Assembly (NCBI GenBank): GCA_947650365.1
Contig: OX393551.1
Location: 89,316,697 to 89,380,696 of the forward strand
DNA length: 64,000 bases
Origin: Chamaelirium japonicum
Lineage: Eukaryota; Streptophyta; Magnoliopsida; Liliales; Melanthiaceae
Reading direction: 5' to 3'
A program made the position numbers and the translations under genes. Of the stretch, positions 1-64,000 are shown one piece after another (the first letter of the stretch is position 1; each line of letters begins with the position of its first letter). Below the pieces are notes generated by a model, which saw only the letters and a list, made by a program, of their open reading frames with translations, made no database searches and was not told the origin of the DNA.

Positions 1-937
1 TAGAGGCAAGGGGGTCAATCTTGGTCATAATTTCTGTAAACAATAGTTTAAAACAAAAATTAGGGTCTACTACAATCTATTTTATAGAATTTAAAAATAG
101 ATAATGTTTACTCCAGTCCTATGCCTTCACTACCTCAAACGGAGACATCCTGGAATCAAAATTCCCTGGGCTCACTGAGACTATCGGTCTTGAATTGGAT
201 ATAGCATCTCAGTGAGAGCATGCAACCGCTTCTGCCATCGAGGTGTTTACGACCCAGTTTTCATCAGAATTACCTACGGCAAACTGAAAAGACCTCCTAG
301 TCTTCTTTTGGTCAGCTTTATATGACCCGCCATGTGCAGTAACGACGGTTTCACACAAGCTTTCGGATGCTTCCTACAAATCTAGGTGGTGTCGGCAAGG
401 GGGTTCATAGGCTCCCGTGGTGCAAGAAAAAAATCGTCACCCACTGCCATCGACATCCTCTATGTCCCGGCGGAATTCACTAGGCGAACCAGCATGGAAG
501 GAAACACAGCTCTCACCCGGTGGGAATATCGAACTGCATATCTCCTACCCAGACCCTTAGCTGGTTGATTATAGAGACCAGGGGCTCCTCTTTGGAGGGA
601 ATCTCTTACATATCCCTTCTTTATGAGGTTTTATGCATGTCTAGAAAAGTCACGACCTCCTAGACCTAGACTCTGGTCTACCGCGCTTCCACTAGGATTA
701 CAAACCTTGCCGTAAAGGATTAACATCCTTGAAAAATATCATAGTCCCCACCTTGATTACTCAGCTTTCTCCTTTCTCGCAAGGATCACATTATATAGAT
801 TCCAAAGATCCCTATATGTCAATAGTTTGCCCATAATCCTAAGATCTGGAGCCTAACCTAAGTTCAACATGGAAAGGACTCCCACTAGAATGACACCTCA
901 TTCACAATTTGATGTCTGATATCATAGTAGACATCAT
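1..937 (-). other. Non-coding interior of an LTR element (left part, split by the young Tat insertion)
   Basis: No convincing coding region was seen on either strand. This segment ends in the ATCAT target duplication of the Tat element, and the sequence resumes at 13845, so 1-937 and 13845-14875 were once contiguous. On the right they lead to a copia-type primer binding site and LTR at 14876-16827. I therefore infer that this is the non-coding interior of a minus-strand LTR element whose far end lies outside the window. No gag or pol similarity could be recognised. Confidence 0.45.
933..937. repeat. Target-site duplication ATCAT, left copy
   Basis: ATCAT directly precedes the TGTGGGGG end of the left LTR and is repeated at 13840-13844 directly after the CCCACA end of the right LTR. 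A 5-bp duplication is the expected length for Ty3/gypsy integrases. Confidence 0.93.
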
Positions 938-1360
938 TGTGGGGGAAAATCTTCGTGCCGACCCGAAGACTCTCGCAGCACCAGTCAATTGAATGTTCGT
1001 GTTGACGTCGAAGATCGTTGGTCGATCTGTTGATCGACTGTTGATCGAAGTTGAAGCTTTTGATTTGCAAACAGAGAGATGCAATCAGAGAGAGTTTGAC
1101 ACGAGAAGTGATCTCGGAGTTCAGCCGAAGCCTACGTCTCCGTGCTATAAAGTGCAACCCGAATTCACTAACACTTATATTGAAGTGATCTCGACAGGCC
1201 GAGTATCACTGTAAACACTGATCTTTCTAAAAGAAGATCAAAGGGAGATGGTAGATCGGAAGTGTGAAATCCCAGAGCTTTGGTTCTGAAAGTCAGATCT
1301 CAGAGTGGAAATCAGATTTGTGGATCTGGATTTCGATCCTTTTACATTCGAAGGCACTGC

Positions 1361-1368
1361 TATTTATA
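1361..1368 (-). promoter_or_regulatory. LTR TATA box (TATAAATA)
   Basis: Minus-strand TATAAATA, about 320 bp into the LTR and just downstream of the 43-bp repeats. The same box occurs in the other LTRs of this family at 13514-13521 and 59553-59560, so it probably sets the U3/R boundary some 30 bp further on. Confidence 0.75.
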
Positions 1369-1450
1369 GGCATTCCGGGTGGCGAATGGCGGTTTCTACT
1401 GCAGTATCTGGGGATCCTCCAGGTAAAGTTGCGAGCCCTGCGGTTGTCTT

Positions 1451-1661
1451 CGGGGGCCCACCAGGCAAGGCCGATGGGTCCCGTTGTAGTCCTCGTGGGT
1501 CCACCAGGCAGGGCCGGTGGGTCCCGCTGTAGTCCTCGTGGGCCCACCAGGCAGGGCTGGTGGGTCCCGTGGTAGTCCTCGTGGGCCCACCAGGCAGGGC
1601 TGGTGGGTCCCGTGGTAGTCCTCGTGGGCCCACCAGGCAGGGCTGGTGGGTCCCGTGGTAG
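1451..1661 (-). repeat. 43-bp tandem repeat in U3, about five copies
   Basis: The units read GGGCCCACCAGGCAGGG and GGTGGGTCCCG plus a variable spacer, and repeat every 43 bp directly upstream of the TATA box. The identical block lies in the partner LTR at 13604-13814, and a related LTR (59159-60325) has about 16 copies. The unit lacks stop codons in most frames, so long open frames here are artefacts. Confidence 0.9.
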
Positions 1662-1686
1662 ATTTATGCCAAAATTTGCACCCACA

Positions 1687-1700
1687 GTTACCCCCTCCAA
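1687..1700 (-). other. Polypurine tract of the young Tat element
   Basis: On the minus strand a purine-rich GGAGGGGGTAAC directly precedes the 3' LTR. This is the expected place for the plus-strand primer of an LTR retrotransposon. The same tract flanks the LTR of the related element at 60326. Confidence 0.7.
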
Positions 1701-1804
1701 GTTAGCTAGAGTGCATTCTAGCTGGCTTGGACTTTGGTGCAAAAAATAGCAACTTCCTGTTTAGAAAAACGGACACGAAGAAACTTGCCGCATGTTAGAG
1801 AAAA

Positions 1805-2098
1805 AAGTGACTGATCGGTCAATTTGGACCGATCGGTCAAATTTGACCGATCGGTCAAATTTTGACCGATCGGTCAAATTTTGACCGATCGGTCAAAATT
1901 CAACCGGTCAAGAATCGGGTGATCGGTCAAAAAACAGGGTTTTTTGACCGATCCAGTAGTATTTTTGACCGATCAGCTGAAATTTGGCCGATCGGTTAAA
2001 TTTTGACCGATCGGTCACTTTTGACCGATCGGTCAAATTTTGACCGATCGGGCAAAATTCAACCGGTTAAGAATCGAGTGATCGGTCAAAAAACAGGG
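1805..2098. repeat. Palindromic short tandem array (GACCGATCGGTC)
   Basis: The self-complementary core TTGACCGATCGGTCAA recurs about every 18-20 bp with small changes, interspersed with AACCGGTCAAG-type spacers. It forms the start of the 3' untranslated repeat block of the Tat element and grades into the 118-bp array. No coding role is seen. Confidence 0.88.
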
Positions 2099-3256
2099 TT
2101 TTTTGACCGATCCAGTAGAAATTTGACCGATCAGATAACTTTCGCCGATCGGACATGTCTGTCCGATCGGTGAAAAATATCCGGTCAAGGTTCGAGTGAT
2201 CGGCAAAAAACCTTGGTTTTTTGCCAGATCCAGTAGAAATTTGACCGATCAGATAACTTTCGCCGATCGGACATGTTTGTCCGATCGGTGAAAAATATCC
2301 GGTCAAGGTTCGAGTGATCGGCAAAAAACCTTGGTTTTTTGCCAGATCCAGTAGAAATTTGACCGATCAGATAACTTTCGCCGATCGGACATGTTTGTCC
2401 GATCGGTGAAAAATATCCGGTCAAGGTTCTAGTGATCGGCAAAAAACCTTGGTTTTTTGCCAGATCCAGTAGAAATTTGACCGATCAGATAACTTTCGCC
2501 GATCGGACATGTTTGTCCGATCGGTGAAAAATATCCGGTCAAGGTTCTAGTGATCGGCAAAAAACCTTGGTTTTTTGCCAGATCCAGTAGAATTTTGACC
2601 GATCAGATAACTTTCGCCGATCGGACATGTTTGTCCGATCGGTGAAAAATATCCGGTCAAGGTTCGAATGATCGGCAAAAAACCTTGGTTTTTTGCCAGA
2701 TCCAGTTGAAATTTGACCGATCAGATAACTTTCGCCGATCGGACATGTTTGTCCGATCAGTGAAAAATATCCGGTCAAGGCTCGAATGATCGGCAAAAAA
2801 CCTTGGTTTTTTTTGCCAGATCCAGTTGAAATTTGACCGATCAGATAACTTTCGCCGATCGGACATGTTTGTCCGATCGGTGAAAAATATCCGGTCAAGG
2901 TTCGAATGATCGGCAAAAAACCTTGGTTTTTTGCCAGATCCAGTTGAAATTTGACCGATCAGATAACTTTCGCCGATCGGACATGTTTGTCCGATCGGTG
3001 AAAAATATCCGGTCAAGGTTCGAATGATCGGCAAAAAACCTTGGTTTTTTGCCAGATCCAGTTGAAATTTGACCGATCAGATAACTTTCGCCGATCGGAC
3101 ATGTTTGTCCGATCGGTGAAAAATATCCGGTCAAGGTTCGAATGATCGGCAAAAAACCTTGGTTTTTTGCCAGATCCAGTTGAAATTTGACCGATCAGAT
3201 AACTTTCGCCGATCGGACATGTTTGTCCGATCGGTGAAGAAATATCCGGTCAAGGT
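2099..3256. repeat. 118-bp tandem array, about ten copies
   Basis: A highly regular array with period 118 bp. Each unit contains the dyad GGCAAAAAACC/GGTTTTTTGCC, the phrase GATCCAGTAGAAATTTGACC and the dyad CCGATCGGACA/TGTCCGATCGG. It lies between the antisense gene and the 3' LTR. Hypervariable tandem repeats in this position are known for Tat/Ogre-type elements and can seed satellite DNA. A homologous 119-bp unit is arrayed in the related element at 62786-63411. Confidence 0.95.
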
Positions 3257-3705
3257 AAAGTTCGAACCTGCCCTTCAGAGGAAGTTTGCTGCTTTGTTCT
3301 TCGATATTTTGGCAGAGTTTTGAACATTGATGGAGCTTGATTCTTCTTGTTTTGAATCCTTGATTTGCTTGATGGTTGCTTTGAACCGGCGGTCCGGTTT
3401 ACCTAGACCGGTGGCTTGATTAGACCGTTGGTTCATGCGGACCGGTAGGTCCGACGTTTCGCCTGGTCGCGACTGTTCGCCTGGTTTTGCGCTTGCTACG
3501 GATGGATGCCACGTGTACCTACAAAAACACGCGATTTGATATGGTGAAGACACGTGTCTTCTCGATTTGCGCACCTGTTTTACCCTGGGTACAAAAAGCT
3601 TTCACCGGCTGTCATTTTGCCTCACGCTTCCAAAATTTTTCGAAGTCCAGACTCTTGCTCTCTTGATTTCTGCTCTCTGTTCTCTGCGCTTGTCTGATCG
3701 GTGAA
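3257..3705 (+). promoter_or_regulatory. Promoter-like region of the antisense gene
   Basis: Between the repeat array and the antisense start codon. Two G-box cores (CACGTG) lie at 3510-3515 and 3551-3556, the second within the palindrome GACACGTGTC. A pyrimidine-rich stretch at about 3653-3690 resembles a plant leader. No strong TATA box was seen; TACAAAAAG near 3590 is a weak candidate. That this drives the plus-strand gene is inferred from position and motifs. Confidence 0.45.
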
Positions 3706-5616
3706 ATGGCTTCCTCGGGCAGTTCGAAGAAGTCCGGTACGACTCCCTCGAAGAGAAAGGGAAAGGAAATCGTCGAGGTCCAATCTCCTCCGAGGGGCCG
3801 TGGCAAAGGCAAGGCTGCTCTCGCTGAACTTGGCCAGCTTGGCAAAAGGCACCAAGGGGTTGGGTTTGCTTCGGCGCCATCAAGGCCAGAGTTCATCCCC
3901 AAGGTGAAGTTTGTTCTGGGCCCTCTCATGCCCCTGACAGAGGAGACGGAGTATATGTATAATGTAGGTAGCGAGCTCACGGATACGAAGAGAAAGAAGT
4001 GGCAAGCATTGCTCTCTTTCTTCACAGAAGGGAAGGGGGCGCAGCCTTCGCTCCCCAGCATTCAGACTGCATTCGGCATCGACAAGAAGACAGTCTTCAC
4101 CAATTTTGCTAGCAAAGAGCAGGTCATGGGAACTATAGTGACCGTTGGCCAACTCAACTGCGGTCTACGTCTGCCTCTGCCACCCTTCGCTGCCAGATTG
4201 CTGAATACTTCTGGCCTTTGCCCGGGGCAGGTCACTGGGAACGCATGGCGAATCATTTACGCCTTCTGCCGAGTGGAGTCAGATTTTCAAGAGGACTTGA
4301 GGGCCTGCTACTCCAGTATCCCGGTAGGAGAACCTGCCCGGATCGAGCTTGGATATTTCTTCTTTCACTATCGATGGAGCTACAGGAAGGACAGCCCTTT
4401 CTATAATTTGACTGGAATATCTCCACTGCGCCCACTCACCGATACAGTCCCTTCGGACAAATTGTATACTGACTGGCCAATCTCTGTCTCCGGCGCGTGG
4501 ACATCCATGTCAGTGCCAGACACCCCCCGAGACAGCGTACACGACGCAGTTAAGATGTACAGCGCTGGAGGCATCTTCGCCTGGAGTTCTGAGAGGGCGG
4601 GAGCCATAGATAATTTGTTCCTCGAGCTGACCTGTGGAACCAGGTCGTGGAAACAGTTTTCTAACTGTCCTGTGAGATATGGCAAGGCCAATCTCCTCCA
4701 CAGATCGAAGGACAGGTATGAGGACAACGAAGTCCTATACTCTGATTATGAAGAGGATCCCAGCTCGGGCAAGATCATCCGGAAGATTAGGGTCGAGAAG
4801 AAAATCTACAACGCGAGGCGCCGATTGCCCACTATGGATGAGAAGTTGGTTATCCAAAGAGGCCCCGCGAAGAAGAAGCGAAAAACACTCGTCAAGCCTA
4901 AGGAAGATGAAGAAGAAGAAAAGAAGAAGAACGAAGAGGAAGAAGAAAGGAAGAAAAATGAAGAAGAAGAAGAGACAGAGAATATCAGCCACGACATCAG
5001 TGGCAATGATGAAGACGAGGACGGCGAGGATGATACGTCTACTACCTCCTCCAATGGGGATGGTGAGAATGAAAACGGGGGTGGTGAGGAAGAAATTCCT
5101 CCCACCCCCACTGGTGGTGCAACAGGGGAGGATTCGATTCCAATTCCCATTGACGAGGTCAAAGCCCGTCAAATGGAAGAAGTGCTTGACATGGAAGGTG
5201 ATGGCCCAAAAGCGGTTCCCACCTACAAGTTCGACGAATTGAAGAAGCCGATGCGCTTCAAGATAAAGCTGTCGAAGAGTGCTGGGGTTGGAAGCAACCC
5301 CACGCCTCTGGATCAAATCCCCCCCGACGCTCCTCGCATTGAGGGAGCAACAATGAGTGGGGGTGTAGAGGTTGAGCAACCCCCTCCCCCCTCTCACTCT
5401 CTGCTCAACGAGGTGGAGGCCATGCTGGCCGGGCTTATCCAGCCAGGCGGGTCGCAAGAAGAGAGAGCCTCACCTCCCAGGAATGCTTCCCCCCCTGCTA
5501 ATTTGGAGAGGGGAAGTCGAGTGGGGGATGGGGCTCCTCAACCTCAACCAGCGCCAACCCCGACTCAGGAGAAATCAACTCCTAAGAGTGGCTCTGATCG
5601 TCGGAAAGGCAAATAG
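3706..5616 (+). CDS. Tat antisense accessory protein (Transposase_28-like, nuclear-type)
   Basis: A 636-residue protein encoded opposite to gag-pol, between pol and the 3' LTR, where several Tat elements carry an antisense gene. The start is the first ATG after the pyrimidine-rich leader. The N terminus is Ser/Lys-rich with a basic cluster (SKRKGKE). Residues about 145-225 resemble the plant 'putative gypsy type transposon' domain (Transposase_28), with PLPPFAARLL followed by GQVTGNAWRIIYAF. A nuclear-localisation-like AKKKRKTLVKPK near residue 387 precedes a long Glu/Lys then Asp/Glu-rich acidic tract to about 460, and the C terminus is Pro/Ser-rich and disordered. No enzyme motif is visible. 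Its function is unknown; a nuclear, possibly regulatory, role is inference from composition. Confidence 0.75.
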   Translation: MASSGSSKKSGTTPSKRKGKEIVEVQSPPRGRGKGKAALAELGQLGKRHQGVGFASAPSRPEFIPKVKFVLGPLMPLTEETEYMYNVGSELTDTKRKKWQALLSFFTEGKGAQPSLPSIQTAFGIDKKTVFTNFASKEQVMGTIVTVGQLNCGLRLPLPPFAARLLNTSGLCPGQVTGNAWRIIYAFCRVESDFQEDLRACYSSIPVGEPARIELGYFFFHYRWSYRKDSPFYNLTGISPLRPLTDTVPSDKLYTDWPISVSGAWTSMSVPDTPRDSVHDAVKMYSAGGIFAWSSERAGAIDNLFLELTCGTRSWKQFSNCPVRYGKANLLHRSKDRYEDNEVLYSDYEEDPSSGKIIRKIRVEKKIYNARRRLPTMDEKLVIQRGPAKKKRKTLVKPKEDEEEEKKKNEEEEERKKNEEEEETENISHDISGNDEDEDGEDDTSTTSSNGDGENENGGGEEEIPPTPTGGATGEDSIPIPIDEVKARQMEEVLDMEGDGPKAVPTYKFDELKKPMRFKIKLSKSAGVGSNPTPLDQIPPDAPRIEGATMSGGVEVEQPPPPSHSLLNEVEAMLAGLIQPGGSQEERASPPRNASPPANLERGSRVGDGAPQPQPAPTPTQEKSTPKSGSDRRKGK

Positions 5617-5716
5617 CCGAAGGTCGAAACATCAGGTAATTGAACTTAACTTGTTTTGAATGTCTTGTCTTTGAAGTTCGAAAATAATCTAACACTTTGA
5701 TTCCCTTTGATTGCAG

Positions 5717-6457
5717 GTACGCCTGCTGGATTGACTCCGACAATAAAAAACTTGGGTGACGTTGATATCAACCGCCCCACTGCTGCGATCAGAAAACTCA
5801 TCAATCTTCCGAGTGCCACTTTGGATGAAGCTTTTGATAGAATTAACCTGGTGGTAGGTGCATCTACTTGATCGATCATTTGAATCGTATCTTTCTTCAG
5901 AATAATTCAACTCTTTTGTTCTTTTGCAGAACTCAGCACTTATGAATGTTGCAACCAAACTCTCTTTGAGGGCGGGAGCAAAAGAAGCTGTGGCTGAAAT
6001 AAATCAGTTGACCGCGGAGAGAGATGAGCTAAGAGATCTCCTGACTTCGAAGAAAGCTTCTCTCAAAACCAAGATTAAGGAACTTCGGGAGGGAAAGCTG
6101 GAGATCAAAGGGCTGAAGGATCGATGTGAGGCACAGAGTCACGAACTCGAATCTTTGAAGACTCGACTCTCAAAGGTTGAGGATGTGTCCTGTGGCCGTA
6201 CCATCGAGATCCAAGAGCTGAAGCAACAACTTGCTACCCAGCACGCTGCCTTTGCTGCCAGAGAAGAGACTTCGAAAAAGGCACTGGAGCATGCGTTGTC
6301 TGAGTGCAAGGTTTACAAGGAGACAGCAGAGAAGGCGGCAGAAGCGCTCAGGACTCATGTAGCTAGCGTCCGATCCTCCAAGGCATCAGTGGCGAGTAAA
6401 GCTCGTCCTGGATCTGAAGGGGAGAAGTCGCATGCGAAGAGTGTGGCCAAGCCCTGA
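5717..6457 (+). CDS. Further open segments of the antisense gene, ending in a coiled coil
   Basis: Downstream of 5616 two more open segments lie on the same strand, at about 5717-5850 and 5924-6457. The stretches before each (about 5632-5716 and 5851-5929) start with GT and end in pyrimidine-rich CAG, so they look like small plant introns. The last segment encodes about 177 residues rich in Glu, Lys and Leu with heptad spacing (AEINQLTAERDELRDLL onward), a clear coiled coil, followed by a Ser/Lys-rich tail. Whether these belong to one transcript with 3706-5616 cannot be told from sequence alone. Confidence 0.55.
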
Positions 6458-6675
6458 GACTTTTCTTCTTCTTTGTTGTTGTACTTGTAAATTTTTGAAA
6501 TGTAACAGCTCCTTGTATCTGACATATTTTGATGATAATAGAAGACATCTTTTTGTATTTGAAACTTGCACTTCTTTTGAGTTGAATGTCTTTGAATGTT
6601 GAGTTCTGGAATGCTATTTGACATGATTGAGTATTCATACATTTGAATGTAAATTGAATACGCATATACTTGAAT

Positions 6676-6990
6676 GTAAGGGGTTGAATCGCTACTCAAT
6701 CACCCAAACTTTGTAACTTTGAAAATTGAATTTGAATTCGAATAACATTTGAATGTAAGGGGTCGAGTCGCAACTCAAACTCCCAAACCTGTTAGACGAT
6801 ATCGAATTGATTGAAATTGGATATTGAATTTCGGAGGTCAGTTTAACATTCGCTAGTAAGGGGTCGAGTCGCAACTCTAACACCCAAACATGTTAAGACC
6901 TGGTAACTTGAAAATGGTCAGTTTTTAACATTTGCTAGTAAGGGGTTGGGTCGCAACCCTAACACCCAAACTTGTTAAAAGACCTGGTAA
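6676..6990. repeat. Four degenerate 80-100-bp repeats between convergent genes
   Basis: The phrase GTAAGGGGTCGAGTCGCAACTC, or a close variant, followed by ACCCAAAC.TGTTA, recurs at about 6677, 6754, 6859 and 6942. The block separates the 3' end of the plus-strand antisense gene (6457) from the 3' end of the minus-strand pol gene (7096), so it lies where two convergent transcripts would meet. A terminator or polyadenylation role is only a guess. Confidence 0.8.
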
Positions 6991-7095
6991 TTTGAATATG
7001 GATAACTTGTAATTGCTTCAGAACTTGGATTGAAAATCAGAACACTTGTACACTTGAACATTTGAAAGAGAGCTTTATTCATCACAGAATTTACA

Positions 7096-10000
7096 TTATG
7101 GATAGAACAACTTGAGGTGTCTAGAATTCCAAGCTCGAGGCAATCTATCCCCTTCTGGTGTAATCAGTCTGTAAGAACCTTTGCCTCCAACTGACTCAAT
7201 AATATATGGACCTTCCCAGTTGGGAGCAAGCTTTCCACTGCTGTGTTCTTTGGTATTGTAGAAAACTGCTCTAAGAACTAAACTACCTACTGGGAATTGT
7301 CTCTTGTGGACTTTCTTGTCATAGGCTCTTTTGATCTTCTGTTGATATTTGGCCACACGAAGTGATGCTAGATCTCGCAGTTCTTCAGAGAAGTCTAGAT
7401 TATTGATCCGAAGTTCTTCATTGACTCCTTCTTCAACAGCTTTAGTCTTCAAAGTACTTGATATGTTTTCTGTTGGGAGTACTGCCTCTGATCCATATGT
7501 TAGGCGAAAAGGCGAGAACCCAGTTGATCTTCTCGGAGTTGTGCGATACCCCCAAAGAACTTCAGGTAGGACTTGCTCCCACAATCCTTTCTTATCATTG
7601 AGTTTCTTCTTGAGTATACCAAGAATAGCTCTGTTGGAGGCTTCTGCTTGGCCATTGCATTGAGGATATCTTGGAGTTGAATAGAATAGCTTGATACCAT
7701 GGTTCAGACAGAACTCTCGAAACTTGTCGGAGTCAAACTGAGCTCCATTGTCTGCAATGAGAACTTGAGGTGTACCAAATCTTGAGAAGATGTTGTGCCG
7801 AATGAATTTGATCACTTCGTCGTCAGTCTCTCGGAAGAGGGGCACAGCTTCAACCCATTTGGTGAAGTAATCTGTGGCCAGCAGTAGGTACTTCTTCTTG
7901 CTTGGAGTTGGAGGGAAAGGACCCAAGAAATCTAACCCCCATTGATGGAAAGGCCAAGGACTTGATAATTGATGAAGTTCATCTGCAGGGAGATGGATAG
8001 CTCGAGCGTGTCGTTGGCAAGGCTCGCATCTTTGAACGACTTGTTGAGCATCCTTTGCCATTGTTGGCCAGTAGTACCCTTGTAGCTTCGTCTTGGCTTC
8101 AAGGGATCTTCCTCCCGAATGATTTCCACAAGCTCTGGAGTGGATATCAATCAGGATTGCCTGTGCTTGTTCAGGACCAAGGCACTTGAGTAACATCCCG
8201 CTGTGAGATTTGAAATATAAATCTTCACCTTGTAAAGTGTAGCATGGGAGCTTCCTTTGAAGCCTTCGGGCTTGATTTGGATCTTCTGGCATTTTGCCAT
8301 GTTTGAAGAAGTCAAGAATTGGTCGTCTCCAATCTTCAAGCTGATCTCCACCCCCAGATCCTTTTGTAGTAGTAAGAATCTGTTGATCGGGGATGGTCTT
8401 GGGCACTTCTTGATAATCGATCTGTATTTGCCTTCCTCCGAGTGAGTCTCCAAGAACTGAGGCAGCATTAGCTAAGGCATCTGCTTCTCGGTTCTCTGCT
8501 CTGGGGATTTGAATGAATTCAGCGCTAGTAAAACGTTGTTGAAGACGTCGTACTAAGGCCAAGTAGAGTTGCATTCTTTCTTCTCGAGCTGTGTACTCTC
8601 CATTGATTTGCCTTATGATCAATTGGGAGTCGCTGTATATGATGATTTGATCTACCCCCAGAGATTCTGCCATTTCGAGTCCGGAAATGAGTGCTTCATA
8701 TTCAGCTTCGTTGTTGGTGGCATTAAACCCAAGGAGAGTGGCCTTCTGGAGATGATCAAGTTCGGGGGATATTAAGACTATCCCAGTTCCCGAACCGATC
8801 GAACTTGATGCTCCATCAGTATATAGCTTCCAAGGAGGAGTTGCAGCAATAACTTCAAGACTTAGATCAATTTTCGTTGTAGGATTGATCGGAGGCTTAT
8901 CCTCATCTTCCAAGCACATATCGACATCTTCTTCCCAAGTGATGGGGTCTTCAACTGGAAAGTCAGCTAGAAAATCAGCAATTGCTTGACCTTTGATAGA
9001 AGTGCGAGATTCGAATTGAATCCCCAGAGCACTCATTTCGATCACCCATTTGGTCATTCGACCAGCTCGACCAGCTTTGTCAATGATATCTTTGAGTGAG
9101 TGTTCTGAAATGACAGTAATCTGGTGGGAGACGAAGTACGGTTGAAGACGACGCGATGCAGTGAGCAAGGCCAATATGACCTTCTCAGTTTTTGAGTAGC
9201 GAGTCTCAGCCGGAAGAAGAGTGTGGCTGATGTAGTAGACTGGATGTTCGATGCCTTCTCTTCTACTGACTAAGACCGCGCTGATTGCTTGATCGGTCAC
9301 GGCAAGGTAGAGCCACAAGTCTTCTTTTGGAAGTGGAGCAGTCAGGATAGGAGCTTGCACCAGATATTTCTTGATGCTTTGAAATGCCTCTTCACAGATT
9401 GGACTCCAGCCAGATGTATCCGCCTTTCGTAGTTTGTCGAAGAGAGGCTTGCACTTGTCTGAAGATTTTGAAATGAATCGATTGAGTGCTGCTAATCTTC
9501 CAGTGAGACGTTGAACTTCTTTTCGATTTGTAGGTGAAGGCATATCGATGATGGCTCGAATTTGATCAGGATTGGCTTCAATACCTCTCCTGGTCACAAG
9601 ATGACCCAGGAATTTGCCAGATTGAACTCCGAAGGCGCATTTGGCTGGATTGAGCTTCATTCGATACTTTCGAAGGACTTGGAAGGTTTCAGCCAGATCA
9701 GATAGATGTTTGCTCCGAACGGAACTCTTGGTGAGGAGATCATCGACATAGACTTCGACGTTGCGACCGATCTGATCTTCGAACATTTTGGTGACTAGCC
9801 TTTGATAGGTGGAACCAGCATTTTTGAGGCCGAATGGCATGACATTGTAGCAATAAAGGCCTCGGCTAGTCACAAAACATGTCTTCTCTTGATCATCAGC
9901 GTGGAGTGGAATTTGATTGTATCCAGAATACCCATCCATGAAAGACAACAGCTCGTGGCCAGCAGTGGCGTCGACGAGTTTATCTATCCTTGGCATTGGA

Positions 10001-10323
10001 AAAGGATCTTTGGGGCAAGCCTTGTTGAGATTGGTAAAGTCGATGCAGACTCTGACTTTCCCATTCTTCTTTGGAACAGCCACTATGTTAGAGATCCAAG
10101 TTGGATACTCTACTTCTCGGATGAATCCGGCTGCGAGTAGCTTGGTAATTTCTTCTTGAACAGCAACTTGGAGCTCTGGTCGAATGGTGCGAGGCTTTTG
10201 CTTGACGGGCTTCACCTCTTCTTTGATCGCAAGTCGGTGACAAGCGTCATCTGGATTGATCCCAGGCATGTCTTCGAAGCACCATGCGAAGACGTCGATA
10301 TTGGACTGGAGGAAGGATACCAT
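7096..10323 (-). CDS. pol: Tat pol: reverse transcriptase, RNase H, second RNase H, integrase
   Basis: One open frame of 1075 residues. The reverse transcriptase carries FMDGYSGYNQI (residues about 128-138) and the catalytic YVDD (192-195). A degenerate Ty3-type RNase H/connection region follows (about 300-430). A second RNase H of archaeal type begins near residue 505 with LYTDGASSSIGSG and continues with NNEAEYEAL and YSDSQLI. The integrase has an N-terminal HHCC zinc region (about 730-780, ending CEPCQRH), then a DDE core with LDFLGPF, ADNGAQF and QAEASN. A GPYIIESV segment closes the C-terminal domain and no chromodomain is seen. The doubled RNase H is typical of the Tat lineage. It copies element RNA into DNA and inserts it; expression relative to gag is presumably by the LTR transcript. 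Confidence 0.95.
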   Translation of the reverse strand: MVSFLQSNIDVFAWCFEDMPGINPDDACHRLAIKEEVKPVKQKPRTIRPELQVAVQEEITKLLAAGFIREVEYPTWISNIVAVPKKNGKVRVCIDFTNLNKACPKDPFPMPRIDKLVDATAGHELLSFMDGYSGYNQIPLHADDQEKTCFVTSRGLYCYNVMPFGLKNAGSTYQRLVTKMFEDQIGRNVEVYVDDLLTKSSVRSKHLSDLAETFQVLRKYRMKLNPAKCAFGVQSGKFLGHLVTRRGIEANPDQIRAIIDMPSPTNRKEVQRLTGRLAALNRFISKSSDKCKPLFDKLRKADTSGWSPICEEAFQSIKKYLVQAPILTAPLPKEDLWLYLAVTDQAISAVLVSRREGIEHPVYYISHTLLPAETRYSKTEKVILALLTASRRLQPYFVSHQITVISEHSLKDIIDKAGRAGRMTKWVIEMSALGIQFESRTSIKGQAIADFLADFPVEDPITWEEDVDMCLEDEDKPPINPTTKIDLSLEVIAATPPWKLYTDGASSSIGSGTGIVLISPELDHLQKATLLGFNATNNEAEYEALISGLEMAESLGVDQIIIYSDSQLIIRQINGEYTAREERMQLYLALVRRLQQRFTSAEFIQIPRAENREADALANAASVLGDSLGGRQIQIDYQEVPKTIPDQQILTTTKGSGGGDQLEDWRRPILDFFKHGKMPEDPNQARRLQRKLPCYTLQGEDLYFKSHSGMLLKCLGPEQAQAILIDIHSRACGNHSGGRSLEAKTKLQGYYWPTMAKDAQQVVQRCEPCQRHARAIHLPADELHQLSSPWPFHQWGLDFLGPFPPTPSKKKYLLLATDYFTKWVEAVPLFRETDDEVIKFIRHNIFSRFGTPQVLIADNGAQFDSDKFREFCLNHGIKLFYSTPRYPQCNGQAEASNRAILGILKKKLNDKKGLWEQVLPEVLWGYRTTPRRSTGFSPFRLTYGSEAVLPTENISSTLKTKAVEEGVNEELRINNLDFSEELRDLASLRVAKYQQKIKRAYDKKVHKRQFPVGSLVLRAVFYNTKEHSSGKLAPNWEGPYIIESVGGKGSYRLITPEGDRLPRAWNSRHLKLFYP

Positions 10324-10476
10324 GTCTTGCGCTTCTGCGTCGCTAAGACCGGTACCAATAAATGTTTGTTGAGGGAGATCTCCGCTGCCTATGTTGATCG
10401 GGATGATTTCTTCAATTGAAGGTGATGCTTCCCATTCGATTGGTGGAGGTTTGGTCAGCGGAATCTCCTTTGATTG

Positions 10477-12945
10477 CTATTTGGAAGAGGGACCAGCTTC
10501 ATCTCGTGGCCGCTTTGGAGGAGCAATATTGATCTTTCGATCTGTTTTAGCAGCAGCAGCTTCACAAGATCTTCCAGCTTGCTGATCGCCTCGAATGCAG
10601 ACGATACCTTCTCCAGTTGCAAACTTGAGTAGTTGATGGTAAGAGGAGGAGATGGCATTGATCTGATGGAGGAATGGTCGCCCAAGAATGGCGTTGTAGC
10701 TAGACATTCCTTCGACGATCGCAAACCTCACCGAGACTCGAGTCTCTCGGCTGAGGTCGATGGTGAATCTGGATTCGCCCACTGTGATGCTTTGTTCGCC
10801 ATTGAAGCCGGTGATCACAGTGGGGACGACGTCGAGACTTTGATACTTATGTCCCAGACGTTTGAAACAGTCGGAGAACATAATGTCAATGGAGCTTCCA
10901 GTGTCTATGAGGATTCGATTGACGGTGCTTCCGTCGATGATGAGTTTCAAGACCAGGGGGTCTCGATGGGGAGTGTGAACTCCTTGAAGATCGGTGTCAT
11001 TGAAGACTATGGATGGCCAAGCCAGACCTTCGATGGGCTTCTCGATCCAGGTATCTTCTTTGTTTGCAGTAGATCGAACATGGAAGATGCGTCGAACCTG
11101 CCGATCGACTTCCTTTCCGGTCAAAGCTTGATTGTGCAAGGTTCCATGAATGCCAAAGACATTGGCATTCACAGAAATTGGTTGCCGGTTGGAAGAGATT
11201 AGATGTATCCAACATACTTCTTTCCCCTTGGCAGAGGTTCGACGTTGATCGTGCCCGTTGTTGACGAATTCTTGAAGGTGGCCTTCTCGTAGTAAGTCTT
11301 CAAGATGGAATTTCAGCCGAAAACACCGATCGGTGGAATGGCCGTGACTTCGATGGAATTCACAGTAGACTGTTTTGTCTGCTGTGAATTTGGAATTTGG
11401 TTGAAGAGGATTGGGCCTCCGAAGATACTCGTCGTGTTGAATACGGTCGAGTATCTGCTCGACTGGCATGTTCCACTCGGTAAAAGTGGTCTTTGTTGGA
11501 GATCGACGCCTATCATTCTTTGATCTTTTGTTGGCCGGAGGAGCTGCTGCTTCAGTGTTGTGAGCCTTTGCAGCATATTTAGGCGCTTCTCTTTCAGCAG
11601 GCCTTCTCTTAGTTTCTCGCCCTTTTCGAGCGACTTGATCGTCTTCCACCTCAATCTCCCTCTGAATTCGATCGAACATAGCTCCCAGAGAAGGAGGGGG
11701 ATTGCGGATGAAGTCGTTGTAGATGTGTAGATCAAAGCGGAGAGCGTTCTGGAAAGCCAACATGATGGCTTCATCATCCAGATGCCTTCCAGAGAGAGCA
11801 GCATGCTCGTTGCGAAACCTCCTCGTGAAGCTGCGGAGAGTCTCATCTGCACCCATCCTTAGTCGATATAGAGAGTCGAGCTTCTTCTCGGGTTTCAGGT
11901 TGAGCTGGTAATGCTGCACAAAGAGGTTAGCCAAAACACCGAACTGGGTAATGGACCCAGCTCGGAGGTTGTGATACCAGTCGAGTGAAGGCTCATCGAG
12001 ACTTCCCGCGAAGGTGCGGCAGAGCACGTTGTTTTCCTCTTCGTGTGGCGTTAGAGCTTGCTTGAAGGCAAGTATATGGAGGCTTGGATCTCCTCGGACG
12101 CAGTTGAATTTGGGGAGGGTAGGAGTTCTCCATCCTCTTGGAAATGCTGATTCGAAGAGGCTTCGATGAAGTGGCCCGGCAGAAGAGTAGCCATCCCTAC
12201 GACCGTGTCCTCGACCTAGAGGTGGGTCAAGAGGTAAGATCGCAAGGTCTTGTTCTGGCATCGGAGTGTTCGCCGGTTGAAGTCGATGTCGAAGGTCCGA
12301 TCCAAGTCCACGTTGGAGTGGAATGGAAGGGGAGACTCTACTCTTTGAAGGAGCGCCTTTCATTTGGTGCTTCCTTGGCAGGTTGAGCTTCGATGGTGCT
12401 CTTTTGTCGCAGTTACGACCAGATGAAGATTGGGAGGACTCGTCTTCAAGACGATCCCAGACACTCTGCTTCCAAGGAGCAGCAGAGGGAGTTGGGTCGC
12501 GTCGAATCCTCTCGAGAGCATCAGTGCCCATTGACCTCCGTTGTTCGGAGTAAATTGAATGTCGAGGAGGATCAACCCTCTCGCTTGCGGAGGGGATCGG
12601 AATAGCAATTCCAGCTTCGGAAGCTGCCTTCTTCAGAGCATCCCTCTCAGCAGTGAGGGTGGCGTTTTGTTTCGCCAATTGGAGTAGTTGGAAATCGATT
12701 GCAGAGATCTGGTAAGTCGATGGAGGATCTTCAGCAGGAGCAGGGACAGTCTGCCCAATTGATTGATGAGGATGAGGGGCGATCGGTCGATCGACTGATC
12801 TTCCGCTTCCTGAGTGAACCCCCATCTCGGGGACAGCAAGGGGCTGCCCGAAGTTGAGCCTTTGACTCATTGAACGAGTCTCAGGACGAGGTTGATGTTG
12901 AGTGTTACTTCCTTCTGGTTGACCCTGATGTTTGGTTCTCGCCAT
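10477..12945 (-). CDS. gag: Tat gag and aspartic protease
   Basis: One open frame of 822 residues on the genomic RNA strand. The N-terminal 250 residues are low-complexity and Arg/Ser/Pro-rich. The capsid-type gag domain (about 270-420) contains FPRGWRTPTLPKFN and SLDWYHNLRAGSI. A zinc-binding-like CEFHRSHGHSTDRC lies near residue 555. The C-terminal part is the retropepsin, with the active-site motif ILIDTGSSIDIMF near residue 680 and the second-half motif AILGRPFLH. Fusion of protease to gag, with pol starting separately about 150 bp downstream, fits Tat-type organisation. It makes the virus-like particle and processes the polyproteins. Confidence 0.94.
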   Translation of the reverse strand: MARTKHQGQPEGSNTQHQPRPETRSMSQRLNFGQPLAVPEMGVHSGSGRSVDRPIAPHPHQSIGQTVPAPAEDPPSTYQISAIDFQLLQLAKQNATLTAERDALKKAASEAGIAIPIPSASERVDPPRHSIYSEQRRSMGTDALERIRRDPTPSAAPWKQSVWDRLEDESSQSSSGRNCDKRAPSKLNLPRKHQMKGAPSKSRVSPSIPLQRGLGSDLRHRLQPANTPMPEQDLAILPLDPPLGRGHGRRDGYSSAGPLHRSLFESAFPRGWRTPTLPKFNCVRGDPSLHILAFKQALTPHEEENNVLCRTFAGSLDEPSLDWYHNLRAGSITQFGVLANLFVQHYQLNLKPEKKLDSLYRLRMGADETLRSFTRRFRNEHAALSGRHLDDEAIMLAFQNALRFDLHIYNDFIRNPPPSLGAMFDRIQREIEVEDDQVARKGRETKRRPAEREAPKYAAKAHNTEAAAPPANKRSKNDRRRSPTKTTFTEWNMPVEQILDRIQHDEYLRRPNPLQPNSKFTADKTVYCEFHRSHGHSTDRCFRLKFHLEDLLREGHLQEFVNNGHDQRRTSAKGKEVCWIHLISSNRQPISVNANVFGIHGTLHNQALTGKEVDRQVRRIFHVRSTANKEDTWIEKPIEGLAWPSIVFNDTDLQGVHTPHRDPLVLKLIIDGSTVNRILIDTGSSIDIMFSDCFKRLGHKYQSLDVVPTVITGFNGEQSITVGESRFTIDLSRETRVSVRFAIVEGMSSYNAILGRPFLHQINAISSSYHQLLKFATGEGIVCIRGDQQAGRSCEAAAAKTDRKINIAPPKRPRDEAGPSSK

Positions 12946-13070
12946 TCAGAGTGCGAAAGGTACAACGAGATTGCCGATGTCCGATCAGTTGTCTGATCAA
13001 CCGAGGGGGCGAGGAAGTTTGGCTATTGATCTGGTAGTCGAAGTAGAGAGGACACGGCTTCTCGCTCGGA

Positions 13071-13087
13071 TCCCACAGACGGCGCCA
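13071..13087 (-). other. Primer binding site of the young Tat element
   Basis: Minus-strand TGGCGCCGTCTGTGGGA begins 3 nt after the 5' LTR end. The first nine bases match the complement of the 3' end of plant tRNA-Asp (TGGCGCCGT...), the primer suggested for several Tat/Retand elements. The rest matches less well. Confidence 0.8.
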
Positions 13088-13090
13088 AAC

Positions 13091-13839
13091 TGTGGGGGAA
13101 AATCTTCGTGCCGACCCGAAGACTCTCGCAGCACCAGTCAATTGAATGTTCGTGTTGACGTCGAAGATCGTTGGTCGATCTGTTGATCGACTGTTGATCG
13201 AAGTTGAAGCTTTTGATTTGCAAACAGAGAGATGCAATCAGAGAGAGTTTGACACGAGAAGTGATCTCGGAGTTCAGCCGAAGCCTACGTCTCCGTGCTA
13301 TAGGGTGCAACCCGAATTCACTAACACTTATATTGAAGTGATCTCGACAGGCCGAGTATCACTGTAAACACTGATCTTTCTAAAAGAAGATCAAAGGGAG
13401 ATGGTAGATCGGAAGTGTGAAATCCCAGAGCTCTGGTTCTGAAAGTCAGATCTCAGAGTGGAAATCAGATTTGTGGATCTGGATTTCGATCCTTTTACAT
13501 TCGAAGGCACTGCTATTTATAGGCATTCCGGGTGGCGAATGGCGGTTTCTACTGCAGTATCTGGGGATCCTCCAGGTAAAGTTGCGAGCCCTGCGGTTGT
13601 CTTCGGGGGCCCACCAGGCAAGGCCGATGGGTCCCGTTGTAGTCCTCGTGGGTCCACCAGGCAGGGCCGGTGGGTCCCGCTGTAGTCCTCGTGGGCCCAC
13701 CAGGCAGGGCTGGTGGGTCCCGTGGTAGTCCTCGTGGGCCCACCAGGCAGGGCTGGTGGGTCCCGTGGTAGTCCTCGTGGGCCCACCAGGCAGGGCTGGT
13801 GGGTCCCGTGGTAGATTTATGCCAAAATTTGCACCCACA
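13091..13839 (-). repeat. 5' LTR of the young Tat element
   Basis: A 749-bp partner of the LTR at 938-1686, almost identical. It contains the five 43-bp U3 repeats (13604-13814) and the TATAAATA box (13514-13521, minus strand). It is followed by the right ATCAT duplication. Confidence 0.96.
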
Positions 13840-13844
13840 ATCAT
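13840..13844. repeat. Target-site duplication ATCAT, right copy
   Basis: Exact copy of 933-937, directly after the CCCACA end of the LTR. Confidence 0.93.
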
Positions 13845-14875
13845 CTCATCATAGGTTTCGATGCTGGCCAAATAGAGACATCCGATAACCTCCATCGGAC
13901 ATCAACCTAATGGTGACATAACTAAATCGCGATGAGTTCACACTACCATCAAACGTCAATTTGAAACGGGTATCACTTAGTGGAATCTTAGCCTAACTTG
14001 GTCGCTAGGACCATGTGGGGAAAGGGCATCCCACTAGGGTTATCATACTTCTTATAGGGACATTAGTTATCTCTAAACAAATTCAATACTGCGTCTATCA
14101 CGATGCACAGTACTCGGCTACCTGAACTAGCACTAGGGCGGTTACCACCTTTCCTTTTAGTTAGCTACAGGATTCGCACGTGTTAGAAACATATAGAGAC
14201 ACCTATGAATCCATAAGCTAATTACTAACCCTAAACCTAATCTAGAGACTAACTCACAAGGAAGATTGATAATTAAATTATCATCGGGGTTCACTAAACA
14301 CTAAGTAAAGAGTATAACAGAAAAATATCCTAACTGAATCAAGTTCAGAGTCTGACCCCTGAACCTGAGTAGCACAGCCAAGATATCATGTTCTTCCATT
14401 CTATATGATCTCCTGACGATGATCCCGATCATCGCCAACGTGCATACTTTCGTCGGGTCTTTACACTCTATAGTACCGCTTGCCTGAACAGTAAATGTAG
14501 CATCATCTCCTTCTTCCTGTGATCGAAAAACTAAAATGCTCTGAGCAAGTGCTCGTTCGTGTATAATTTCACTAGAAAGAAAAGAAGCAATCCTAGAAAA
14601 CGTAGCTAGGGAACCGAGGTTGGTAAACCTCCACCCCCGCCCATCTAGAGCCTTAAAATCCACAAGCATAATAATAATTAATGCAAAAATTAAATACGGG
14701 TCTAACCCCTAGAGGCATGCAATCATAGATTATTATTCAACGCGGCACCTGCATAGAGAAGATACATAGGACAATCCATATGCATGATCTATACCGAACC
14801 CCAATGAAAACATATGCCATCATATATTCCTATGATGTTTTCACAAATAAATACATGAAATACACACCGGAGCGT
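13845..14875 (-). other. Non-coding interior of the LARD/copia-type element, right part
   Basis: Continuation of 1-937 across the Tat insertion. It lies just inside the primer binding site of the LTR at 14890-16827. No gag-like or other known protein is recognisable; the longest open frame (14301-14669, minus) has no family resemblance. A long leader or a non-autonomous interior would both fit. Confidence 0.45.
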
Positions 14876-14887
14876 GCTTTGATACCA
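14876..14887 (-). other. Primer binding site, copia type (TGGTATCAAAGC)
   Basis: Minus-strand TGGTATCAAAGC, two bases after the CCAACA end of the LTR. It is one mismatch from TGGTATCAGAGC, the complement of initiator tRNA-Met used by most plant copia elements. It fixes the element's direction as minus. Confidence 0.85.
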
Positions 14888-14889
14888 AT

Positions 14890-16827
14890 TGTTGGAATTA
14901 AATCCTATTATCAGAGTCGTAGCGGAAGCAAAAAATAGATCCGAGGATCTCATGGTGTATGCTTCATTACAATTAATTCTACAAAATATCTATATGCAAA
15001 TCTATAATCTTAGGATATGTGCGGACACCCTAGAGGCATACTACGAACTACGGAAGACATGCATGCATCTAGTTAGGTGTTTAGAATCATCATACCTTAT
15101 GGATCTATGATCCGAAGAGAACAGAATGATGATGAATCATAAGTGAATTGCAAGGGAAGTTGTCGGATGACACCTTGTTTTTTGTGAAGGGATGAATCCT
15201 CGAAGTCCTATCTCTTAGTGCAAGGACTACGAGCCGACGGAGGAATTCGTTGCGAAGATGATGGCAAGCCGCAAGATCTCCTCCATCTCTTTCTCTTTTT
15301 TTCCTTCTCCTTCTTCTTTCTTCTTCTTCCTTTTTCTTCCTTGGCCGAAAGCACAAAAGAGGGAGAAGGGAGAGGGGGTCGGGTTTTCTGAAGAGGGGAG
15401 AGCCTAGTGCCACCCCCCTCTCCCTCTAATCCCTTTATAGGGCCTGCCCCAACTTCCATATGCAAGCTAGGTCCAGCCCCCTAGATATAGAGATGAGGGG
15501 GGGCGGTTTTTAGGGTTTCCACTTAGCTATCGTAAAGCCTGGACAAAAATGCCCTTCACAAAAAGTGAAACACTGTAAGAGAGATTAAGTGAGGTGTGCT
15601 ACTAGAAATTGAGCTCTGTCAGTGCTTATGAGCTCCTGGAAATATTCTGCTCATTTTAAGATCCATATTGAATATATTCTGAGCCATATTTTAGTATTTA
15701 CCAAAATACCCCTATGGGCCTTAACACATGTGAATTAGGTTCTTAGGCTCTGGGCTTGCGCTCCATTGTGCTACTTCGCATCCAACGTATCCAACCAGGT
15801 CGGAGAACAATTCCTATACACAACAACATGGTGGAACCTTCGAGGTTAAGGATCTCTAGCTCCAACCGGATCCCTAATTAACTGTTCCGGTGACATACCG
15901 AAAGTTCAGTTAATCAGTCATAATCCAATTAACCCGCGTAGCCACCTAGAGTGCGACACAAGTTAAACTCCATTGATCCTAAACTTACGTTACTCCCTAG
16001 TAACCTGTTCTCTACTATACTCTGATAATCCTTAGGCCCTCCTATTACTGGTGCCATGATTCGACTCGGGCGGTGGGGAGCACCGTTAGATCTCGATCGA
16101 TCATCTGACTAGGATTTGATGACTTGTCATCCATAACACCACACAACTTCCGGTGCTATGCCTAGCATCCAGAACATCGTCAGTCATACTGACAACCACC
16201 AGGCATGGGTTAGTTGTGTGGACAGATTGACTCATCAAAATGCTCCTATCCAATAATAGACGCCGGATAACCTGTAGGGATTGCATGCTACTCAATTGTC
16301 AGTCGGGTAACCCAACGTACCGTGATATTGGACTATGGAAGGCCTGCATACGTTGGAACATCAAAACACCACTCAACTAGTTGGCTTAGTGTACATGGTC
16401 TTTTAGGGTTAAGGATATATTATCTATAGTAGTAAAAGGGTTTATGCACCAGTGTCTGAATCACTGAACTGTGCACCGTCTTGGTTCCTGTTCAATACGA
16501 TCATCGTGCTTGGTTAGGTGAATGGGAATCCCCCGTTCTATGGTGGAGACTTCACCATATCCTCTGCTTGCCAACAGCTTATTCTCGGTGAAGCGACCGA
16601 CATCACCAAAGCTGTGAATTAGTTCTAGGTCTATACAGAACTGGTCTGCTGGGTCTCTCAAGTATGGATCCACCATGCGCCTCAGTGGCCTACTGTGTTC
16701 CCTAGGGTCCTTTATTATATATGAATTAATATACACCAAAGTAGTATTCTAATTAAAGCAATAACCAAAGTCATCTTTATTAATGTTAATACAGAAAATC
16801 CACGCTCAGGACACACGAGCTATAACA
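14890..16827 (-). repeat. Copia-type LTR (5' LTR of a minus-strand element)
   Basis: A 1.94 kb LTR. On the minus strand it starts TGTTATAG and ends TTCCAACA, followed by the primer binding site. A TATA box (CTATAAAG) lies at 15433-15440. Its sequence is distantly homologous to the plus-strand LTR at 17645-19766; shared phrases include GGGTTACC(T/C)GGCTGGCG-like and CCAGTTGAGTGGTG-like stretches, in inverse orientation. It belongs to the same broad copia family but not to the same insertion. Other copies of the element would help fix the right boundary. Confidence 0.7.
15433..15440 (-). promoter_or_regulatory. LTR TATA box (CTATAAAG)
   Basis: Minus-strand CTATAAAG, about 540 bp before the LTR end. 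The related LTR at 17645-19766 has its TATAAAAA at the same distance from its end. Confidence 0.6.
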
Positions 16828-16878
16828 TATACATCCTCATTTAGGGTTAGCCCCCCCTTCTCCATCCCGAGGAGAACC

Positions 16879-17640
16879 GACTCTAATACCATTTTGTAAC
16901 ATCCGCCCCAAACCCACAAGATATTGTTCACTTTGCCCGTGTCTGCACGAGGACTTCCTAGGGAGGTCACCCATCCTAGTGCAATTCTCACCTAAGCCTT
17001 AAATGTTTTTACTCCTTTTTTTACACACAAAAATGTAAAGGTTTATGACACTTATAGCCTTCATCCCATCCCAACCACTATATCAGATTATAGCCCTTTA
17101 GTTAACTTCACCCCTTATATATATTCCAGCCATTTGTGTTTACACATCAACCTTGTTTAAATATGAGCACCTCATACCCATTAGATCGGGTCTGATCCAA
17201 TTGGAGTCAGATCTGGTCCACCCTAATCTGAACTGACTAATAACCATTCAGCTAAACCAAACCTAGTTCGATTTTGGATCTAACTACACCAATTCAGCAT
17301 TGAAAGCGTGTTTTCTCGATATCAGACACATCTGTACTTTGATTCGCACAAAACCAACAACAACAGAAAGCTTATTCCGATCCTTTCTCAACCACTATGG
17401 TCTTAGTAAGTGGAGCTTCCCTGAATTTCAGGGGAGTTAGTTTGGAATGATCGGCTATACCGATCCAATGCCTGATCTTGATCGTTAGGGCCATGAGAAC
17501 CCTAACCATCGGCACTGTTGAAACCCAACCTTCACGTTAGCCTTGTTCTCATATGATTTCTTGTAATGTAATCCCAGACTATACCCCGAACAAGGATCAG
17601 AGAGACTCTCGGTCGATAGCGCTCCAACAGGTTAGTTGTA
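16879..17640 (-). mobile_element. Ty3/gypsy LTR piece with primer-site-like edge
   Basis: TGTAACATCCGCCCCAAACC at 16895 is a familiar plant gypsy LTR end read backwards. The 13 bases before it (16879-16891) give TGGTATTAGAGTC on the minus strand, close to the initiator tRNA-Met primer site. The following GGAGGTCACCCATCCTAGTGC-like text is also typical of these LTRs. I place the other edge near 17640, where the next LTR begins, but no exact end was found. No internal coding part remains beside it. Confidence 0.55.
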
Positions 17641-17644
17641 CTGA

Positions 17645-19766
17645 TGTTAGAATTGATGTGTTCTAAGCTTGTAAAAGTTTATATTTTGATCTAATAAATA
17701 AAGATTGATAGTTATTATATGAGATGCATATAGGTATGTAACACAGTTACGTTTTCTTTTAAGAACAGAGAGCTATGGTTATATGGTAGTCCACTAAGTA
17801 GAAGACTAAGTAGATTGGTCCTATATAATCTAAATCAGTTCGTAGCTATGATCAGGTTGGTCGCCTCATCATGATAAGTTGTTGGGGATGATAGTGCATG
17901 GGAAGTCTTCACCATGGTCATTACCAAGCACAGTGTCTGTGGCCGAATAAAACTAACATGATGTACAGATCAGTGAGCAGACACTGGTACACTAAGCTGT
18001 GTTTCTGCTTAGGGTGAAACGGTCCTAAACCCTGACAAACCATGTCTGATGGACTAACCAGTTGAGTGGTGCTTTGGCGCACCAATATATGAGGATCCAG
18101 TTACGTGATCTAAAACCACGATGTACTGGGTTACCTGGCTGGCGTTACATCAGCGTGTCACTCTTGCAGGCCATCCACACCCCTACTGGAGGTGCATTCC
18201 TTGATCTGACTTACACTGTACCAAATCCAGGCCTGACGGTTATTAGTTTGACTGTTGACCAGGTTTGATTACTTGATGAGATATTCAAAGGTACGATGTA
18301 TAGGTCAACCAGGAAGGAACCAAGTTATATGAGCATTCGAGTCTGATGATATTCTCCACCACTCGAAGTGCATTATGGCATCAAGTGGAGAGATAACGAG
18401 TTTACCACTACTAAGCAGAGAGTAGGGGTATGACAGAAAACATAGTAAGTCCGGGTGAATTAGAGTGCAGCTTACGTACACTCTGGGTGGTCACGTAGGT
18501 TAACTCGAGCTAAGAGGATCGATGGTACAATCAGGTAGTGTGTCGATCGAGCTTGAATTGGAAGCCATGAACCCCAGTCCCTGATGGTTCCACCTTATCC
18601 ACATTATGTACGGTTCTTGAACCATCTCCTCGGAACATATTGAGTAGTGAGAGGAAGTAAGAATTCTACACTCTGTGTTTGCTTTACACTAGCGTACGGT
18701 AGATGCATAACTACATGCAAGTACTAACGGGGAAGCCCTAGACTAGTACTGAGGTGCACGTAGTTATCCCTCGCCATAAGTGAACTTTGTTGCATAAGTG
18801 TGATGCACCAAGACATGTTATGAGTTGACCAGTTGACTTTACTAGGGACAGTCTCCGGTGACCTCAGTTAATAGTGAAGTAACTGGTAAAGATCACTTAA
18901 GGAAGAGTTGCTAGGTCTCGCACACTAGAAATGGTAAATTTGAGGCATAAGGGCCTTTTGGTAAAAACACACCCTGCCAAACCTCACTAGTGGCCGACCC
19001 TATTTGTGGGAGACTATGTAGGGCCGGCCCCTATATACTGGGGATGAGAATCCCCCAGTAATAGGGTCGGCCATAGGGATAGAGATAAGGGTTATAATCG
19101 GTCAAATTCAAGTCTTATAAGTGAAAAAAAAGGATAAAGAAGAGGAAGAGATATAGGGAGATTTTTAGGGGAGTAAATATATCCCCTTAGATCCTTATCC
19201 AAGGGGATAGGCCAGCCTTATAAAAAGGGAAGCGTGGCCGGCCATGCAAGGCACCAAAAACTGAACCCCCCCTCATCTCTTCTCTCTAGTTCTCTCTCCC
19301 ATCTCTCTCTACTTCCTCGCTTGCGACTTCGTCTTCCTCGCATGGAGTTTCATAGAAGGAGAAGGGTCATTCTTCGGAGGCACTCAGAGATCCAAGAGCA
19401 ATGTACCATGCATCGTGCGAGATCAGATGAACAAGAAGGCATCATCTACTGGCATACCATTAGCTTCTTCACGGATGATCTTCTATCTCCATTGATAAAG
19501 AAGACCATTATCCTTGGTTAAAAGATCCGTATAAAGGTATGCATATTCTAACATTTAGATCTAGTGAGTTCTTTGATTTGTATTTATGTTAGATAATTAT
19601 TACGCTAGATTGTCGTTAGGGTGTTCGAATCGCGCGCATACATACATGCACGCACATGTAGATTAGTTTCAATAAAAGTTTAAATCGTGTAACGTGCACC
19701 ATGAACGGTCTTTCGACCACTTAATCACTTCCACTGTGAGCCTCTACCATATGATTATTTCCAACA
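17645..19766 (+). repeat. Copia LTR, plus strand, probably a solo or orphan LTR
   Basis: It starts TGTTAGAA and ends TTTCCAACA, giving a 2.12 kb LTR. A TATA box (TATAAAAA) lies at 19219-19226, followed by a CT-rich transcript leader. The first 1.1 kb is homologous to 25332-26445. No primer binding site follows 19766, and the flanking bases do not form a clean target duplication. It is therefore better explained as a solo or rearranged LTR than as the intact 5' LTR of the copia body at 22089-25331. Confidence 0.65.
19219..19226 (+). promoter_or_regulatory. LTR TATA box (TATAAAAA)
   Basis: TATAAAAA about 1.57 kb into the LTR and about 540 bp before its end, followed by a pyrimidine-rich stretch (CTCTCTCTCC-like) typical of a plant transcript start. 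Confidence 0.6.
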
Positions 19767-20929
19767 ACTACATTTAATATTTTAATTAAAAATAAATTAT
19801 TCATTTAAAATATTGCATACTTAGTTAGAGATCATGGATATACACCTTTTTGATTTGCCAAGTTGGTAGATAATATCTTTATTGTATTATTCAAATGTTA
19901 GCAATTTAGGGATGGTAGTAGATTCATTGTCTGTCATGGACATTGTGTTTTTGGTGATGCCTAGAATTTCTCGGCACCGTTTATTAATTGAGATTGTCCT
20001 TCGAGATATCTCATTCGTGTTTTATGCTATGAGTAGAGACTGATTAATTAGGAGAATATCTGGTTTGCACGATTTTATGAAGTTTTTATCATCATCCTTA
20101 TTTGCATGGCTATGGATGATTATATATTCCCCTGGATGCAAGAAAAGGTTATAGAGCACCATGAGTGCTATGTTTTAGTTCGATTATTGGAAGCCTTATT
20201 TTTCTTCCTCTTCTATAATGTCCTATTGCTGTGGCAACTTAGTTGCTCTGCGGACTCTCAGTTTGGATCCATGTGCACATCGTAGGTAAGTGAACCCTTA
20301 GTTGTGCACAGATCGAAACGAGTAGGGAGGATCAAGGGGTTAGGTCACAGGTTATTTTTTGCAGAAAAATTGAGGTGGAGTGACTTAATCTTGGGGTTTA
20401 GACCCCATAGAAAGCAAGTTGGGTGAGAGTGCCCAATGGTGAAAGACCAAGTCCCCCTTTTGGTCACTAGGCTCTGTCTTAAGGTTGTATCCCGAGCATA
20501 AGGAACAGAGTGGTTCCCTTGTTGTGAAAAAGGAGCCCAATAGTAACACCACCAAGTCGGGAGCCTAGCTCAAACTTGGGGTTCATACTTGTTTCTCCCT
20601 CATTCTTCTGATTTTTCTTATTCTCCTTAGTCGAATTAAGTTTTGTTACACTGAACAACCTAGGAAATGGGTTCTTTAATGAAGTGGAATAAGACGCTTC
20701 ATGAGGAATTATCGGTTAGAGCATGGGACATACAAACAATGGTTACTGGACACATTAGAATAGGTCACTTAAGGTAGAATTGTGATAATTGTTATTCTTT
20801 TATTTGTTTACTCTAAATATGTTTTCAATCTGCCTTAATGTTCTAGCTTTTGTAAAATCATATTCCAAATAGGTTGGATTCCTATGATAGCTTTTGTAGA
20901 ATCATATTTACTCTAAATAGGTTGGGTTC
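19767..20929. other. Unassigned AT-rich intergenic DNA
   Basis: No coding region, LTR end or clear repeat structure was recognised in this 1.2 kb. It is probably old transposon-derived sequence. Confidence 0.4.
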
Positions 20930-21285
20930 CTATAATAGCGTCGTAGGGAGTACCCTATGACATAGGGTGAATTAGTAATGCTAAAATATTTAGAATGTGC
21001 TGAATTTTTGTGAGGATGATCATCTTACCTTAGATAGAATGTCCATAGAAAATCAAAGCATTATAAAACATGTTGGGCCATCAAATGGTAGAAGCTTTAT
21101 CGGCCATCCATTTTAACCGTTAAATTGAAAAGCATATTTAATGCCCGTAGAAGTTTTAGAATGTGTCAATTTTTTGTGGGTGTCCTATCTAAGATAGGTT
21201 GATCATCCTCAAATAAAATCAGAACATTCTAAATATTCTAGGGTTACTAATTCACCATATGTCATACTCCATATGACATGTCATA
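20930..21285. mobile_element. MITE-like element with long inverted repeats
   Basis: The left arm (about 20943-21040) contains GGTGAATTAGTAA, TATTTAGAATGT and GAGGATGATCA. The same phrases return in reverse complement at about 21190-21275. The arms are about 85-100 bp with indels, leaving a small centre. The outer edges are uncertain, and a short similarity (GTCGTAG/GTCATAG) may be part of the arms or a decayed target duplication. There is no coding capacity, so it is a non-autonomous DNA transposon of unknown superfamily. Confidence 0.65.
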
Positions 21286-21297
21286 GAAACTCATTTT

Positions 21298-21672
<375 letters not shown>

Positions 21673-21689
21673 TTCTACTTTGACTCGGT

Positions 21690-22088
21690 TTTGTTAGGAC
21701 CACTGAGTTTTTAAACTCAAAGGGAGTTTGTTTGTTTGTTTTTTTTTTGCTCTCCTAGGTTTCTCCCACTGGTGGATCGTTAGGTGTGAGTTGCAGTTCC
21801 AGTAGTAGCAAGTGCAATAGCGAGCTCAAGAGTTAATGAGGGTTGAATTGTTAGTTGGAGGTTACCTTCCTTCTTTACCTTCGGTAGTAATTGCTTTCGT
21901 CTTGGATGTAGTGGGATGTGGAAAACAATTGATGTAATTAGACTTTAAAACAGTGGATTATTATTTTAGCGGAGTTTTGCTAGATGCTATATTATTTATT
22001 AGTTGTTATACTCGGTTGTTTCTGTTTATCTTTCTTCACCTTTAAGTTTTGGACCCTCTCTTTTTAGTTCAAAATTTGGGGCGTGACA
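21690..22088 (+). mobile_element. Gypsy LTR 3' fragment
   Basis: It ends in TTTGGGGCGTGACA, a common 3' end of plant chromovirus-type LTRs, and contains the ACCACTGAGTTTTTAAACTCA-like phrase often found in them. Coding sequence of a copia element begins directly after it, so this is a truncated LTR at a rearrangement junction. Confidence 0.5.
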
Positions 22089-25000
22089 ATCACGAAATCT
22101 CTTACAAGTCGGTTGTTCCTGAAGCAGTAGCTTTACAAGTTTTGCATAATGGAAGGTACTCCCATCCACCAGCACTTTAATAAATTCAGTCGAATCACGT
22201 AGGAATTATTGAATCACAAAGTAGACATCAAAGAGGAAGACAAAGCCCTTATCATTCTCTTATCTTTACTGGAGTGCTTCGAGTATCTCGTTACGACAAT
22301 GCTCTACGAGAAGGACATCATTAAAGTAGAGAAAGTCACATCGACCTTCCTATCCAATGATGTTAGGAAGAAGCTCGTGGTTTCAGAGTCACAGGCAGAT
22401 GGTTTTGGTTTATTTATAGAGAGAGGAAGATCAAAGTACAAGGGCCTTTCCAAGGAGAAAGTCTAGATTGAAGTCTAGATCAAGGAAAAACAATGAGTGC
22501 TATTACTGTCATAAACGGGGTTATATCAAGTCTGACTATCCTAAGCTAAAGACGAAGAGGAGTTCATCTAGGAAGAGTGCACATTCTGAGGTGTCATCTG
22601 ACGAGGCTCACGTTGCGAAGGACATGTCAGATGATGCAGTTCTATCAGTCACAGTTCGAGGGGATCTGAACAATAAGTGGATCCTAGATACTGGTTGCTC
22701 CTACCACATGTGTCCTAATCAGGATTGGTTTTCCTCCTATCAGGAGGTGAATAGTTATTTGGTCTTGATGGGGAATGATTTCGCATGCAAGACCACCAGA
22801 AAGGGACAAATCAAAATCCGTATGCATGATGGCCTTGTTAGAACTTTGACCGACGTTCGACACGTTCTAGATTTGAAGAAGAATCATATCTGTCTTGGTA
22901 CTCTTGATTCTTTGGGATGCAAGTTCACCACTTAAGGTGGAGTTCTCAAGGTATCTCAAGGGATTATGACCGTCATGAAGGGTGACAGGATCGGGAGCCT
23001 CTATGTTCTTTTTGGGGGCACTATTACATGTAGTACGACGATCTCTACTTCGGCAAAAGATCGAGACCGTCTCATCGTAGTTGTGGTATAAACGTTTGGG
23101 CCATATAAGTGAGAGAGACCTCTCTGAGTTGAGTAAGCAGGATTTGCTCTCAGGTGTGAAGAATGTCAAGCTTGACTTTTGCGAGCACTATGTGTTCGGG
23201 AAGCAACACCAGGTCAAGTTTGGTACGATAGTTTATCGCACGAAGGGGACATTAGATTACGTTCATGCAGATGTTTGGGATCCTTCCAGAGTTGCTTCTA
23301 TGGGAGGATCGAGGTTCTTTTTCTCTTTTATGGATGACTATTCCAGAAAGGTCTGGATATATATATTGAAGACTAAAGATCAGGTGTTTGAGACATTTCG
23401 AAGATGAAAGACTTTGATGGAGAAACAAACTAGCAAGAGATTAAAGTATATCTACAGTGATAATGGAGGAGAATTTACATCAAAGAAGTTCCAGCACTAT
23501 TGTGAGGAGGACGACATTGCCAGACACTTCACAGTCAGGGAGATACTTTAGCAGAATGACGCCATTGAGAGGATGAACCGGATTTTACTCGAGTGAGCAC
23601 AATGCATACTCTCTGAGTCTGGCTTGTGTAAAGAATTTTGAATGGAGACCGTGAGCATGGCATGCTACTTGGTGAACCGATCACTAGCTATGACGATCGC
23701 TTTGAAGACTTCGAAGGAGGTTTGGTCAGGCAAACCGGTAGATTACTCAATCTTATGAGTATTCAGATGTCCGACTTACTATCACATCAAAGATAGCAAG
23801 TTCGATCTGCGTGCGAAGAAGAGCATATTCTTAGGGTATGCTTCCGAAGTTAAGGGGTATAGGATTTGGTGCCCATAATCGTGTAGCTTCATTACTAGTA
23901 AAGATGTGACTTTCGATGAGACTTAATTGGAGACTTCCAGCCGACTGAGGTTAGAGATCATTTTGAGGGCAAAAGTTACGGTGATCAGTTGCAGATGGAC
24001 CTACAGGATCCTATAGTTTCTACAGACGTAGAGCAGACTACTCTGATAGAGGTAACTACTCCAAAGGAAGTAGTTCAGGTTCTAGTGCAGCAGTCTGTTG
24101 CTGCTGGCAGGCAGAAGCAGACTATTAGAGCTCCAGCCAAATACGGGAACGAGGAGTTAGTTTCTTATGTACTAACCTTTATTGATGGTGATGAGCCGAC
24201 CACTTTCTGAGAGGCAGTCTAGGATAGGGATTGCATTGAGTGGGGTGCGGCCATGGGAAAAGAGATTGAATGCAAATGAACTTTCCAGAAGAAAGGGGAG
24301 GCTCCAGGTGGTATTTAGTACAAGGTGCGATTGGTAGCTAAGGGCTACTTACAGAAGGAAGGCATCGACTACAATGAGATGTTTTCACATATGGTGAAGC
24401 TCACCTCTATTCGCCTTTTGTTGGCTATGGTGGTGTTGTTCGATTTCGAGTTAGAGCAGCTGGATGTGAAAACAACATTCTTGCATGGCGAGTTGGAAGA
24501 TCTTATCTACATACAGCAGCCCGAGGGGTTCGTGGTGGAAGGAAAGGAAGACCATGTGTGTCGATTGAGGAAGACCTTGTACGACATCAAACAGTCGCCG
24601 AAACAGTGGTATAAGAGATTCAATACTTTCTGTGGGAATCATGGGTACATCAGTAGCGAGTATAATCACTACGTCTACTTTGGGAAGCTTCGTGGTGGTT
24701 CCTTGATATTTTTTCTTTTATATATGGATGACATGCTTATTTCTGCAAAGAGCATGTCAGATATAGACATTCTGAAATCTCATTTGAGCGATGAATTTGA
24801 GATGAAGGATTTGGAAGGTGCGAAGAAAATTCTAGGGATGGAGATTCACAGGGATCAGAAGCGTGGTACAGTTTATTTGATGTAGATGAGCTATCTTCAT
24901 AAGGTAGTTTCTCGTTATGGGATGGATGATGCTAAGCCAGTTAGTATCTCCCTTACTGCACACTTCCGACTATCGGCGAAACAGTCTCCGAGCACCAATG

Positions 25001-25331
25001 ACGAGCATGTTTATATGGCTCGTGTGTCGTATACGAGCGTAGTTGGCAGTTTGATGTATATCATGGTGTGTACTCATCCAGATATTGCATAGGAGGTCAG
25101 TGTGGTCAGTTATCACATGATCAATCCAGGAAAGAGCATTGGTAGGCCTTGAAATGGATATTACGGTACCTTCACGGTACTCTAGACTTGGGATTACTTT
25201 TTCAGTGGGATGGTGAGCCAGTCAGAGATATAGTGGGATATATTGATGTAGATTATACCAGTAACCTGGATGGGCGTCGATCTATGACAGGTTATCTATT
25301 CACGCTGGCAGATAATCCGGATGAGTTGGAA
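22089..25331 (+). pseudogene. Decayed Ty1/copia gag-pol (Tork-like)
   Basis: Plus-strand remains in copia order. Gag comes first (about 22140-22470, with ALIILLSLLECFEYLVTTML), then a zinc-knuckle-like CYYCHKRGY. The protease has [13 protein letters not shown] near 22680, the integrase N-terminal part WYKRLGHISERDL near 23085 and the integrase core DYVHADVWDPS near 23260. Reverse transcriptase shows LDVKTTFLHGELED near 24465 and YMDDML near 24725, and part of RNase H shows SMTGYLFTLAD near 25285. The gene is broken in roughly ten or more places and its end is incomplete where it meets the LTR. The protease and gag text favour the Tork lineage. It is an old fossil and not expected to be active. 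Confidence 0.88.
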
Positions 25332-26445
25332 GTATAGGAATTGGTGAGGTCTTCAACTCATAAAAATCTATAGTTTAGATGTATATGGTTGATAGCTTAG
25401 GATTGCATCTAGGTACATACCTTAGTACGTATTCTGATTATAGAACAGAGAGCTATAGTTGCATGGTAATCCACTTGAGTGGGAGACTCAATGGATTAAT
25501 CCCATACAACCTAATTATGTTTGCAACTCTGATTAGGGTTGGTCGCCCTATCAGGATAAGCTGTTGAGATGATAGAGCATGGATGTCTCCACTATAGACA
25601 TTACCAGGCACAGTGTCTGTGGCCGAACAGAACCAACACGGTGCACAGATAGGTGAGTAGACACCGGTGCACTAAGCTGTGGTTCTGCTTAGGGTAAAAT
25701 GATCCTAAACCGTAAGGAGCCACGTATAGGCTAACCAGTTATGCGGTGCTTTGGCACCAATGCGTGAGGATTCAGTTATGTGACCCAAAACTATGGTGTG
25801 CTGGGTTACCCGGCTGGTGTCGCATCAGCGTGTCACTCATACAGGCCATCCATACCTCTAACAGGAGGTACGTTCCTTGGTCTGACCTACGTCGTATTAA
25901 AACCTGGCCAGGTGGTCATTAGTTGGACTGTTGACCGGATCCGGTTACTCGGTAGAGTAATCGAAGGTACAATGTATGTGGTCAACTTGGAAGGAACCGA
26001 GTCATATGAGCACTCGAATTTAATGGTAGTCTCTACCGCTCGAGTCGCATCATGGGACTAAGTGGAGGGACAACAAGTTTACCACTATTAAGTAGAGAGC
26101 AGGGGTATGCGAAAAACATAGTAAGTCCAGGTGAATTGGAGTATAGCCTGCATCACACTCTGGGTAGCTACGCAGGTTAACTCTTACTCAGATGATCAAT
26201 AGTACACTCGGTTAGTGTGTCGATCGAGTCCAAGTTGGAAGCCATGAACCTTGGTCTCTAAAGGTTTCACCTTATCCATATAATGTACGGTCCTTGAACC
26301 ATCTCCTTGATTCACGTAATGCAATTAGAGGAAGTAATTAGTCCAACCCTAATAACCCTACGCTCTGTGTGTGCATCGCACTAGTGCACGGTAGATGCAT
26401 AGATGTATGTGTGTACTAGGGAAAATCCCAGAGTAGCAAAAAGAC
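25332..26445 (+). repeat. Partial copia 3' LTR
   Basis: Homologous to the first 1.1 kb of the LTR at 17645-19766; for example both carry CACAGTGTCTGTGGCCGAA and similar flanking text. The homology stops near 26445, roughly half-way through the LTR, where antisense-gene sequence of an old Tat element begins. It is strongly diverged from the 17645 copy, so either the insertion is old or the two are not from one insertion. Confidence 0.7.
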
Positions 26446-26489
26446 ACACGCAGTCATCTCCTTACTCTGCTGGGTTGGCCATTTTCCTT

Positions 26490-28660
26490 TGTCGATTTGT
26501 TCTTCCTTGTACCGGTGAAGCCATCAGTCCTGGGACTTTTCTTGTAGCTTCTCAGATGGCAAGGGGAGAGCTCTTCAACCTGGCACTAGCGATCTTGTGC
26601 GCCTTATACCAGGGGCTTAGTGGCACATATTGGAGCTTGTCTAATTCGGACAATGCCAAAGGGGAAGTTGGCCAATCTAACTCCTTTGGCCCCCTGCACT
26701 ATTTGTATGGTTGGGTAGCCCTTCATTTTTCGAAGGGGATCTTTGCTAGACATGGGCATCCAACAGATTCGTCGTTCTTGCCGGGCATAGGGGGGATCCT
26801 AAATGCCTTCATCAGCTGGAAACACCTGAAGGAGTGTGCTCAAACGCTTTTGAGAAAGATGGGAGGCACGGACTTTGAGTTTACATCGGAGCACTCAGTG
26901 TTGCCTCTACAAAGGTCGACGGTTTTTGAGAATGAGGAGCTTTCTGACGACTTGTACTGGAATATGGTCAACTGTCACCCAGGCTATTTGGTTTGGCACT
27001 AAGGAGATATAGTGGAGGTGGAGCAGTATTCTCCTTATCGATTTTCTCGCTAACAGGGGTTTTGGCAGGAGGTGCCCGGCATGTCGCAGCGGCTATAGGG
27101 GTGTATAAGCCCGCAGGAAGGTTATCATCTCTGGGCTTCCCTTTATGCTCAGTTGACTGGCTATAGTTTCTTTCCTGGGACCAAGTCGAGATTAAGGGAT
27201 GCCACGACTCCAGGATACTTGGATCGAAGAGCGAATGCCCCCACTACTTGCTAGCCTTCCGATTGATGTCCTGGTGGGTAGCGAGTTTAAGGACTTCAGT
27301 TTTGATCCTTCGACGGGATTGGAGGATCGCAGCTTCCGGCTGGGAGATCAGATGGTCGGAAAGACTTGTAGTCATCTTTCCAGTGCCCGTCGGGTTCTTC
27401 TTTGGCTCCCATATCAGGGGTCGATCCTGTGAGTGCCCCCGGGCCATCCATTCTTCAGAAGACAGTCGTTAAAAGTGTCCCGCCTAAGAGACGAAAGTTG
27501 TGTATTCTATGGGGGGTGACTTTAAGGGCACCCTGTTAGGCAGAGGATATTGAGGAGTCTGGTCTTCTAGGGAATAAGGTGATCCCCCTATCCAGGATAG
27601 CTTTGTCTGATTTCGCAGGTATGCATCGAGGTTTTCCTTTTGCTTCTTCTTTGATTTCTGGGGACTTCATCATGCTACGTAGTGCATTTTTTTTTTAGCA
27701 GACTCTGTTGTAGTAGTGGAACGTGAGCTGGATTCTTCGAAAGCATACCATGGGCATTTGCTTACTGAGGTTGCACATGAAGCGCCTGGGATGTGTGGGC
27801 TAGACGTTTCCCTGGATGACCTGGCCCTCCTCAGGCTCTGCGGGGAAAACTTTTTCAGTGGTGACATAGATCTGGATGATATCGACGTTGATGCTTTGTC
27901 CTTTCACGAGGAGGCCAAGGTTTCGAGTGTCGGCAGATGGCATGCTCCGATCATCGTTTTCTCAAACTTGGCGGAGAAGACAGTTGGTGCGGCAGCAGTG
28001 GTGGTTCCTCCAATTTTGCCGACCTTGCTAACGGAGATAGCTCCCGTGGTGATCGCAACCGTGGGTAAAGCTTTGCCCACGTACTCTGAGGTGCCTTGCC
28101 AGATTTTGAGACCGAGGAGCAAAGTTTCGGAGTTCCTTCTCAATAATTATCGATAGTACATCAGGTCAACGCTTGAGTCGTTCTAGGATGAGGGTTTGGC
28201 TCTCTCCAAAACTGGTGGTCTGCTGATAGTGCTGAGTTTTGTGCGAGCCTGGCGAAGTTCAAGGTGGATAGTTCTTCGTTTACTACACAAATGAGCTTGC
28301 TCGTGACTGATAGTGAAGCTTATCATTCCCGACGGGCTCTATTGGAGGGGAGTACTTTTTTTGAGTTAGCGACAACAGTGGAGAGTTTGTGTCAGTCGAA
28401 GCACCAATTTGCGGATATGACTTCAAGTTTGACGAAGGCGCAGAAGAAAGTGGAATCGGTGCAAGCTTCTCTTGAGAAAGCAGAATCTCACTTGGAGTGA
28501 GCTGAGACTGCAGAAAGCACTTTTAAGGTGAGCTTCTCGAAGCAACAAGCAGACTTGTCAGCTAGTCGCGAGCTCATGGCCACTCGCCCTTTAGAGTTGT
28601 AGCAGGTGGAGGCCACTAGAGAGGAGTTGTTGCGACGTCTTCGAGCTTTGGATACCCTCT
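26490..28660 (+). pseudogene. Antisense accessory gene with plant mobile domain (PMD) and coiled coil, decayed
   Basis: Opposite to gag-pol of the old Tat element. The segment near 26520-27000 reads like the PMD (aminotransferase-like plant mobile domain): FNLALAILCALYQGLSGTYW, then FGPLHYLYGWVALHF and a run-on to NCHPGYLVWH. Later segments (27716-28156 and 28264-28500) are acidic and then coiled-coil-like (TSSLTKAQKKVESVQASLEK). PMD domains occur both in plant transposons and in host MAIL/MAIN proteins linked to silencing. The gene is interrupted several times and is a fossil. Its layout (N-terminal domain, acidic middle, coiled-coil end) parallels the antisense gene at 3706-6457 although the N-terminal domain differs. 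Confidence 0.7.
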
Positions 28661-28911
28661 ACTAGTTGTATCTTGTTTCGGTATTTCGCACTGCAGTCTC
28701 TTTTTTTGGACTCATGCCATGTACTACTTTTCTTTGAGTATCATTTAATAATATCCTATTTCTTGGATCGTTCGCATAGAATATTATTTGCTTCTTTTTT
28801 TTTTATCGGACTGAACCAGAAGTGACTTCTCAGGCTGCCTACGTACCCCCCTGAGGGGGATCAAGTCACACATAGTTCATGTTTTATTTATTTTTGAAGT
28901 GCGGCCTTGCC

Positions 28912-31900
28912 TTAGGTATAGTACCTTTTGAGGTACTTGCTGTTGATAAGGCTGAGCGCGAGCCCTTCTGGCGTTGTGAAGAGGTATGCGCCGCTAGAGT
29001 AGACTTCTTTGATAGCTTGTGGTGCGTCCCATTTGACGTCTAATTTCTTTCCTCCTCGATGTGAGAGAATGATGAGGCGCTTGACTGTCAGCACTAGCTC
29101 TCATATTTGGAAGGATCGAGGACGAATCTTCTTGTTCAAGGCGCGAGTCAATCTGGCTTGATATCACTCTAAGCGTTGCTGAGTTTTGAGGCACCTTTCA
29201 TCTAGTGCCTAGCTCCAATTATGCCAGGCAGAGCTGGGCATTGTCGTCGCTAGTGAGGCCTTCTTGGATTGCTATATTGAGCAATGGGATCTGAAACTCG
29301 AGTGGAAGAATGGCTTCTACCTCGTAGATAAGGGAGTACAAAGTTGCTTGCGTCGGAGTACGGAAGGACGTGCGGTAGGCCCATAATGCTTCGCCTATGT
29401 GTTCGTGTCAGTCCTTCTTCGACTTCGAAATGACTTTCTCTAAGAGCTTGCTGAGAGTTTTGTTGAAGCTTCCGCTTGATCGTTGGCTGGAGCGTTGTAT
29501 ATCGTTGAGCACCTCTGCTTGATGTCGAACTTGGTGCAGAATTGGCTGACAACAGCATTCTTGAACTGCTTTCTGTTGTCCGTGACGATGTAGCGAGGGA
29601 TGACATATTGGAAGATGATGTCGTTCTAGATAAAGTTGATGACATAGTGTCTTGTGACTTCCTGCAGTGGTATTTCTTCAGCCTATTTGGAGAAGTAATC
29701 CGTTTCCGCCAAAATATAGAGATATTGTTTTGATGACTTACGCAAAGGTCCCACAATGTCAAGTCCCCATCCGTCGAAGGGCCATGGTGTAATTATCGGA
29801 TACAAAGGTTCTAGCAGCTGCCGGATGTAGCTGCCATGGAGCTGACAAGCTTGGCACCTTTTGGCGAATTCCACGCAATCTTTAATCATTATAGGCCAGT
29901 AGTAACTTATCATTTTAATACGAAAGTGGAGCTTTGGACCGGACTGATGCGAGCCACAGATTCCAGCGTGGACTTATTCCAGTGCTGTTTCCGCTTCTTC
30001 TCTTGCGAGACACCTCAGGAGCATACCATCATAGCTTCGACGGTAAAGTTCATTGTTGAAGTGGAAGAACTTTAGAGATCGCCGGTGAATGTCGGTTTTG
30101 TACTTTGGATCATCCAGGAGCTTCCCCTGGATGAGATAGTCTACGAAAGGTTGTCTTCAGTCTAACTCGTTGACCATGAGGACATGCACCGCGTTGACTT
30201 GAACTGGAATCCTAGTAGGGCCATCTTCATTGGTGATCATTATTCTTTTGCAGATGGAGACGACGACTGACTTTTTTCTGGAAATGGGAGTGTAGCCGCC
30301 AAATTTGCAAGCCCCGACCAGTTGTTAAGGTTCCTGGGAATATAATGAATAGAAGCAGCCTCGAGTATGTTGAGGAGTTCCAGAGCTTGTGTATGTAGTG
30401 GCACGAGGTCTTCTTTGTTGAATTCGTATGCCCCCAAGACTTGCTGGATGATGAGCTGGGAGTCACCAAAGATCTCGAGTCCTTGAAGCTTTATGTCATT
30501 GGCGAGTTCGAGGCCAATGAGCAGTGCTTGATATTCTACCACGTTGTTGGAGCATGGTTCTGACAGCAGGAATCAGAATGGAAGTATCTCATCATTCGGG
30601 GTAACGAAAATGACTTCTGCCCTCGCCATACCTTATCTTGCTGCACCGTCGAAGAACATCTTTCAAGAGGGAGCGATATCGATGGAGAATACCTCCTCGT
30701 CTGGGAAATCTTCTAACAACTCCTATTATGCTGGGAGAGGATATTCTGCCAGGAAGTCCATGAGAGCTTGCCCCTTGATTGCCTTCTGCAGAACGAAAGT
30801 GATATCGAACTTGAGGAGTAGTAGCACCCATTTGGCTAAACGTCCGGAGAACACTGGTCTTGACATAATGTACTTGAGAGGATCGACTTTTGAGATAAGC
30901 TTGATGGCGTGAGCCAGCATGTAGTGTCGCAGCTTTTTTGTAGCAAAGATAAGTGCCAGACATACTTTCTTGATCAGGGAGTAGTTTAACTCTGCGCCAA
31001 TGAGGGTGTGACTCAAGTAGTAGCATGATGTCTCCTTACCTAATCCGCTGTCTTGAGGCAGGAGTGTCCCCAAAGATTGCTCCTGGGTGCTAATGTAGAC
31101 GATCAGTGGCTTTCCTTCAACTAGTGCTGATAGAACTGGCGGTTTTAGCAAATAGTCCTTGATGCTTTGGAGAGCTTCATGGCAAGCTTCGTCCTAGTTG
31201 AATGACGCTCTTTTCTTCATGAGGCAACTAAAGGGGTGACACCTTTCGGCTAGATTGGCGATGAATCTTCTGATGTAAGTCAGGTGCCCTTGGAGACCTT
31301 TGAGATCTCGTACCGTCTTTGGTGCATGCATGTTGATGATAGCATCAATTTTGGATTCATTTATCTCAATGCCTTGATGCCGCACGACAAAGCTGAGGAA
31401 TTTGTCTGAGGAGACTCCGAATGCGCACTTGAGTGGGTTCATGCGGAGTTGGTACCTTTGAAGCCGTTTGAAGATCAACTTAAGGTCTTGAAGATGCGTT
31501 GACTTCTTCTTGGACTTTATAATAAGGTCGTCGATGTAGCACTCCACGTTTTGATGAAGAATATCGTCGAAGATTCTCTGCATGGCTCGTTGGTAGGTGG
31601 CTCTCGTATTTTTCAAGTCGAAGGGCATAACTTTGTAACAATATATTCCCTTTGGTGTGCGGAATGCCATGAGCTCCTCGTCTTTGGGCACCATTCGGAT
31701 CTGGTTGTAGCCTGAAGATCCATCCATGAAAGTTAGCACTTTGTGACCTATCATTGTGTCCACCATTAGCTCTGTGATTGGCAATGGGAAGTCATCCTTG
31801 GGGCATGCATTGTTCAAGTCTCTGAAGTCCATACACACCCTGATTTGACCGTTCTTCTTTTTAACTGGAACGACGCTGGAGATCTATGTCGGGTACTTAA

Positions 31901-32195
31901 CCTCTCGGATGAAACTGGCTTCGATGAGTTTGTTTACTTCACTTTCTATCTGGGGTACCAGTTCCGGCCAGTAGCATCTTTGTCCTTGCTTGATGGCACT
32001 AGCTTCGTGTTTGACGCCAAGCTGGTGTACTGCGATTTTAGGATCGAGGCCTGGCATCTCCTTGTAGGACCATGTGAAGACGTTTCTATATTCTTGGAGC
32101 AGCTTGATGTATGTAGCTTCTCCTTCAAGAGTCAAGAGTGTGCTAACGAATGTAGGCCGAGGCTTCTTTTCTGTGCCCAAGTTGATTTTGTTCAA
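28912..32195 (-). pseudogene. Decayed Tat pol of the old element
   Basis: Minus-strand remains, in order from 32195 down. The reverse-transcriptase start has FTWSYKEMPGLDP, then VCMDFRDLNNACPKDDFPLP and FMDGSSGYNQIRM near 31720-31740, with the catalytic region YIDDLIIKS near 31520. Ty3-type RNase H follows (31151-30726, LSHTLIGAELNYS). The archaeal-type RNase H (30542-30240) has MVEYQALLIGLELA and FGDSQLIIQQV. Integrase zinc and core regions (29913-29250) have CQACQLHGS and GWGLDIVGPL, and the C-terminal end is near 28912-29094. Many breaks, not functional. Confidence 0.88.
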
Positions 32196-33601
32196 GTCGT
32201 TAACGGTGGACTGCCCCCTCCTTCTAGGACTGGCGGGGCGTCTTGCAACTCGTCGTCCGAAGTAGAAGAATCATTGTTTTTAGTTCCGATAACAAGATAT
32301 GATTGACGACCACCATGTATCGAACGCGGATGATTTTATCCGGAGACCATGTCGAACACATCGACTTGGGTGGGTGGGTGGGCATCGAAACGGCGTCCCC
32401 AAATGGTGTTCCCAAGCAATCGAACACCGACTTCCTCTTTATTTAGTTGATTGGTCCGAGTCTTTCGAACACGGATGTATACTTTGAATTTGATCGGCTT
32501 TGACTACTTTTCTTTCGCTTCTGGAGTATGGCCCGAAATTGAGCTTGTCGTCGTTTTCTTTTGGCTGACTTGATATTGGGATGGATGGCTTAAGTGGAGC
32601 GTGCATTAGAGACTGATGATCCTTCAACTGCTTCATCTATCATCTTCACCTCAATGTAGTTGGAGTGAAGGTCTTCTTTATTGCAATCTTGACAACCATC
32701 GGGGTTTGACTGGAGCCGATGCCTCACCGATTTGGGAGAATCTGTTTGTCGCTTCGAAAAAGATAAGCTTGAGTTTTGGTCATCCCATGCGGTGTCGCAG
32801 CTAGGGGAAGCGTACCCATATACATAGCGCTTTCTTTATTGTAACTGGCTTTGAACAGCAGCTTGGCGGTGTTTTGCCCCAACTCCTTTTTGGCTTGAAT
32901 GTGAGTTGGCTGGAGTCAAAGGAGCCAATAGGTTCTATCGGTCTCGAAGTTGGCATCAGACTGGGTAGTGGTAACGTCATCGCTTTCAAGGTGATGATGT
33001 TGACCTCTGACAGCGGGGGAGTCGTTTCTTTCACTGAAGCAAAAAGTGGTCGTTCGAGTTTGCGAAGCCATTAAGGCATGAGGCGCAGGACCGGCGCAGC
33101 TTGGACGGGCAACGGAGTATGTTGCATGGATCTCGGCTTGAAGCTGATGCACATCCTTTGTTTTGACTTTAGTGCTTCCTTGACTTCGAGTATCGCCTTG
33201 CTAGAAGGTTGCACCGGATTTGGAGGTGGACGAGTTTTATCCCACCTTACCTTTTTAGCTTTTTGGGTTCGAGGAGCTTTAGCTAGAAGGACTTCTGCCA
33301 CAAGGCCTTTTGCCTGGTAAAACTTGACATCAGCAAGGTGTGCTTCGTCATCATTGAACGACTTGTCATCAGCGACGATACACTTTTCCATGCCTTCCTC
33401 GTAGTACTTGAGGCACTGGTGCTAGGTGGACACCACAACATTGTTTTCGTGTAGCCATGGTCTTCTTAGCAAGAGGCGGTATGATGTCTAACAGTCAATG
33501 ACATGGAAGAGGACCGTTGTATCGATCTAACTGATAGAAAGCTTCAGACGAATGATCTCGATGGTGGACTGTCCGCCTTGGTTGAACCCTTGAATGACCA
33601 G

Positions 33602-36391
33602 CTAGCTTTGTGAGAGCTGGTCGGTGCTGATGCTGAGCTGCCTTATTGTTTGGATGGGTATGATGTTGACAATAGAGCCACAGTCCAACAAGATTCGATT
33701 TACCGGCTTCTTCTTGATGTACACCGAGACGTAGATGGGCCGGTTGTGCAGTCGTGCTCTGAGTTGCACATCTTCGTCTGAGAAGGTTATTGCTGTATCG
33801 CAGGAGGTAACCGTTCTGTTCTTCTCACCATCTTTCCTCTTTCTCTTGAAGTTGTCAGGATCCATCAAGACTGCGACCATTGCTAGGCGAGCTTTCTTCG
33901 GTAGGTGCAATACCTCTATGAGCGGCAAGTGCAAGATAGTCTTGTAGTGGGAAGCGGTGCCCTTCTTGTCGGAGTCATCCCTCTCGCCGTCGGAGTCGCC
34001 TTCTTCAGAAAACTCGATCCCGCCTTTCTCTCTCGGTATCTCGTGAACTTCGATCATGCAACAGGAGACTCTGAGATAATGATCGGGTAGGAGAAAGTGA
34101 TCGGGAAAGAATTCTTGCAGCATTGCCAGTTCCGGAGGGCTTAACTGGAGGAGGTCATTTGGATGTGCTGGCAGTACTTTGAACGCCTTTCTGGCTGGAG
34201 CTTTGCTTTTCTTCTTATAGGTGCTTCGTTCGGGGAGCTTTCTTATCACCCGATCTAGCTTATGACGTCTTGTAGGCTATGGCCGTCGCCTTAAAGGTAT
34301 CATGATCCATGCGTCTTCGTCAGTGGATTCTCCTTTGCTAAGGTGAAGGTTTGGAGTGACAGCTGCAGGTTTTTTATCGACCGGAGAAGCTTGTTCATCT
34401 AGAGGCTCTACTGACTCGTCTTCTGATCCCTAGCCATTGGGCTTGATTTCTCCAATCGAAATGGATGAGGGCTTGGAGTAGAGAACGTAGTAATCTAATT
34501 TACCCGAGGGCTGGCCCAACAGGCCGACCTCTAGATCTCCCAGCTCGTACCTTTCTTGGAGAGTACATTGGGATGCAGCCTTACTAAGAAGGACTTGCTC
34601 TTTCAGAGGTTCTGCAGGCTTATTCTCCGATCCCCAGTCGGTTGGCGTGATTTTCCCCATTGAGACTGATAGAGGCTGGGAGTAGAGAACGTAGTAATTG
34701 AACTTACCCGAGGGTTGGCCCAATAGGCTGACCTCTGGATCTCCTTGCTCGTACCTTTCTTGGAGAGTACGTTAGGATGTAGCTTTGCTCGGGAGGGGTG
34801 CTGACATGAGTGACGGTTGCCCCCGGGGCAATGGTGTTTCATTTCTAGCAAGCGCAGGAGTATGTCGTCGTCACTTGGAGACCTCTGGTTGTGAAGCAGA
34901 CTTTGCAATTAGCCTTTGACAGTTGATGCACAACTTGGGCGTTCTCCGTCGTGCAGATAAAAGTACTGGCGTAAAGGAACCGAAAGTGATGGACTTCATA
35001 TTTAGTATAGCGACATCACTGGAGTTGATCTCTATCTTCCCTTGCTTTGCGAGGGCTATGATTCTCTCTTTGAAGACGAAGCACTTCTCGATGGGATGAC
35101 TAACCACTCGGTGGTATTTGCAGAAAAGAGGGTTATCGACACGATGCATTTGCTCGGGCCTTTTTGACGGAGGAAGCTCGATCATCTTCTCCTGCAGCAA
35201 CTGGTCGAACATGGAGGAGACTTCTGAGTCCGGGAAATGATACTCCTTTGCTTTGAGCTCATCGAGAGTCATCCTTGGTTATCTTTGAGGCTGAGGCGGC
35301 GGTATGGCGGCCCCTTTTTCTTGATCTGGCTTGCCACTGATTTTGAGTGGTTTGGAGATTGAAGCGATGTCGGCAACGTTAACTTGCTTTGATTTTGGTA
35401 CCGGCGGTTTGTCCTTCTCCACCTTCAGAATATCTTTGTTCTTCGAGTCCCCGCAATTTGCTAAGCTGAGCTCCATATCGTAAGCTCGAGTTGTGAGTTC
35501 TTCGAAGGACCGAGGCTTGTTCCCTTTGAGGATGCAGAGCAAGCGCCAATGTATGCCTTGGGTGCATATCTCGATGACCGAGTCTTCGGACAAGCGTTCT
35601 CATGAATTTAGCACAAGGTTCCTCCAACGATCGATATAGTTGATCACCGGCTCGTCCTTCTTTTGCTTGACGGCCGAAAGCTTGGTCATGCTAACGATGC
35701 ATCGGGTGCTGTATAAGCGGTTGAGGAACTCCCTCTCCATCTGGTGCCAGCTATCGATGGATCCTGGTAGAAGATCAACATACCAGCCAAACACATTATC
35801 TTTGAGGGTGCGAACGAACTGCTTTACCATCTCGTCGCCGTATGTGCTGGCATTGCTGCAAGTTTCGACGAAGTGGGTGACATGCTGCCTTAGGTTGCCT
35901 TTCTCGTTGAAGTGTTGGAACTTTGGTGGCTGAAATCCGGTAGGAAAACGCAGCTGCTGGATCCTTACAGTGTAAGACTTCGAATAGGCTGCCATGATTG
36001 GAGGAAGACTATTGCCATGGGAGTGCATCATGTCGGCCACCAATGATTGTATCTGCTGGGCAGTCATTATTGCCACTACTGGCGGTTGTGTGGCCATCGA
36101 GACTGGTACTGTAGAGATGACCTCTACTGGGACGGGAGCTGAAGAGAGTGCAGGAGTAGTCGCTAGAATCATCAGGATAGCTTCTACCGGAGTGGGAGTT
36201 GAAGACAGAGTTGGAGCGGCTATCGAAGAAGCAGGAGGTTGATTGACTGCTACGGCATCCCTTGCACTCAGCCTTTGGAGCAAAGTATTGATGTGACGGT
36301 CCTTCTCTTTTATCAGCCGAGTAATTTGCGCCATGTGCTCACCCATTTGCAAGACTTGGAGCTGAAGAGCGGACGGGGGATGATGACGCAA
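33602..36391 (-). pseudogene. Decayed Tat gag-protease of the old element
   Basis: Minus strand. The gag domain (36391-35600) includes PTGFQPPKFQHFNEKGN, FVETCSNA and WHQMEREFLNRLYST, a well-known plant gypsy gag pattern. A further gag segment (35593-34871) has the zinc-like CKYHRVVSHPIEKC. The protease (34249-33602) carries the active-site region RILLDCGSIVNIIP. It is fragmented and not functional. A short internal duplication of about 185 bp is seen at 34430-34760, where the GLLGQPSGK-type text occurs twice. Confidence 0.85.
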
Positions 36392-36850
36392 AACATCTTG
36401 ATGTTACTTTTCTGTATCTTTATCGTCGGAGACGTAGTTGTGCTGACTCGCTTCTGCTTGATGACGGACGTTTGGCCCCTGCAGAGAAGGTGCAAAGTCT
36501 GTTGGAGAACCCAACTGGGCTCGGGGTTGGGACTGGTCCTCCCTAAATTTTTGGACATGGATTCCAGGATTGACGCTCGTTTCTTCATACACCAACGCCT
36601 CTTCGGTGCTTTGGCGAGCATCTTCGGTAGCAGTTACTAGCGTGAAACATCCGCAAGAGTTCGAGTATGCTGAGTGTAGACATGTACTACCGGGGGAACA
36701 TCATCCTCTTGGTTTTCTGGATCACTGTATCGGAGTACCAAAATCTCGATGACAGCAGATAGGCTTGGAACAAACGTATCATTGTTCATCCCGGTCATGG
36801 CGAAACTTGAGGCAACTCCTTTTTAGATGTACGGATAAAAGGAGAGGATG

Positions 36851-36868
36851 GTTCCCCTGGGCGTGCCA
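36851..36868 (-). other. Primer binding site of the old Tat element
   Basis: Minus-strand TGGCACGCCCAGGGGAAC lies six bases inside the LTR end. TGGCACGCCC-type sites are common in plant gypsy elements. It differs from the TGGCGCCGT site of the young Tat element. Confidence 0.7.
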
Positions 36869-37744
36869 GAAATTTGTATGCGTAGAAAAAGACTAGGGTC
36901 GTCTTTATTGCACAAAACGAGATTACAGAGGTCGGGATCTTGGGACTCGGGGGTGGTGAGCCGGGTGCGGCAAAGATTTGATCAGGAAATTATAGGAGAG
37001 ATCCTCTGGAGGGTCCCTTTGATCTGCGTCTCCACTTTACTTTGTACGAGAGCTCTGAAGGGGTTACCCAAGACAGCGATCTTTATAGGGTGAGGGTTTC
37101 TTGAGAGGCTAAGAATTTATCACCGTTGCTTTTGTCCCTTCCGTGCTTTGTGCTTTTCGGCTAGAGGGTTTTTGGCTTTGATCCTTGGTCTTCTTAGTCT
37201 CCATCGGCTCTGGCTAGATCTCAATGTCCTTGATCATCGATTCACGGCGTCGATCGTGCTTTTGGCATCGGCTTTGGCTTTGGCTTTGGCTTTGCTTTGG
37301 CGTGACTCTGGTTTTTGTATTGCTTTGGCGCTTGCGCTTGAACGTAGGCGGGTAGAGGCTTGCAATACTTTAGTTCTTTCGGGCTTCGCATCGTATCGGC
37401 TAGAACGTGCAGTGCTTTGCTCGTGACCGTCGTAGTTGCTTGGTTTTGGCACTTGTGTTGCTTTGGCATGGGCTTTATCGGTGCTTTTGCATCAGCTTAT
37501 TGCATTAGCTTTTGCTTTGGCGTTGGCTCGATCTTCTTCTTGAACGGCGATGGCTAACTCCAAGGCTTTTTTATTCCTCTGACTTCCTCGACGATTATCG
37601 CGTCGGCTTGACTTTTTCTCTTCTTCAGTTTTCTTTAGCTTGATCGGAGTCGAAGGCTTTGTTTTGGAGACGACGGGTGTAGCACCGCCTCGGATATCCT
37701 TCTCCAAGCTTTCTTATTTGTGAATGGAGCGGACGTTGTTGAAG

Positions 37745-38115
37745 ATGACGAGGTGATGCCGCTTCGATCTTCTTCTCCAGGCTTTTGGGATTGATCGGAG
37801 TTGAAGGCTTGGTGAAAACGACGGGGTGATGCCGCTTCGATCTTCTTCTCCAGGCTTTTGGGCTTGATCGGAGTCGAAGGCTTGATGAAGACGATGAGGT
37901 GATGCCGCTTCGATCTTCTTCTCTAGCCTTTGCTTCTGGCATCTTTGGAGTTGAAGGTTTGTTGAAGACGATGGGGTGATGCCGCTTCAATCTTCTTCTT
38001 CGGCCTTTGCTTCTGGCGTCTTCAGAGTTGAAGATTTATTGAAGACGACGGGGTGATGCCGCTTCAATCCTCTTCTCCGGCCTTTGCTTTTGGCGTCTTC
38101 GGAGTTGAAGATTTC
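37745..38115. repeat. About five 75-bp tandem repeats inside the LTR
   Basis: The phrase GGTGATGCCGCTTCGATCTT recurs about every 74-76 bp, with TTCTCC(A/G)GGC and GGAGTTGAAG between. It lies downstream of the TATA box in the element's direction, so it would be transcribed. Confidence 0.85.
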
Positions 38116-38340
38116 TTCTTCTCCGAGCTTTCTCCTCCGTGCACAGAGTCGAAGGGTTGATCTTCTTGTGTAAGGGTCTTCACGTTGATGAGGACTTTCA
38201 ATGGACTAAGCCGGTCCCAAAGGGATTGGCTTGCCCGAGCCTCGTGAAGCCTTGGGTTGTTGAAGGCGTGTCTCCTCCTTTGCAGAGCTTATTTGCTTCT
38301 GTCTTCGACTTCGACCCCTTGATCCTTCCCCCTCCTCCTC

Positions 38341-38348
38341 TATTTATA
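38341..38348 (-). promoter_or_regulatory. LTR TATA box (TATAAATA)
   Basis: Minus-strand TATAAATA, 554 bp into the LTR. Confidence 0.65.
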
Positions 38349-38635
38349 AGTGAAGGGGGGGTGGGGAGAGATATAAGAAGGTTTATTTAAATTCCTTGAT
38401 TATCTTTCTCATAAATACCTAAGATTCATTCCCTCATTTATGGGATAATAAACCTTCATTTATTTTCCTTTTCTGGCGGAGTAGTTATGGCTCAATCATT
38501 TTGAATTTTATTTGAAATCCTGCACATTAAATTGATGGCGACCCGGCTTCCTTTCTTGTTCGTCGGATCGAGGTATTGACATAGATCCACGTTTGTGTTG
38601 ACGTCTATGCAACCTCCCCCCGCTCATGGCGGTTA

Positions 38636-38704
38636 TTTCATTTTTCTTCTTTTTCTTCCTTTCTTTCTTTTCTTTCTTTCTTTTCTTTCTTTCTTTCTTT
38701 CTTG
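38636..38704. repeat. (TTTC)n microsatellite
   Basis: Imperfect TTTC/TTCTT run of about 70 bp inside the LTR. Confidence 0.9.
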
Positions 38705-38902
38705 TTTGGGCCGGCCGCTCCCTACCCGTGGGTAGGGGGCACGGTTTTCCAAGGGGGGCCAGGTGGCCCCCACTTGCGGTGGGTTCACTAGACCCCTCTT
38801 TTGGCTCGAGTCGGGTGCTGCGGGTTCGGGTTCGTGTCGGGTTTGCCCCCGGGTCGGTGCACGCGAGTCGGGTTTGGATTTGATAATTTTTGTGTGTCTA
38901 CA

Positions 38903-39407
38903 GGGGCCCAAAACCCTGGCCCCCTAGGAACGACATAAATAGGAGAAAAAGGAAAGGGCCCGGCCACAACTTGTATACGCAAGGTGGGAGTGGCCGGCTA
39001 CCAATAGAAGGATGAGGGGGGGGGGGGGGATTTCGGTCACAAGGGAAGTCCTAGCCGTCCACCCTTCTCCTCTCTCCTCTCTCCTCTCCATCGTCTCTCT
39101 TTCTTGCTTGTGGGGTTTGGACATGGATACATCTTCCTCATGTGGTGAATAATCTAGAACCCAAATATTCTGCTCTATTTCTGCCATTAATCTTCCGTCC
39201 TATTTCTTTGCCCATGTCTGCCCCACAAGTCACGTCCGTTGGCTACGGACGGCTGTAGCTCGGCGGGCAGAGAAATGAGCAGAAAATTTGGGTTCGTGAA
39301 TCGATTCCGGTCCAAACCGGGTAATTGATCGGTCCAGCTCGCTGCAAAACCCTAGCGGGCACTCCAAGCCTCGCCTCTGGCCTTTCTGCAGCACAACACA
39401 GCCCAGG
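38903..39407 (+). promoter_or_regulatory. LTV1 upstream region with telo-box
   Basis: 505 bp between the old Tat LTR and the LTV1 start codon. A telo-box (AAACCCTA) is at 39347-39354. TGGGCY site-II-like hexamers occur in reverse at 38905-38910 and 39400-39405. A CT-rich stretch (39061-39110) and a poly-G run (about 39017-39030) are also present. Telo-boxes paired with site II elements are known in promoters of plant ribosomal-protein and ribosome-biogenesis genes, which fits LTV1. The transcription start cannot be fixed from sequence. Confidence 0.6.
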
Positions 39408-42400
39408 ATGGGGAGAAAGAAGTTCATCGACAAGAAGAAGTCGGCCACGTTCCAGCTCCTCGCTCGCGATTCCTCCACCCTTCCCGACGCCACCGCCTCC
39501 GGCGACGCGACCCTCACCGACCGCGTCTTCGTCCGGGTCGACAACAACCCCTACTCTGTCCGGGGCCTCACCGACGGTAACAGTGACGGCGGAGATGCTT
39601 ACCCTGAAGGCAATGACTCAGACTCCATCTTTGCTGATGCGCCGGGCGACACTGACGACGATGGTAGCTGCCCGCTGCCTTGGATCGGCGGCGTTGCTTC
39701 ACGGGACCGCACCGGAGGACCCCTTCTGGACCACGTGAGGAGGGAAATACTAGAGCTCGGGTTTCCAGACGACGGTTATAACTACCTTCTCCACCTGAGG
39801 GAGATAAAGAACTCCGGTGGCGGCTCTTCGTACTACCACAACAGCAAGGCCAAGCTGGATCAGATCCCCCTCGATGTTAAGGTACATATCGATGGGACCA
39901 ATTAGTTCGGGTAATTGAGAAATCTTTCTGATTTTTTTTTAATTCTGATTTTTTTTCCCATTCTGCACAGGCGTATGATGCTTCAAGGATAAGGATCAGT
40001 GGTGACCCTGATGAGGATTTGACGTGCACTGTTGCCTCAAAGTCGATCGGTATTAAGGTTCAGAAGGCGGTGGATTCGGATGTGGTGAGGTTGCTGGATG
40101 ATAGCGATCTGTCACGGTTTGGATCGGATGTGGAGGACTTGGAGGAGGATTTCGTGGTCAAGGCAAACCTCCCTGAAGGAGAGGAGGAGGAGGAGCAAGT
40201 AGAAGATGAGGAGTTCGAGGTCTTTAAAGGTGACGAGAAGTTGAACACAAAAGGAGAGTTTGCTGTTGGTACACATAGTTATTCCCTGGACCAAGAGAAT
40301 GAGTTTGCTCTGGGGGGTAGGGATGATGAGTTAGGAGATGGTGAAAAGCCAAGAGTTCGTCGCCTTCTTGATGAACAGTTTGATCTGGTGAATTGTCCCT
40401 TCCTCTTTTCTCTTAATGTCATATATTTTGGTATCTTGTAAATCATCTATATGTAGAATTGAGAATAAATAGTAAAAGAAAAACTAAGTAAATCATATTG
40501 TGTTGGTACAGACATTGTTTCAATGACCTTAACCTTTCCGGACTAATTGAAGTTTCGGTCATTTCACTAATTTGTCAATGATTTATATCTTATTCATGAA
40601 GTCATTGCATTATCAATTGATTGATAGTATTTGTTGTTGTAGTTGATTTTGTGTAATTCTCAATATTTCTATTTTGAGTACATACCAGGATATGTATATC
40701 TATTGGTTTAAACTTTCATTTTTATTGTATTCTTCCTAGAAATTTGGCCAATTGCTATTTTGTTTTAAATTGTTCTACCTAGTCGAGTTTTTTCTTTATG
40801 TCGAACTAGGGATAAGGGGAAAAGCATCTTATCCTCATTATGTGGACACATATGCAAAGAGTCCAATATTAATGCATGTATGAGAGGCAAGGTCAACAAG
40901 AAGATTCAGAAACTCACACAAATACTAAATGGTACATAGAAGTAGTTTTGTTGGTTATATTAATGTTGCTTATTACAATATATATGCTTATTACAAATGT
41001 TTTTACTTTTTACCAACTATTATGTTAAGATTATGGTTTTGAACCTATGCTATCAAAATCGAGACTAGTCGGCAACTTGTCCCTAGGCGGCATTTTGCTG
41101 ACCAACTAATCCAGATTCCTTCATAGCTGGGCGGAACCCCGACTAGGCCCCGACTAGCGACTGGGACTAGTCGGGATTTTTTTTTGCAAGGTACACGTTT
41201 AGTCTTGAGTCTCTACAAACAAATATTTTTTTTTGCAAGGAGTCTGCAAGCAATTTTTTTTTTTGGGATTTTTTTGTATTGCCTCGAAGTCTTGAGTCGC
41301 AACTATGCCTTTTCCCTATTGATTATCCGTTGGGGACCTGAAAATCTGAGATAAAAAATAGACAAATAATTATGATTTATTTGTTGATATCCATATAACC
41401 CTATAATCAAAATTGGGGTTGTTACTTCACAGATTAAACATCAACAAACAAATATTGTGATGAATTCTTAGTTCTGAGTTTTTTGACATTGGCATGAAGC
41501 CAATACAACTATGTTCTATTACTTGTGTATTTATACCCATACTGTGATGTGTGAAGGCATGCATTGTTATTGACCAACTAATATCATATACTTATTGACA
41601 TTTATGCTAGTTCATATATCATATATATTTAGGGAGGGGGGAGGAGTTAGAATAAGATTTGGCCTACTAGTCCCGACTATTCCTAATCGGTCCTTGGCCG
41701 ACTACCGACTTTGACTGCATAGTTTTGAACTACGAGGGAAAAAAATGACTAATGAGAAGTGATTTGAAGTGATTGGAGCCAATTAAAATGTGAGTATCAG
41801 TCGCAGTATCGGCCCGCATCGACCGATACGTACTTGTATGTGCTGAGTCTTCTGACTAGTATTGGTCATTAAAAAAAAAATCTAAACTTGAAAAAAAGGA
41901 AATAACCCCGGACCCATATAGCTGATACCTATATGTAACACATATATAATTAGCATATATATATAAGGGAAAGGGGTTGGTGTACTTGAGTTCACAAATG
42001 AATGGTGAGACAAGGTTTACATTACGCCATGTGTCCACTGAAAAGACATAAAGCATGTATGAGGGGACATGTATTTAAGAGGGATGACCACTGAGGAGAC
42101 ATAAAACAAAAAGTAAAAGAAAACACGGCACGTGTCATCTGGAAAACTTAAGTTCACCAACTTAATCATGAACTCGAGTTCAACTTCCCAGCCCTCTGTA
42201 TATAAATACAAGCATATTAGCCGGTACCGGGTATCTGTACCAGAGGGGTGTGATTCGGTACCGGTTGGGCCAAAACCGGTACGTATCGGTATCGGTCGAT
42301 AATTAATACCATGATTGGAGCTAGCATCATTGGAGCATGATGGGATATGAGGCTTCTTATAGGAGTAATGAGCGAATTTGGTCCTAACAATTAGAGATAA

Positions 42401-45400
42401 GATAAGGAGGTAAGTCGTGGTTCATTTTCCAATCCATAGAAGCTCAAGGAGATTTTTGTTCTTTGAGATGGAAATATAGCATCGTGAAGCCAGATTGGTC
42501 TTAGATAGGTTCACTATTTTTCTTAATTTTATTGGGCTTATATTGGGTTGAGTACAATACTTTCATGTTTGAAACCCTTGGGACTAGCTAATTTTGTTAG
42601 GGCCAACTCAACAGCAAGCGATTTTCTACATTCCACACCATTTGCCTATACTGTACTGATTCAGGACCATGCCATCCTGTTCCTGGCTGGGTCGATCCAA
42701 ATTGGTCATGCCAGCCGACGATGTTCTCTCTGTTATTAAAAACTCTGATTTTTTGCATAAGTCTCGATTAAAAAACGACTTATTCAGTAAACGTTCTCTA
42801 CATGACTCTTTCCCGTTTTTATGAAAAAGTCGCGATTTTATGAAAATATCACGATTTTCATGTTTTAATCCCGATTTACGCATTTTAATTCCGATTAATT
42901 GTGTTTTAATTCTGTCGTTTATTGCTCAAAAAATCTATTGTAAGATATCTATATATAAATATGTTCTAAAATTCTAAAGTTTGTTTCCTGACTCTATCTT
43001 GATCTTTCCGACTTTTTTCCGATTTTTTTGACATCTCCATAGCTGATTTTTTCTTGACTTCCGACTTGGTAACTATGACTTGTTCTTGCCAACATGACCA
43101 TCTTACAAACAAAGCACAAGTCTAGACCAACTGCACAAATGTTTCTGTATGGAACCTTATTCACCGTCCAAATTGTCCCAACATATGCATCACGAACAAA
43201 GAGCAAGTCTGAATCAACTGCACAAATGTTCTTGTCCGGAACCTGATTCACTGTCCATATTACCCCAGCAAATGTTTCTGCATCAGCCTGTGTTTCTATT
43301 ATGCTCACGCCAATCATAAGCGGCTGTGATGATTTCTTGTGGGGAGGTGCCTGTATTAGTGGCCTCCGAAATGAGACAATAGGAAAACACTAGCTTATTA
43401 TAGGTTCTGCAGAGTGCAGAGACTGCGAAGAACTAGTCCTATATTATATATGTGACTTACTTCCATATTTTTTATATAACATTATGAACAGGAATTTTAT
43501 TTGTTATTACAGATGTATCTATTCTTTTTTTGTTACGTGTTAAGAGTGCCATGTTCTGAATTAATTTGATGTACAAGTCTTCCGCTGTTTACATTGCTTT
43601 GTTTCCCAAGTGCCACCAACTATATATTTTCTTCTATAACATTCTAATATGTTTGTATAGAATATTCAATTACATATAATAGTTACCTATCTGTATCCTT
43701 CTTGTTCATGCATCTATATTTCTGGAGCCGGCATGGACATATTGGTGATGGAAATGGGTGTTGTATCATCTGACAACACCTATATCAGCTTCTATGTAGT
43801 TAGTTCCATATTTCACAGAGGAACATTATGCTCTCATGGTACTTTTTGAGTAATTGGCTCCCATAACTGGAAAAATAATCCTGTATCTTTAGATTTTTGA
43901 AAATTGAAATATTTACAGCTCACTTACATTTCCCTCTTTGTTTTTACATTTCCCTTTGTTTTTACAGCTCACCCTTCGAGAATATGATAATGATAGCAAT
44001 AGTGATGATGCTGGTTGTATGGATACTGAAGGGGAATTACTTGCCGCCAAGCTTAAAAATGCTCTTAAAGAGTACACACTGGATGATGTAGAACCGGAGG
44101 ATACGTATAAAGTTCCAGGAGATTTTCAAGGGTCAAGCACAGGCAAACAGCTGGATATATCTACTGATCTGATTCGCAGGTGTGTGGAGTATGCAGAAAT
44201 GTACTGTGATGATAACCAGGATAATGAAGCTGTGGTGGTGGTTGAGGAAAGCAGCGATGAATCTGAAAAGTGGGACTGTGAGACTATTGTTTCTACGTAT
44301 TCAAATCTCGATAACCACCCTGGGAAAATACAAGCTCCAGAAAACCCTAAAAGGAGAATTCCGAAAAGTCTCTCTAGAGATCCAATTACAGAAAGCAATG
44401 TGATTGCACTGCGAGGAAAGGAGAAGCTTCCCGTGGAGTTTTTGCCACACAGCAGACGATCTGTTGAAAAGGTGAAGGCAAAAGTGAGTTCGGTTGCTGA
44501 CAAGTATAAGAGGGGACCAAATGGCGAGGAGTCAAAGGAGGAAAAGAAAGAGCGCAAGGTAAAATTTTTGTGTATGTTTGACCCATTGGTTTAAGTGCTT
44601 TGTTTAATTAGATGTCAAACTTCAAAACGATTCGCAGTTTATTGGCTACTCATGTTGACAAAATCCCAAATTACTGCTATTTGTTTGTTAAAAATGGCAA
44701 ATGGCATTTGTTAAAAAAAGGTACTAATATTCATTGATATTTCTGTCATGTTAATTGGGTTGTGCTTGTGGTGCCACATGGTTACATCATTCATTACTCT
44801 ATGACTCTATGAGCCTAGAAATGTAACCCATGTATTCTACCATCTAATTTGAGTGGGTAAATTATACTTTACCCCCCTGAAGTTTAGCCAAAATCACTTA
44901 ATCCCCAGAAGTTTTTTTTTTGTTCCAAATCGGTCCCTATAGTTTTAAATGTTAGCAATTCCCCCTTTTGTCAATTACTAAATTCCTCTTTTGGTAATTT
45001 CTATCTAATCAAAACTGAATTAAAGGGGGCAAGCTGTAGTTTTTTAACTTTAGGGGGGGGGGGGGGGGTTAAGTGATTTTGGGATATACTTCAGGGCGGT
45101 TAAGTGATTTTGTAAGAGTTATTCGAGGTCACCTATCCCTGCCCTCTTGCCAACCGAGTTAAGAGCTCTTGATTAAAATTTAGTACTTTTGGAATAGATG
45201 GTCCCTTTTTTTTTGGTTGTGCATCATTAATCGCCAATCGGTTCTATGTTTTTTGGTAGTTTTTCCTCTTCTCCATGGTTAGATGCTTATATACTAAAAT
45301 GTCATTAGTTAATGTGCCTTGCAATGCTAAGGGTGCCATCATCATTATTGGAAGAGGGGGGGGGGGGGGATTTTCGATCTCCCATTTTCTTGTATAATAG

Positions 45401-45589
45401 CATTAACATGTGCAATTTGCTAAGCGCATATGTAAATTCTGTCACTTATCCATGCAGGCTGCTGTAAAATTAGAGAGAAGGGAAGCGCGACGTGCAAAGA
45501 AAGAATTGAAAGGTTTGTACAAATGTGAAACCCAGAGGGCCCAGATGGTTGCTTCTGTTTCAGGGCCATCTTCCATCCACCTTATGTAA
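39408..45589 (+). CDS. LTV1: LTV1, 40S ribosomal subunit assembly factor (four exons, 537 aa)
   Basis: Exons are 39408-39881, 39971-40387, 43968-44558 and 45458-45589; all introns are GT...AG and all junctions fall between codons. The product is 537 residues, a usual plant LTV1 length. The start is the first ATG of a canonical N terminus (MGRKKFIDKKKSATFQLLAR). Residues 228-238 are acidic. The family signature FDLLTLREYDNDS spans the exon 2/3 junction (about residues 295-307), KWDCETIVSTYSN lies near 400, and the basic C terminus (LERREARRAKKELKGLY, then SSIHLM) closes the protein. LTV1 binds the head of the pre-40S particle with uS3, helps position it, and is released after casein-kinase-1 phosphorylation; it works in nucleus and cytoplasm. 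The second intron is 3.6 kb and rich in repeats. The gene looks intact and is the only clear host gene here. Confidence 0.95.
41037..41740. mobile_element. MITE-like inverted-repeat element in LTV1 intron 2
   Basis: Left end GAACCTATGCTATCAAAATCG then GACTAGTCGGC; the right end in reverse complement reads AAAACTATGCAGTCAAAGTCGG then TAGTCGGCC. The arms are about 40 bp and imperfect. The interior repeats CGACTAG/CTAGTCG motifs. No coding capacity. The target duplication is not clear. Confidence 0.5.
43080..43290 (-). repeat. Two diverged tandem copies in LTV1 intron 2
   Basis: On the minus strand the text IWTVNQVPDKNICAVDSDL recurs as IWTVNKVPYRNICAVGLDL about 38 codons later, so a roughly 115-bp unit was duplicated. 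It might be a scrap of an older coding sequence lying antisense in the intron. No family was recognised. Confidence 0.5.
44854..45116. mobile_element. MITE-like inverted repeat in LTV1 intron 3
   Basis: The left end has ACCCCCCTGAAGTTTAGCC then AAAATCACTTAATCCCC; the right end returns GGGTTAAGTGATTTTGGGAT and ACTTCAGGGCGG. Poly-C and poly-G runs at matching places complete a foldback of about 260 bp. Sequences of this CTTAACCCC...CTGAAGTTT type are common in plant introns. Confidence 0.65.
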
Positions 45590-46479
45590 GCTTCCTGATC
45601 AGTGTCTTGAACGTATCCTTATCACCCGCCTTAACTTCTTATATACCAAAATTCCAGCTCATGGTGGAATTTACATTTCTATCCATTTTGCGGAACATTG
45701 GATATTGTCCTTTTTTTTTTCTTGTACTAAGAGTTGTGTTTTTGCTGAATTATCACTCTCCGAGTCTCCGTAATCAATGTATTTGAGCTGTTGATTCCAT
45801 GTTAGCATCTCATTCACTTGCAATTTCTATATCCTATCCTCTCTTGGATTTGACAATTTTTAATGGCTGTCTTAGTTATATCCCATGTGGGGCATGACAT
45901 CAGTCACATGTATTATGGAAATAGCTGGTAAGGGGAGTGCATTGCATGTGTTCCTGTAGTCAAATGTTTAGTGCATTGATATCAATGGAAAGAGAAGGAA
46001 TAGGTACACACACCACATTTATAACTGATGAGAATAAGGTACTTGGTCTAGTACATTGAGATCCAGTGGAAGAGAAGGAATATGTACGCTGCTTTGATAA
46101 TTGATAGCACAATAAGGTACTTGCAGGACTATGATCAAGCGGAGGGCTAATAGCATTGGATGATATGAAAGAAATTAAGTGTTGACAAATTCCGTAATGA
46201 GTTTTAATAGTGGGGTGTGAGATTGAGTTGCTGTGGCAATGAAGCCAAGTCCAAGATGAAGCTACATCCAGTAGCAAGTTTTACATCTGAGTCAAGCTCA
46301 GGCATTACATGAAAAAGTTTCATCATAGGACTCATCTAAAAGATACTTTATAAACCTTTGTATACCTTTGGATAGAGAGAACACACACTTTGCATTTGTT
46401 TTTGTTATCGTGTTGTTTTTCAAGCAAAATCCTTTTTTGATATTGTGAATTTGATTTTATGAATTTTCCAGAGCATTAC
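45590..46479. other. Downstream flank of LTV1
   Basis: It presumably includes the LTV1 3' untranslated region. No clear AATAAA signal was seen close to the stop. Two diverged direct repeats of about 95 bp (around 45965-46130; phrase TGGAAGAGAAGGAATATGTAC) are present. No gene was recognised. Confidence 0.5.
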
Positions 46480-47690
46480 AGGTGTCGAGCTTTCAAATTT
46501 TGATTATGCTGTAAGACACGAAAACAGACCGATCAGAATTTCTTGTGCTGACCAATCAGACCGTTAACTTATTCGGTTTTTGGTTTGTTTTGGAAGACCG
46601 ATTTAAATTGAATCAGGCTGGTCAGACACTGATCACAAAGAAAATATTCATTCTTCCAGATGCGTCGGCAACTTGTCCAGGCTAATTGAATTCTGATTTT
46701 GTTGCCGATTTAAATTGAATCAGGCTGGTCAGACATTGATCACAAAGAAAATATTCATTCTTCCAGATGCGTCGGCAACTTGTCCAGGCTAATTGAAGTC
46801 TGATTTCGTTGCCGATTTAAATTGAATCAGGCTGTTCGGACATTGATCACAAAGAAAATATTCATTCTTCCAGATGCGTCGGCAACTTGTCCAGGCAAAT
46901 TGAATTCTGATTTTGTTGCTGATTTCGAGTCTGTGTCGTATTCTGGTTTGATCAACCGATCAGTGTTCTATTCCGAATGATCGGTTTGAATATTTTCTTT
47001 CCGGTAATATAGCGTATCCTATTTTTTGTAGGGATGTTTAAGGCTTTCCTACCCTATATAAGGAGCATTATGGATAAAATTTCCAAGGCTCAGTGTTTTT
47101 AAGTTTTATTTAGAGTGTGTTCTATGGCTTTTTTTAAAAGTTATATACCTTTAAGAGGCCATTCTCTATATCTTTTTGATGTTGAGTGATAGGATCTTCT
47201 TGTTTTTGATTGTTTATCACATAGGAAGCTCTTAGAGCCCTTTTCGTGTACTTGAACCTAGATCAAGGTTGAGCTCTTTCCACTACGTGGAGATTCCAAG
47301 GTCATGTGTTGGCTCTGAGTCTCGAGTTCGGAAGATTGCCGAATACCTCCCCTTTTGGAGAAGACGAGGGTCATATGTCGATACGTGAAGTGAAGTGACG
47401 TTGAGGCCGTAGCAGAGATGGTCCTGTGTGGATTAACGGTCCTGTGTGGATTAACGAAGATGGTAGCAATGAGTCTGAGCCGTGTAATGGCATAATTGCC
47501 TAATGTGTATGTCAGACCTCCGTTGGATCTAGGCTTGTGTATCTAGGAACCTTTGCATCTGGACCACATTAAAAATCTGGCGTGCCATTATGTGATTGTG
47601 TTTTTCTCTTTATTTCTGGGATTGCTTAAAATCATTGAATAACCTATTCAACCCTCCCCCCCCCCCCTCTTGTTTAATATAGAGTGGTCT
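46480..47690 (+). mobile_element. LTR-like remnant (copia SIRE/Maximus type suspected)
   Basis: It carries a TATA-like CCTATATAAGGAGC near 47053 and ends in a TTGAATAACCTATTCAACCC stretch followed by poly-C. Such CTATTCA-CCCCC text is common at the inner edge of plant SIRE-type LTRs. A 107-bp triple repeat lies upstream of the TATA-like site. No coding part or partner LTR was found, so this is a tentative solo LTR. Confidence 0.4.
46601..46921. repeat. Three 107-bp tandem repeats
   Basis: ATTTAAATTGAATCAGGCTG starts copies at 46601, 46708 and 46815. The copies differ by only a few bases, so the amplification is recent relative to its surroundings. Confidence 0.95.
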
Positions 47691-47760
47691 TTTACATTGT
47701 TTCCATCAGGGTTATTGAGCTGGGCTAGTATTCAGGCCTTGTTCCAAGTCGGAGCTACTA

Positions 47761-47996
47761 GGGGGTGTTTGGCCTGTCGAACAACTGTTCCACTCCTCAT
47801 CCAGAAGAGGGTATTCCTGTTAATATTTCTAATATAAGTTTGATGGTTCAGCGTTTCGGTTAGTATAGAAAAGCACAGAGTGATATATTATCATTCCCAA
47901 CTCTTTCATTCCACCGGAACAAATATCATCCGTTACGGATAAAAATTTAGAACTGAGATAGAAACGGACGGTTCCGGAATGATGCCAAACACTCCC
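47761..47996. mobile_element. Tourist/PIF-like MITE (copy 1)
   Basis: 236 bp with terminal inverted repeats GGGGGTGTTTGGC and GCCAAACACTCCC, flanked by CTA on both sides (47758-47760 and 47997-47999). It shares subterminal text with the copy at 56936-57179, for example CATTCCACCGGAACAA and TTCCGGAATGATGCCAAACA. The three-base duplication and GGGGGTGTTTGG ends suggest the PIF/Harbinger-Tourist group. It is non-coding. Confidence 0.8.
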
Positions 47997-48049
47997 CTAG
48001 CTTCCGCACACGTGACATCTATTTTGAGATATGGGTGACAATGGGTGGC

Positions 48050-48180
48050 TTGAATGCTATTCATTCCTCTGAGGCTTGGCTTGTACTAGCAGATAGATCT
48101 TTAAAAGAAATTGTAATGTCACCGTCATCAACCAAATTTTATCCCATTAAGATAGGACGACTATATGGAATTAAGGTTGA
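48050..48180 (+). repeat. Au-like SINE 3' remnant
   Basis: GTCATCAACCAAATTTTATCCCATTAAG and the following CTATATGGAATT resemble the conserved 3' end of plant Au SINEs (…CCCATTAAGT.GGGTCGGCTACATG). The 5' part with the pol III boxes is not convincing. Old and partial. Confidence 0.4.
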
Positions 48181-48463
48181 CAAGAATTTTTTGAAAACAT
48201 AAGAAAGGTCATTATTGATTTGTATTGCTGCATTCCTCGCTATGATTATTATTTGCTTCACTGCCCGCAAGAACATCTCTAGCTGCTGGCACCTATCTAC
48301 GACGATTAGCCACCACCCACTACTAAGGTTTACTACGTCAACAAAACCTTAATATTAGGAGGTGTTCATTCTTCCTGTACAAGATCAAGTTTTAACAACC
48401 AACGAAGGTGATATAAAGTTTCATTATTTGTTCCGTCTTACAAGAGTAACATGAAGAATAATC

Positions 48464-48746
<283 letters not shown>

Positions 48747-48799
48747 ATCACCTACGGGAGCGGTTTGCAATGGATCGAACGAACGGGATTCATTCGAAC

Positions 48800-48928
48800 C
48801 AAAATTATCGTTGCTAGCTACAGTAACAGGGAATTTTTGATCAACGAATTTGGATTGGGCCGTTTAATGGGAATCGAACGGCCCAATCCAAATTCGCTGT
48901 TACTGTAGCAGCTACAATAACAACGATT
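48800..48928. mobile_element. Short foldback element
   Basis: A perfect 20-bp stem (CGAATTTGGATTGGGCCGTT at 48845-48864 and its complement at 48877-48896) lies within longer imperfect arms (GCTACAGTAACAG / CTGTTACTGTAGC and an outer ATCGTTG). It looks like a small MITE or foldback remnant of about 130 bp. Confidence 0.6.
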
Positions 48929-48930
48929 TC

Positions 48931-49096
48931 TATTATCATGAATTATTATATGCAAGTATTATTTCGATCTTTATTGCTTAATCCATTCATATCTTGCGCA
49001 TTGGTTCTGCATCTATTATCATGAATTATTATATGCAAGTATTATTTCGATCTTTATTGCTTAATCCATTCATATCTTGCGCATTGGTTCTGCATC
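48931..49096. repeat. Exact 83-bp tandem duplication
   Basis: 48931-49013 and 49014-49096 read identically (starting TATTATCATGAATTATTATA). No change was seen between them, so the duplication is very recent. Confidence 0.95.
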
Positions 49097-49289
49097 TGCT
49101 TTGTATCATAGCACAAGTTTGGGTTAGGGAAAGTTTTTCTACGTATCATATTTGTATCTCTCTCCTATAGAATAGCCTTTGTTGCATTCTTACTATGAGC
49201 CAAAAAAACTATACATCAGAGATGAACCTCGTCCGAAATACTAGGGCTTTAGAGTTGATCCATCAATGTCTATCCGATAAGGAGATGAA

Positions 49290-50580
49290 ATTTTAAAACC
49301 AAACCAATATCCGTCTTGCTGATCGTGAGACGTACTTAACCGTAGACATGCATAAAACACTAGGGCTTCGACACATCTTTCAGTCTGGAGCTCTTGGTCA
49401 ATGTCCTTTTTCTACTCTCTCTATTTGTTCAGGTTGCAAACTCGCCAAACATGCAGTTCTCCCATTTTCTTCCAGTCTTACTCGCAGTAGAAGTCTCTTT
49501 GATCTGATATACTCTGATATCTGAGATTCAATACATCATCCTTCGATGTGTGGTTATCGCTACTATATTTTATTTGTTGATGATTTTAGCATGTATACGT
49601 GAGTCTATCTCCTCCAACACTAATCCCATGTTCCACAGATCTATCTGATTTTTTCTTTGATGGTCCACACACAGTTTGATCAGTGCATCAAGATATTCCA
49701 ACCTAATTGCGCCCTTGAATACCTCTCCGTTAATATGCAAACTCTTCTTCTGTCGTACATGACTCTCTTTTAGCACTCGTTCCCTTATACTCATGAGCAG
49801 AATGGTGTAGCTGAGCAGAATGACTGTCATATTCTTAAGACAGACACACTTTCTTCTTCTTTCTGTTTTTTTTCCCTCTCACCTTCTGGGCTGAGGTTAT
49901 TATGATCGATCTTAATCAACCTTATTAACATCACCATTCTTCAGATTTTCTGCGTGCATGCGCCGGGGGTGTGTGTGTGTCTTCTCACGAGTTCTTTTGC
50001 TTCTTCTCCTTTTGACTACAACATGCTTAGTACATCCGGATGCACATATTTTATCGTTCCACCTCTTGAGTGCATAAAGCTATTAAAAAATGCAGTTAAG
50101 CGTGTTATCTTAGCGCTTAGTGTCGAGCATAAGAAGTATCGTTACTATGACCCTTGACTAATCGTCTTTGCATCTCTCACAACGTCACCTTTGTTTAGAA
50201 GGCCACTTACTACTCTGCGGCTCAGGACCTTACATTTCTGGAGACTCCTCTCATTTTGCTTTTGAATATTTAGCATCCTTTTGCTTTCGTCCATCCCACC
50301 TACTCCACATGCACTGCTTTTCTCATCCTCACTGTTGCCACCCACCTATGTCACTCCCTACTTTTCTGAGGATTCTTCTGTGGACTCCTCTCCTTTCATG
50401 TCGTCCTCTCCTAGTTGGGTTTTTACCCGTTTTTCTTAAGACTATAGTCGTCAGTACAATCCCAGTTCTTTCTCTCCTCGACTTGAGCACTTGGTTCTAC
50501 GTGCCTACTCTGATGCTGATCGGGTAAGGGATCCGACTACTCGCCGATCGACTACTGACTACTATTTGTTTTTTGGAGAC
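49290..50580 (+). pseudogene. Decayed copia integrase-region fragment
   Basis: Plus-strand text CKLAKHAVLPFSSSLTRS followed by LFDLIYSDI (about 49430-49520) is GAG-pre-integrase and integrase start. A later piece (about 50030-50155, TSGCTYFIVPPLECIKL to HKKYRYYDP) matches the corresponding part of the copia at 50888-56155. The fragment has no LTRs and many breaks. It is a fossil of a related copia in the opposite orientation. Confidence 0.75.
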
Positions 50581-50662
50581 TCTTTAGCTATTGTCTTGTA
50601 TATATATTAAGATCTTGCCCTAATAAGATGAGAGATAGTCATCCTCTTTCAAAACCTAGCAC

Positions 50663-50694
50663 CTCTCTCTCTCACTCTCTCTCTCTCTCTCTCT
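50663..50694. repeat. (CT)n microsatellite
   Basis: About 32 bp of near-perfect CT repeats. Confidence 0.9.
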
Positions 50695-50824
50695 AGGGTT
50701 ATTGATGACAGTTGGGATAGGGACTGAGTTTTAAAAGGTGGATTGTCAAGTGTTTGTTGTTATGAGTACAAGGACGTCTATCCGGCTTTGTATGGTGGAG
50801 TCCATGAGTATTTGGTTTAAAGTT

Positions 50825-50887
50825 GGAATGTTCTTTTATAAATAAAGGGTTATTGGGGGGTTGTTAGTAGACTTTGGAATATGAAAT
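50825..50887. repeat. Minisatellite unit left of the copia insertion
   Basis: GGAATGTTCTTTTATAAATA and GGGGGGTTGTTAGTAGACTT recur at 56206-56280 and 56302-56370. The copia element therefore landed at the end of the first unit and split the array. Confidence 0.85.
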
Positions 50888-51026
50888 TGTTAGGAGATGT
50901 CGGCTAGGGTTTGGAGAGAATGGAATGAATCTTATTAAGGGACTGAAGCCCAATATATAAGTACATGTATACACATAGAACCCGACCCGACTATACATAG
51001 AACCCGACCCGGTATATACATTAACA
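50888..51026 (-). repeat. 3' LTR (139 bp) of the short-LTR copia
   Basis: Ends TGTTAGGAG...TTAACA on the plus strand, with two AGAACCCGACCC-type repeats inside. Matches 56017-56155. Confidence 0.95.
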
Positions 51027-51039
51027 CTTTTCCTCAAAC

Positions 51040-54000
51040 TCACGGTGTATCATGTACCGAGAGTTTGCTTTTAAAATGAGGAAATCTAGCAATCGTCAGG
51101 GGCTTTGTGAGAAAATCAGCAGTCTGCTCCGTCGAGGAAATGAACGGCAAGGAGATTATGTTTGCAAGAAACTCCTGCCGAACATAATGACAGTCGACCT
51201 CGATGTGTTTGGTCCGCTCATGAAAAACCGGGTTGCTAGCAATTTGAATGGCACTCCGGTTGTCACAGAACAGAGGTGTAGCCCCAGAAATCCTGACTCC
51301 CAAATCGAGTAGAAGACATAGAAGCCAGACAATCTCGGCAGCGGTGGAAGCTATAGCTCGGTATTCGGCTTCGGTGCTAGAGCGTGCAACAGACTCCTGT
51401 TTCTTGCTGCGCTAAGAAATGAGAGAATCACCAAGAAACACATAGTAGCCGGTAGTAGATCGACGAGTAGCAACATCGCCAGCCCAATTGGCATCGGAGT
51501 AAGCATGCAGAACTAATGGAGATGTGGAGGGAAAAAGCAGCGATCAAGTGACAGTGCCACGGAGATACCGAATAATTCAAAGGACCGCTGCATAATGAAC
51601 TGAGCAAGGAGATTGAACGAACTGACATATAATACCGACGGCATGGGCAATGTCAGGCCTAGTCATGGTGAGATAAACGAGCATCCCAACCAGCCGCTGA
51701 TAATGAGAGATATCCTGGAGAGGCTCACCATCGGTAGAGAGAAACTTCAAGTTAAGCTACATATGCGTGTTAGCAGTACGAGAATCAGTAAGAGCAGCCT
51801 CGATAAAAATATCGGAGATGTACTTCTGCTGGGAGATCAACAATCCTCGAGCTGATCGGGCAATCTCAAGACCAAGAAAGTACCAGAGAGGGTCGAGATC
51901 CTTCATATCAAACTGGCTCTGGAGATAGCGCTGAAAGGAAGCTATGGTAGCACTGTCATCCCCGGTGATAATCATGTCATCCACATACAGAAGTAATACA
52001 GCAATACCCTGACTGGAGGAGCGGGTGAACAGAGTGTAGTCAGAGGATCTCTCAACAAACCCCACTGCCAGAACTGCACTACGAAAGCGCTCAAACCATG
52101 CCCGAGGTGCTTGTTTGAGCCCATAGATAGCACAGCATAAATGACAAACGTGCCTGGAGGAACTGAAACGCCCAGAGGAGGAGCCATGTATACTTTCTCG
52201 GAGAGGTTACCGTGGAGGAACGCATTGGTGACATCCATCTGATGGAGAGGCCACCCTCGAGCAGCTGCCACAGCTAAGAGGGTGCGCAAAGTAGTCATCC
52301 GAGCAACTGGAGCAAACGTCTCATTGTAATCAATCCTATACTCTTGGGAGAAGCCACGAGTAACGAGGTGGGCCTTGTGCCGGTCAATGGATCCGTCAGG
52401 TCGAGTCTTGACCTTGAATATCCACTTGCAGCTAACAGGCACCACGCCTGAGGGACAAGGCACCAAATCCCATGCCTGGGTCCGCTGAAAAGCCTCAAGC
52501 TCAACTGACATGGCCTGCCGCCACTCTGGATGTAAAGCTGCCTCACAGTATGATTGGGGCTCCCGGTGGGTATGAAGAGCAGTAAGAAAAGCCTGATAAG
52601 ATGGCGAATAGGAGGGAATAACAGAGTAGCCAGAGGAGTCAAGAGAGTCTAAGAGAAAGGCAGAGTAGCCAAACCTGTCCGAAGAGTAGTCATATCTGTC
52701 AGAAGGGTGATGTTCGCATGCCGGGTAGCACCGAACAGGAGCAGGATCCACGACCGGGGAGGAAGGGGCAGCAGCATCAGGCGAGGGAGTAAAAGTGTGA
52801 ACCGACTCTGGAGGAGAAGCTGCAGACCGACGAACATAGACATGAGTAACAAGTGGTGGTGGAGGTGACGAGGGAGACGGAGGAGGTGGTGGTGGAGGTG
52901 GTAGGGAAGATGGTGGTGGAGGAGGCATGGGTGGTGCAGCAGAAAATGGAGGTAGAACGGGGATGTGGAGAAGTAATGAGGGCGAGGAAGGTGACGCAGG
53001 AGGCAAGGAAAGATCCCGAGACTCAGGGAAAAAGTACAGGACATCCTCAACAAAGGAAACATGATGGGAGACACGGATCCGGTGATCCAAGGGATCGTAA
53101 CAACGATACCCCTTGTGCTCCCGACTGAGCCCCAAGTGAACACACCTAACAGATCTCGCAGAGAGTTTGGTGCGCTCATGAGGAGGAAGAAGAACGAAGC
53201 ACGTGCAACCAAACGTGCGAAGAAGAGAGTAGTCAGGTGGGCTGGAGTGAAGGCGCTCATATGGGGTGGCACCGGACATAGCAGACGACAGAGTGATATT
53301 GATGAGGTGGACAGCCGTCATAACAGCTTCAGCCCAGTAGGAGTGAGGAACAGATGCATAGAGAAGCAATGCTCGTGCGGTCTCAAGGACATGACGATGT
53401 TTGCGTTCAGTAACTCCGTTCTGCTCATGGGTGTGGGGACAGGACTGCTGGTGAAGAGTTCTGTGAGATTGAAGAATCTCACGTATCTCAGAGGAGAGAT
53501 ACTCCTTGGCACAATCAAACCGAAAAGTCTTGATGCGCCGACCAATCTTAGTATGTATCATAGTGGTGAATCTTCTAAAGATGTGAGGGACTTCAGACCG
53601 GTAACGCATAAGATAAACCCAGGTGCACCTAGAGTAGTCATCGATAAAACACACATAATACATGAAACCAGAAATAGATGCAACAGGTGCAGGACCCCAA
53701 ATGTTAGAATGTACTAAATCAAATAAAGCATCAGATTGGGAAGCACTAACAGAGAAAGGAAGGGCTAGATGCTTTGCCAGTCTACAACCCGTACAAACAG
53801 AGAGAGGGGAGAAGGACGCTTGATCCAAAGCGCCTGAACGGAAAACACTTTTGAGTCGATCACTCGATATATGACCTAACCTTCTGTGCCACAGGTCGGT
53901 ATCAGAAGTAACAGACATAATAGATGCAACAGGAACAGAAGACACATGTAGATGGTCCAGCTGGTAAAGTCCTCCTGCTCTACGGCCCAATCTAATCCTC

Positions 54001-54329
54001 TGACCCGTCCGTGAATCCTGCACAACACAAATAGAAGGGGTGAAGGTGATAGTTAGTCCAGAGTCGTAAAGAGAACTGATAGAAATTAGATTAATGTTAA
54101 GACGGGGGGCATGATGGACATGGGGCAGGGTCAGACGACCAGAAGGATCAGAGGTAGTAGTGATTGATCCACATTGCGGTATAGGGACTAAAGTTCCATC
54201 CGCAGTGCGGACCTCTAGGTGAGTGGGAGTAGGAGAATAGTCAGTGAGTACAGTGGAGTCAAAGGTGAGGTGACAGGAGGCACCCGAATCGAAGATCCAT
54301 GGAGTAGTAGTACCAGAGGTGGTAGACAA
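51040..54329 (-). pseudogene. Copia pol: protease, integrase, reverse transcriptase, RNase H
   Basis: The largest open segment (54329-51972) encodes about 785 residues. It starts at the protease (WIFDSGASCHLTFDST), passes the GAG-pre-integrase (DLWHRRLGHISSDRL, then CTGCRLAKH) and integrase core (FDLVHSNIWGPAP, FIDDYSRCTWVYL, HTHEQNGVTERKHR), and reaches the reverse transcriptase start (WIFKVKTRPDGSIDRHKA, MDVTNAFLHGNLSEKVYM). A Pro-rich spacer lies at about 54329 minus 1.4 kb. The YVDDMIITG region (about 51985) and RNase H end (FCDNRSAIQIASNPVFHERT, 51240) follow in other segments. It has a few breaks, so it is probably not active by itself. Confidence 0.9.
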
Positions 54330-54454
54330 GCCGTGAGTAGTCGCAGAGCCGGTGGAGGCTAGGTGACGAAGGAGGAGCTCCTCGAGGCGCTGAAGACGAT
54401 CCGGCTCAGGCGCGGAAGAAGGTGCAGTGGTAGCAGTGTGGAGAGTTGAGGGCT

Positions 54455-55435
54455 CTACAGTAGCCGCTGTACCACCAAAGTGGCGGAAGGAGGACGGGCC
54501 ACGTCCACGGCTCTGTCCACCTCGACCGCCTCGTCGATCGTCCCGGGAAGAAGGAGCCCAGCGTGATGTTTTCTCATCCGGACCCCAGCGGGGGTTGCGT
54601 AGAGGACGTGTATGATATTCACGCTTCTTGTGTCCGAGCTCCTTGCAGTAGTAACAGAAGACAGACTCATCGGAGAACCCGGCCGCCAGGACGGTGTCTG
54701 AGCCAGGAGCAAGTAGAGGAGGACGAGTTCCCTGAGTCTGAGTCGAGTCTCCTCATCGACCAGGGCGAGAAGGGCATCCTCTAGCCTAGGGAGTGGCTCA
54801 TGGTGTAGGAGTTGAGCAGCGATGAGAGCAAAGTCCGGCCGAAGCGCTGCCAAGAACTGGTGCAGGTGGCCCTCATCAAGGTAGCACTGGAAATCCCTAG
54901 AGCGTGGGCAAGCATACCGCTCCAGGATCAGGGTGTCCAGCTCATTCCAGTAGGCACTCATCAGACTGAAGAAATCCTGAATCGTACGCTCCCCCTGACG
55001 AGCAGACTGCGAGTCACAGATAAGCTGATGCCGACGGACGCCACCGCGTGGGAGAAACCGATCCCGGAGATACTCCCATATCGCGCGCGCTGTGGGAAGG
55101 CAGCCGATGGGAGCAAGGAGCGGATGAGCAACGAAATCTAGGAGATAGGCCCGGATGGCTTGATCGTGGCAACGCCACGTGAGAGCAGCAACTGTGGCTG
55201 CCGTGGTAGCAGTCGCAGCAAAAGATGTGACACTGCTGGTGATAGAGGAGGAACCGGAGGAGGCAGCTGGAGGAGAATCATCGCCGGTGATGTGACCCCA
55301 AAGATCGCGACTGGAGAGCGCGGCCTCGACGGTGAGTGACCAATCAAGCCAGTCGCTGACCGAGGACAACTGAAAGGTGACCGCCTTCAGGGGTGGAGAG
55401 ATCGCAACGATGGACGGCACTGGAGGAGACACCAT
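54455..55435 (-). CDS. gag: Copia gag of the short-LTR element
   Basis: 326 residues on the minus strand. It starts MVSPPVPSIVAISPPLKAVT and continues FQLSSVSDWLDWSLTVEAAL, a copia-type gag N terminus, with WEYLRDRF and HLHQFLAALRPDF further on. This is the UBN2/retrotran_gag pattern. It forms the particle shell. The frame overlaps nothing known and follows the C-rich leader. Confidence 0.8.
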   Translation of the reverse strand: MVSPPVPSIVAISPPLKAVTFQLSSVSDWLDWSLTVEAALSSRDLWGHITGDDSPPAASSGSSSITSSVTSFAATATTAATVAALTWRCHDQAIRAYLLDFVAHPLLAPIGCLPTARAIWEYLRDRFLPRGGVRRHQLICDSQSARQGERTIQDFFSLMSAYWNELDTLILERYACPRSRDFQCYLDEGHLHQFLAALRPDFALIAAQLLHHEPLPRLEDALLALVDEETRLRLRELVLLYLLLAQTPSWRPGSPMSLSSVTTARSSDTRSVNIIHVLYATPAGVRMRKHHAGLLLPGTIDEAVEVDRAVDVARPPSATLVVQRLL

Positions 55436-56004
55436 GGAGGAAACTCAAAGGAGAGGGGAACCGGGACAGGGCTTGCAGGTGGAGGGGAGGGGTCGGGGGT
55501 GCTGGGGGGGCCTGTCGGTCGGAGGGAGGGGTCATGAGGGTTGATCGGATGGAGGAGAGGGACCGGGGGGGCTGGGGGAGCCTGTTGGGTGGAGGGAGGG
55601 GTCGGGAGGGCTGGGGGGGGGGCTGGGCGGGCAAAGGAGAGGGGTCGGGGGGGCTGGGCGGGCAGAAGGAAGGGGTTGGGGGGGGCCGGGCGGGCGGAGG
55701 GGAGAGGTCGGGGGGGTCAGGCGGGTGGAGGGGAGCGGTCGGGGGGGCCAGGTGGGCGGAGGGGAGGTGCGGGGGAGGGGGTGCGGGCGGGCGGAGGGGA
55801 GGTGCAGGGAGGGGTCGGGGGGGCCTTGCGGGCAGAGGAGAGAGGTGGGGAGGGGTCGAGGGGGCCTTGCGGGCGGAGGAGAGAGGCGGGGAGGTCGGAG
55901 GGGGGCTGCCTGGTGAAGGGGAAGACCGGAGGAGGGCTGCCGGGTCGAGGGGGAGACCGGAGGTGGCTGCCGTCGTCACCGTCGTCGCACGAGAAAACCC
56001 TAGA
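55436..56004 (-). other. C-rich (G-rich on plus strand) repetitive leader of the copia element
   Basis: Between the primer site and gag, about 570 bp of imperfect 25-35-bp repeats such as GGGCGGAGGGGAGG and TCGGGGGGGCTGGG on the plus strand. Pro-rich open frames on the minus strand are by-products of this composition. Many G runs of four or more occur on the plus strand. Confidence 0.8.
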
Positions 56005-56016
56005 GCTCTGATACCA
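56005..56016 (-). other. Primer binding site TGGTATCAGAGC
   Basis: Exact complement of the 3' end of plant initiator tRNA-Met, directly next to the 5' LTR. Confidence 0.95.
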
Positions 56017-56155
56017 TGTTAGGAGATGACGGCTAGGGTTTGGAGAGAATGGAATAAATCTCATTGAGGGACTGAAGCCCAATATATAAGTACATGTATA
56101 CACATAGAACCCGACCCAACTGTACATAGAACCCGACCCGGTATATACATTAACA
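56017..56155 (-). repeat. 5' LTR (139 bp) of the short-LTR copia
   Basis: Partner of 50888-51026. Followed by the GAAAT duplication. Confidence 0.95.
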
Positions 56156-56374
56156 GAAATAAAAAATAAAAATTCTCTGCATCTCTCATCTATTGGATCT
56201 CACTTGGAATGGTCTTTTATAAATAAAGGGTTATTGGGGGGTTGTTAGTAGACTTTGGAATATGAAATAAAAAATAAAAATTCTCTCTCTCTCTCTCTGC
56301 TGGAATGTTCTTTTATAAATATAGAGTTATTGGGGGGTTGTTAGTAGACTTTGGAATATGAAATAAAAAATAAA

Positions 56375-56434
<60 letters not shown>
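56156..56434. repeat. Minisatellite and (CT)n right of the copia insertion
   Basis: Two more units of about 95 bp (starting at 56206 and 56302), each ending in GAAATAAAAAATAAAAATTC and a CT run. The last CT run extends to 56434. Confidence 0.9.
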
Positions 56435-56437
<3 letters not shown>

Positions 56438-56935
56438 GTGTGAATAAAAAAAAAAAAAGTTAACAAACCTGGTAAACCACACTCACCCCGACCAGCAGGC
56501 ATTAGATGGGTGTGGGCGGATGCGACATCCTGATGCTGCCAACATGGAGCAAACCTTGATGGCGTTGGTCTTGCATGAAAATTCTAGAATGTTAAAGGCA
56601 GTCCAAGATGGTGGAACCTTTCTCGTTGCTAGTATTTGGTTTATGCCGTATCGCCCCTTCAACCAACCAACCAACCAATCAGCTGCTGCCCCATGCGTGA
56701 ACCAACAAACCAAGCACTTAGCTATGCCCCTGCTGGTTAACCTCTAAGAGAAGTATTCAAGCAAAGATGTAGACTTCTTGGAGGCCTACAAAGATTCATC
56801 TTTCATCCTGTCAGATATCACCGAATTCGATTGGCATTAATATATAGAGATGCCTAGCTAGCTAGGTTGCCACATTCCCGAGGCCTGATTCTGAAATCGG
56901 GAGGTCATCGGCCTTGGATGCACGATGGATGTTAA
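56435..56935. other. No gene recognised
   Basis: Mixed sequence with a short CCAACCAACCAACCAA run near 56663. The open frames in it show no family resemblance. Confidence 0.5.
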
Positions 56936-57179
56936 GGGGGTGTTTGGTATATGGAACAGCTGTTCCCCTTAATCCTCTTCCATAAAGGGTTATTACTGTC
57001 AATTACCATTTTCACTGCAATTTGATGGTCCAGCTCTCCTGTTGGTACAGAAACAACGGGAGTGAGATTTTTTAGTTCCCATGTCCTTCATTCCACCGGA
57101 ACAATTACTAACTGTTATTTTCAAATCAAAAAATTCGGAATGAAAATAGGTTGTTCCGGAATGATGCCAAACACCCCCC
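56936..57179. mobile_element. Tourist/PIF-like MITE (copy 2)
   Basis: 244 bp with ends GGGGGTGTTTGG and CCAAACACCCCCC, flanked by TAA on both sides (56933-56935 and 57180-57182). Same family as 47761-47996. Confidence 0.83.
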
Positions 57180-57182
57180 TAA

Positions 57183-57589
57183 GGCTCCATCCGTCTCCCG
57201 CAATCGGTTCGATCTGGATGTTCACCCATGCTGCATATATCCGATGAGATCATCATCAAAGTAGTTTAAGCACCGCTAACGTCAATGACACAACATACGT
57301 ACTCGACTGCATCATGTTCTTCTACTCAAGCTATGCTAATTTGCATGTTTTCTCTACCTCAGATCGTTTGATCGATCTAATTGGTGATGAGGGGATAGAA
57401 TTATTCGTCTTAGTAAGCCTAGCTATATATCATTCCAATGCGGATGCATTAAGCTCAAGGAAGTGAGTTGACAAGAGTGGGCACAATGATGCAGGTTGGC
57501 TTTCATGGATCTCATGGACTGGGGGTGCTACAGATGATACAATGATTCATCCTCTCCCACACCAAGTGGCCGGGCAGAGCCAGCCATTT
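57183..57589. other. No gene recognised
   Basis: Ordinary AT-moderate sequence up to the target duplication of the next retroposon. Confidence 0.5.
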
Positions 57590-58450
57590 AGGTAATAATA
57601 CAATAACCGTGAGTGAAGGCTTGGAGCGCCGTCTCGTGTTTCCCCTTTCTCTGCTAGGGTTAGGGTTTAGCCAAGTGCCATCTCGGTCTCCTCGAGCGCC
57701 ACCAGTGGCTTCGGGGAGGCCGGAAATTAAGTCCGATCCATTTTGGGGGTGGGATCTGACTTTCCTTCCATCCCTCTGTGTATGGGTTGTCTCCGGCGGC
57801 CGGATTTTTGTGATCGAAGTGCCGGAGTCGTACGGTTCTCTTCCCCTACTCGGTTGGCGTCCCTCACATGGTGTCAGTGGTCGTGTTCTTGTTGGGTGCT
57901 GCAAGTGGGTCGGCTCTGGCCCCGGCGTCGAGGATCTTTCGCTGGTGGTTTTCTAGGTCACCTCTTTGGGGCGGTAAGTAGCTCGTGGCGTCTTGTGGCG
58001 ACGAAGGTGGTTGACGGAGGTTTGGAGGCCGATTGTGACTCTGCTCTTGACTTCTGTGCTGCTGGAGATGGTGGTAGGTCCCTGCTTTGTTTGGTGCTTG
58101 GATCTAGTTTAGGGTTTTGGGGGTCTTGGCCTGCTATTATCCTGGCGTTGATCGGTTTTCCCTTCATGGAGCGGTTTATATTTATTCTTTTTCAGGGTTT
58201 GGTCTCTAGATCATGTTGATCTGGTTTGTTCTTTCTCGTTGGAGTCCGATAAATCTGTGTTCTCCCTGGTCGTAGGGGGTGTGTGGTGGTGGCAATGGCC
58301 CCTTTGTTGTCACCGAAATGGTGTGTATCCTCGCCATTGATGGCGGATTTCACTGTAGCTGCACCGGCATGTGGCACCTCCAGGAGGTCCAAAGGTGGCC
58401 TCCCTCCTTCAATGAAATACCCAAAAGAAGAAGAAGGTAATAATACAATA
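57590..58450 (+). mobile_element. LINE-type retroposon with 16-bp target duplication
   Basis: AGGTAATAATACAATA occurs at 57590-57605 and again at 58435-58450, a 16-bp duplication of the length expected for target-primed LINE insertion. The inserted segment (about 57606-58434) is GC-rich at its start (CGCCGTCTCGTG, GGCGGCCGG) and ends CAATGAAATACCCAAAAGAAGAAGAA, an A-rich tail. It lacks reverse-transcriptase text, so it is either an internally deleted LINE or a non-autonomous relative. The copies of the duplication match exactly, so the insertion is fairly young. The plus direction is set by the tail. Confidence 0.8.
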
Positions 58451-59158
58451 CAAGTCTCTAGTTGGTTAAGCTACTTATTGGTTTGAAGGAATTAGGTTTC
58501 CTCATCGCCTGCATGTTCCCGATCTGCTCCCTTCTTCCCACCAAGGGGAAAGCAAAAGGACGGCAACAAGGCCCGCACTCTCTGCAGCTAGAGCCCGAGC
58601 AGCTCGGACAGCCCGCGGCCTCCACTAGGCCTGTCAACCTTGCTCTTTTCAGAGGGTACTTGCTCCGCCCGGCCCTCCAAAGTCCTCAAAAACCCCAACC
58701 TTCATTGAGGGCCGGGCAGTTTTTATAAGCCTTCCATGCTAAGAGCCGGGTTAGGAAAACCTTAAACCCCGTTATGCCCTTTGTATAAATCTATAAAACA
58801 TGGCACGGCGCTTTCGTGCTGACTAGACAAAATGGCACAAAAAGCTGACTAGACAAAAAAATTGCTGACTAGACAAAACGAAACAAATTGATTAGACAAA
58901 AAAAATAACTACGCATCATCACAACCATCCATACTTAAAGGAATAGAAGCTTCACTTAATGGCTCATTCAGAAATTAAATAAATGCTCTATATAGAATAT
59001 TAATTGCATGCATATAAGGTATTAATGGCTGGGTGTAAGGGACGGTTATGTAAGGAGATTAATGGAGATAGAGAGAGGATCACAATGGGTGTTTGCGGGA
59101 TTTAGATAAGGAGAGAGGGAGGGAGGTTCAATTACATGGCAAGAGAGAGAGAGATATC
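58451..59158. other. No gene recognised
   Basis: Contains GGCCCGCA/CCGGGC-rich patches near 58570-58720, then AT-rich sequence with repeated GACTAGACAAAA phrases (58820-58890). No coding evidence. Confidence 0.5.
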
Positions 59159-59552
59159 TGTGGGGGAAAATCTTCGTGCCGACCCGAAGACTCTCGCAGC
59201 ACCAGTCAATTGAAGGTTCGAGTTGACGTCGAAGATCGTTGTCCGATCTGTTGATTGAAGTTGAAGCCTTTTGATATGTGAATTGAAAGTGATATGCAAT
59301 CAGAGAGATTGTGACACGAGATGTGATCTCGGAGTTCAGCCGAAGCCTACGTCTCCGTGCTATAGGGAGCAACCCGAATTCACTAACACTTTAGTTGAAG
59401 TGACCTCGACAGGCCGAGTGCCACTGAAAACCCTCTGATCTCTTCGAAGGAGAAAAGAAGATCAAAGAGAGATGGTAGATCAGAAGTTGGAAATCCCAGA
59501 GCTCTGGTTTTTAGAATTCAGAGTTCCATCCTTTTACATTCGAAGGCTCTGC

Positions 59553-59560
59553 TATTTATA
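59553..59560 (-). promoter_or_regulatory. LTR TATA box (TATAAATA)
   Basis: Same position relative to the U3 repeats as in the 749-bp LTRs. Confidence 0.7.
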
Positions 59561-59610
59561 GGATTCTCTGGGAGGAATTCTAGGGTAAATGGCGGTTTCT
59601 GCTGTCGTAT

Positions 59611-60293
59611 CTGGGGGTCCTCCAGGCAGGGCAGGTGGGTCCCGTGGTAGTCCTCGTGGGCCCACCAGGCAGGACTGGTGGGTCCCGCTGTGGAACTCGG
59701 GGGCCCACCAGGCAGGGCCGGTGGGTCCCGCTGTGGTACTCGGGGGCCCACCAGGCAGGGCCGGTGGGTCCCGCTGTGGTACTCGGGGGCCCACCAGGCA
59801 GGGCCGGTGGGTCCCGCTGTAGTCTTCGGGGGCCCACCAGGCAGGGCCGGTGGGTCCCGCTGTAGTCTTCGAGGGCCCACCAGGCAGGGCAGGTGGGTCC
59901 CGCTGTGGTACTCGGGGACCCACCAGGCAGGGCCGGTGGGTCCCGCTGTAGTCTTCGGGGGCCCACCAGGCAGGGCCGGTGGGTCCCGCTGTGGTACTCG
60001 GGGGCCCACCAGGCAGGGCCGGTGGGTCCCGCTGTGGTACTCGGGGGCCCACCAGGCAGGGCCGGTGGGTCCCTCTGTGGTACTCGGGGGCCCACCAGGC
60101 AGGGCCGGTGGGTCCCGCTGTAGTCTTCGGGGGCCCACCAGGCAGGGCCGGTGGGTCCCGCTGTGGTACTCGGGGGCCCACCAGGCAGGGCCGGTGGATC
60201 CCGCTGTAGTCTTCGGGGGCCCACCAGGCAGGGCCGGTGGGTCCCGCTGTGGTACTCGGGGGCGCACCAGGCAGGGCCGGTGGGTCCCGCTGT
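59611..60293 (-). repeat. 43-bp U3 repeat, about 16 copies
   Basis: Units such as GGTGGGTCCCGCTGTGGTAC and CGGGGGCCCACCAGGCAGGG repeat every 43 bp. Two spacer versions alternate (GTGGTACTCG and GTAGTCTTCG). Open frames of 200-300 residues on both strands arise because the unit has no stop codons. Confidence 0.95.
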
Positions 60294-60439
60294 TTGCAGA
60301 CTTCTTGCCAAAATTTGCACCCACAGTTACCCCCTCCAAGTTAGCTAAGAGGCCACCTTGGCTGGCTTGGACTAGTGGTGCAAAGCTAACGACCCCCTGC
60401 CACACACGCAGAGGAGCTCTGTCGAATGTTTAGCGAAAA

Positions 60440-60960
60440 AATAGACTGATCGGTCAAATTTGATCGATCGGTCAAATTTTGACCGATCGGTTAAAATTTG
60501 GCCGATCGGACAAATTTGACTGATCGGTCAAATTTTGACCGATCGGTCAAATTTTGACCGATCGGTTAAAATTTGGCCGATCGGACAAATTTTGACCGAT
60601 CGGTCAAATTTTGACTGATCAGTCAAAATTCAACCGGTCAAGGATCGGGTGATCGGTCAAAAAACATGGTTTTTTGACCGATCCAGTAGAGATTTTGACT
60701 GATCGGTTGATTTTTTGTTCGATCGGACAAATTTTGACTGATCGGTCAAATTTTGACCGATCGGTCAAATTTTGACCGATCAGTCAAATTTTGACCGATC
60801 GGTTAAAATTTGGCCGATCGGACAATTTTGACCGATCGGATAAATTTGACCGATCGGTCAAATTTTGACTGATCAGTCAAAATTCAACCGGTCAAGGATC
60901 TGGTGATCGGTCAAAACACAACGTTTGGCGCCAGATCCAGTAGGATTTTGGCCGATCAGG
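60440..60960. repeat. GACCGATCGGTC palindrome array of the related Tat
   Basis: TTTGACCGATCGGTCAAA and near variants every 18-20 bp, interrupted by the CCGGTCAAGGATC and GATCCAGTAG phrases of the longer unit. Confidence 0.9.
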
Positions 60961-61140
60961 TGGAGGTTGGGAGAATTAGAGGATCGAGGTTTTACCGATC
61001 GGGCGAATTTGATTGATCGATCGAATTCGATCGATCGGAGGCACTGATCGAGTGAATTTCACCGATCGGGTGAAATTCACCGATCGGAAAAAACAGATCA
61101 AGAGAGAAGATTTGATTGATCGGGAGGAGGTTATTGATCA

Positions 61141-61490
61141 GGTGCAAATCGTCGATTGGGTGCAAATCGCCGATCATGATCAGGCTGCTGATCGGGTGCA
61201 AATCGTCGATCGGGTGCAAATCGCTGATCAAGATCAGATCGCTGATCAGGTGCAAATCGCCGATCGGGTGCAAATCGCTGATCAAGATCAGATCGCTGAT
61301 CAGGTGCAAATCGCCGATCGGGTGCAAATCGCTGATCAAGATCAGATCGCTGATCAGGTGCAAATCGCCGATCGGGTGCAAATCGCTGATCAAGATCAGA
61401 TCGCTGATCAGGTGCAAATCGCCGATCGGGTGCAAATCGCTGATCAAGATCAGATCGCTGATCAGGTGCAAATCGCCGATCGGGTGCATT
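61141..61490. repeat. 54-bp tandem array
   Basis: GATCAAGATCAGATCGCTGA followed by TCAGGTGCAAATCGCCGATC recurs every 54 bp, about five to six times. Because 54 is divisible by three it yields 18-residue repeat proteins in several frames, which I treat as artefacts. Confidence 0.93.
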
Positions 61491-61699
61491 TTGCCGATCG
61501 GGTGAATTTCACCGATCGGGCAAAAAACAGCCGGTCAAAGAAGGGTTGATCGGCAAAATACCCCCGTTTGGCGCCAGATCCAGTAGTATTTTTCGCCGAT
61601 CAGATAGAAAACGAAGGGGAAGAAGGGGATCGAGTTTGCCGATCGGTCAAATTTGACCGATCGGTCAAATTTGACCGATCGGAGGCACTGATCGGGTAA

Positions 61700-62785
61700 T
61701 TTTGTACTAAATCTGGAGAAAAAACCCCCTCCGCGACCGATCGCTGAAATCTTGACCGGCTGAATATGCCCAATCGGTCGCCAGCAGCCGATCTGAGGCG
61801 GAGTCGCCGTTCTCGGTGCAGTGGGAGATGGCGATTGGTAGAGGGACTTCGATCCGTCGGTTGCCGGGGAGTTGCGGCCGATCGGTGATGAGATCGGGAG
61901 CGGCGGAGCTGAGGTTGGAGCCGAGGGAGACGAGGGGTTTAGAGTTCCTCTGCTGTCTTGATCTGAGTGGAGTACGGGTTGGTTGATCACGGGTTGGCTC
62001 ACGGGTTGGTTGATCACGGGTTGGTGGACGCCAGCTTGTCACCCACGTGGGGGCAACATGTGGTCTGGACTTGGCTCACGGGTTGGTTGATCACGGGTTG
62101 GTGGACGCCAGCTTGTCACCCACGTGGGGGCAACATGTGGTCTGGATATTTGGTGCTGGTCTTTAAGGGAAGGCCGTGACAGCTTGATGCAATGAAGGCT
62201 GTGATCAAGTGGGAATGAGAGGCGGAGTGTTGGGTGGATCGGCGCACATGCATGAATGCATGCATGGAAGTTCCATGCATGATGGAAGGGAAGGCTGTGA
62301 TAGCTTGATGCACAAATGATGGCATTGATTATGGCCATTGATTCACACCTTTGATGCTTGCTTCAAGGGTCAAAAGTTGACAACTCAGGTGAAGGCTATG
62401 TAAACGTTTGGTGTATACACCACGCGTGCTCCCAACCCGGCACGCTATGGTCGTTTGATTTGAATTATTCTTGATCAAACACCATACAACCAAAAGGTAT
62501 TTCAAATGGACTGAACACCCAGATCGGTCAAACTTGGATCTCCTCTTTCTAGTTGGAGGAATCTTCTGCACTGAAATTGGGTCCCGCTACCAATGCGAAT
62601 CCCGCTCGTTGATGACATGCTACCGGGATTGTGGAATTAATAGACCAAGCTCCCGTTATTTGCGAGCATGGATAATGTTCGATAATGTAGCGCTCCTGGA
62701 TGTTGTGACAAGATCCCTATCACAGTTGTTGGTGCCTGCTAACTTTAGGAAAGCAATTGAATGCCTTGCTACTGAATAGTGTTGA
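61700..62785. other. Unique-looking segment between repeat arrays, with a 77-bp duplication
   Basis: About 1.1 kb lacking the GACCGATCGG motif except at its edges. A 77-bp unit (TTGGCTCACGGGTTGGTTGA..., including the G-box palindrome CCCACGTGGG) is repeated at 61994 and 62071. CATGCATG-type palindromes lie near 62245-62285. Open frames here show no known family. It may be captured or inserted DNA inside the element's 3' region. Confidence 0.5.
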
Positions 62786-63411
62786 GGCCAAATTATCCGG
62801 TCAAGGTTCGAGTGATCGGCAAAAAACCTTGGTTTTTTGCCAGATCCAGTAAAAAATCGACCGATCGAATGATTTTAGCCGATCGGACAAGTTTGTCCGA
62901 TCGGTAAAAAATTATCCGGTCAAGGTTCGCGTGATCGGCAAAAAACCTCGGTTTTTTGCCAGATCCAGTAGAAAATCGACCGATCGAATGATTTTAGCCG
63001 ATCGGACAAGTTTGTCCGATCGGTAAAAAATTATCCGGTCAAGGTTCGAGTGATCGGCAAAAAACCTCGGTTTTTTGCCAGATCTAGTAGAAAATCGACC
63101 GATCGAATGATTTTAGCCGATCGGACAAGTTTGTCCGATCGGTAAAAAATTATCCGGTCAAGGTTCGCGTGATCGGCAAAAAACCTCGGTTTTTTGCCAG
63201 ATCCAGTAGATAATCGACCGATCGAATGATTTTAGCCGATCGGACAAGTTTGTCCGATCGGTAAAAAATTATCCGGTCAAGGTTCGAGTGATCGGCAAAA
63301 AAACCTCGGTTTTTTGCCAGATCTAGTAGAAAATCGACCGATCGAATGATTTTAGCCGATCGGACAAGTTTGTCCGATCGGTAAAAAATTATCCGGTCAA
63401 GGTTCGAGTGA
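62786..63411. repeat. 119-bp tandem array, about five copies
   Basis: Same architecture as the 118-bp unit at 2099-3256: GGCAAAAAACC/GGTTTTTTGCC dyad, GATCCAGTAGAAAATCGACC, then the CCGATCGGACA/TGTCCGATCGG dyad. Copies are highly alike within the array. Confidence 0.95.
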
Positions 63412-64000
63412 GGCCACGAGCGAAGACTTCGATTTGAATGCTGAGACTCAGGTCTCGGACTTTGCTGCCTCGTGCCAAGGTTGCGAGCTTGGACTTTCGA
63501 CCAAATGCCAAGATGTCGGTCTCAGACTTTGACTAAATTTGGACTTTGTTCGAATGTTGCGGTTCATGCCTCAGACTTTGCCCTTGAATGGTTGATGAGT
63601 CCGTCTGTAAGTTGTTGGAGGATTGTTTCTCCGATCTCCTTAGTTTGACAGAAATTAGGCCGAAACGTTCTCTCAACTAATTTGGAGCGTGGAGCACGTC
63701 TTTGTATGTTGATGCTGGCTATAGAAGATTGTAGATTCACCCCCTCATCGATGGTGGATTTCCAGAACGAGTCTTCCTCGAGCATGAGAGCACGTGATGC
63801 TCTCTTATGAGTGTCGAATGGTAGAAGTCTTCTGTAGTGACTTGGTAAGTTTGAGAGATGTCCTGCCTCTGGAGTGACATTGGCTGAATGCTGCTCGACG
63901 CGTGGGACCTTGATCTTCATGTCGAGATGTGTTGGGGCAAAGAGCTTTAGGCTTTGCTAGGGTGCCGAGAGCAGGTCTCGGATTTTGGACTTGCTGCACG
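63412..64000. other. Tat interior beyond the array, not recognised
   Basis: Phrases such as CTCAGGTCTCGGACTTTG, with CGAATG(C/T)TG, recur loosely. It differs from the corresponding place in the young Tat element (3257 onward), where the antisense promoter lies. No coding evidence. Confidence 0.4.

Follow-up and report, generated by a model that had tools for sequence, protein, structure and literature searches.

An apparent three-exon antisense gene in a Retand/Tat-type retrotransposon of Chamaelirium japonicum

Results

An antisense gene beside pol

In a young LTR retrotransposon of Chamaelirium japonicum we find, on the strand opposite to gag-pol, what looks like a three-exon gene, confirming the observation of a first-pass annotation made from the sequence of the window (the whole stretch of 64,000 nucleotides analysed here). 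The exon/intron structure, selection at the protein level and conservation of an upstream block make it likely, in our judgement, that this is an accessory protein gene of the element, with its own promoter and two spliced introns, the product of which would act in trans in the nucleus.

The host element lies on the minus strand, with its 3′ LTR at 938-1686 (TGTGGG...CCCACA ends) and its 5′ LTR at 13091-13839, flanked by a 5-bp target site duplication (ATCAT, at 933-937 and 13840-13844). The two LTRs are 99.6% identical, with 3 mismatches over 749 positions, in agreement with the young age first proposed. Pfam profiles place gag and aspartic protease at 10477-12945 and the pol domains (RT, RNase H and integrase) at 7096-10476, both on the minus strand and in gypsy order. 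The span from pol to the 3′ LTR is 5.4 kb (7096 to 1686) and holds a TRP28-like ORF antisense to pol; in a Retand survey (PMC11963269), this region measures 2.9-6.6 kb and carries an antisense TRP28 ORF. By its organisation, the element is assigned to the Retand/Tat-type Ty3/gypsy LTR retrotransposons. The antisense gene and pol are convergent and separated by a spacer (6458-7095) in which a 55-nt repeat occurs four times.

Exons and introns

The predicted gene comprises exon 1 (3706-5635, plus strand, as are all its parts), with a TRP28-like region, a KKKRK patch and an acidic tract; intron 1 (5636-5716; 81 nt, phase 1, GTAATT...TTGCAG, with CTAAC 28 nt before its 3′ end); exon 2 (5717-5853; 137 nt); intron 2 (5854-5929; 76 nt, phase 0, GTAGGT...TTGCAG); and exon 3 (5930-6457), encoding a charged, coiled-coil-like C-terminal region and the stop codon. 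We compared this model in two sets of copies. One comprises 30 near-identical copies (window included) chosen for their exon 1 protein score, a choice that biases exon 1 towards synonymous differences. The other is a pattern set, the first 20 places among the matches listed; all lie on contig C1 and match perfectly over 32 nt across the intron 2/exon 3 boundary, so that this set is biased towards copies with that acceptor. The model was further compared across nine families of one genome, namely the window and eight others that are 53-76% identical to it in exon 3 amino acids.

Intron 1 has GT-AG ends in 50 of 50 copies (30/30 near-identical, 20/20 pattern-sampled) and in all nine families. 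For intron 2 the counts are likewise 30/30 and 20/20, the latter 20 having been selected by this very acceptor. Across the families both donors are present in 9/9, as is the acceptor of intron 1, and the acceptor of intron 2 is present in 8/9, its loss in locus L063 being the sole broken splice site. Intron positions and phases are kept throughout, although lengths vary from 81 to 95 nt (intron 1) and from 71 to 76 nt (intron 2) by shifts that are not multiples of three. The introns are AT-rich (61-71% A+T in the nine families; 47-54% in the window exons), and intron 1 has a branch-site-like CTRAY motif 28-32 nt from its 3′ end in eight of nine families. Exon 2 is 137 nt long in 9/9 families (55-76% amino acid identity to the window), and exon 3 measures 528, 549 or 591 nt. 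An in-frame methionine is absent from exon 2 in the window and in two of the eight other families, so that there exon 2 needs its neighbouring exons. With conserved ends, a continued frame and AT-rich composition, and the L063 acceptor as the exception, the two segments have the properties of spliceosomal GT-AG introns, which bears out the earlier description of an intron-bearing gene with intron-like GT...AG segments.

Three spliced-junction patterns found no match in the genome, compared to 967 for an unspliced intron 2/exon 3 pattern, which is the one positive control and covers that boundary in the window family; more diverged families would escape these patterns. Intron 2 varies little in the pattern set; this was considered as a sign of constraint and rejected, since a site at the intron 2/exon 3 boundary had served to select those copies.

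The long open frame noted in the first-pass annotation does not hold for the window copy, where an in-frame stop at 5614-5616 lies in exon 1, with 19 bases between it and the donor, and does hold for most sampled copies. The remaining 29 near-identical copies have no exon 1 stops, and 6 of the 20 pattern copies are broken. Of the eight family loci, two carry exon 3 stops (L063 and L065), and in two more (L005 and L006) the match to exon 1 spans two frames.

Selection on the exons

Among the window copy and the 20 pattern copies, variable sites fall mostly on third codon positions: 84/76/309 for positions 1/2/3 in exon 1 (p 2.5e-49), 7/6/18 in exon 2 (p 0.014) and 21/9/52 in exon 3 (p 1.5e-8), with 49/27/154 in 1.6 kb of pol for comparison (p 8e-27). 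In exon 1 the share of third positions is larger among variants shared between copies (215/293) than among singletons (94/176; p 1.6e-5). Between-group dN/dS is 0.104 in exon 1, 0.358 in exon 2 and 0.097 in exon 3; over nine families it is 0.233 for exon 2 and 0.178 for exon 3, and for the N-terminal part of exon 1, compared pairwise in four families, five of the six values are 0.07-0.13 and the remaining pair is saturated. Exon 2 is weakly constrained, with dN/dS of 0.55 and a non-significant third-position excess (p 0.078) in the near-identical set.

Alternative reading frames served as controls (6 copies out of the near-identical 30 versus 19): four of the five per exon piece gave values of 1.2-8.4. 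The antiparallel frame with shared third positions gave 0.16 and 0.20, yet is interrupted in the window by 10 and 4 stops. A sense-strand ORF as the source of the codon signal is ruled out by these controls. Third-position excess and low dN/dS thus support preservation of the protein by selection, weakest in the short exon 2, as had been proposed. Neutral dN/dS had been named as an outcome that would speak against the gene; this check was run, and the between-group values (rounded, 0.10, 0.36 and 0.10 for exons 1-3) are non-neutral and do not refute it.

The encoded protein

The window protein matches PF04195 (Transposase_28) at residues 145-190 with 22.4 bits (E 1.5e-4), below the curated Pfam cut-off of 26.2. 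Its relatives L001-L008, which are 71-84% alike to it over the first 397 residues, score 33.1-34.9 bits, and we therefore regard it as a divergent PF04195 relative that by the Pfam rule is no formal member; the Transposase_28-like domain first described is to this extent upheld. The same genome has 137 PF04195 matches, and those among the matches listed exceed the cut-off.

The basic patch described as NLS-like is KKKRK in 5/5 aligned exon 1 proteins from 10 loci tried, the other five giving no long open exon 1 by start anchor, and the acidic tract has 34 D/E in 84 residues. The basis for regarding the protein as probably nuclear is this conserved patch together with the published localisation of Grande GENE23 (PMC7264820). 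The C-terminal end may be a coiled coil, as proposed: the first 150 residues of exon 3 are proline-free, and its Pfam matches, all below cut-off, include several coiled-coil-type families. The heptad pattern was equalled by 21 of 300 shuffles and is suggestive only. An AlphaFold model of window 3886-4905 as a single sequence reached a pLDDT of 32.5 and was set aside, and the best hit of a PDB sequence search (E 0.18) was taken as chance.

Upstream block and palindrome array

Upstream of exon 1 lies a conserved putative promoter block (3486-3575, plus strand) with two CACGTG G-box cores, at 3510 and 3551, as the first-pass annotation had noted. Both G-boxes are present in all nine families, 41-42 bp apart, and 61 of 91 block columns are invariant in 9/9. 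Mean identity to the window across families is 0.942 in the block versus 0.748 before it (3370-3470) and 0.688 after it (3576-3705). A 51-bp core of the block occurs at 2,275 genome places at up to 3 mismatches, and its reversed control at none. This conservation of paired G-boxes fits the claim of a self-standing gene; the likeness of the block could in part be due to recombination, which the family shows. G-boxes are recognised by bZIP and bHLH factors and are linked to light or stress. The block is followed by a putative TATA zone and 5′ leader (3576-3705, plus strand), in which a TATA-type motif lies 38-39 nt past the start of the second G-box in six of nine families and is absent from the window copy. 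The leader is pyrimidine-rich, as described (72% C+T over 3636-3700).

Between this promoter and the 3′ LTR sits a tandem array (1808-3256), in which 19/37-bp units precede 10.6 copies of a 118-bp unit at 2002-3256 (TRF). The palindrome CCGATCGG occurs 27 times in 1829-3227, and hairpins with stems of at least 9 bp number 28 in 1701-3505, compared to a mean of 0.05 in 20 Markov shuffles. Arrays with perfect 9-20 bp hairpins lie upstream of the gene in 9/9 families and in a second element in the window. The sequence CCGATCGG itself is found in eight of nine families (not in L006), and hairpin arms show matched changes on both arms between families. By analogy, and tentatively, the spliced antisense protein may recognise its own palindrome or hairpin array, either as DNA (VANC-like or HBZ-like self-recognition) or, within the genomic transcript, as structured RNA (Rev-like export or protection). 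We hold this to be doubtful. Quasi-palindrome correction during copying could yield the same matched arm changes.

Discussion

Overall, our analysis supports the interpretation of the first-pass annotation. In the mechanism we propose, RNA polymerase II would transcribe the gene from its own promoter with paired G-boxes, the transcript would be spliced twice, and intact copies would yield one protein of about 865 residues, in which a TRP28-like region, the KKKRK patch and the acidic tract are followed by a charged, coiled-coil-like C-terminus. The introns would persist through transposition because the RNA that is reverse-transcribed runs the opposite way, where these segments are not introns. 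The most likely role of the protein would be a trans effect on its own family of elements inside the nucleus, at the level of transcription, silencing or integration; lineages that retain a functional copy would then spread better.

Alternatively, the plus-strand unit might work as RNA, its transcript pairing with the genomic RNA and feeding or modulating small-RNA silencing, with the frames as by-products. This idea is raised in a review (PMC7264820), and since the gene is antisense to the 3′ portion of the genomic RNA, long double-stranded RNA could form if both strands are transcribed. However, the exons are under protein-level constraint and in frame over two introns, which RNA alone would not need, and we consider an RNA role unlikely as the sole explanation, though compatible as a second one.

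Recent capture and passive carriage of a host gene (transduction) is less likely still. Introns and a promoter of its own would be host-like, but eight other families of the genome share the three exons and the upstream block, and antisense TRP28 ORFs are reported in 97% of Retand clusters, in eudicots and monocots (PMC11963269). Pol adjoining the gene was confirmed in 20/20 pattern copies, a check confined to that set. An ancient capture is compatible with the data.

We find it very improbable that three separate unspliced ORFs are each translated alone, with the GT-AG segments as spacers. ORF tools do give exons 1 and 3 as distinct frames in the window, and the survey counts antisense ORFs by ORF finder, with Smc-type domains apart from TRP28 (PMC11963269). 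Against this, exon 2 (45 codons) is methionine-free in the window and keeps its length and phase in 9/9 families, and the intron ends and the intron 1 branch-site-like motif are conserved despite length shifts not divisible by three. A chance ORF with chance GT-AG, open merely because the element is young (3/749 LTR differences), is refuted by conservation at the family level, where identity at exon 1 four-fold sites falls to 35-41%, and by the third-position bias, and we give it next to no credence.

Antisense TRP28 ORFs of Retand elements are already known, and antisense genes are reported in nearly all recent clusters of the lineage (PMC11963269). The favoured accessory gene resembles these ORFs in being antisense, between pol and the 3′ LTR and of PF04195-type similarity, and its element resembles theirs in the tandem array that many clusters have beside the 3′ LTR and in gag-pol as one or two ORFs. 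In contrast to those ORF-finder ORFs, a single predicted three-exon gene here unites the TRP28 ORF with a coiled-coil-like exon, and some antisense ORFs of Smc/Mis12 type in that survey may be such 3′ exons. The words 'intron', 'coil' and 'G-box' are absent from its text. A literature search of limited scope found no published account of any plant LTR retrotransposon with a spliced antisense gene, nor a printed one of these introns or of a TRP28 fusion to a coiled-coil-like exon.

Other likenesses are of description. For gene23 of maize Grande, likewise an antisense accessory gene, an upstream promoter of its own, a nuclear protein and ubiquitous antisense transcription have been reported (Gomez-Orte 2013, via PMC7264820); the first two are known for gene23 and putative here, and the comparison is by description rather than sequence. 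HBZ-type HTLV genes (named in PMC11963269) are, by analogy only, antisense genes for a nuclear regulatory protein in the 3′ part of a retroelement, but their promoter is in the 3′ LTR (PMC7264820), unlike that proposed here. VANC anti-silencing proteins of VANDAL transposons (PMC5735166) are also element-encoded, by elements with short motifs in fast-evolving tandem repeats, a likeness again of description. Ogre, a related plant gypsy element, has a functional spliced intron (PMC6317226).

The conserved double G-box block offers a testable promoter and a guess at when the gene is on. Under the spliced model the TRP28 ORF and the coiled-coil-like ORF are parts of the same protein, and cloning either ORF by itself would give a truncated product. 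Finally, the antisense introns are a natural marker, in that any genomic copy lacking them through splicing would be proof that the antisense mRNA had been reverse-transcribed.

The element and the structure of its antisense gene

At the start of the window lies an LTR retrotransposon, nearly complete and in minus-strand orientation, with the 5-bp duplication ATCAT on both sides. Its minus-strand LTRs (938-1686 and 13091-13839) are 99.6% identical over 749 bp; the 3 differences, at a plant substitution rate of 1.3e-8 per site per year, give an age of about 0.15 million years, in keeping with the first-pass annotation, which had called the element young. A 43-bp tandem repeat of 5.1 copies lies within each LTR (1442-1661, 13595-13814). 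Gag and protease (12945-10477) and pol (10476-7096) are encoded on the minus strand, and the 5.4 kb between pol and the left LTR contain the antisense gene on the plus strand.

Exon 1 of this gene starts at ATG 3706. Exon 2 (5717-5853) follows an 81-nt GT-AG segment that interrupts a codon after its first base, and exon 3 (5930-6457) a 76-nt GT-AG segment that falls between codons; both introns have 66-69% A+T, compared to 47-54% in the exons. We compared the gene with three samples, all drawn from the genome that contains the window (1.52 Gb in 3253 contigs). The near-identical set comprises the window and 29 other copies; these 30 are the ones with listed loci among 69 that a protein search scored. 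The pattern set consists of the first 20 listed of 967 genome matches to a 32-nt site spanning the intron 2/exon 3 boundary, all exact and all on contig C1; in 20 of 20, pol adjoins the antisense gene in the same arrangement. The nine families are the window and the best-scoring 8 of 137 matches to PF04195 (Transposase_28), with exon 3 proteins 53-76% alike to that of the window.

The intron-like segments noted at first pass proved to be well kept. GT-AG is present at both introns in 30/30 near-identical and 20/20 pattern copies, although the latter count is uninformative for the intron 2 acceptor, through which the pattern set was picked; this selection leaves the remaining three splice sites unaffected. 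Across the nine families, window included, donors are conserved in 9/9 for each intron and acceptors in 9/9 and 8/9, the sole exception being the intron 2 acceptor of locus L063. Intron 1 measures 81-95 nt and intron 2 71-76 nt in these families (73 nt for intron 1 in L032, one of the near-identical copies), while exon 2 is 137 nt in all nine and exon 3 is 528, 549 or 591 nt. In 8 of the 9, intron 1 has a CTRAY motif 28-32 nt upstream of its 3' end; no regular motif of this type was found in intron 2 across all families.

The frame had been described as long and open. This does not hold for the window copy, where exon 1 ends at an in-frame stop (5614-5616), but does for the 29 other near-identical copies, in which it reaches the donor at 5636; the window copy is thus broken and intact copies exist. 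All three exons are open and the splice sites intact in 29/30 near-identical and 14/20 pattern copies. Among the eight other family loci, L063 and L065 have stops in exon 3 and the exon 1 match is split between two frames in L005 and L006, so individual copies do decay.

The genomic RNA for reverse transcription would be the minus-strand transcript, in which the antisense introns read backwards and would remain unspliced, so that they would persist. Copying of the antisense mRNA into DNA would be expected to leave intronless genomic copies. Spliced exon 1/2 and exon 2/3 junctions of the window family, and the exon 2/3 junction of a second family, had 0 genome matches at up to 3 mismatches; the 967 matches to the window family's unspliced intron 2/exon 3 sequence serve as a positive control for that boundary alone.

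Selection on the antisense protein

Across the window and the 20 copies of the pattern set, sites that vary split over codon positions 1/2/3 as 84/76/309 in exon 1, 7/6/18 in exon 2 and 21/9/52 in exon 3; 1.6 kb of pol, for comparison, gives 49/27/154. The near-identical set gives 16/11/53, 3/1/7 and 7/6/18 for the three exons. Uniform use of codon positions was rejected in every case but near-identical exon 2 (p 0.078). Between the groups (30 against 19 copies, L056 being omitted since it groups with the window), dN/dS is 0.104, 0.358 and 0.097 for exons 1-3, and 0.066 for the first 396 codons of exon 1, arguing against neutrality and for the earlier view that the gene has been kept by selection. 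Values for the three exons are 0.156, 0.553 and 0.165 within the near-identical set and 0.127, 0.259 and 0.150 within the pattern set; the nine-family comparison puts exon 2 at 0.233 and exon 3 at 0.178. For the N-terminal part of exon 1, pairwise comparison of the window, L001, L003 and L007 families gave 0.07-0.13 in 5 of 6 cases; the remaining pair was saturated, and pairs involving the window came close to saturation.

As frame controls, 6 of the 30 near-identical copies were compared with the 19 over two pieces of exon sequence. In each piece, dN/dS was 1.2-8.4 in four of the five other frames; the antiparallel frame with common third positions gave 0.16 or 0.20, and in the window copy it has 10 stops in one piece and 4 in the other. 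Variants shared between copies fall more often at third positions of exon 1 than singletons do (215/293 versus 94/176, p 1.6e-5). Pol shows the same lean (p 3e-4), and in exon 3 it lacks significance (p 0.17). This pattern fits selection acting on the source lineage, with inserted copies drifting afterwards. We regard it as very nearly certain that the antisense gene is protein-coding and selected and that its introns are real.

Putative promoter block, probable recombination and palindrome arrays

The two G-box cores proposed upstream are CACGTG boxes at 3510 and 3551, both kept in 9/9 families at a spacing of 41 bp (42 in L004). In the block around them (3486-3575), 61 of 91 columns do not vary and identity to the window averages 94.2%, against 74.8% upstream and 68.8% downstream; 2,275 genomic sites match its 51-bp core with no more than 3 mismatches (0 for a reversed control). 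Four-fold sites of exon 1 are only 35-41% identical between the window and three families, and introns and exon 3 are closer, making the region a mosaic; recombination may therefore add to the likeness of the block between families. A TATA-type motif lies 38-39 nt past the start of the second G-box in 6/9 families and is absent from the window copy. The second G-box reads ACGTGTC, which we take to be an ABRE-like core, and on this basis we would guess at stress- or light-linked bZIP control.

In subfamilies that are mosaic over 3700-5500, third-position divergence is 0.24 in the N-terminal part of exon 1 versus 0.09 in pol, and a further copy (L054) joins exon 1 of one subfamily to a 3' part close to that of the window copy, pointing to recombination within the antisense gene. 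Between subfamilies about 8% apart in the gene, 150-bp bins across 6401-7150 are 97-99% identical. The spacer between the convergent genes holds a 55-nt repeat four times at spacings of 79-101 (6662-6978), and the minus strand of 6620-6995 has a folding z of -3.21, equalled by 1 of 100 shuffles.

Upstream of the putative promoter, 1808-3256 is a tandem array of CCGATCGG-type palindromes and perfect hairpins of 9-20 bp. There are 27 copies of CCGATCGG in 1829-3227; the rest of the window has one in gag and 35 in 60483-63374, within a second related element. That element (59150-64000) has an LTR matching the first at 82-86%, with hairpin arrays after it; a G-box pair 41 bp apart was not seen there up to the window end. 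Similar arrays lie at 60437-63411 and upstream of the L001-L008 genes, and CCGATCGG precedes the first G-box in all families but L006 (8/9). Perfect hairpins (stem at least 9, loop at most 8) number 3-28 per family stretch; the averages over 20 Markov shuffles were 0.00-0.20. The arms have changed in matched fashion between families, for example between the window and L001. In eight distinct 26-base units from the window, its second element and L001-L007 (those of L003 and L006 are identical; that of L008 could not be aligned), 95.5% of cells pair and two-sided changes occur at 2 of 11 pairs. Of 500 shuffles, 1 reached the observed covariation score, 155 the count of pairs with two-sided changes and 112 the count of additional pair types. 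Either selection on the palindromes or copying errors that render them perfect would be compatible with these results.

Relation to known elements and possible role

Antisense TRP28 ORFs with predicted DNA binding are described in 97% of Retand clusters (PMC11963269). The antisense gene of the maize element Grande is reported to have a promoter of its own, to be transcribed and to encode a nuclear protein, the authors calling for study of spliced antisense transcripts (PMC7264820). Ogre elements carry an intron on the sense strand (PMC6317226). Among the passages searched we found no account of conserved antisense introns, of a fusion of TRP28 and coiled-coil-like exons or of a double G-box block; an earlier description in Grande is possible.

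Of the protein features first proposed, the NLS-like basic patch followed by an acidic tract stands: KKKRK is kept in 5/5 aligned exon 1 proteins (window, L040, L001, L003, L007; five of the ten loci tried lacked a long open frame from the start anchor used), and the acidic tract lies downstream. The Transposase_28-like domain is retained as a resemblance of the exon 1 product to PF04195 that scores under the cut-off, and of the coiled-coil end there remains a charged, proline-poor exon 3 product whose heptad signal is only suggestive. Structure prediction and a PDB search with the antisense protein were both uninformative. The antisense product is most likely an accessory protein of the element, nuclear and acting in trans, and its main role would probably be nuclear and in the service of the element.
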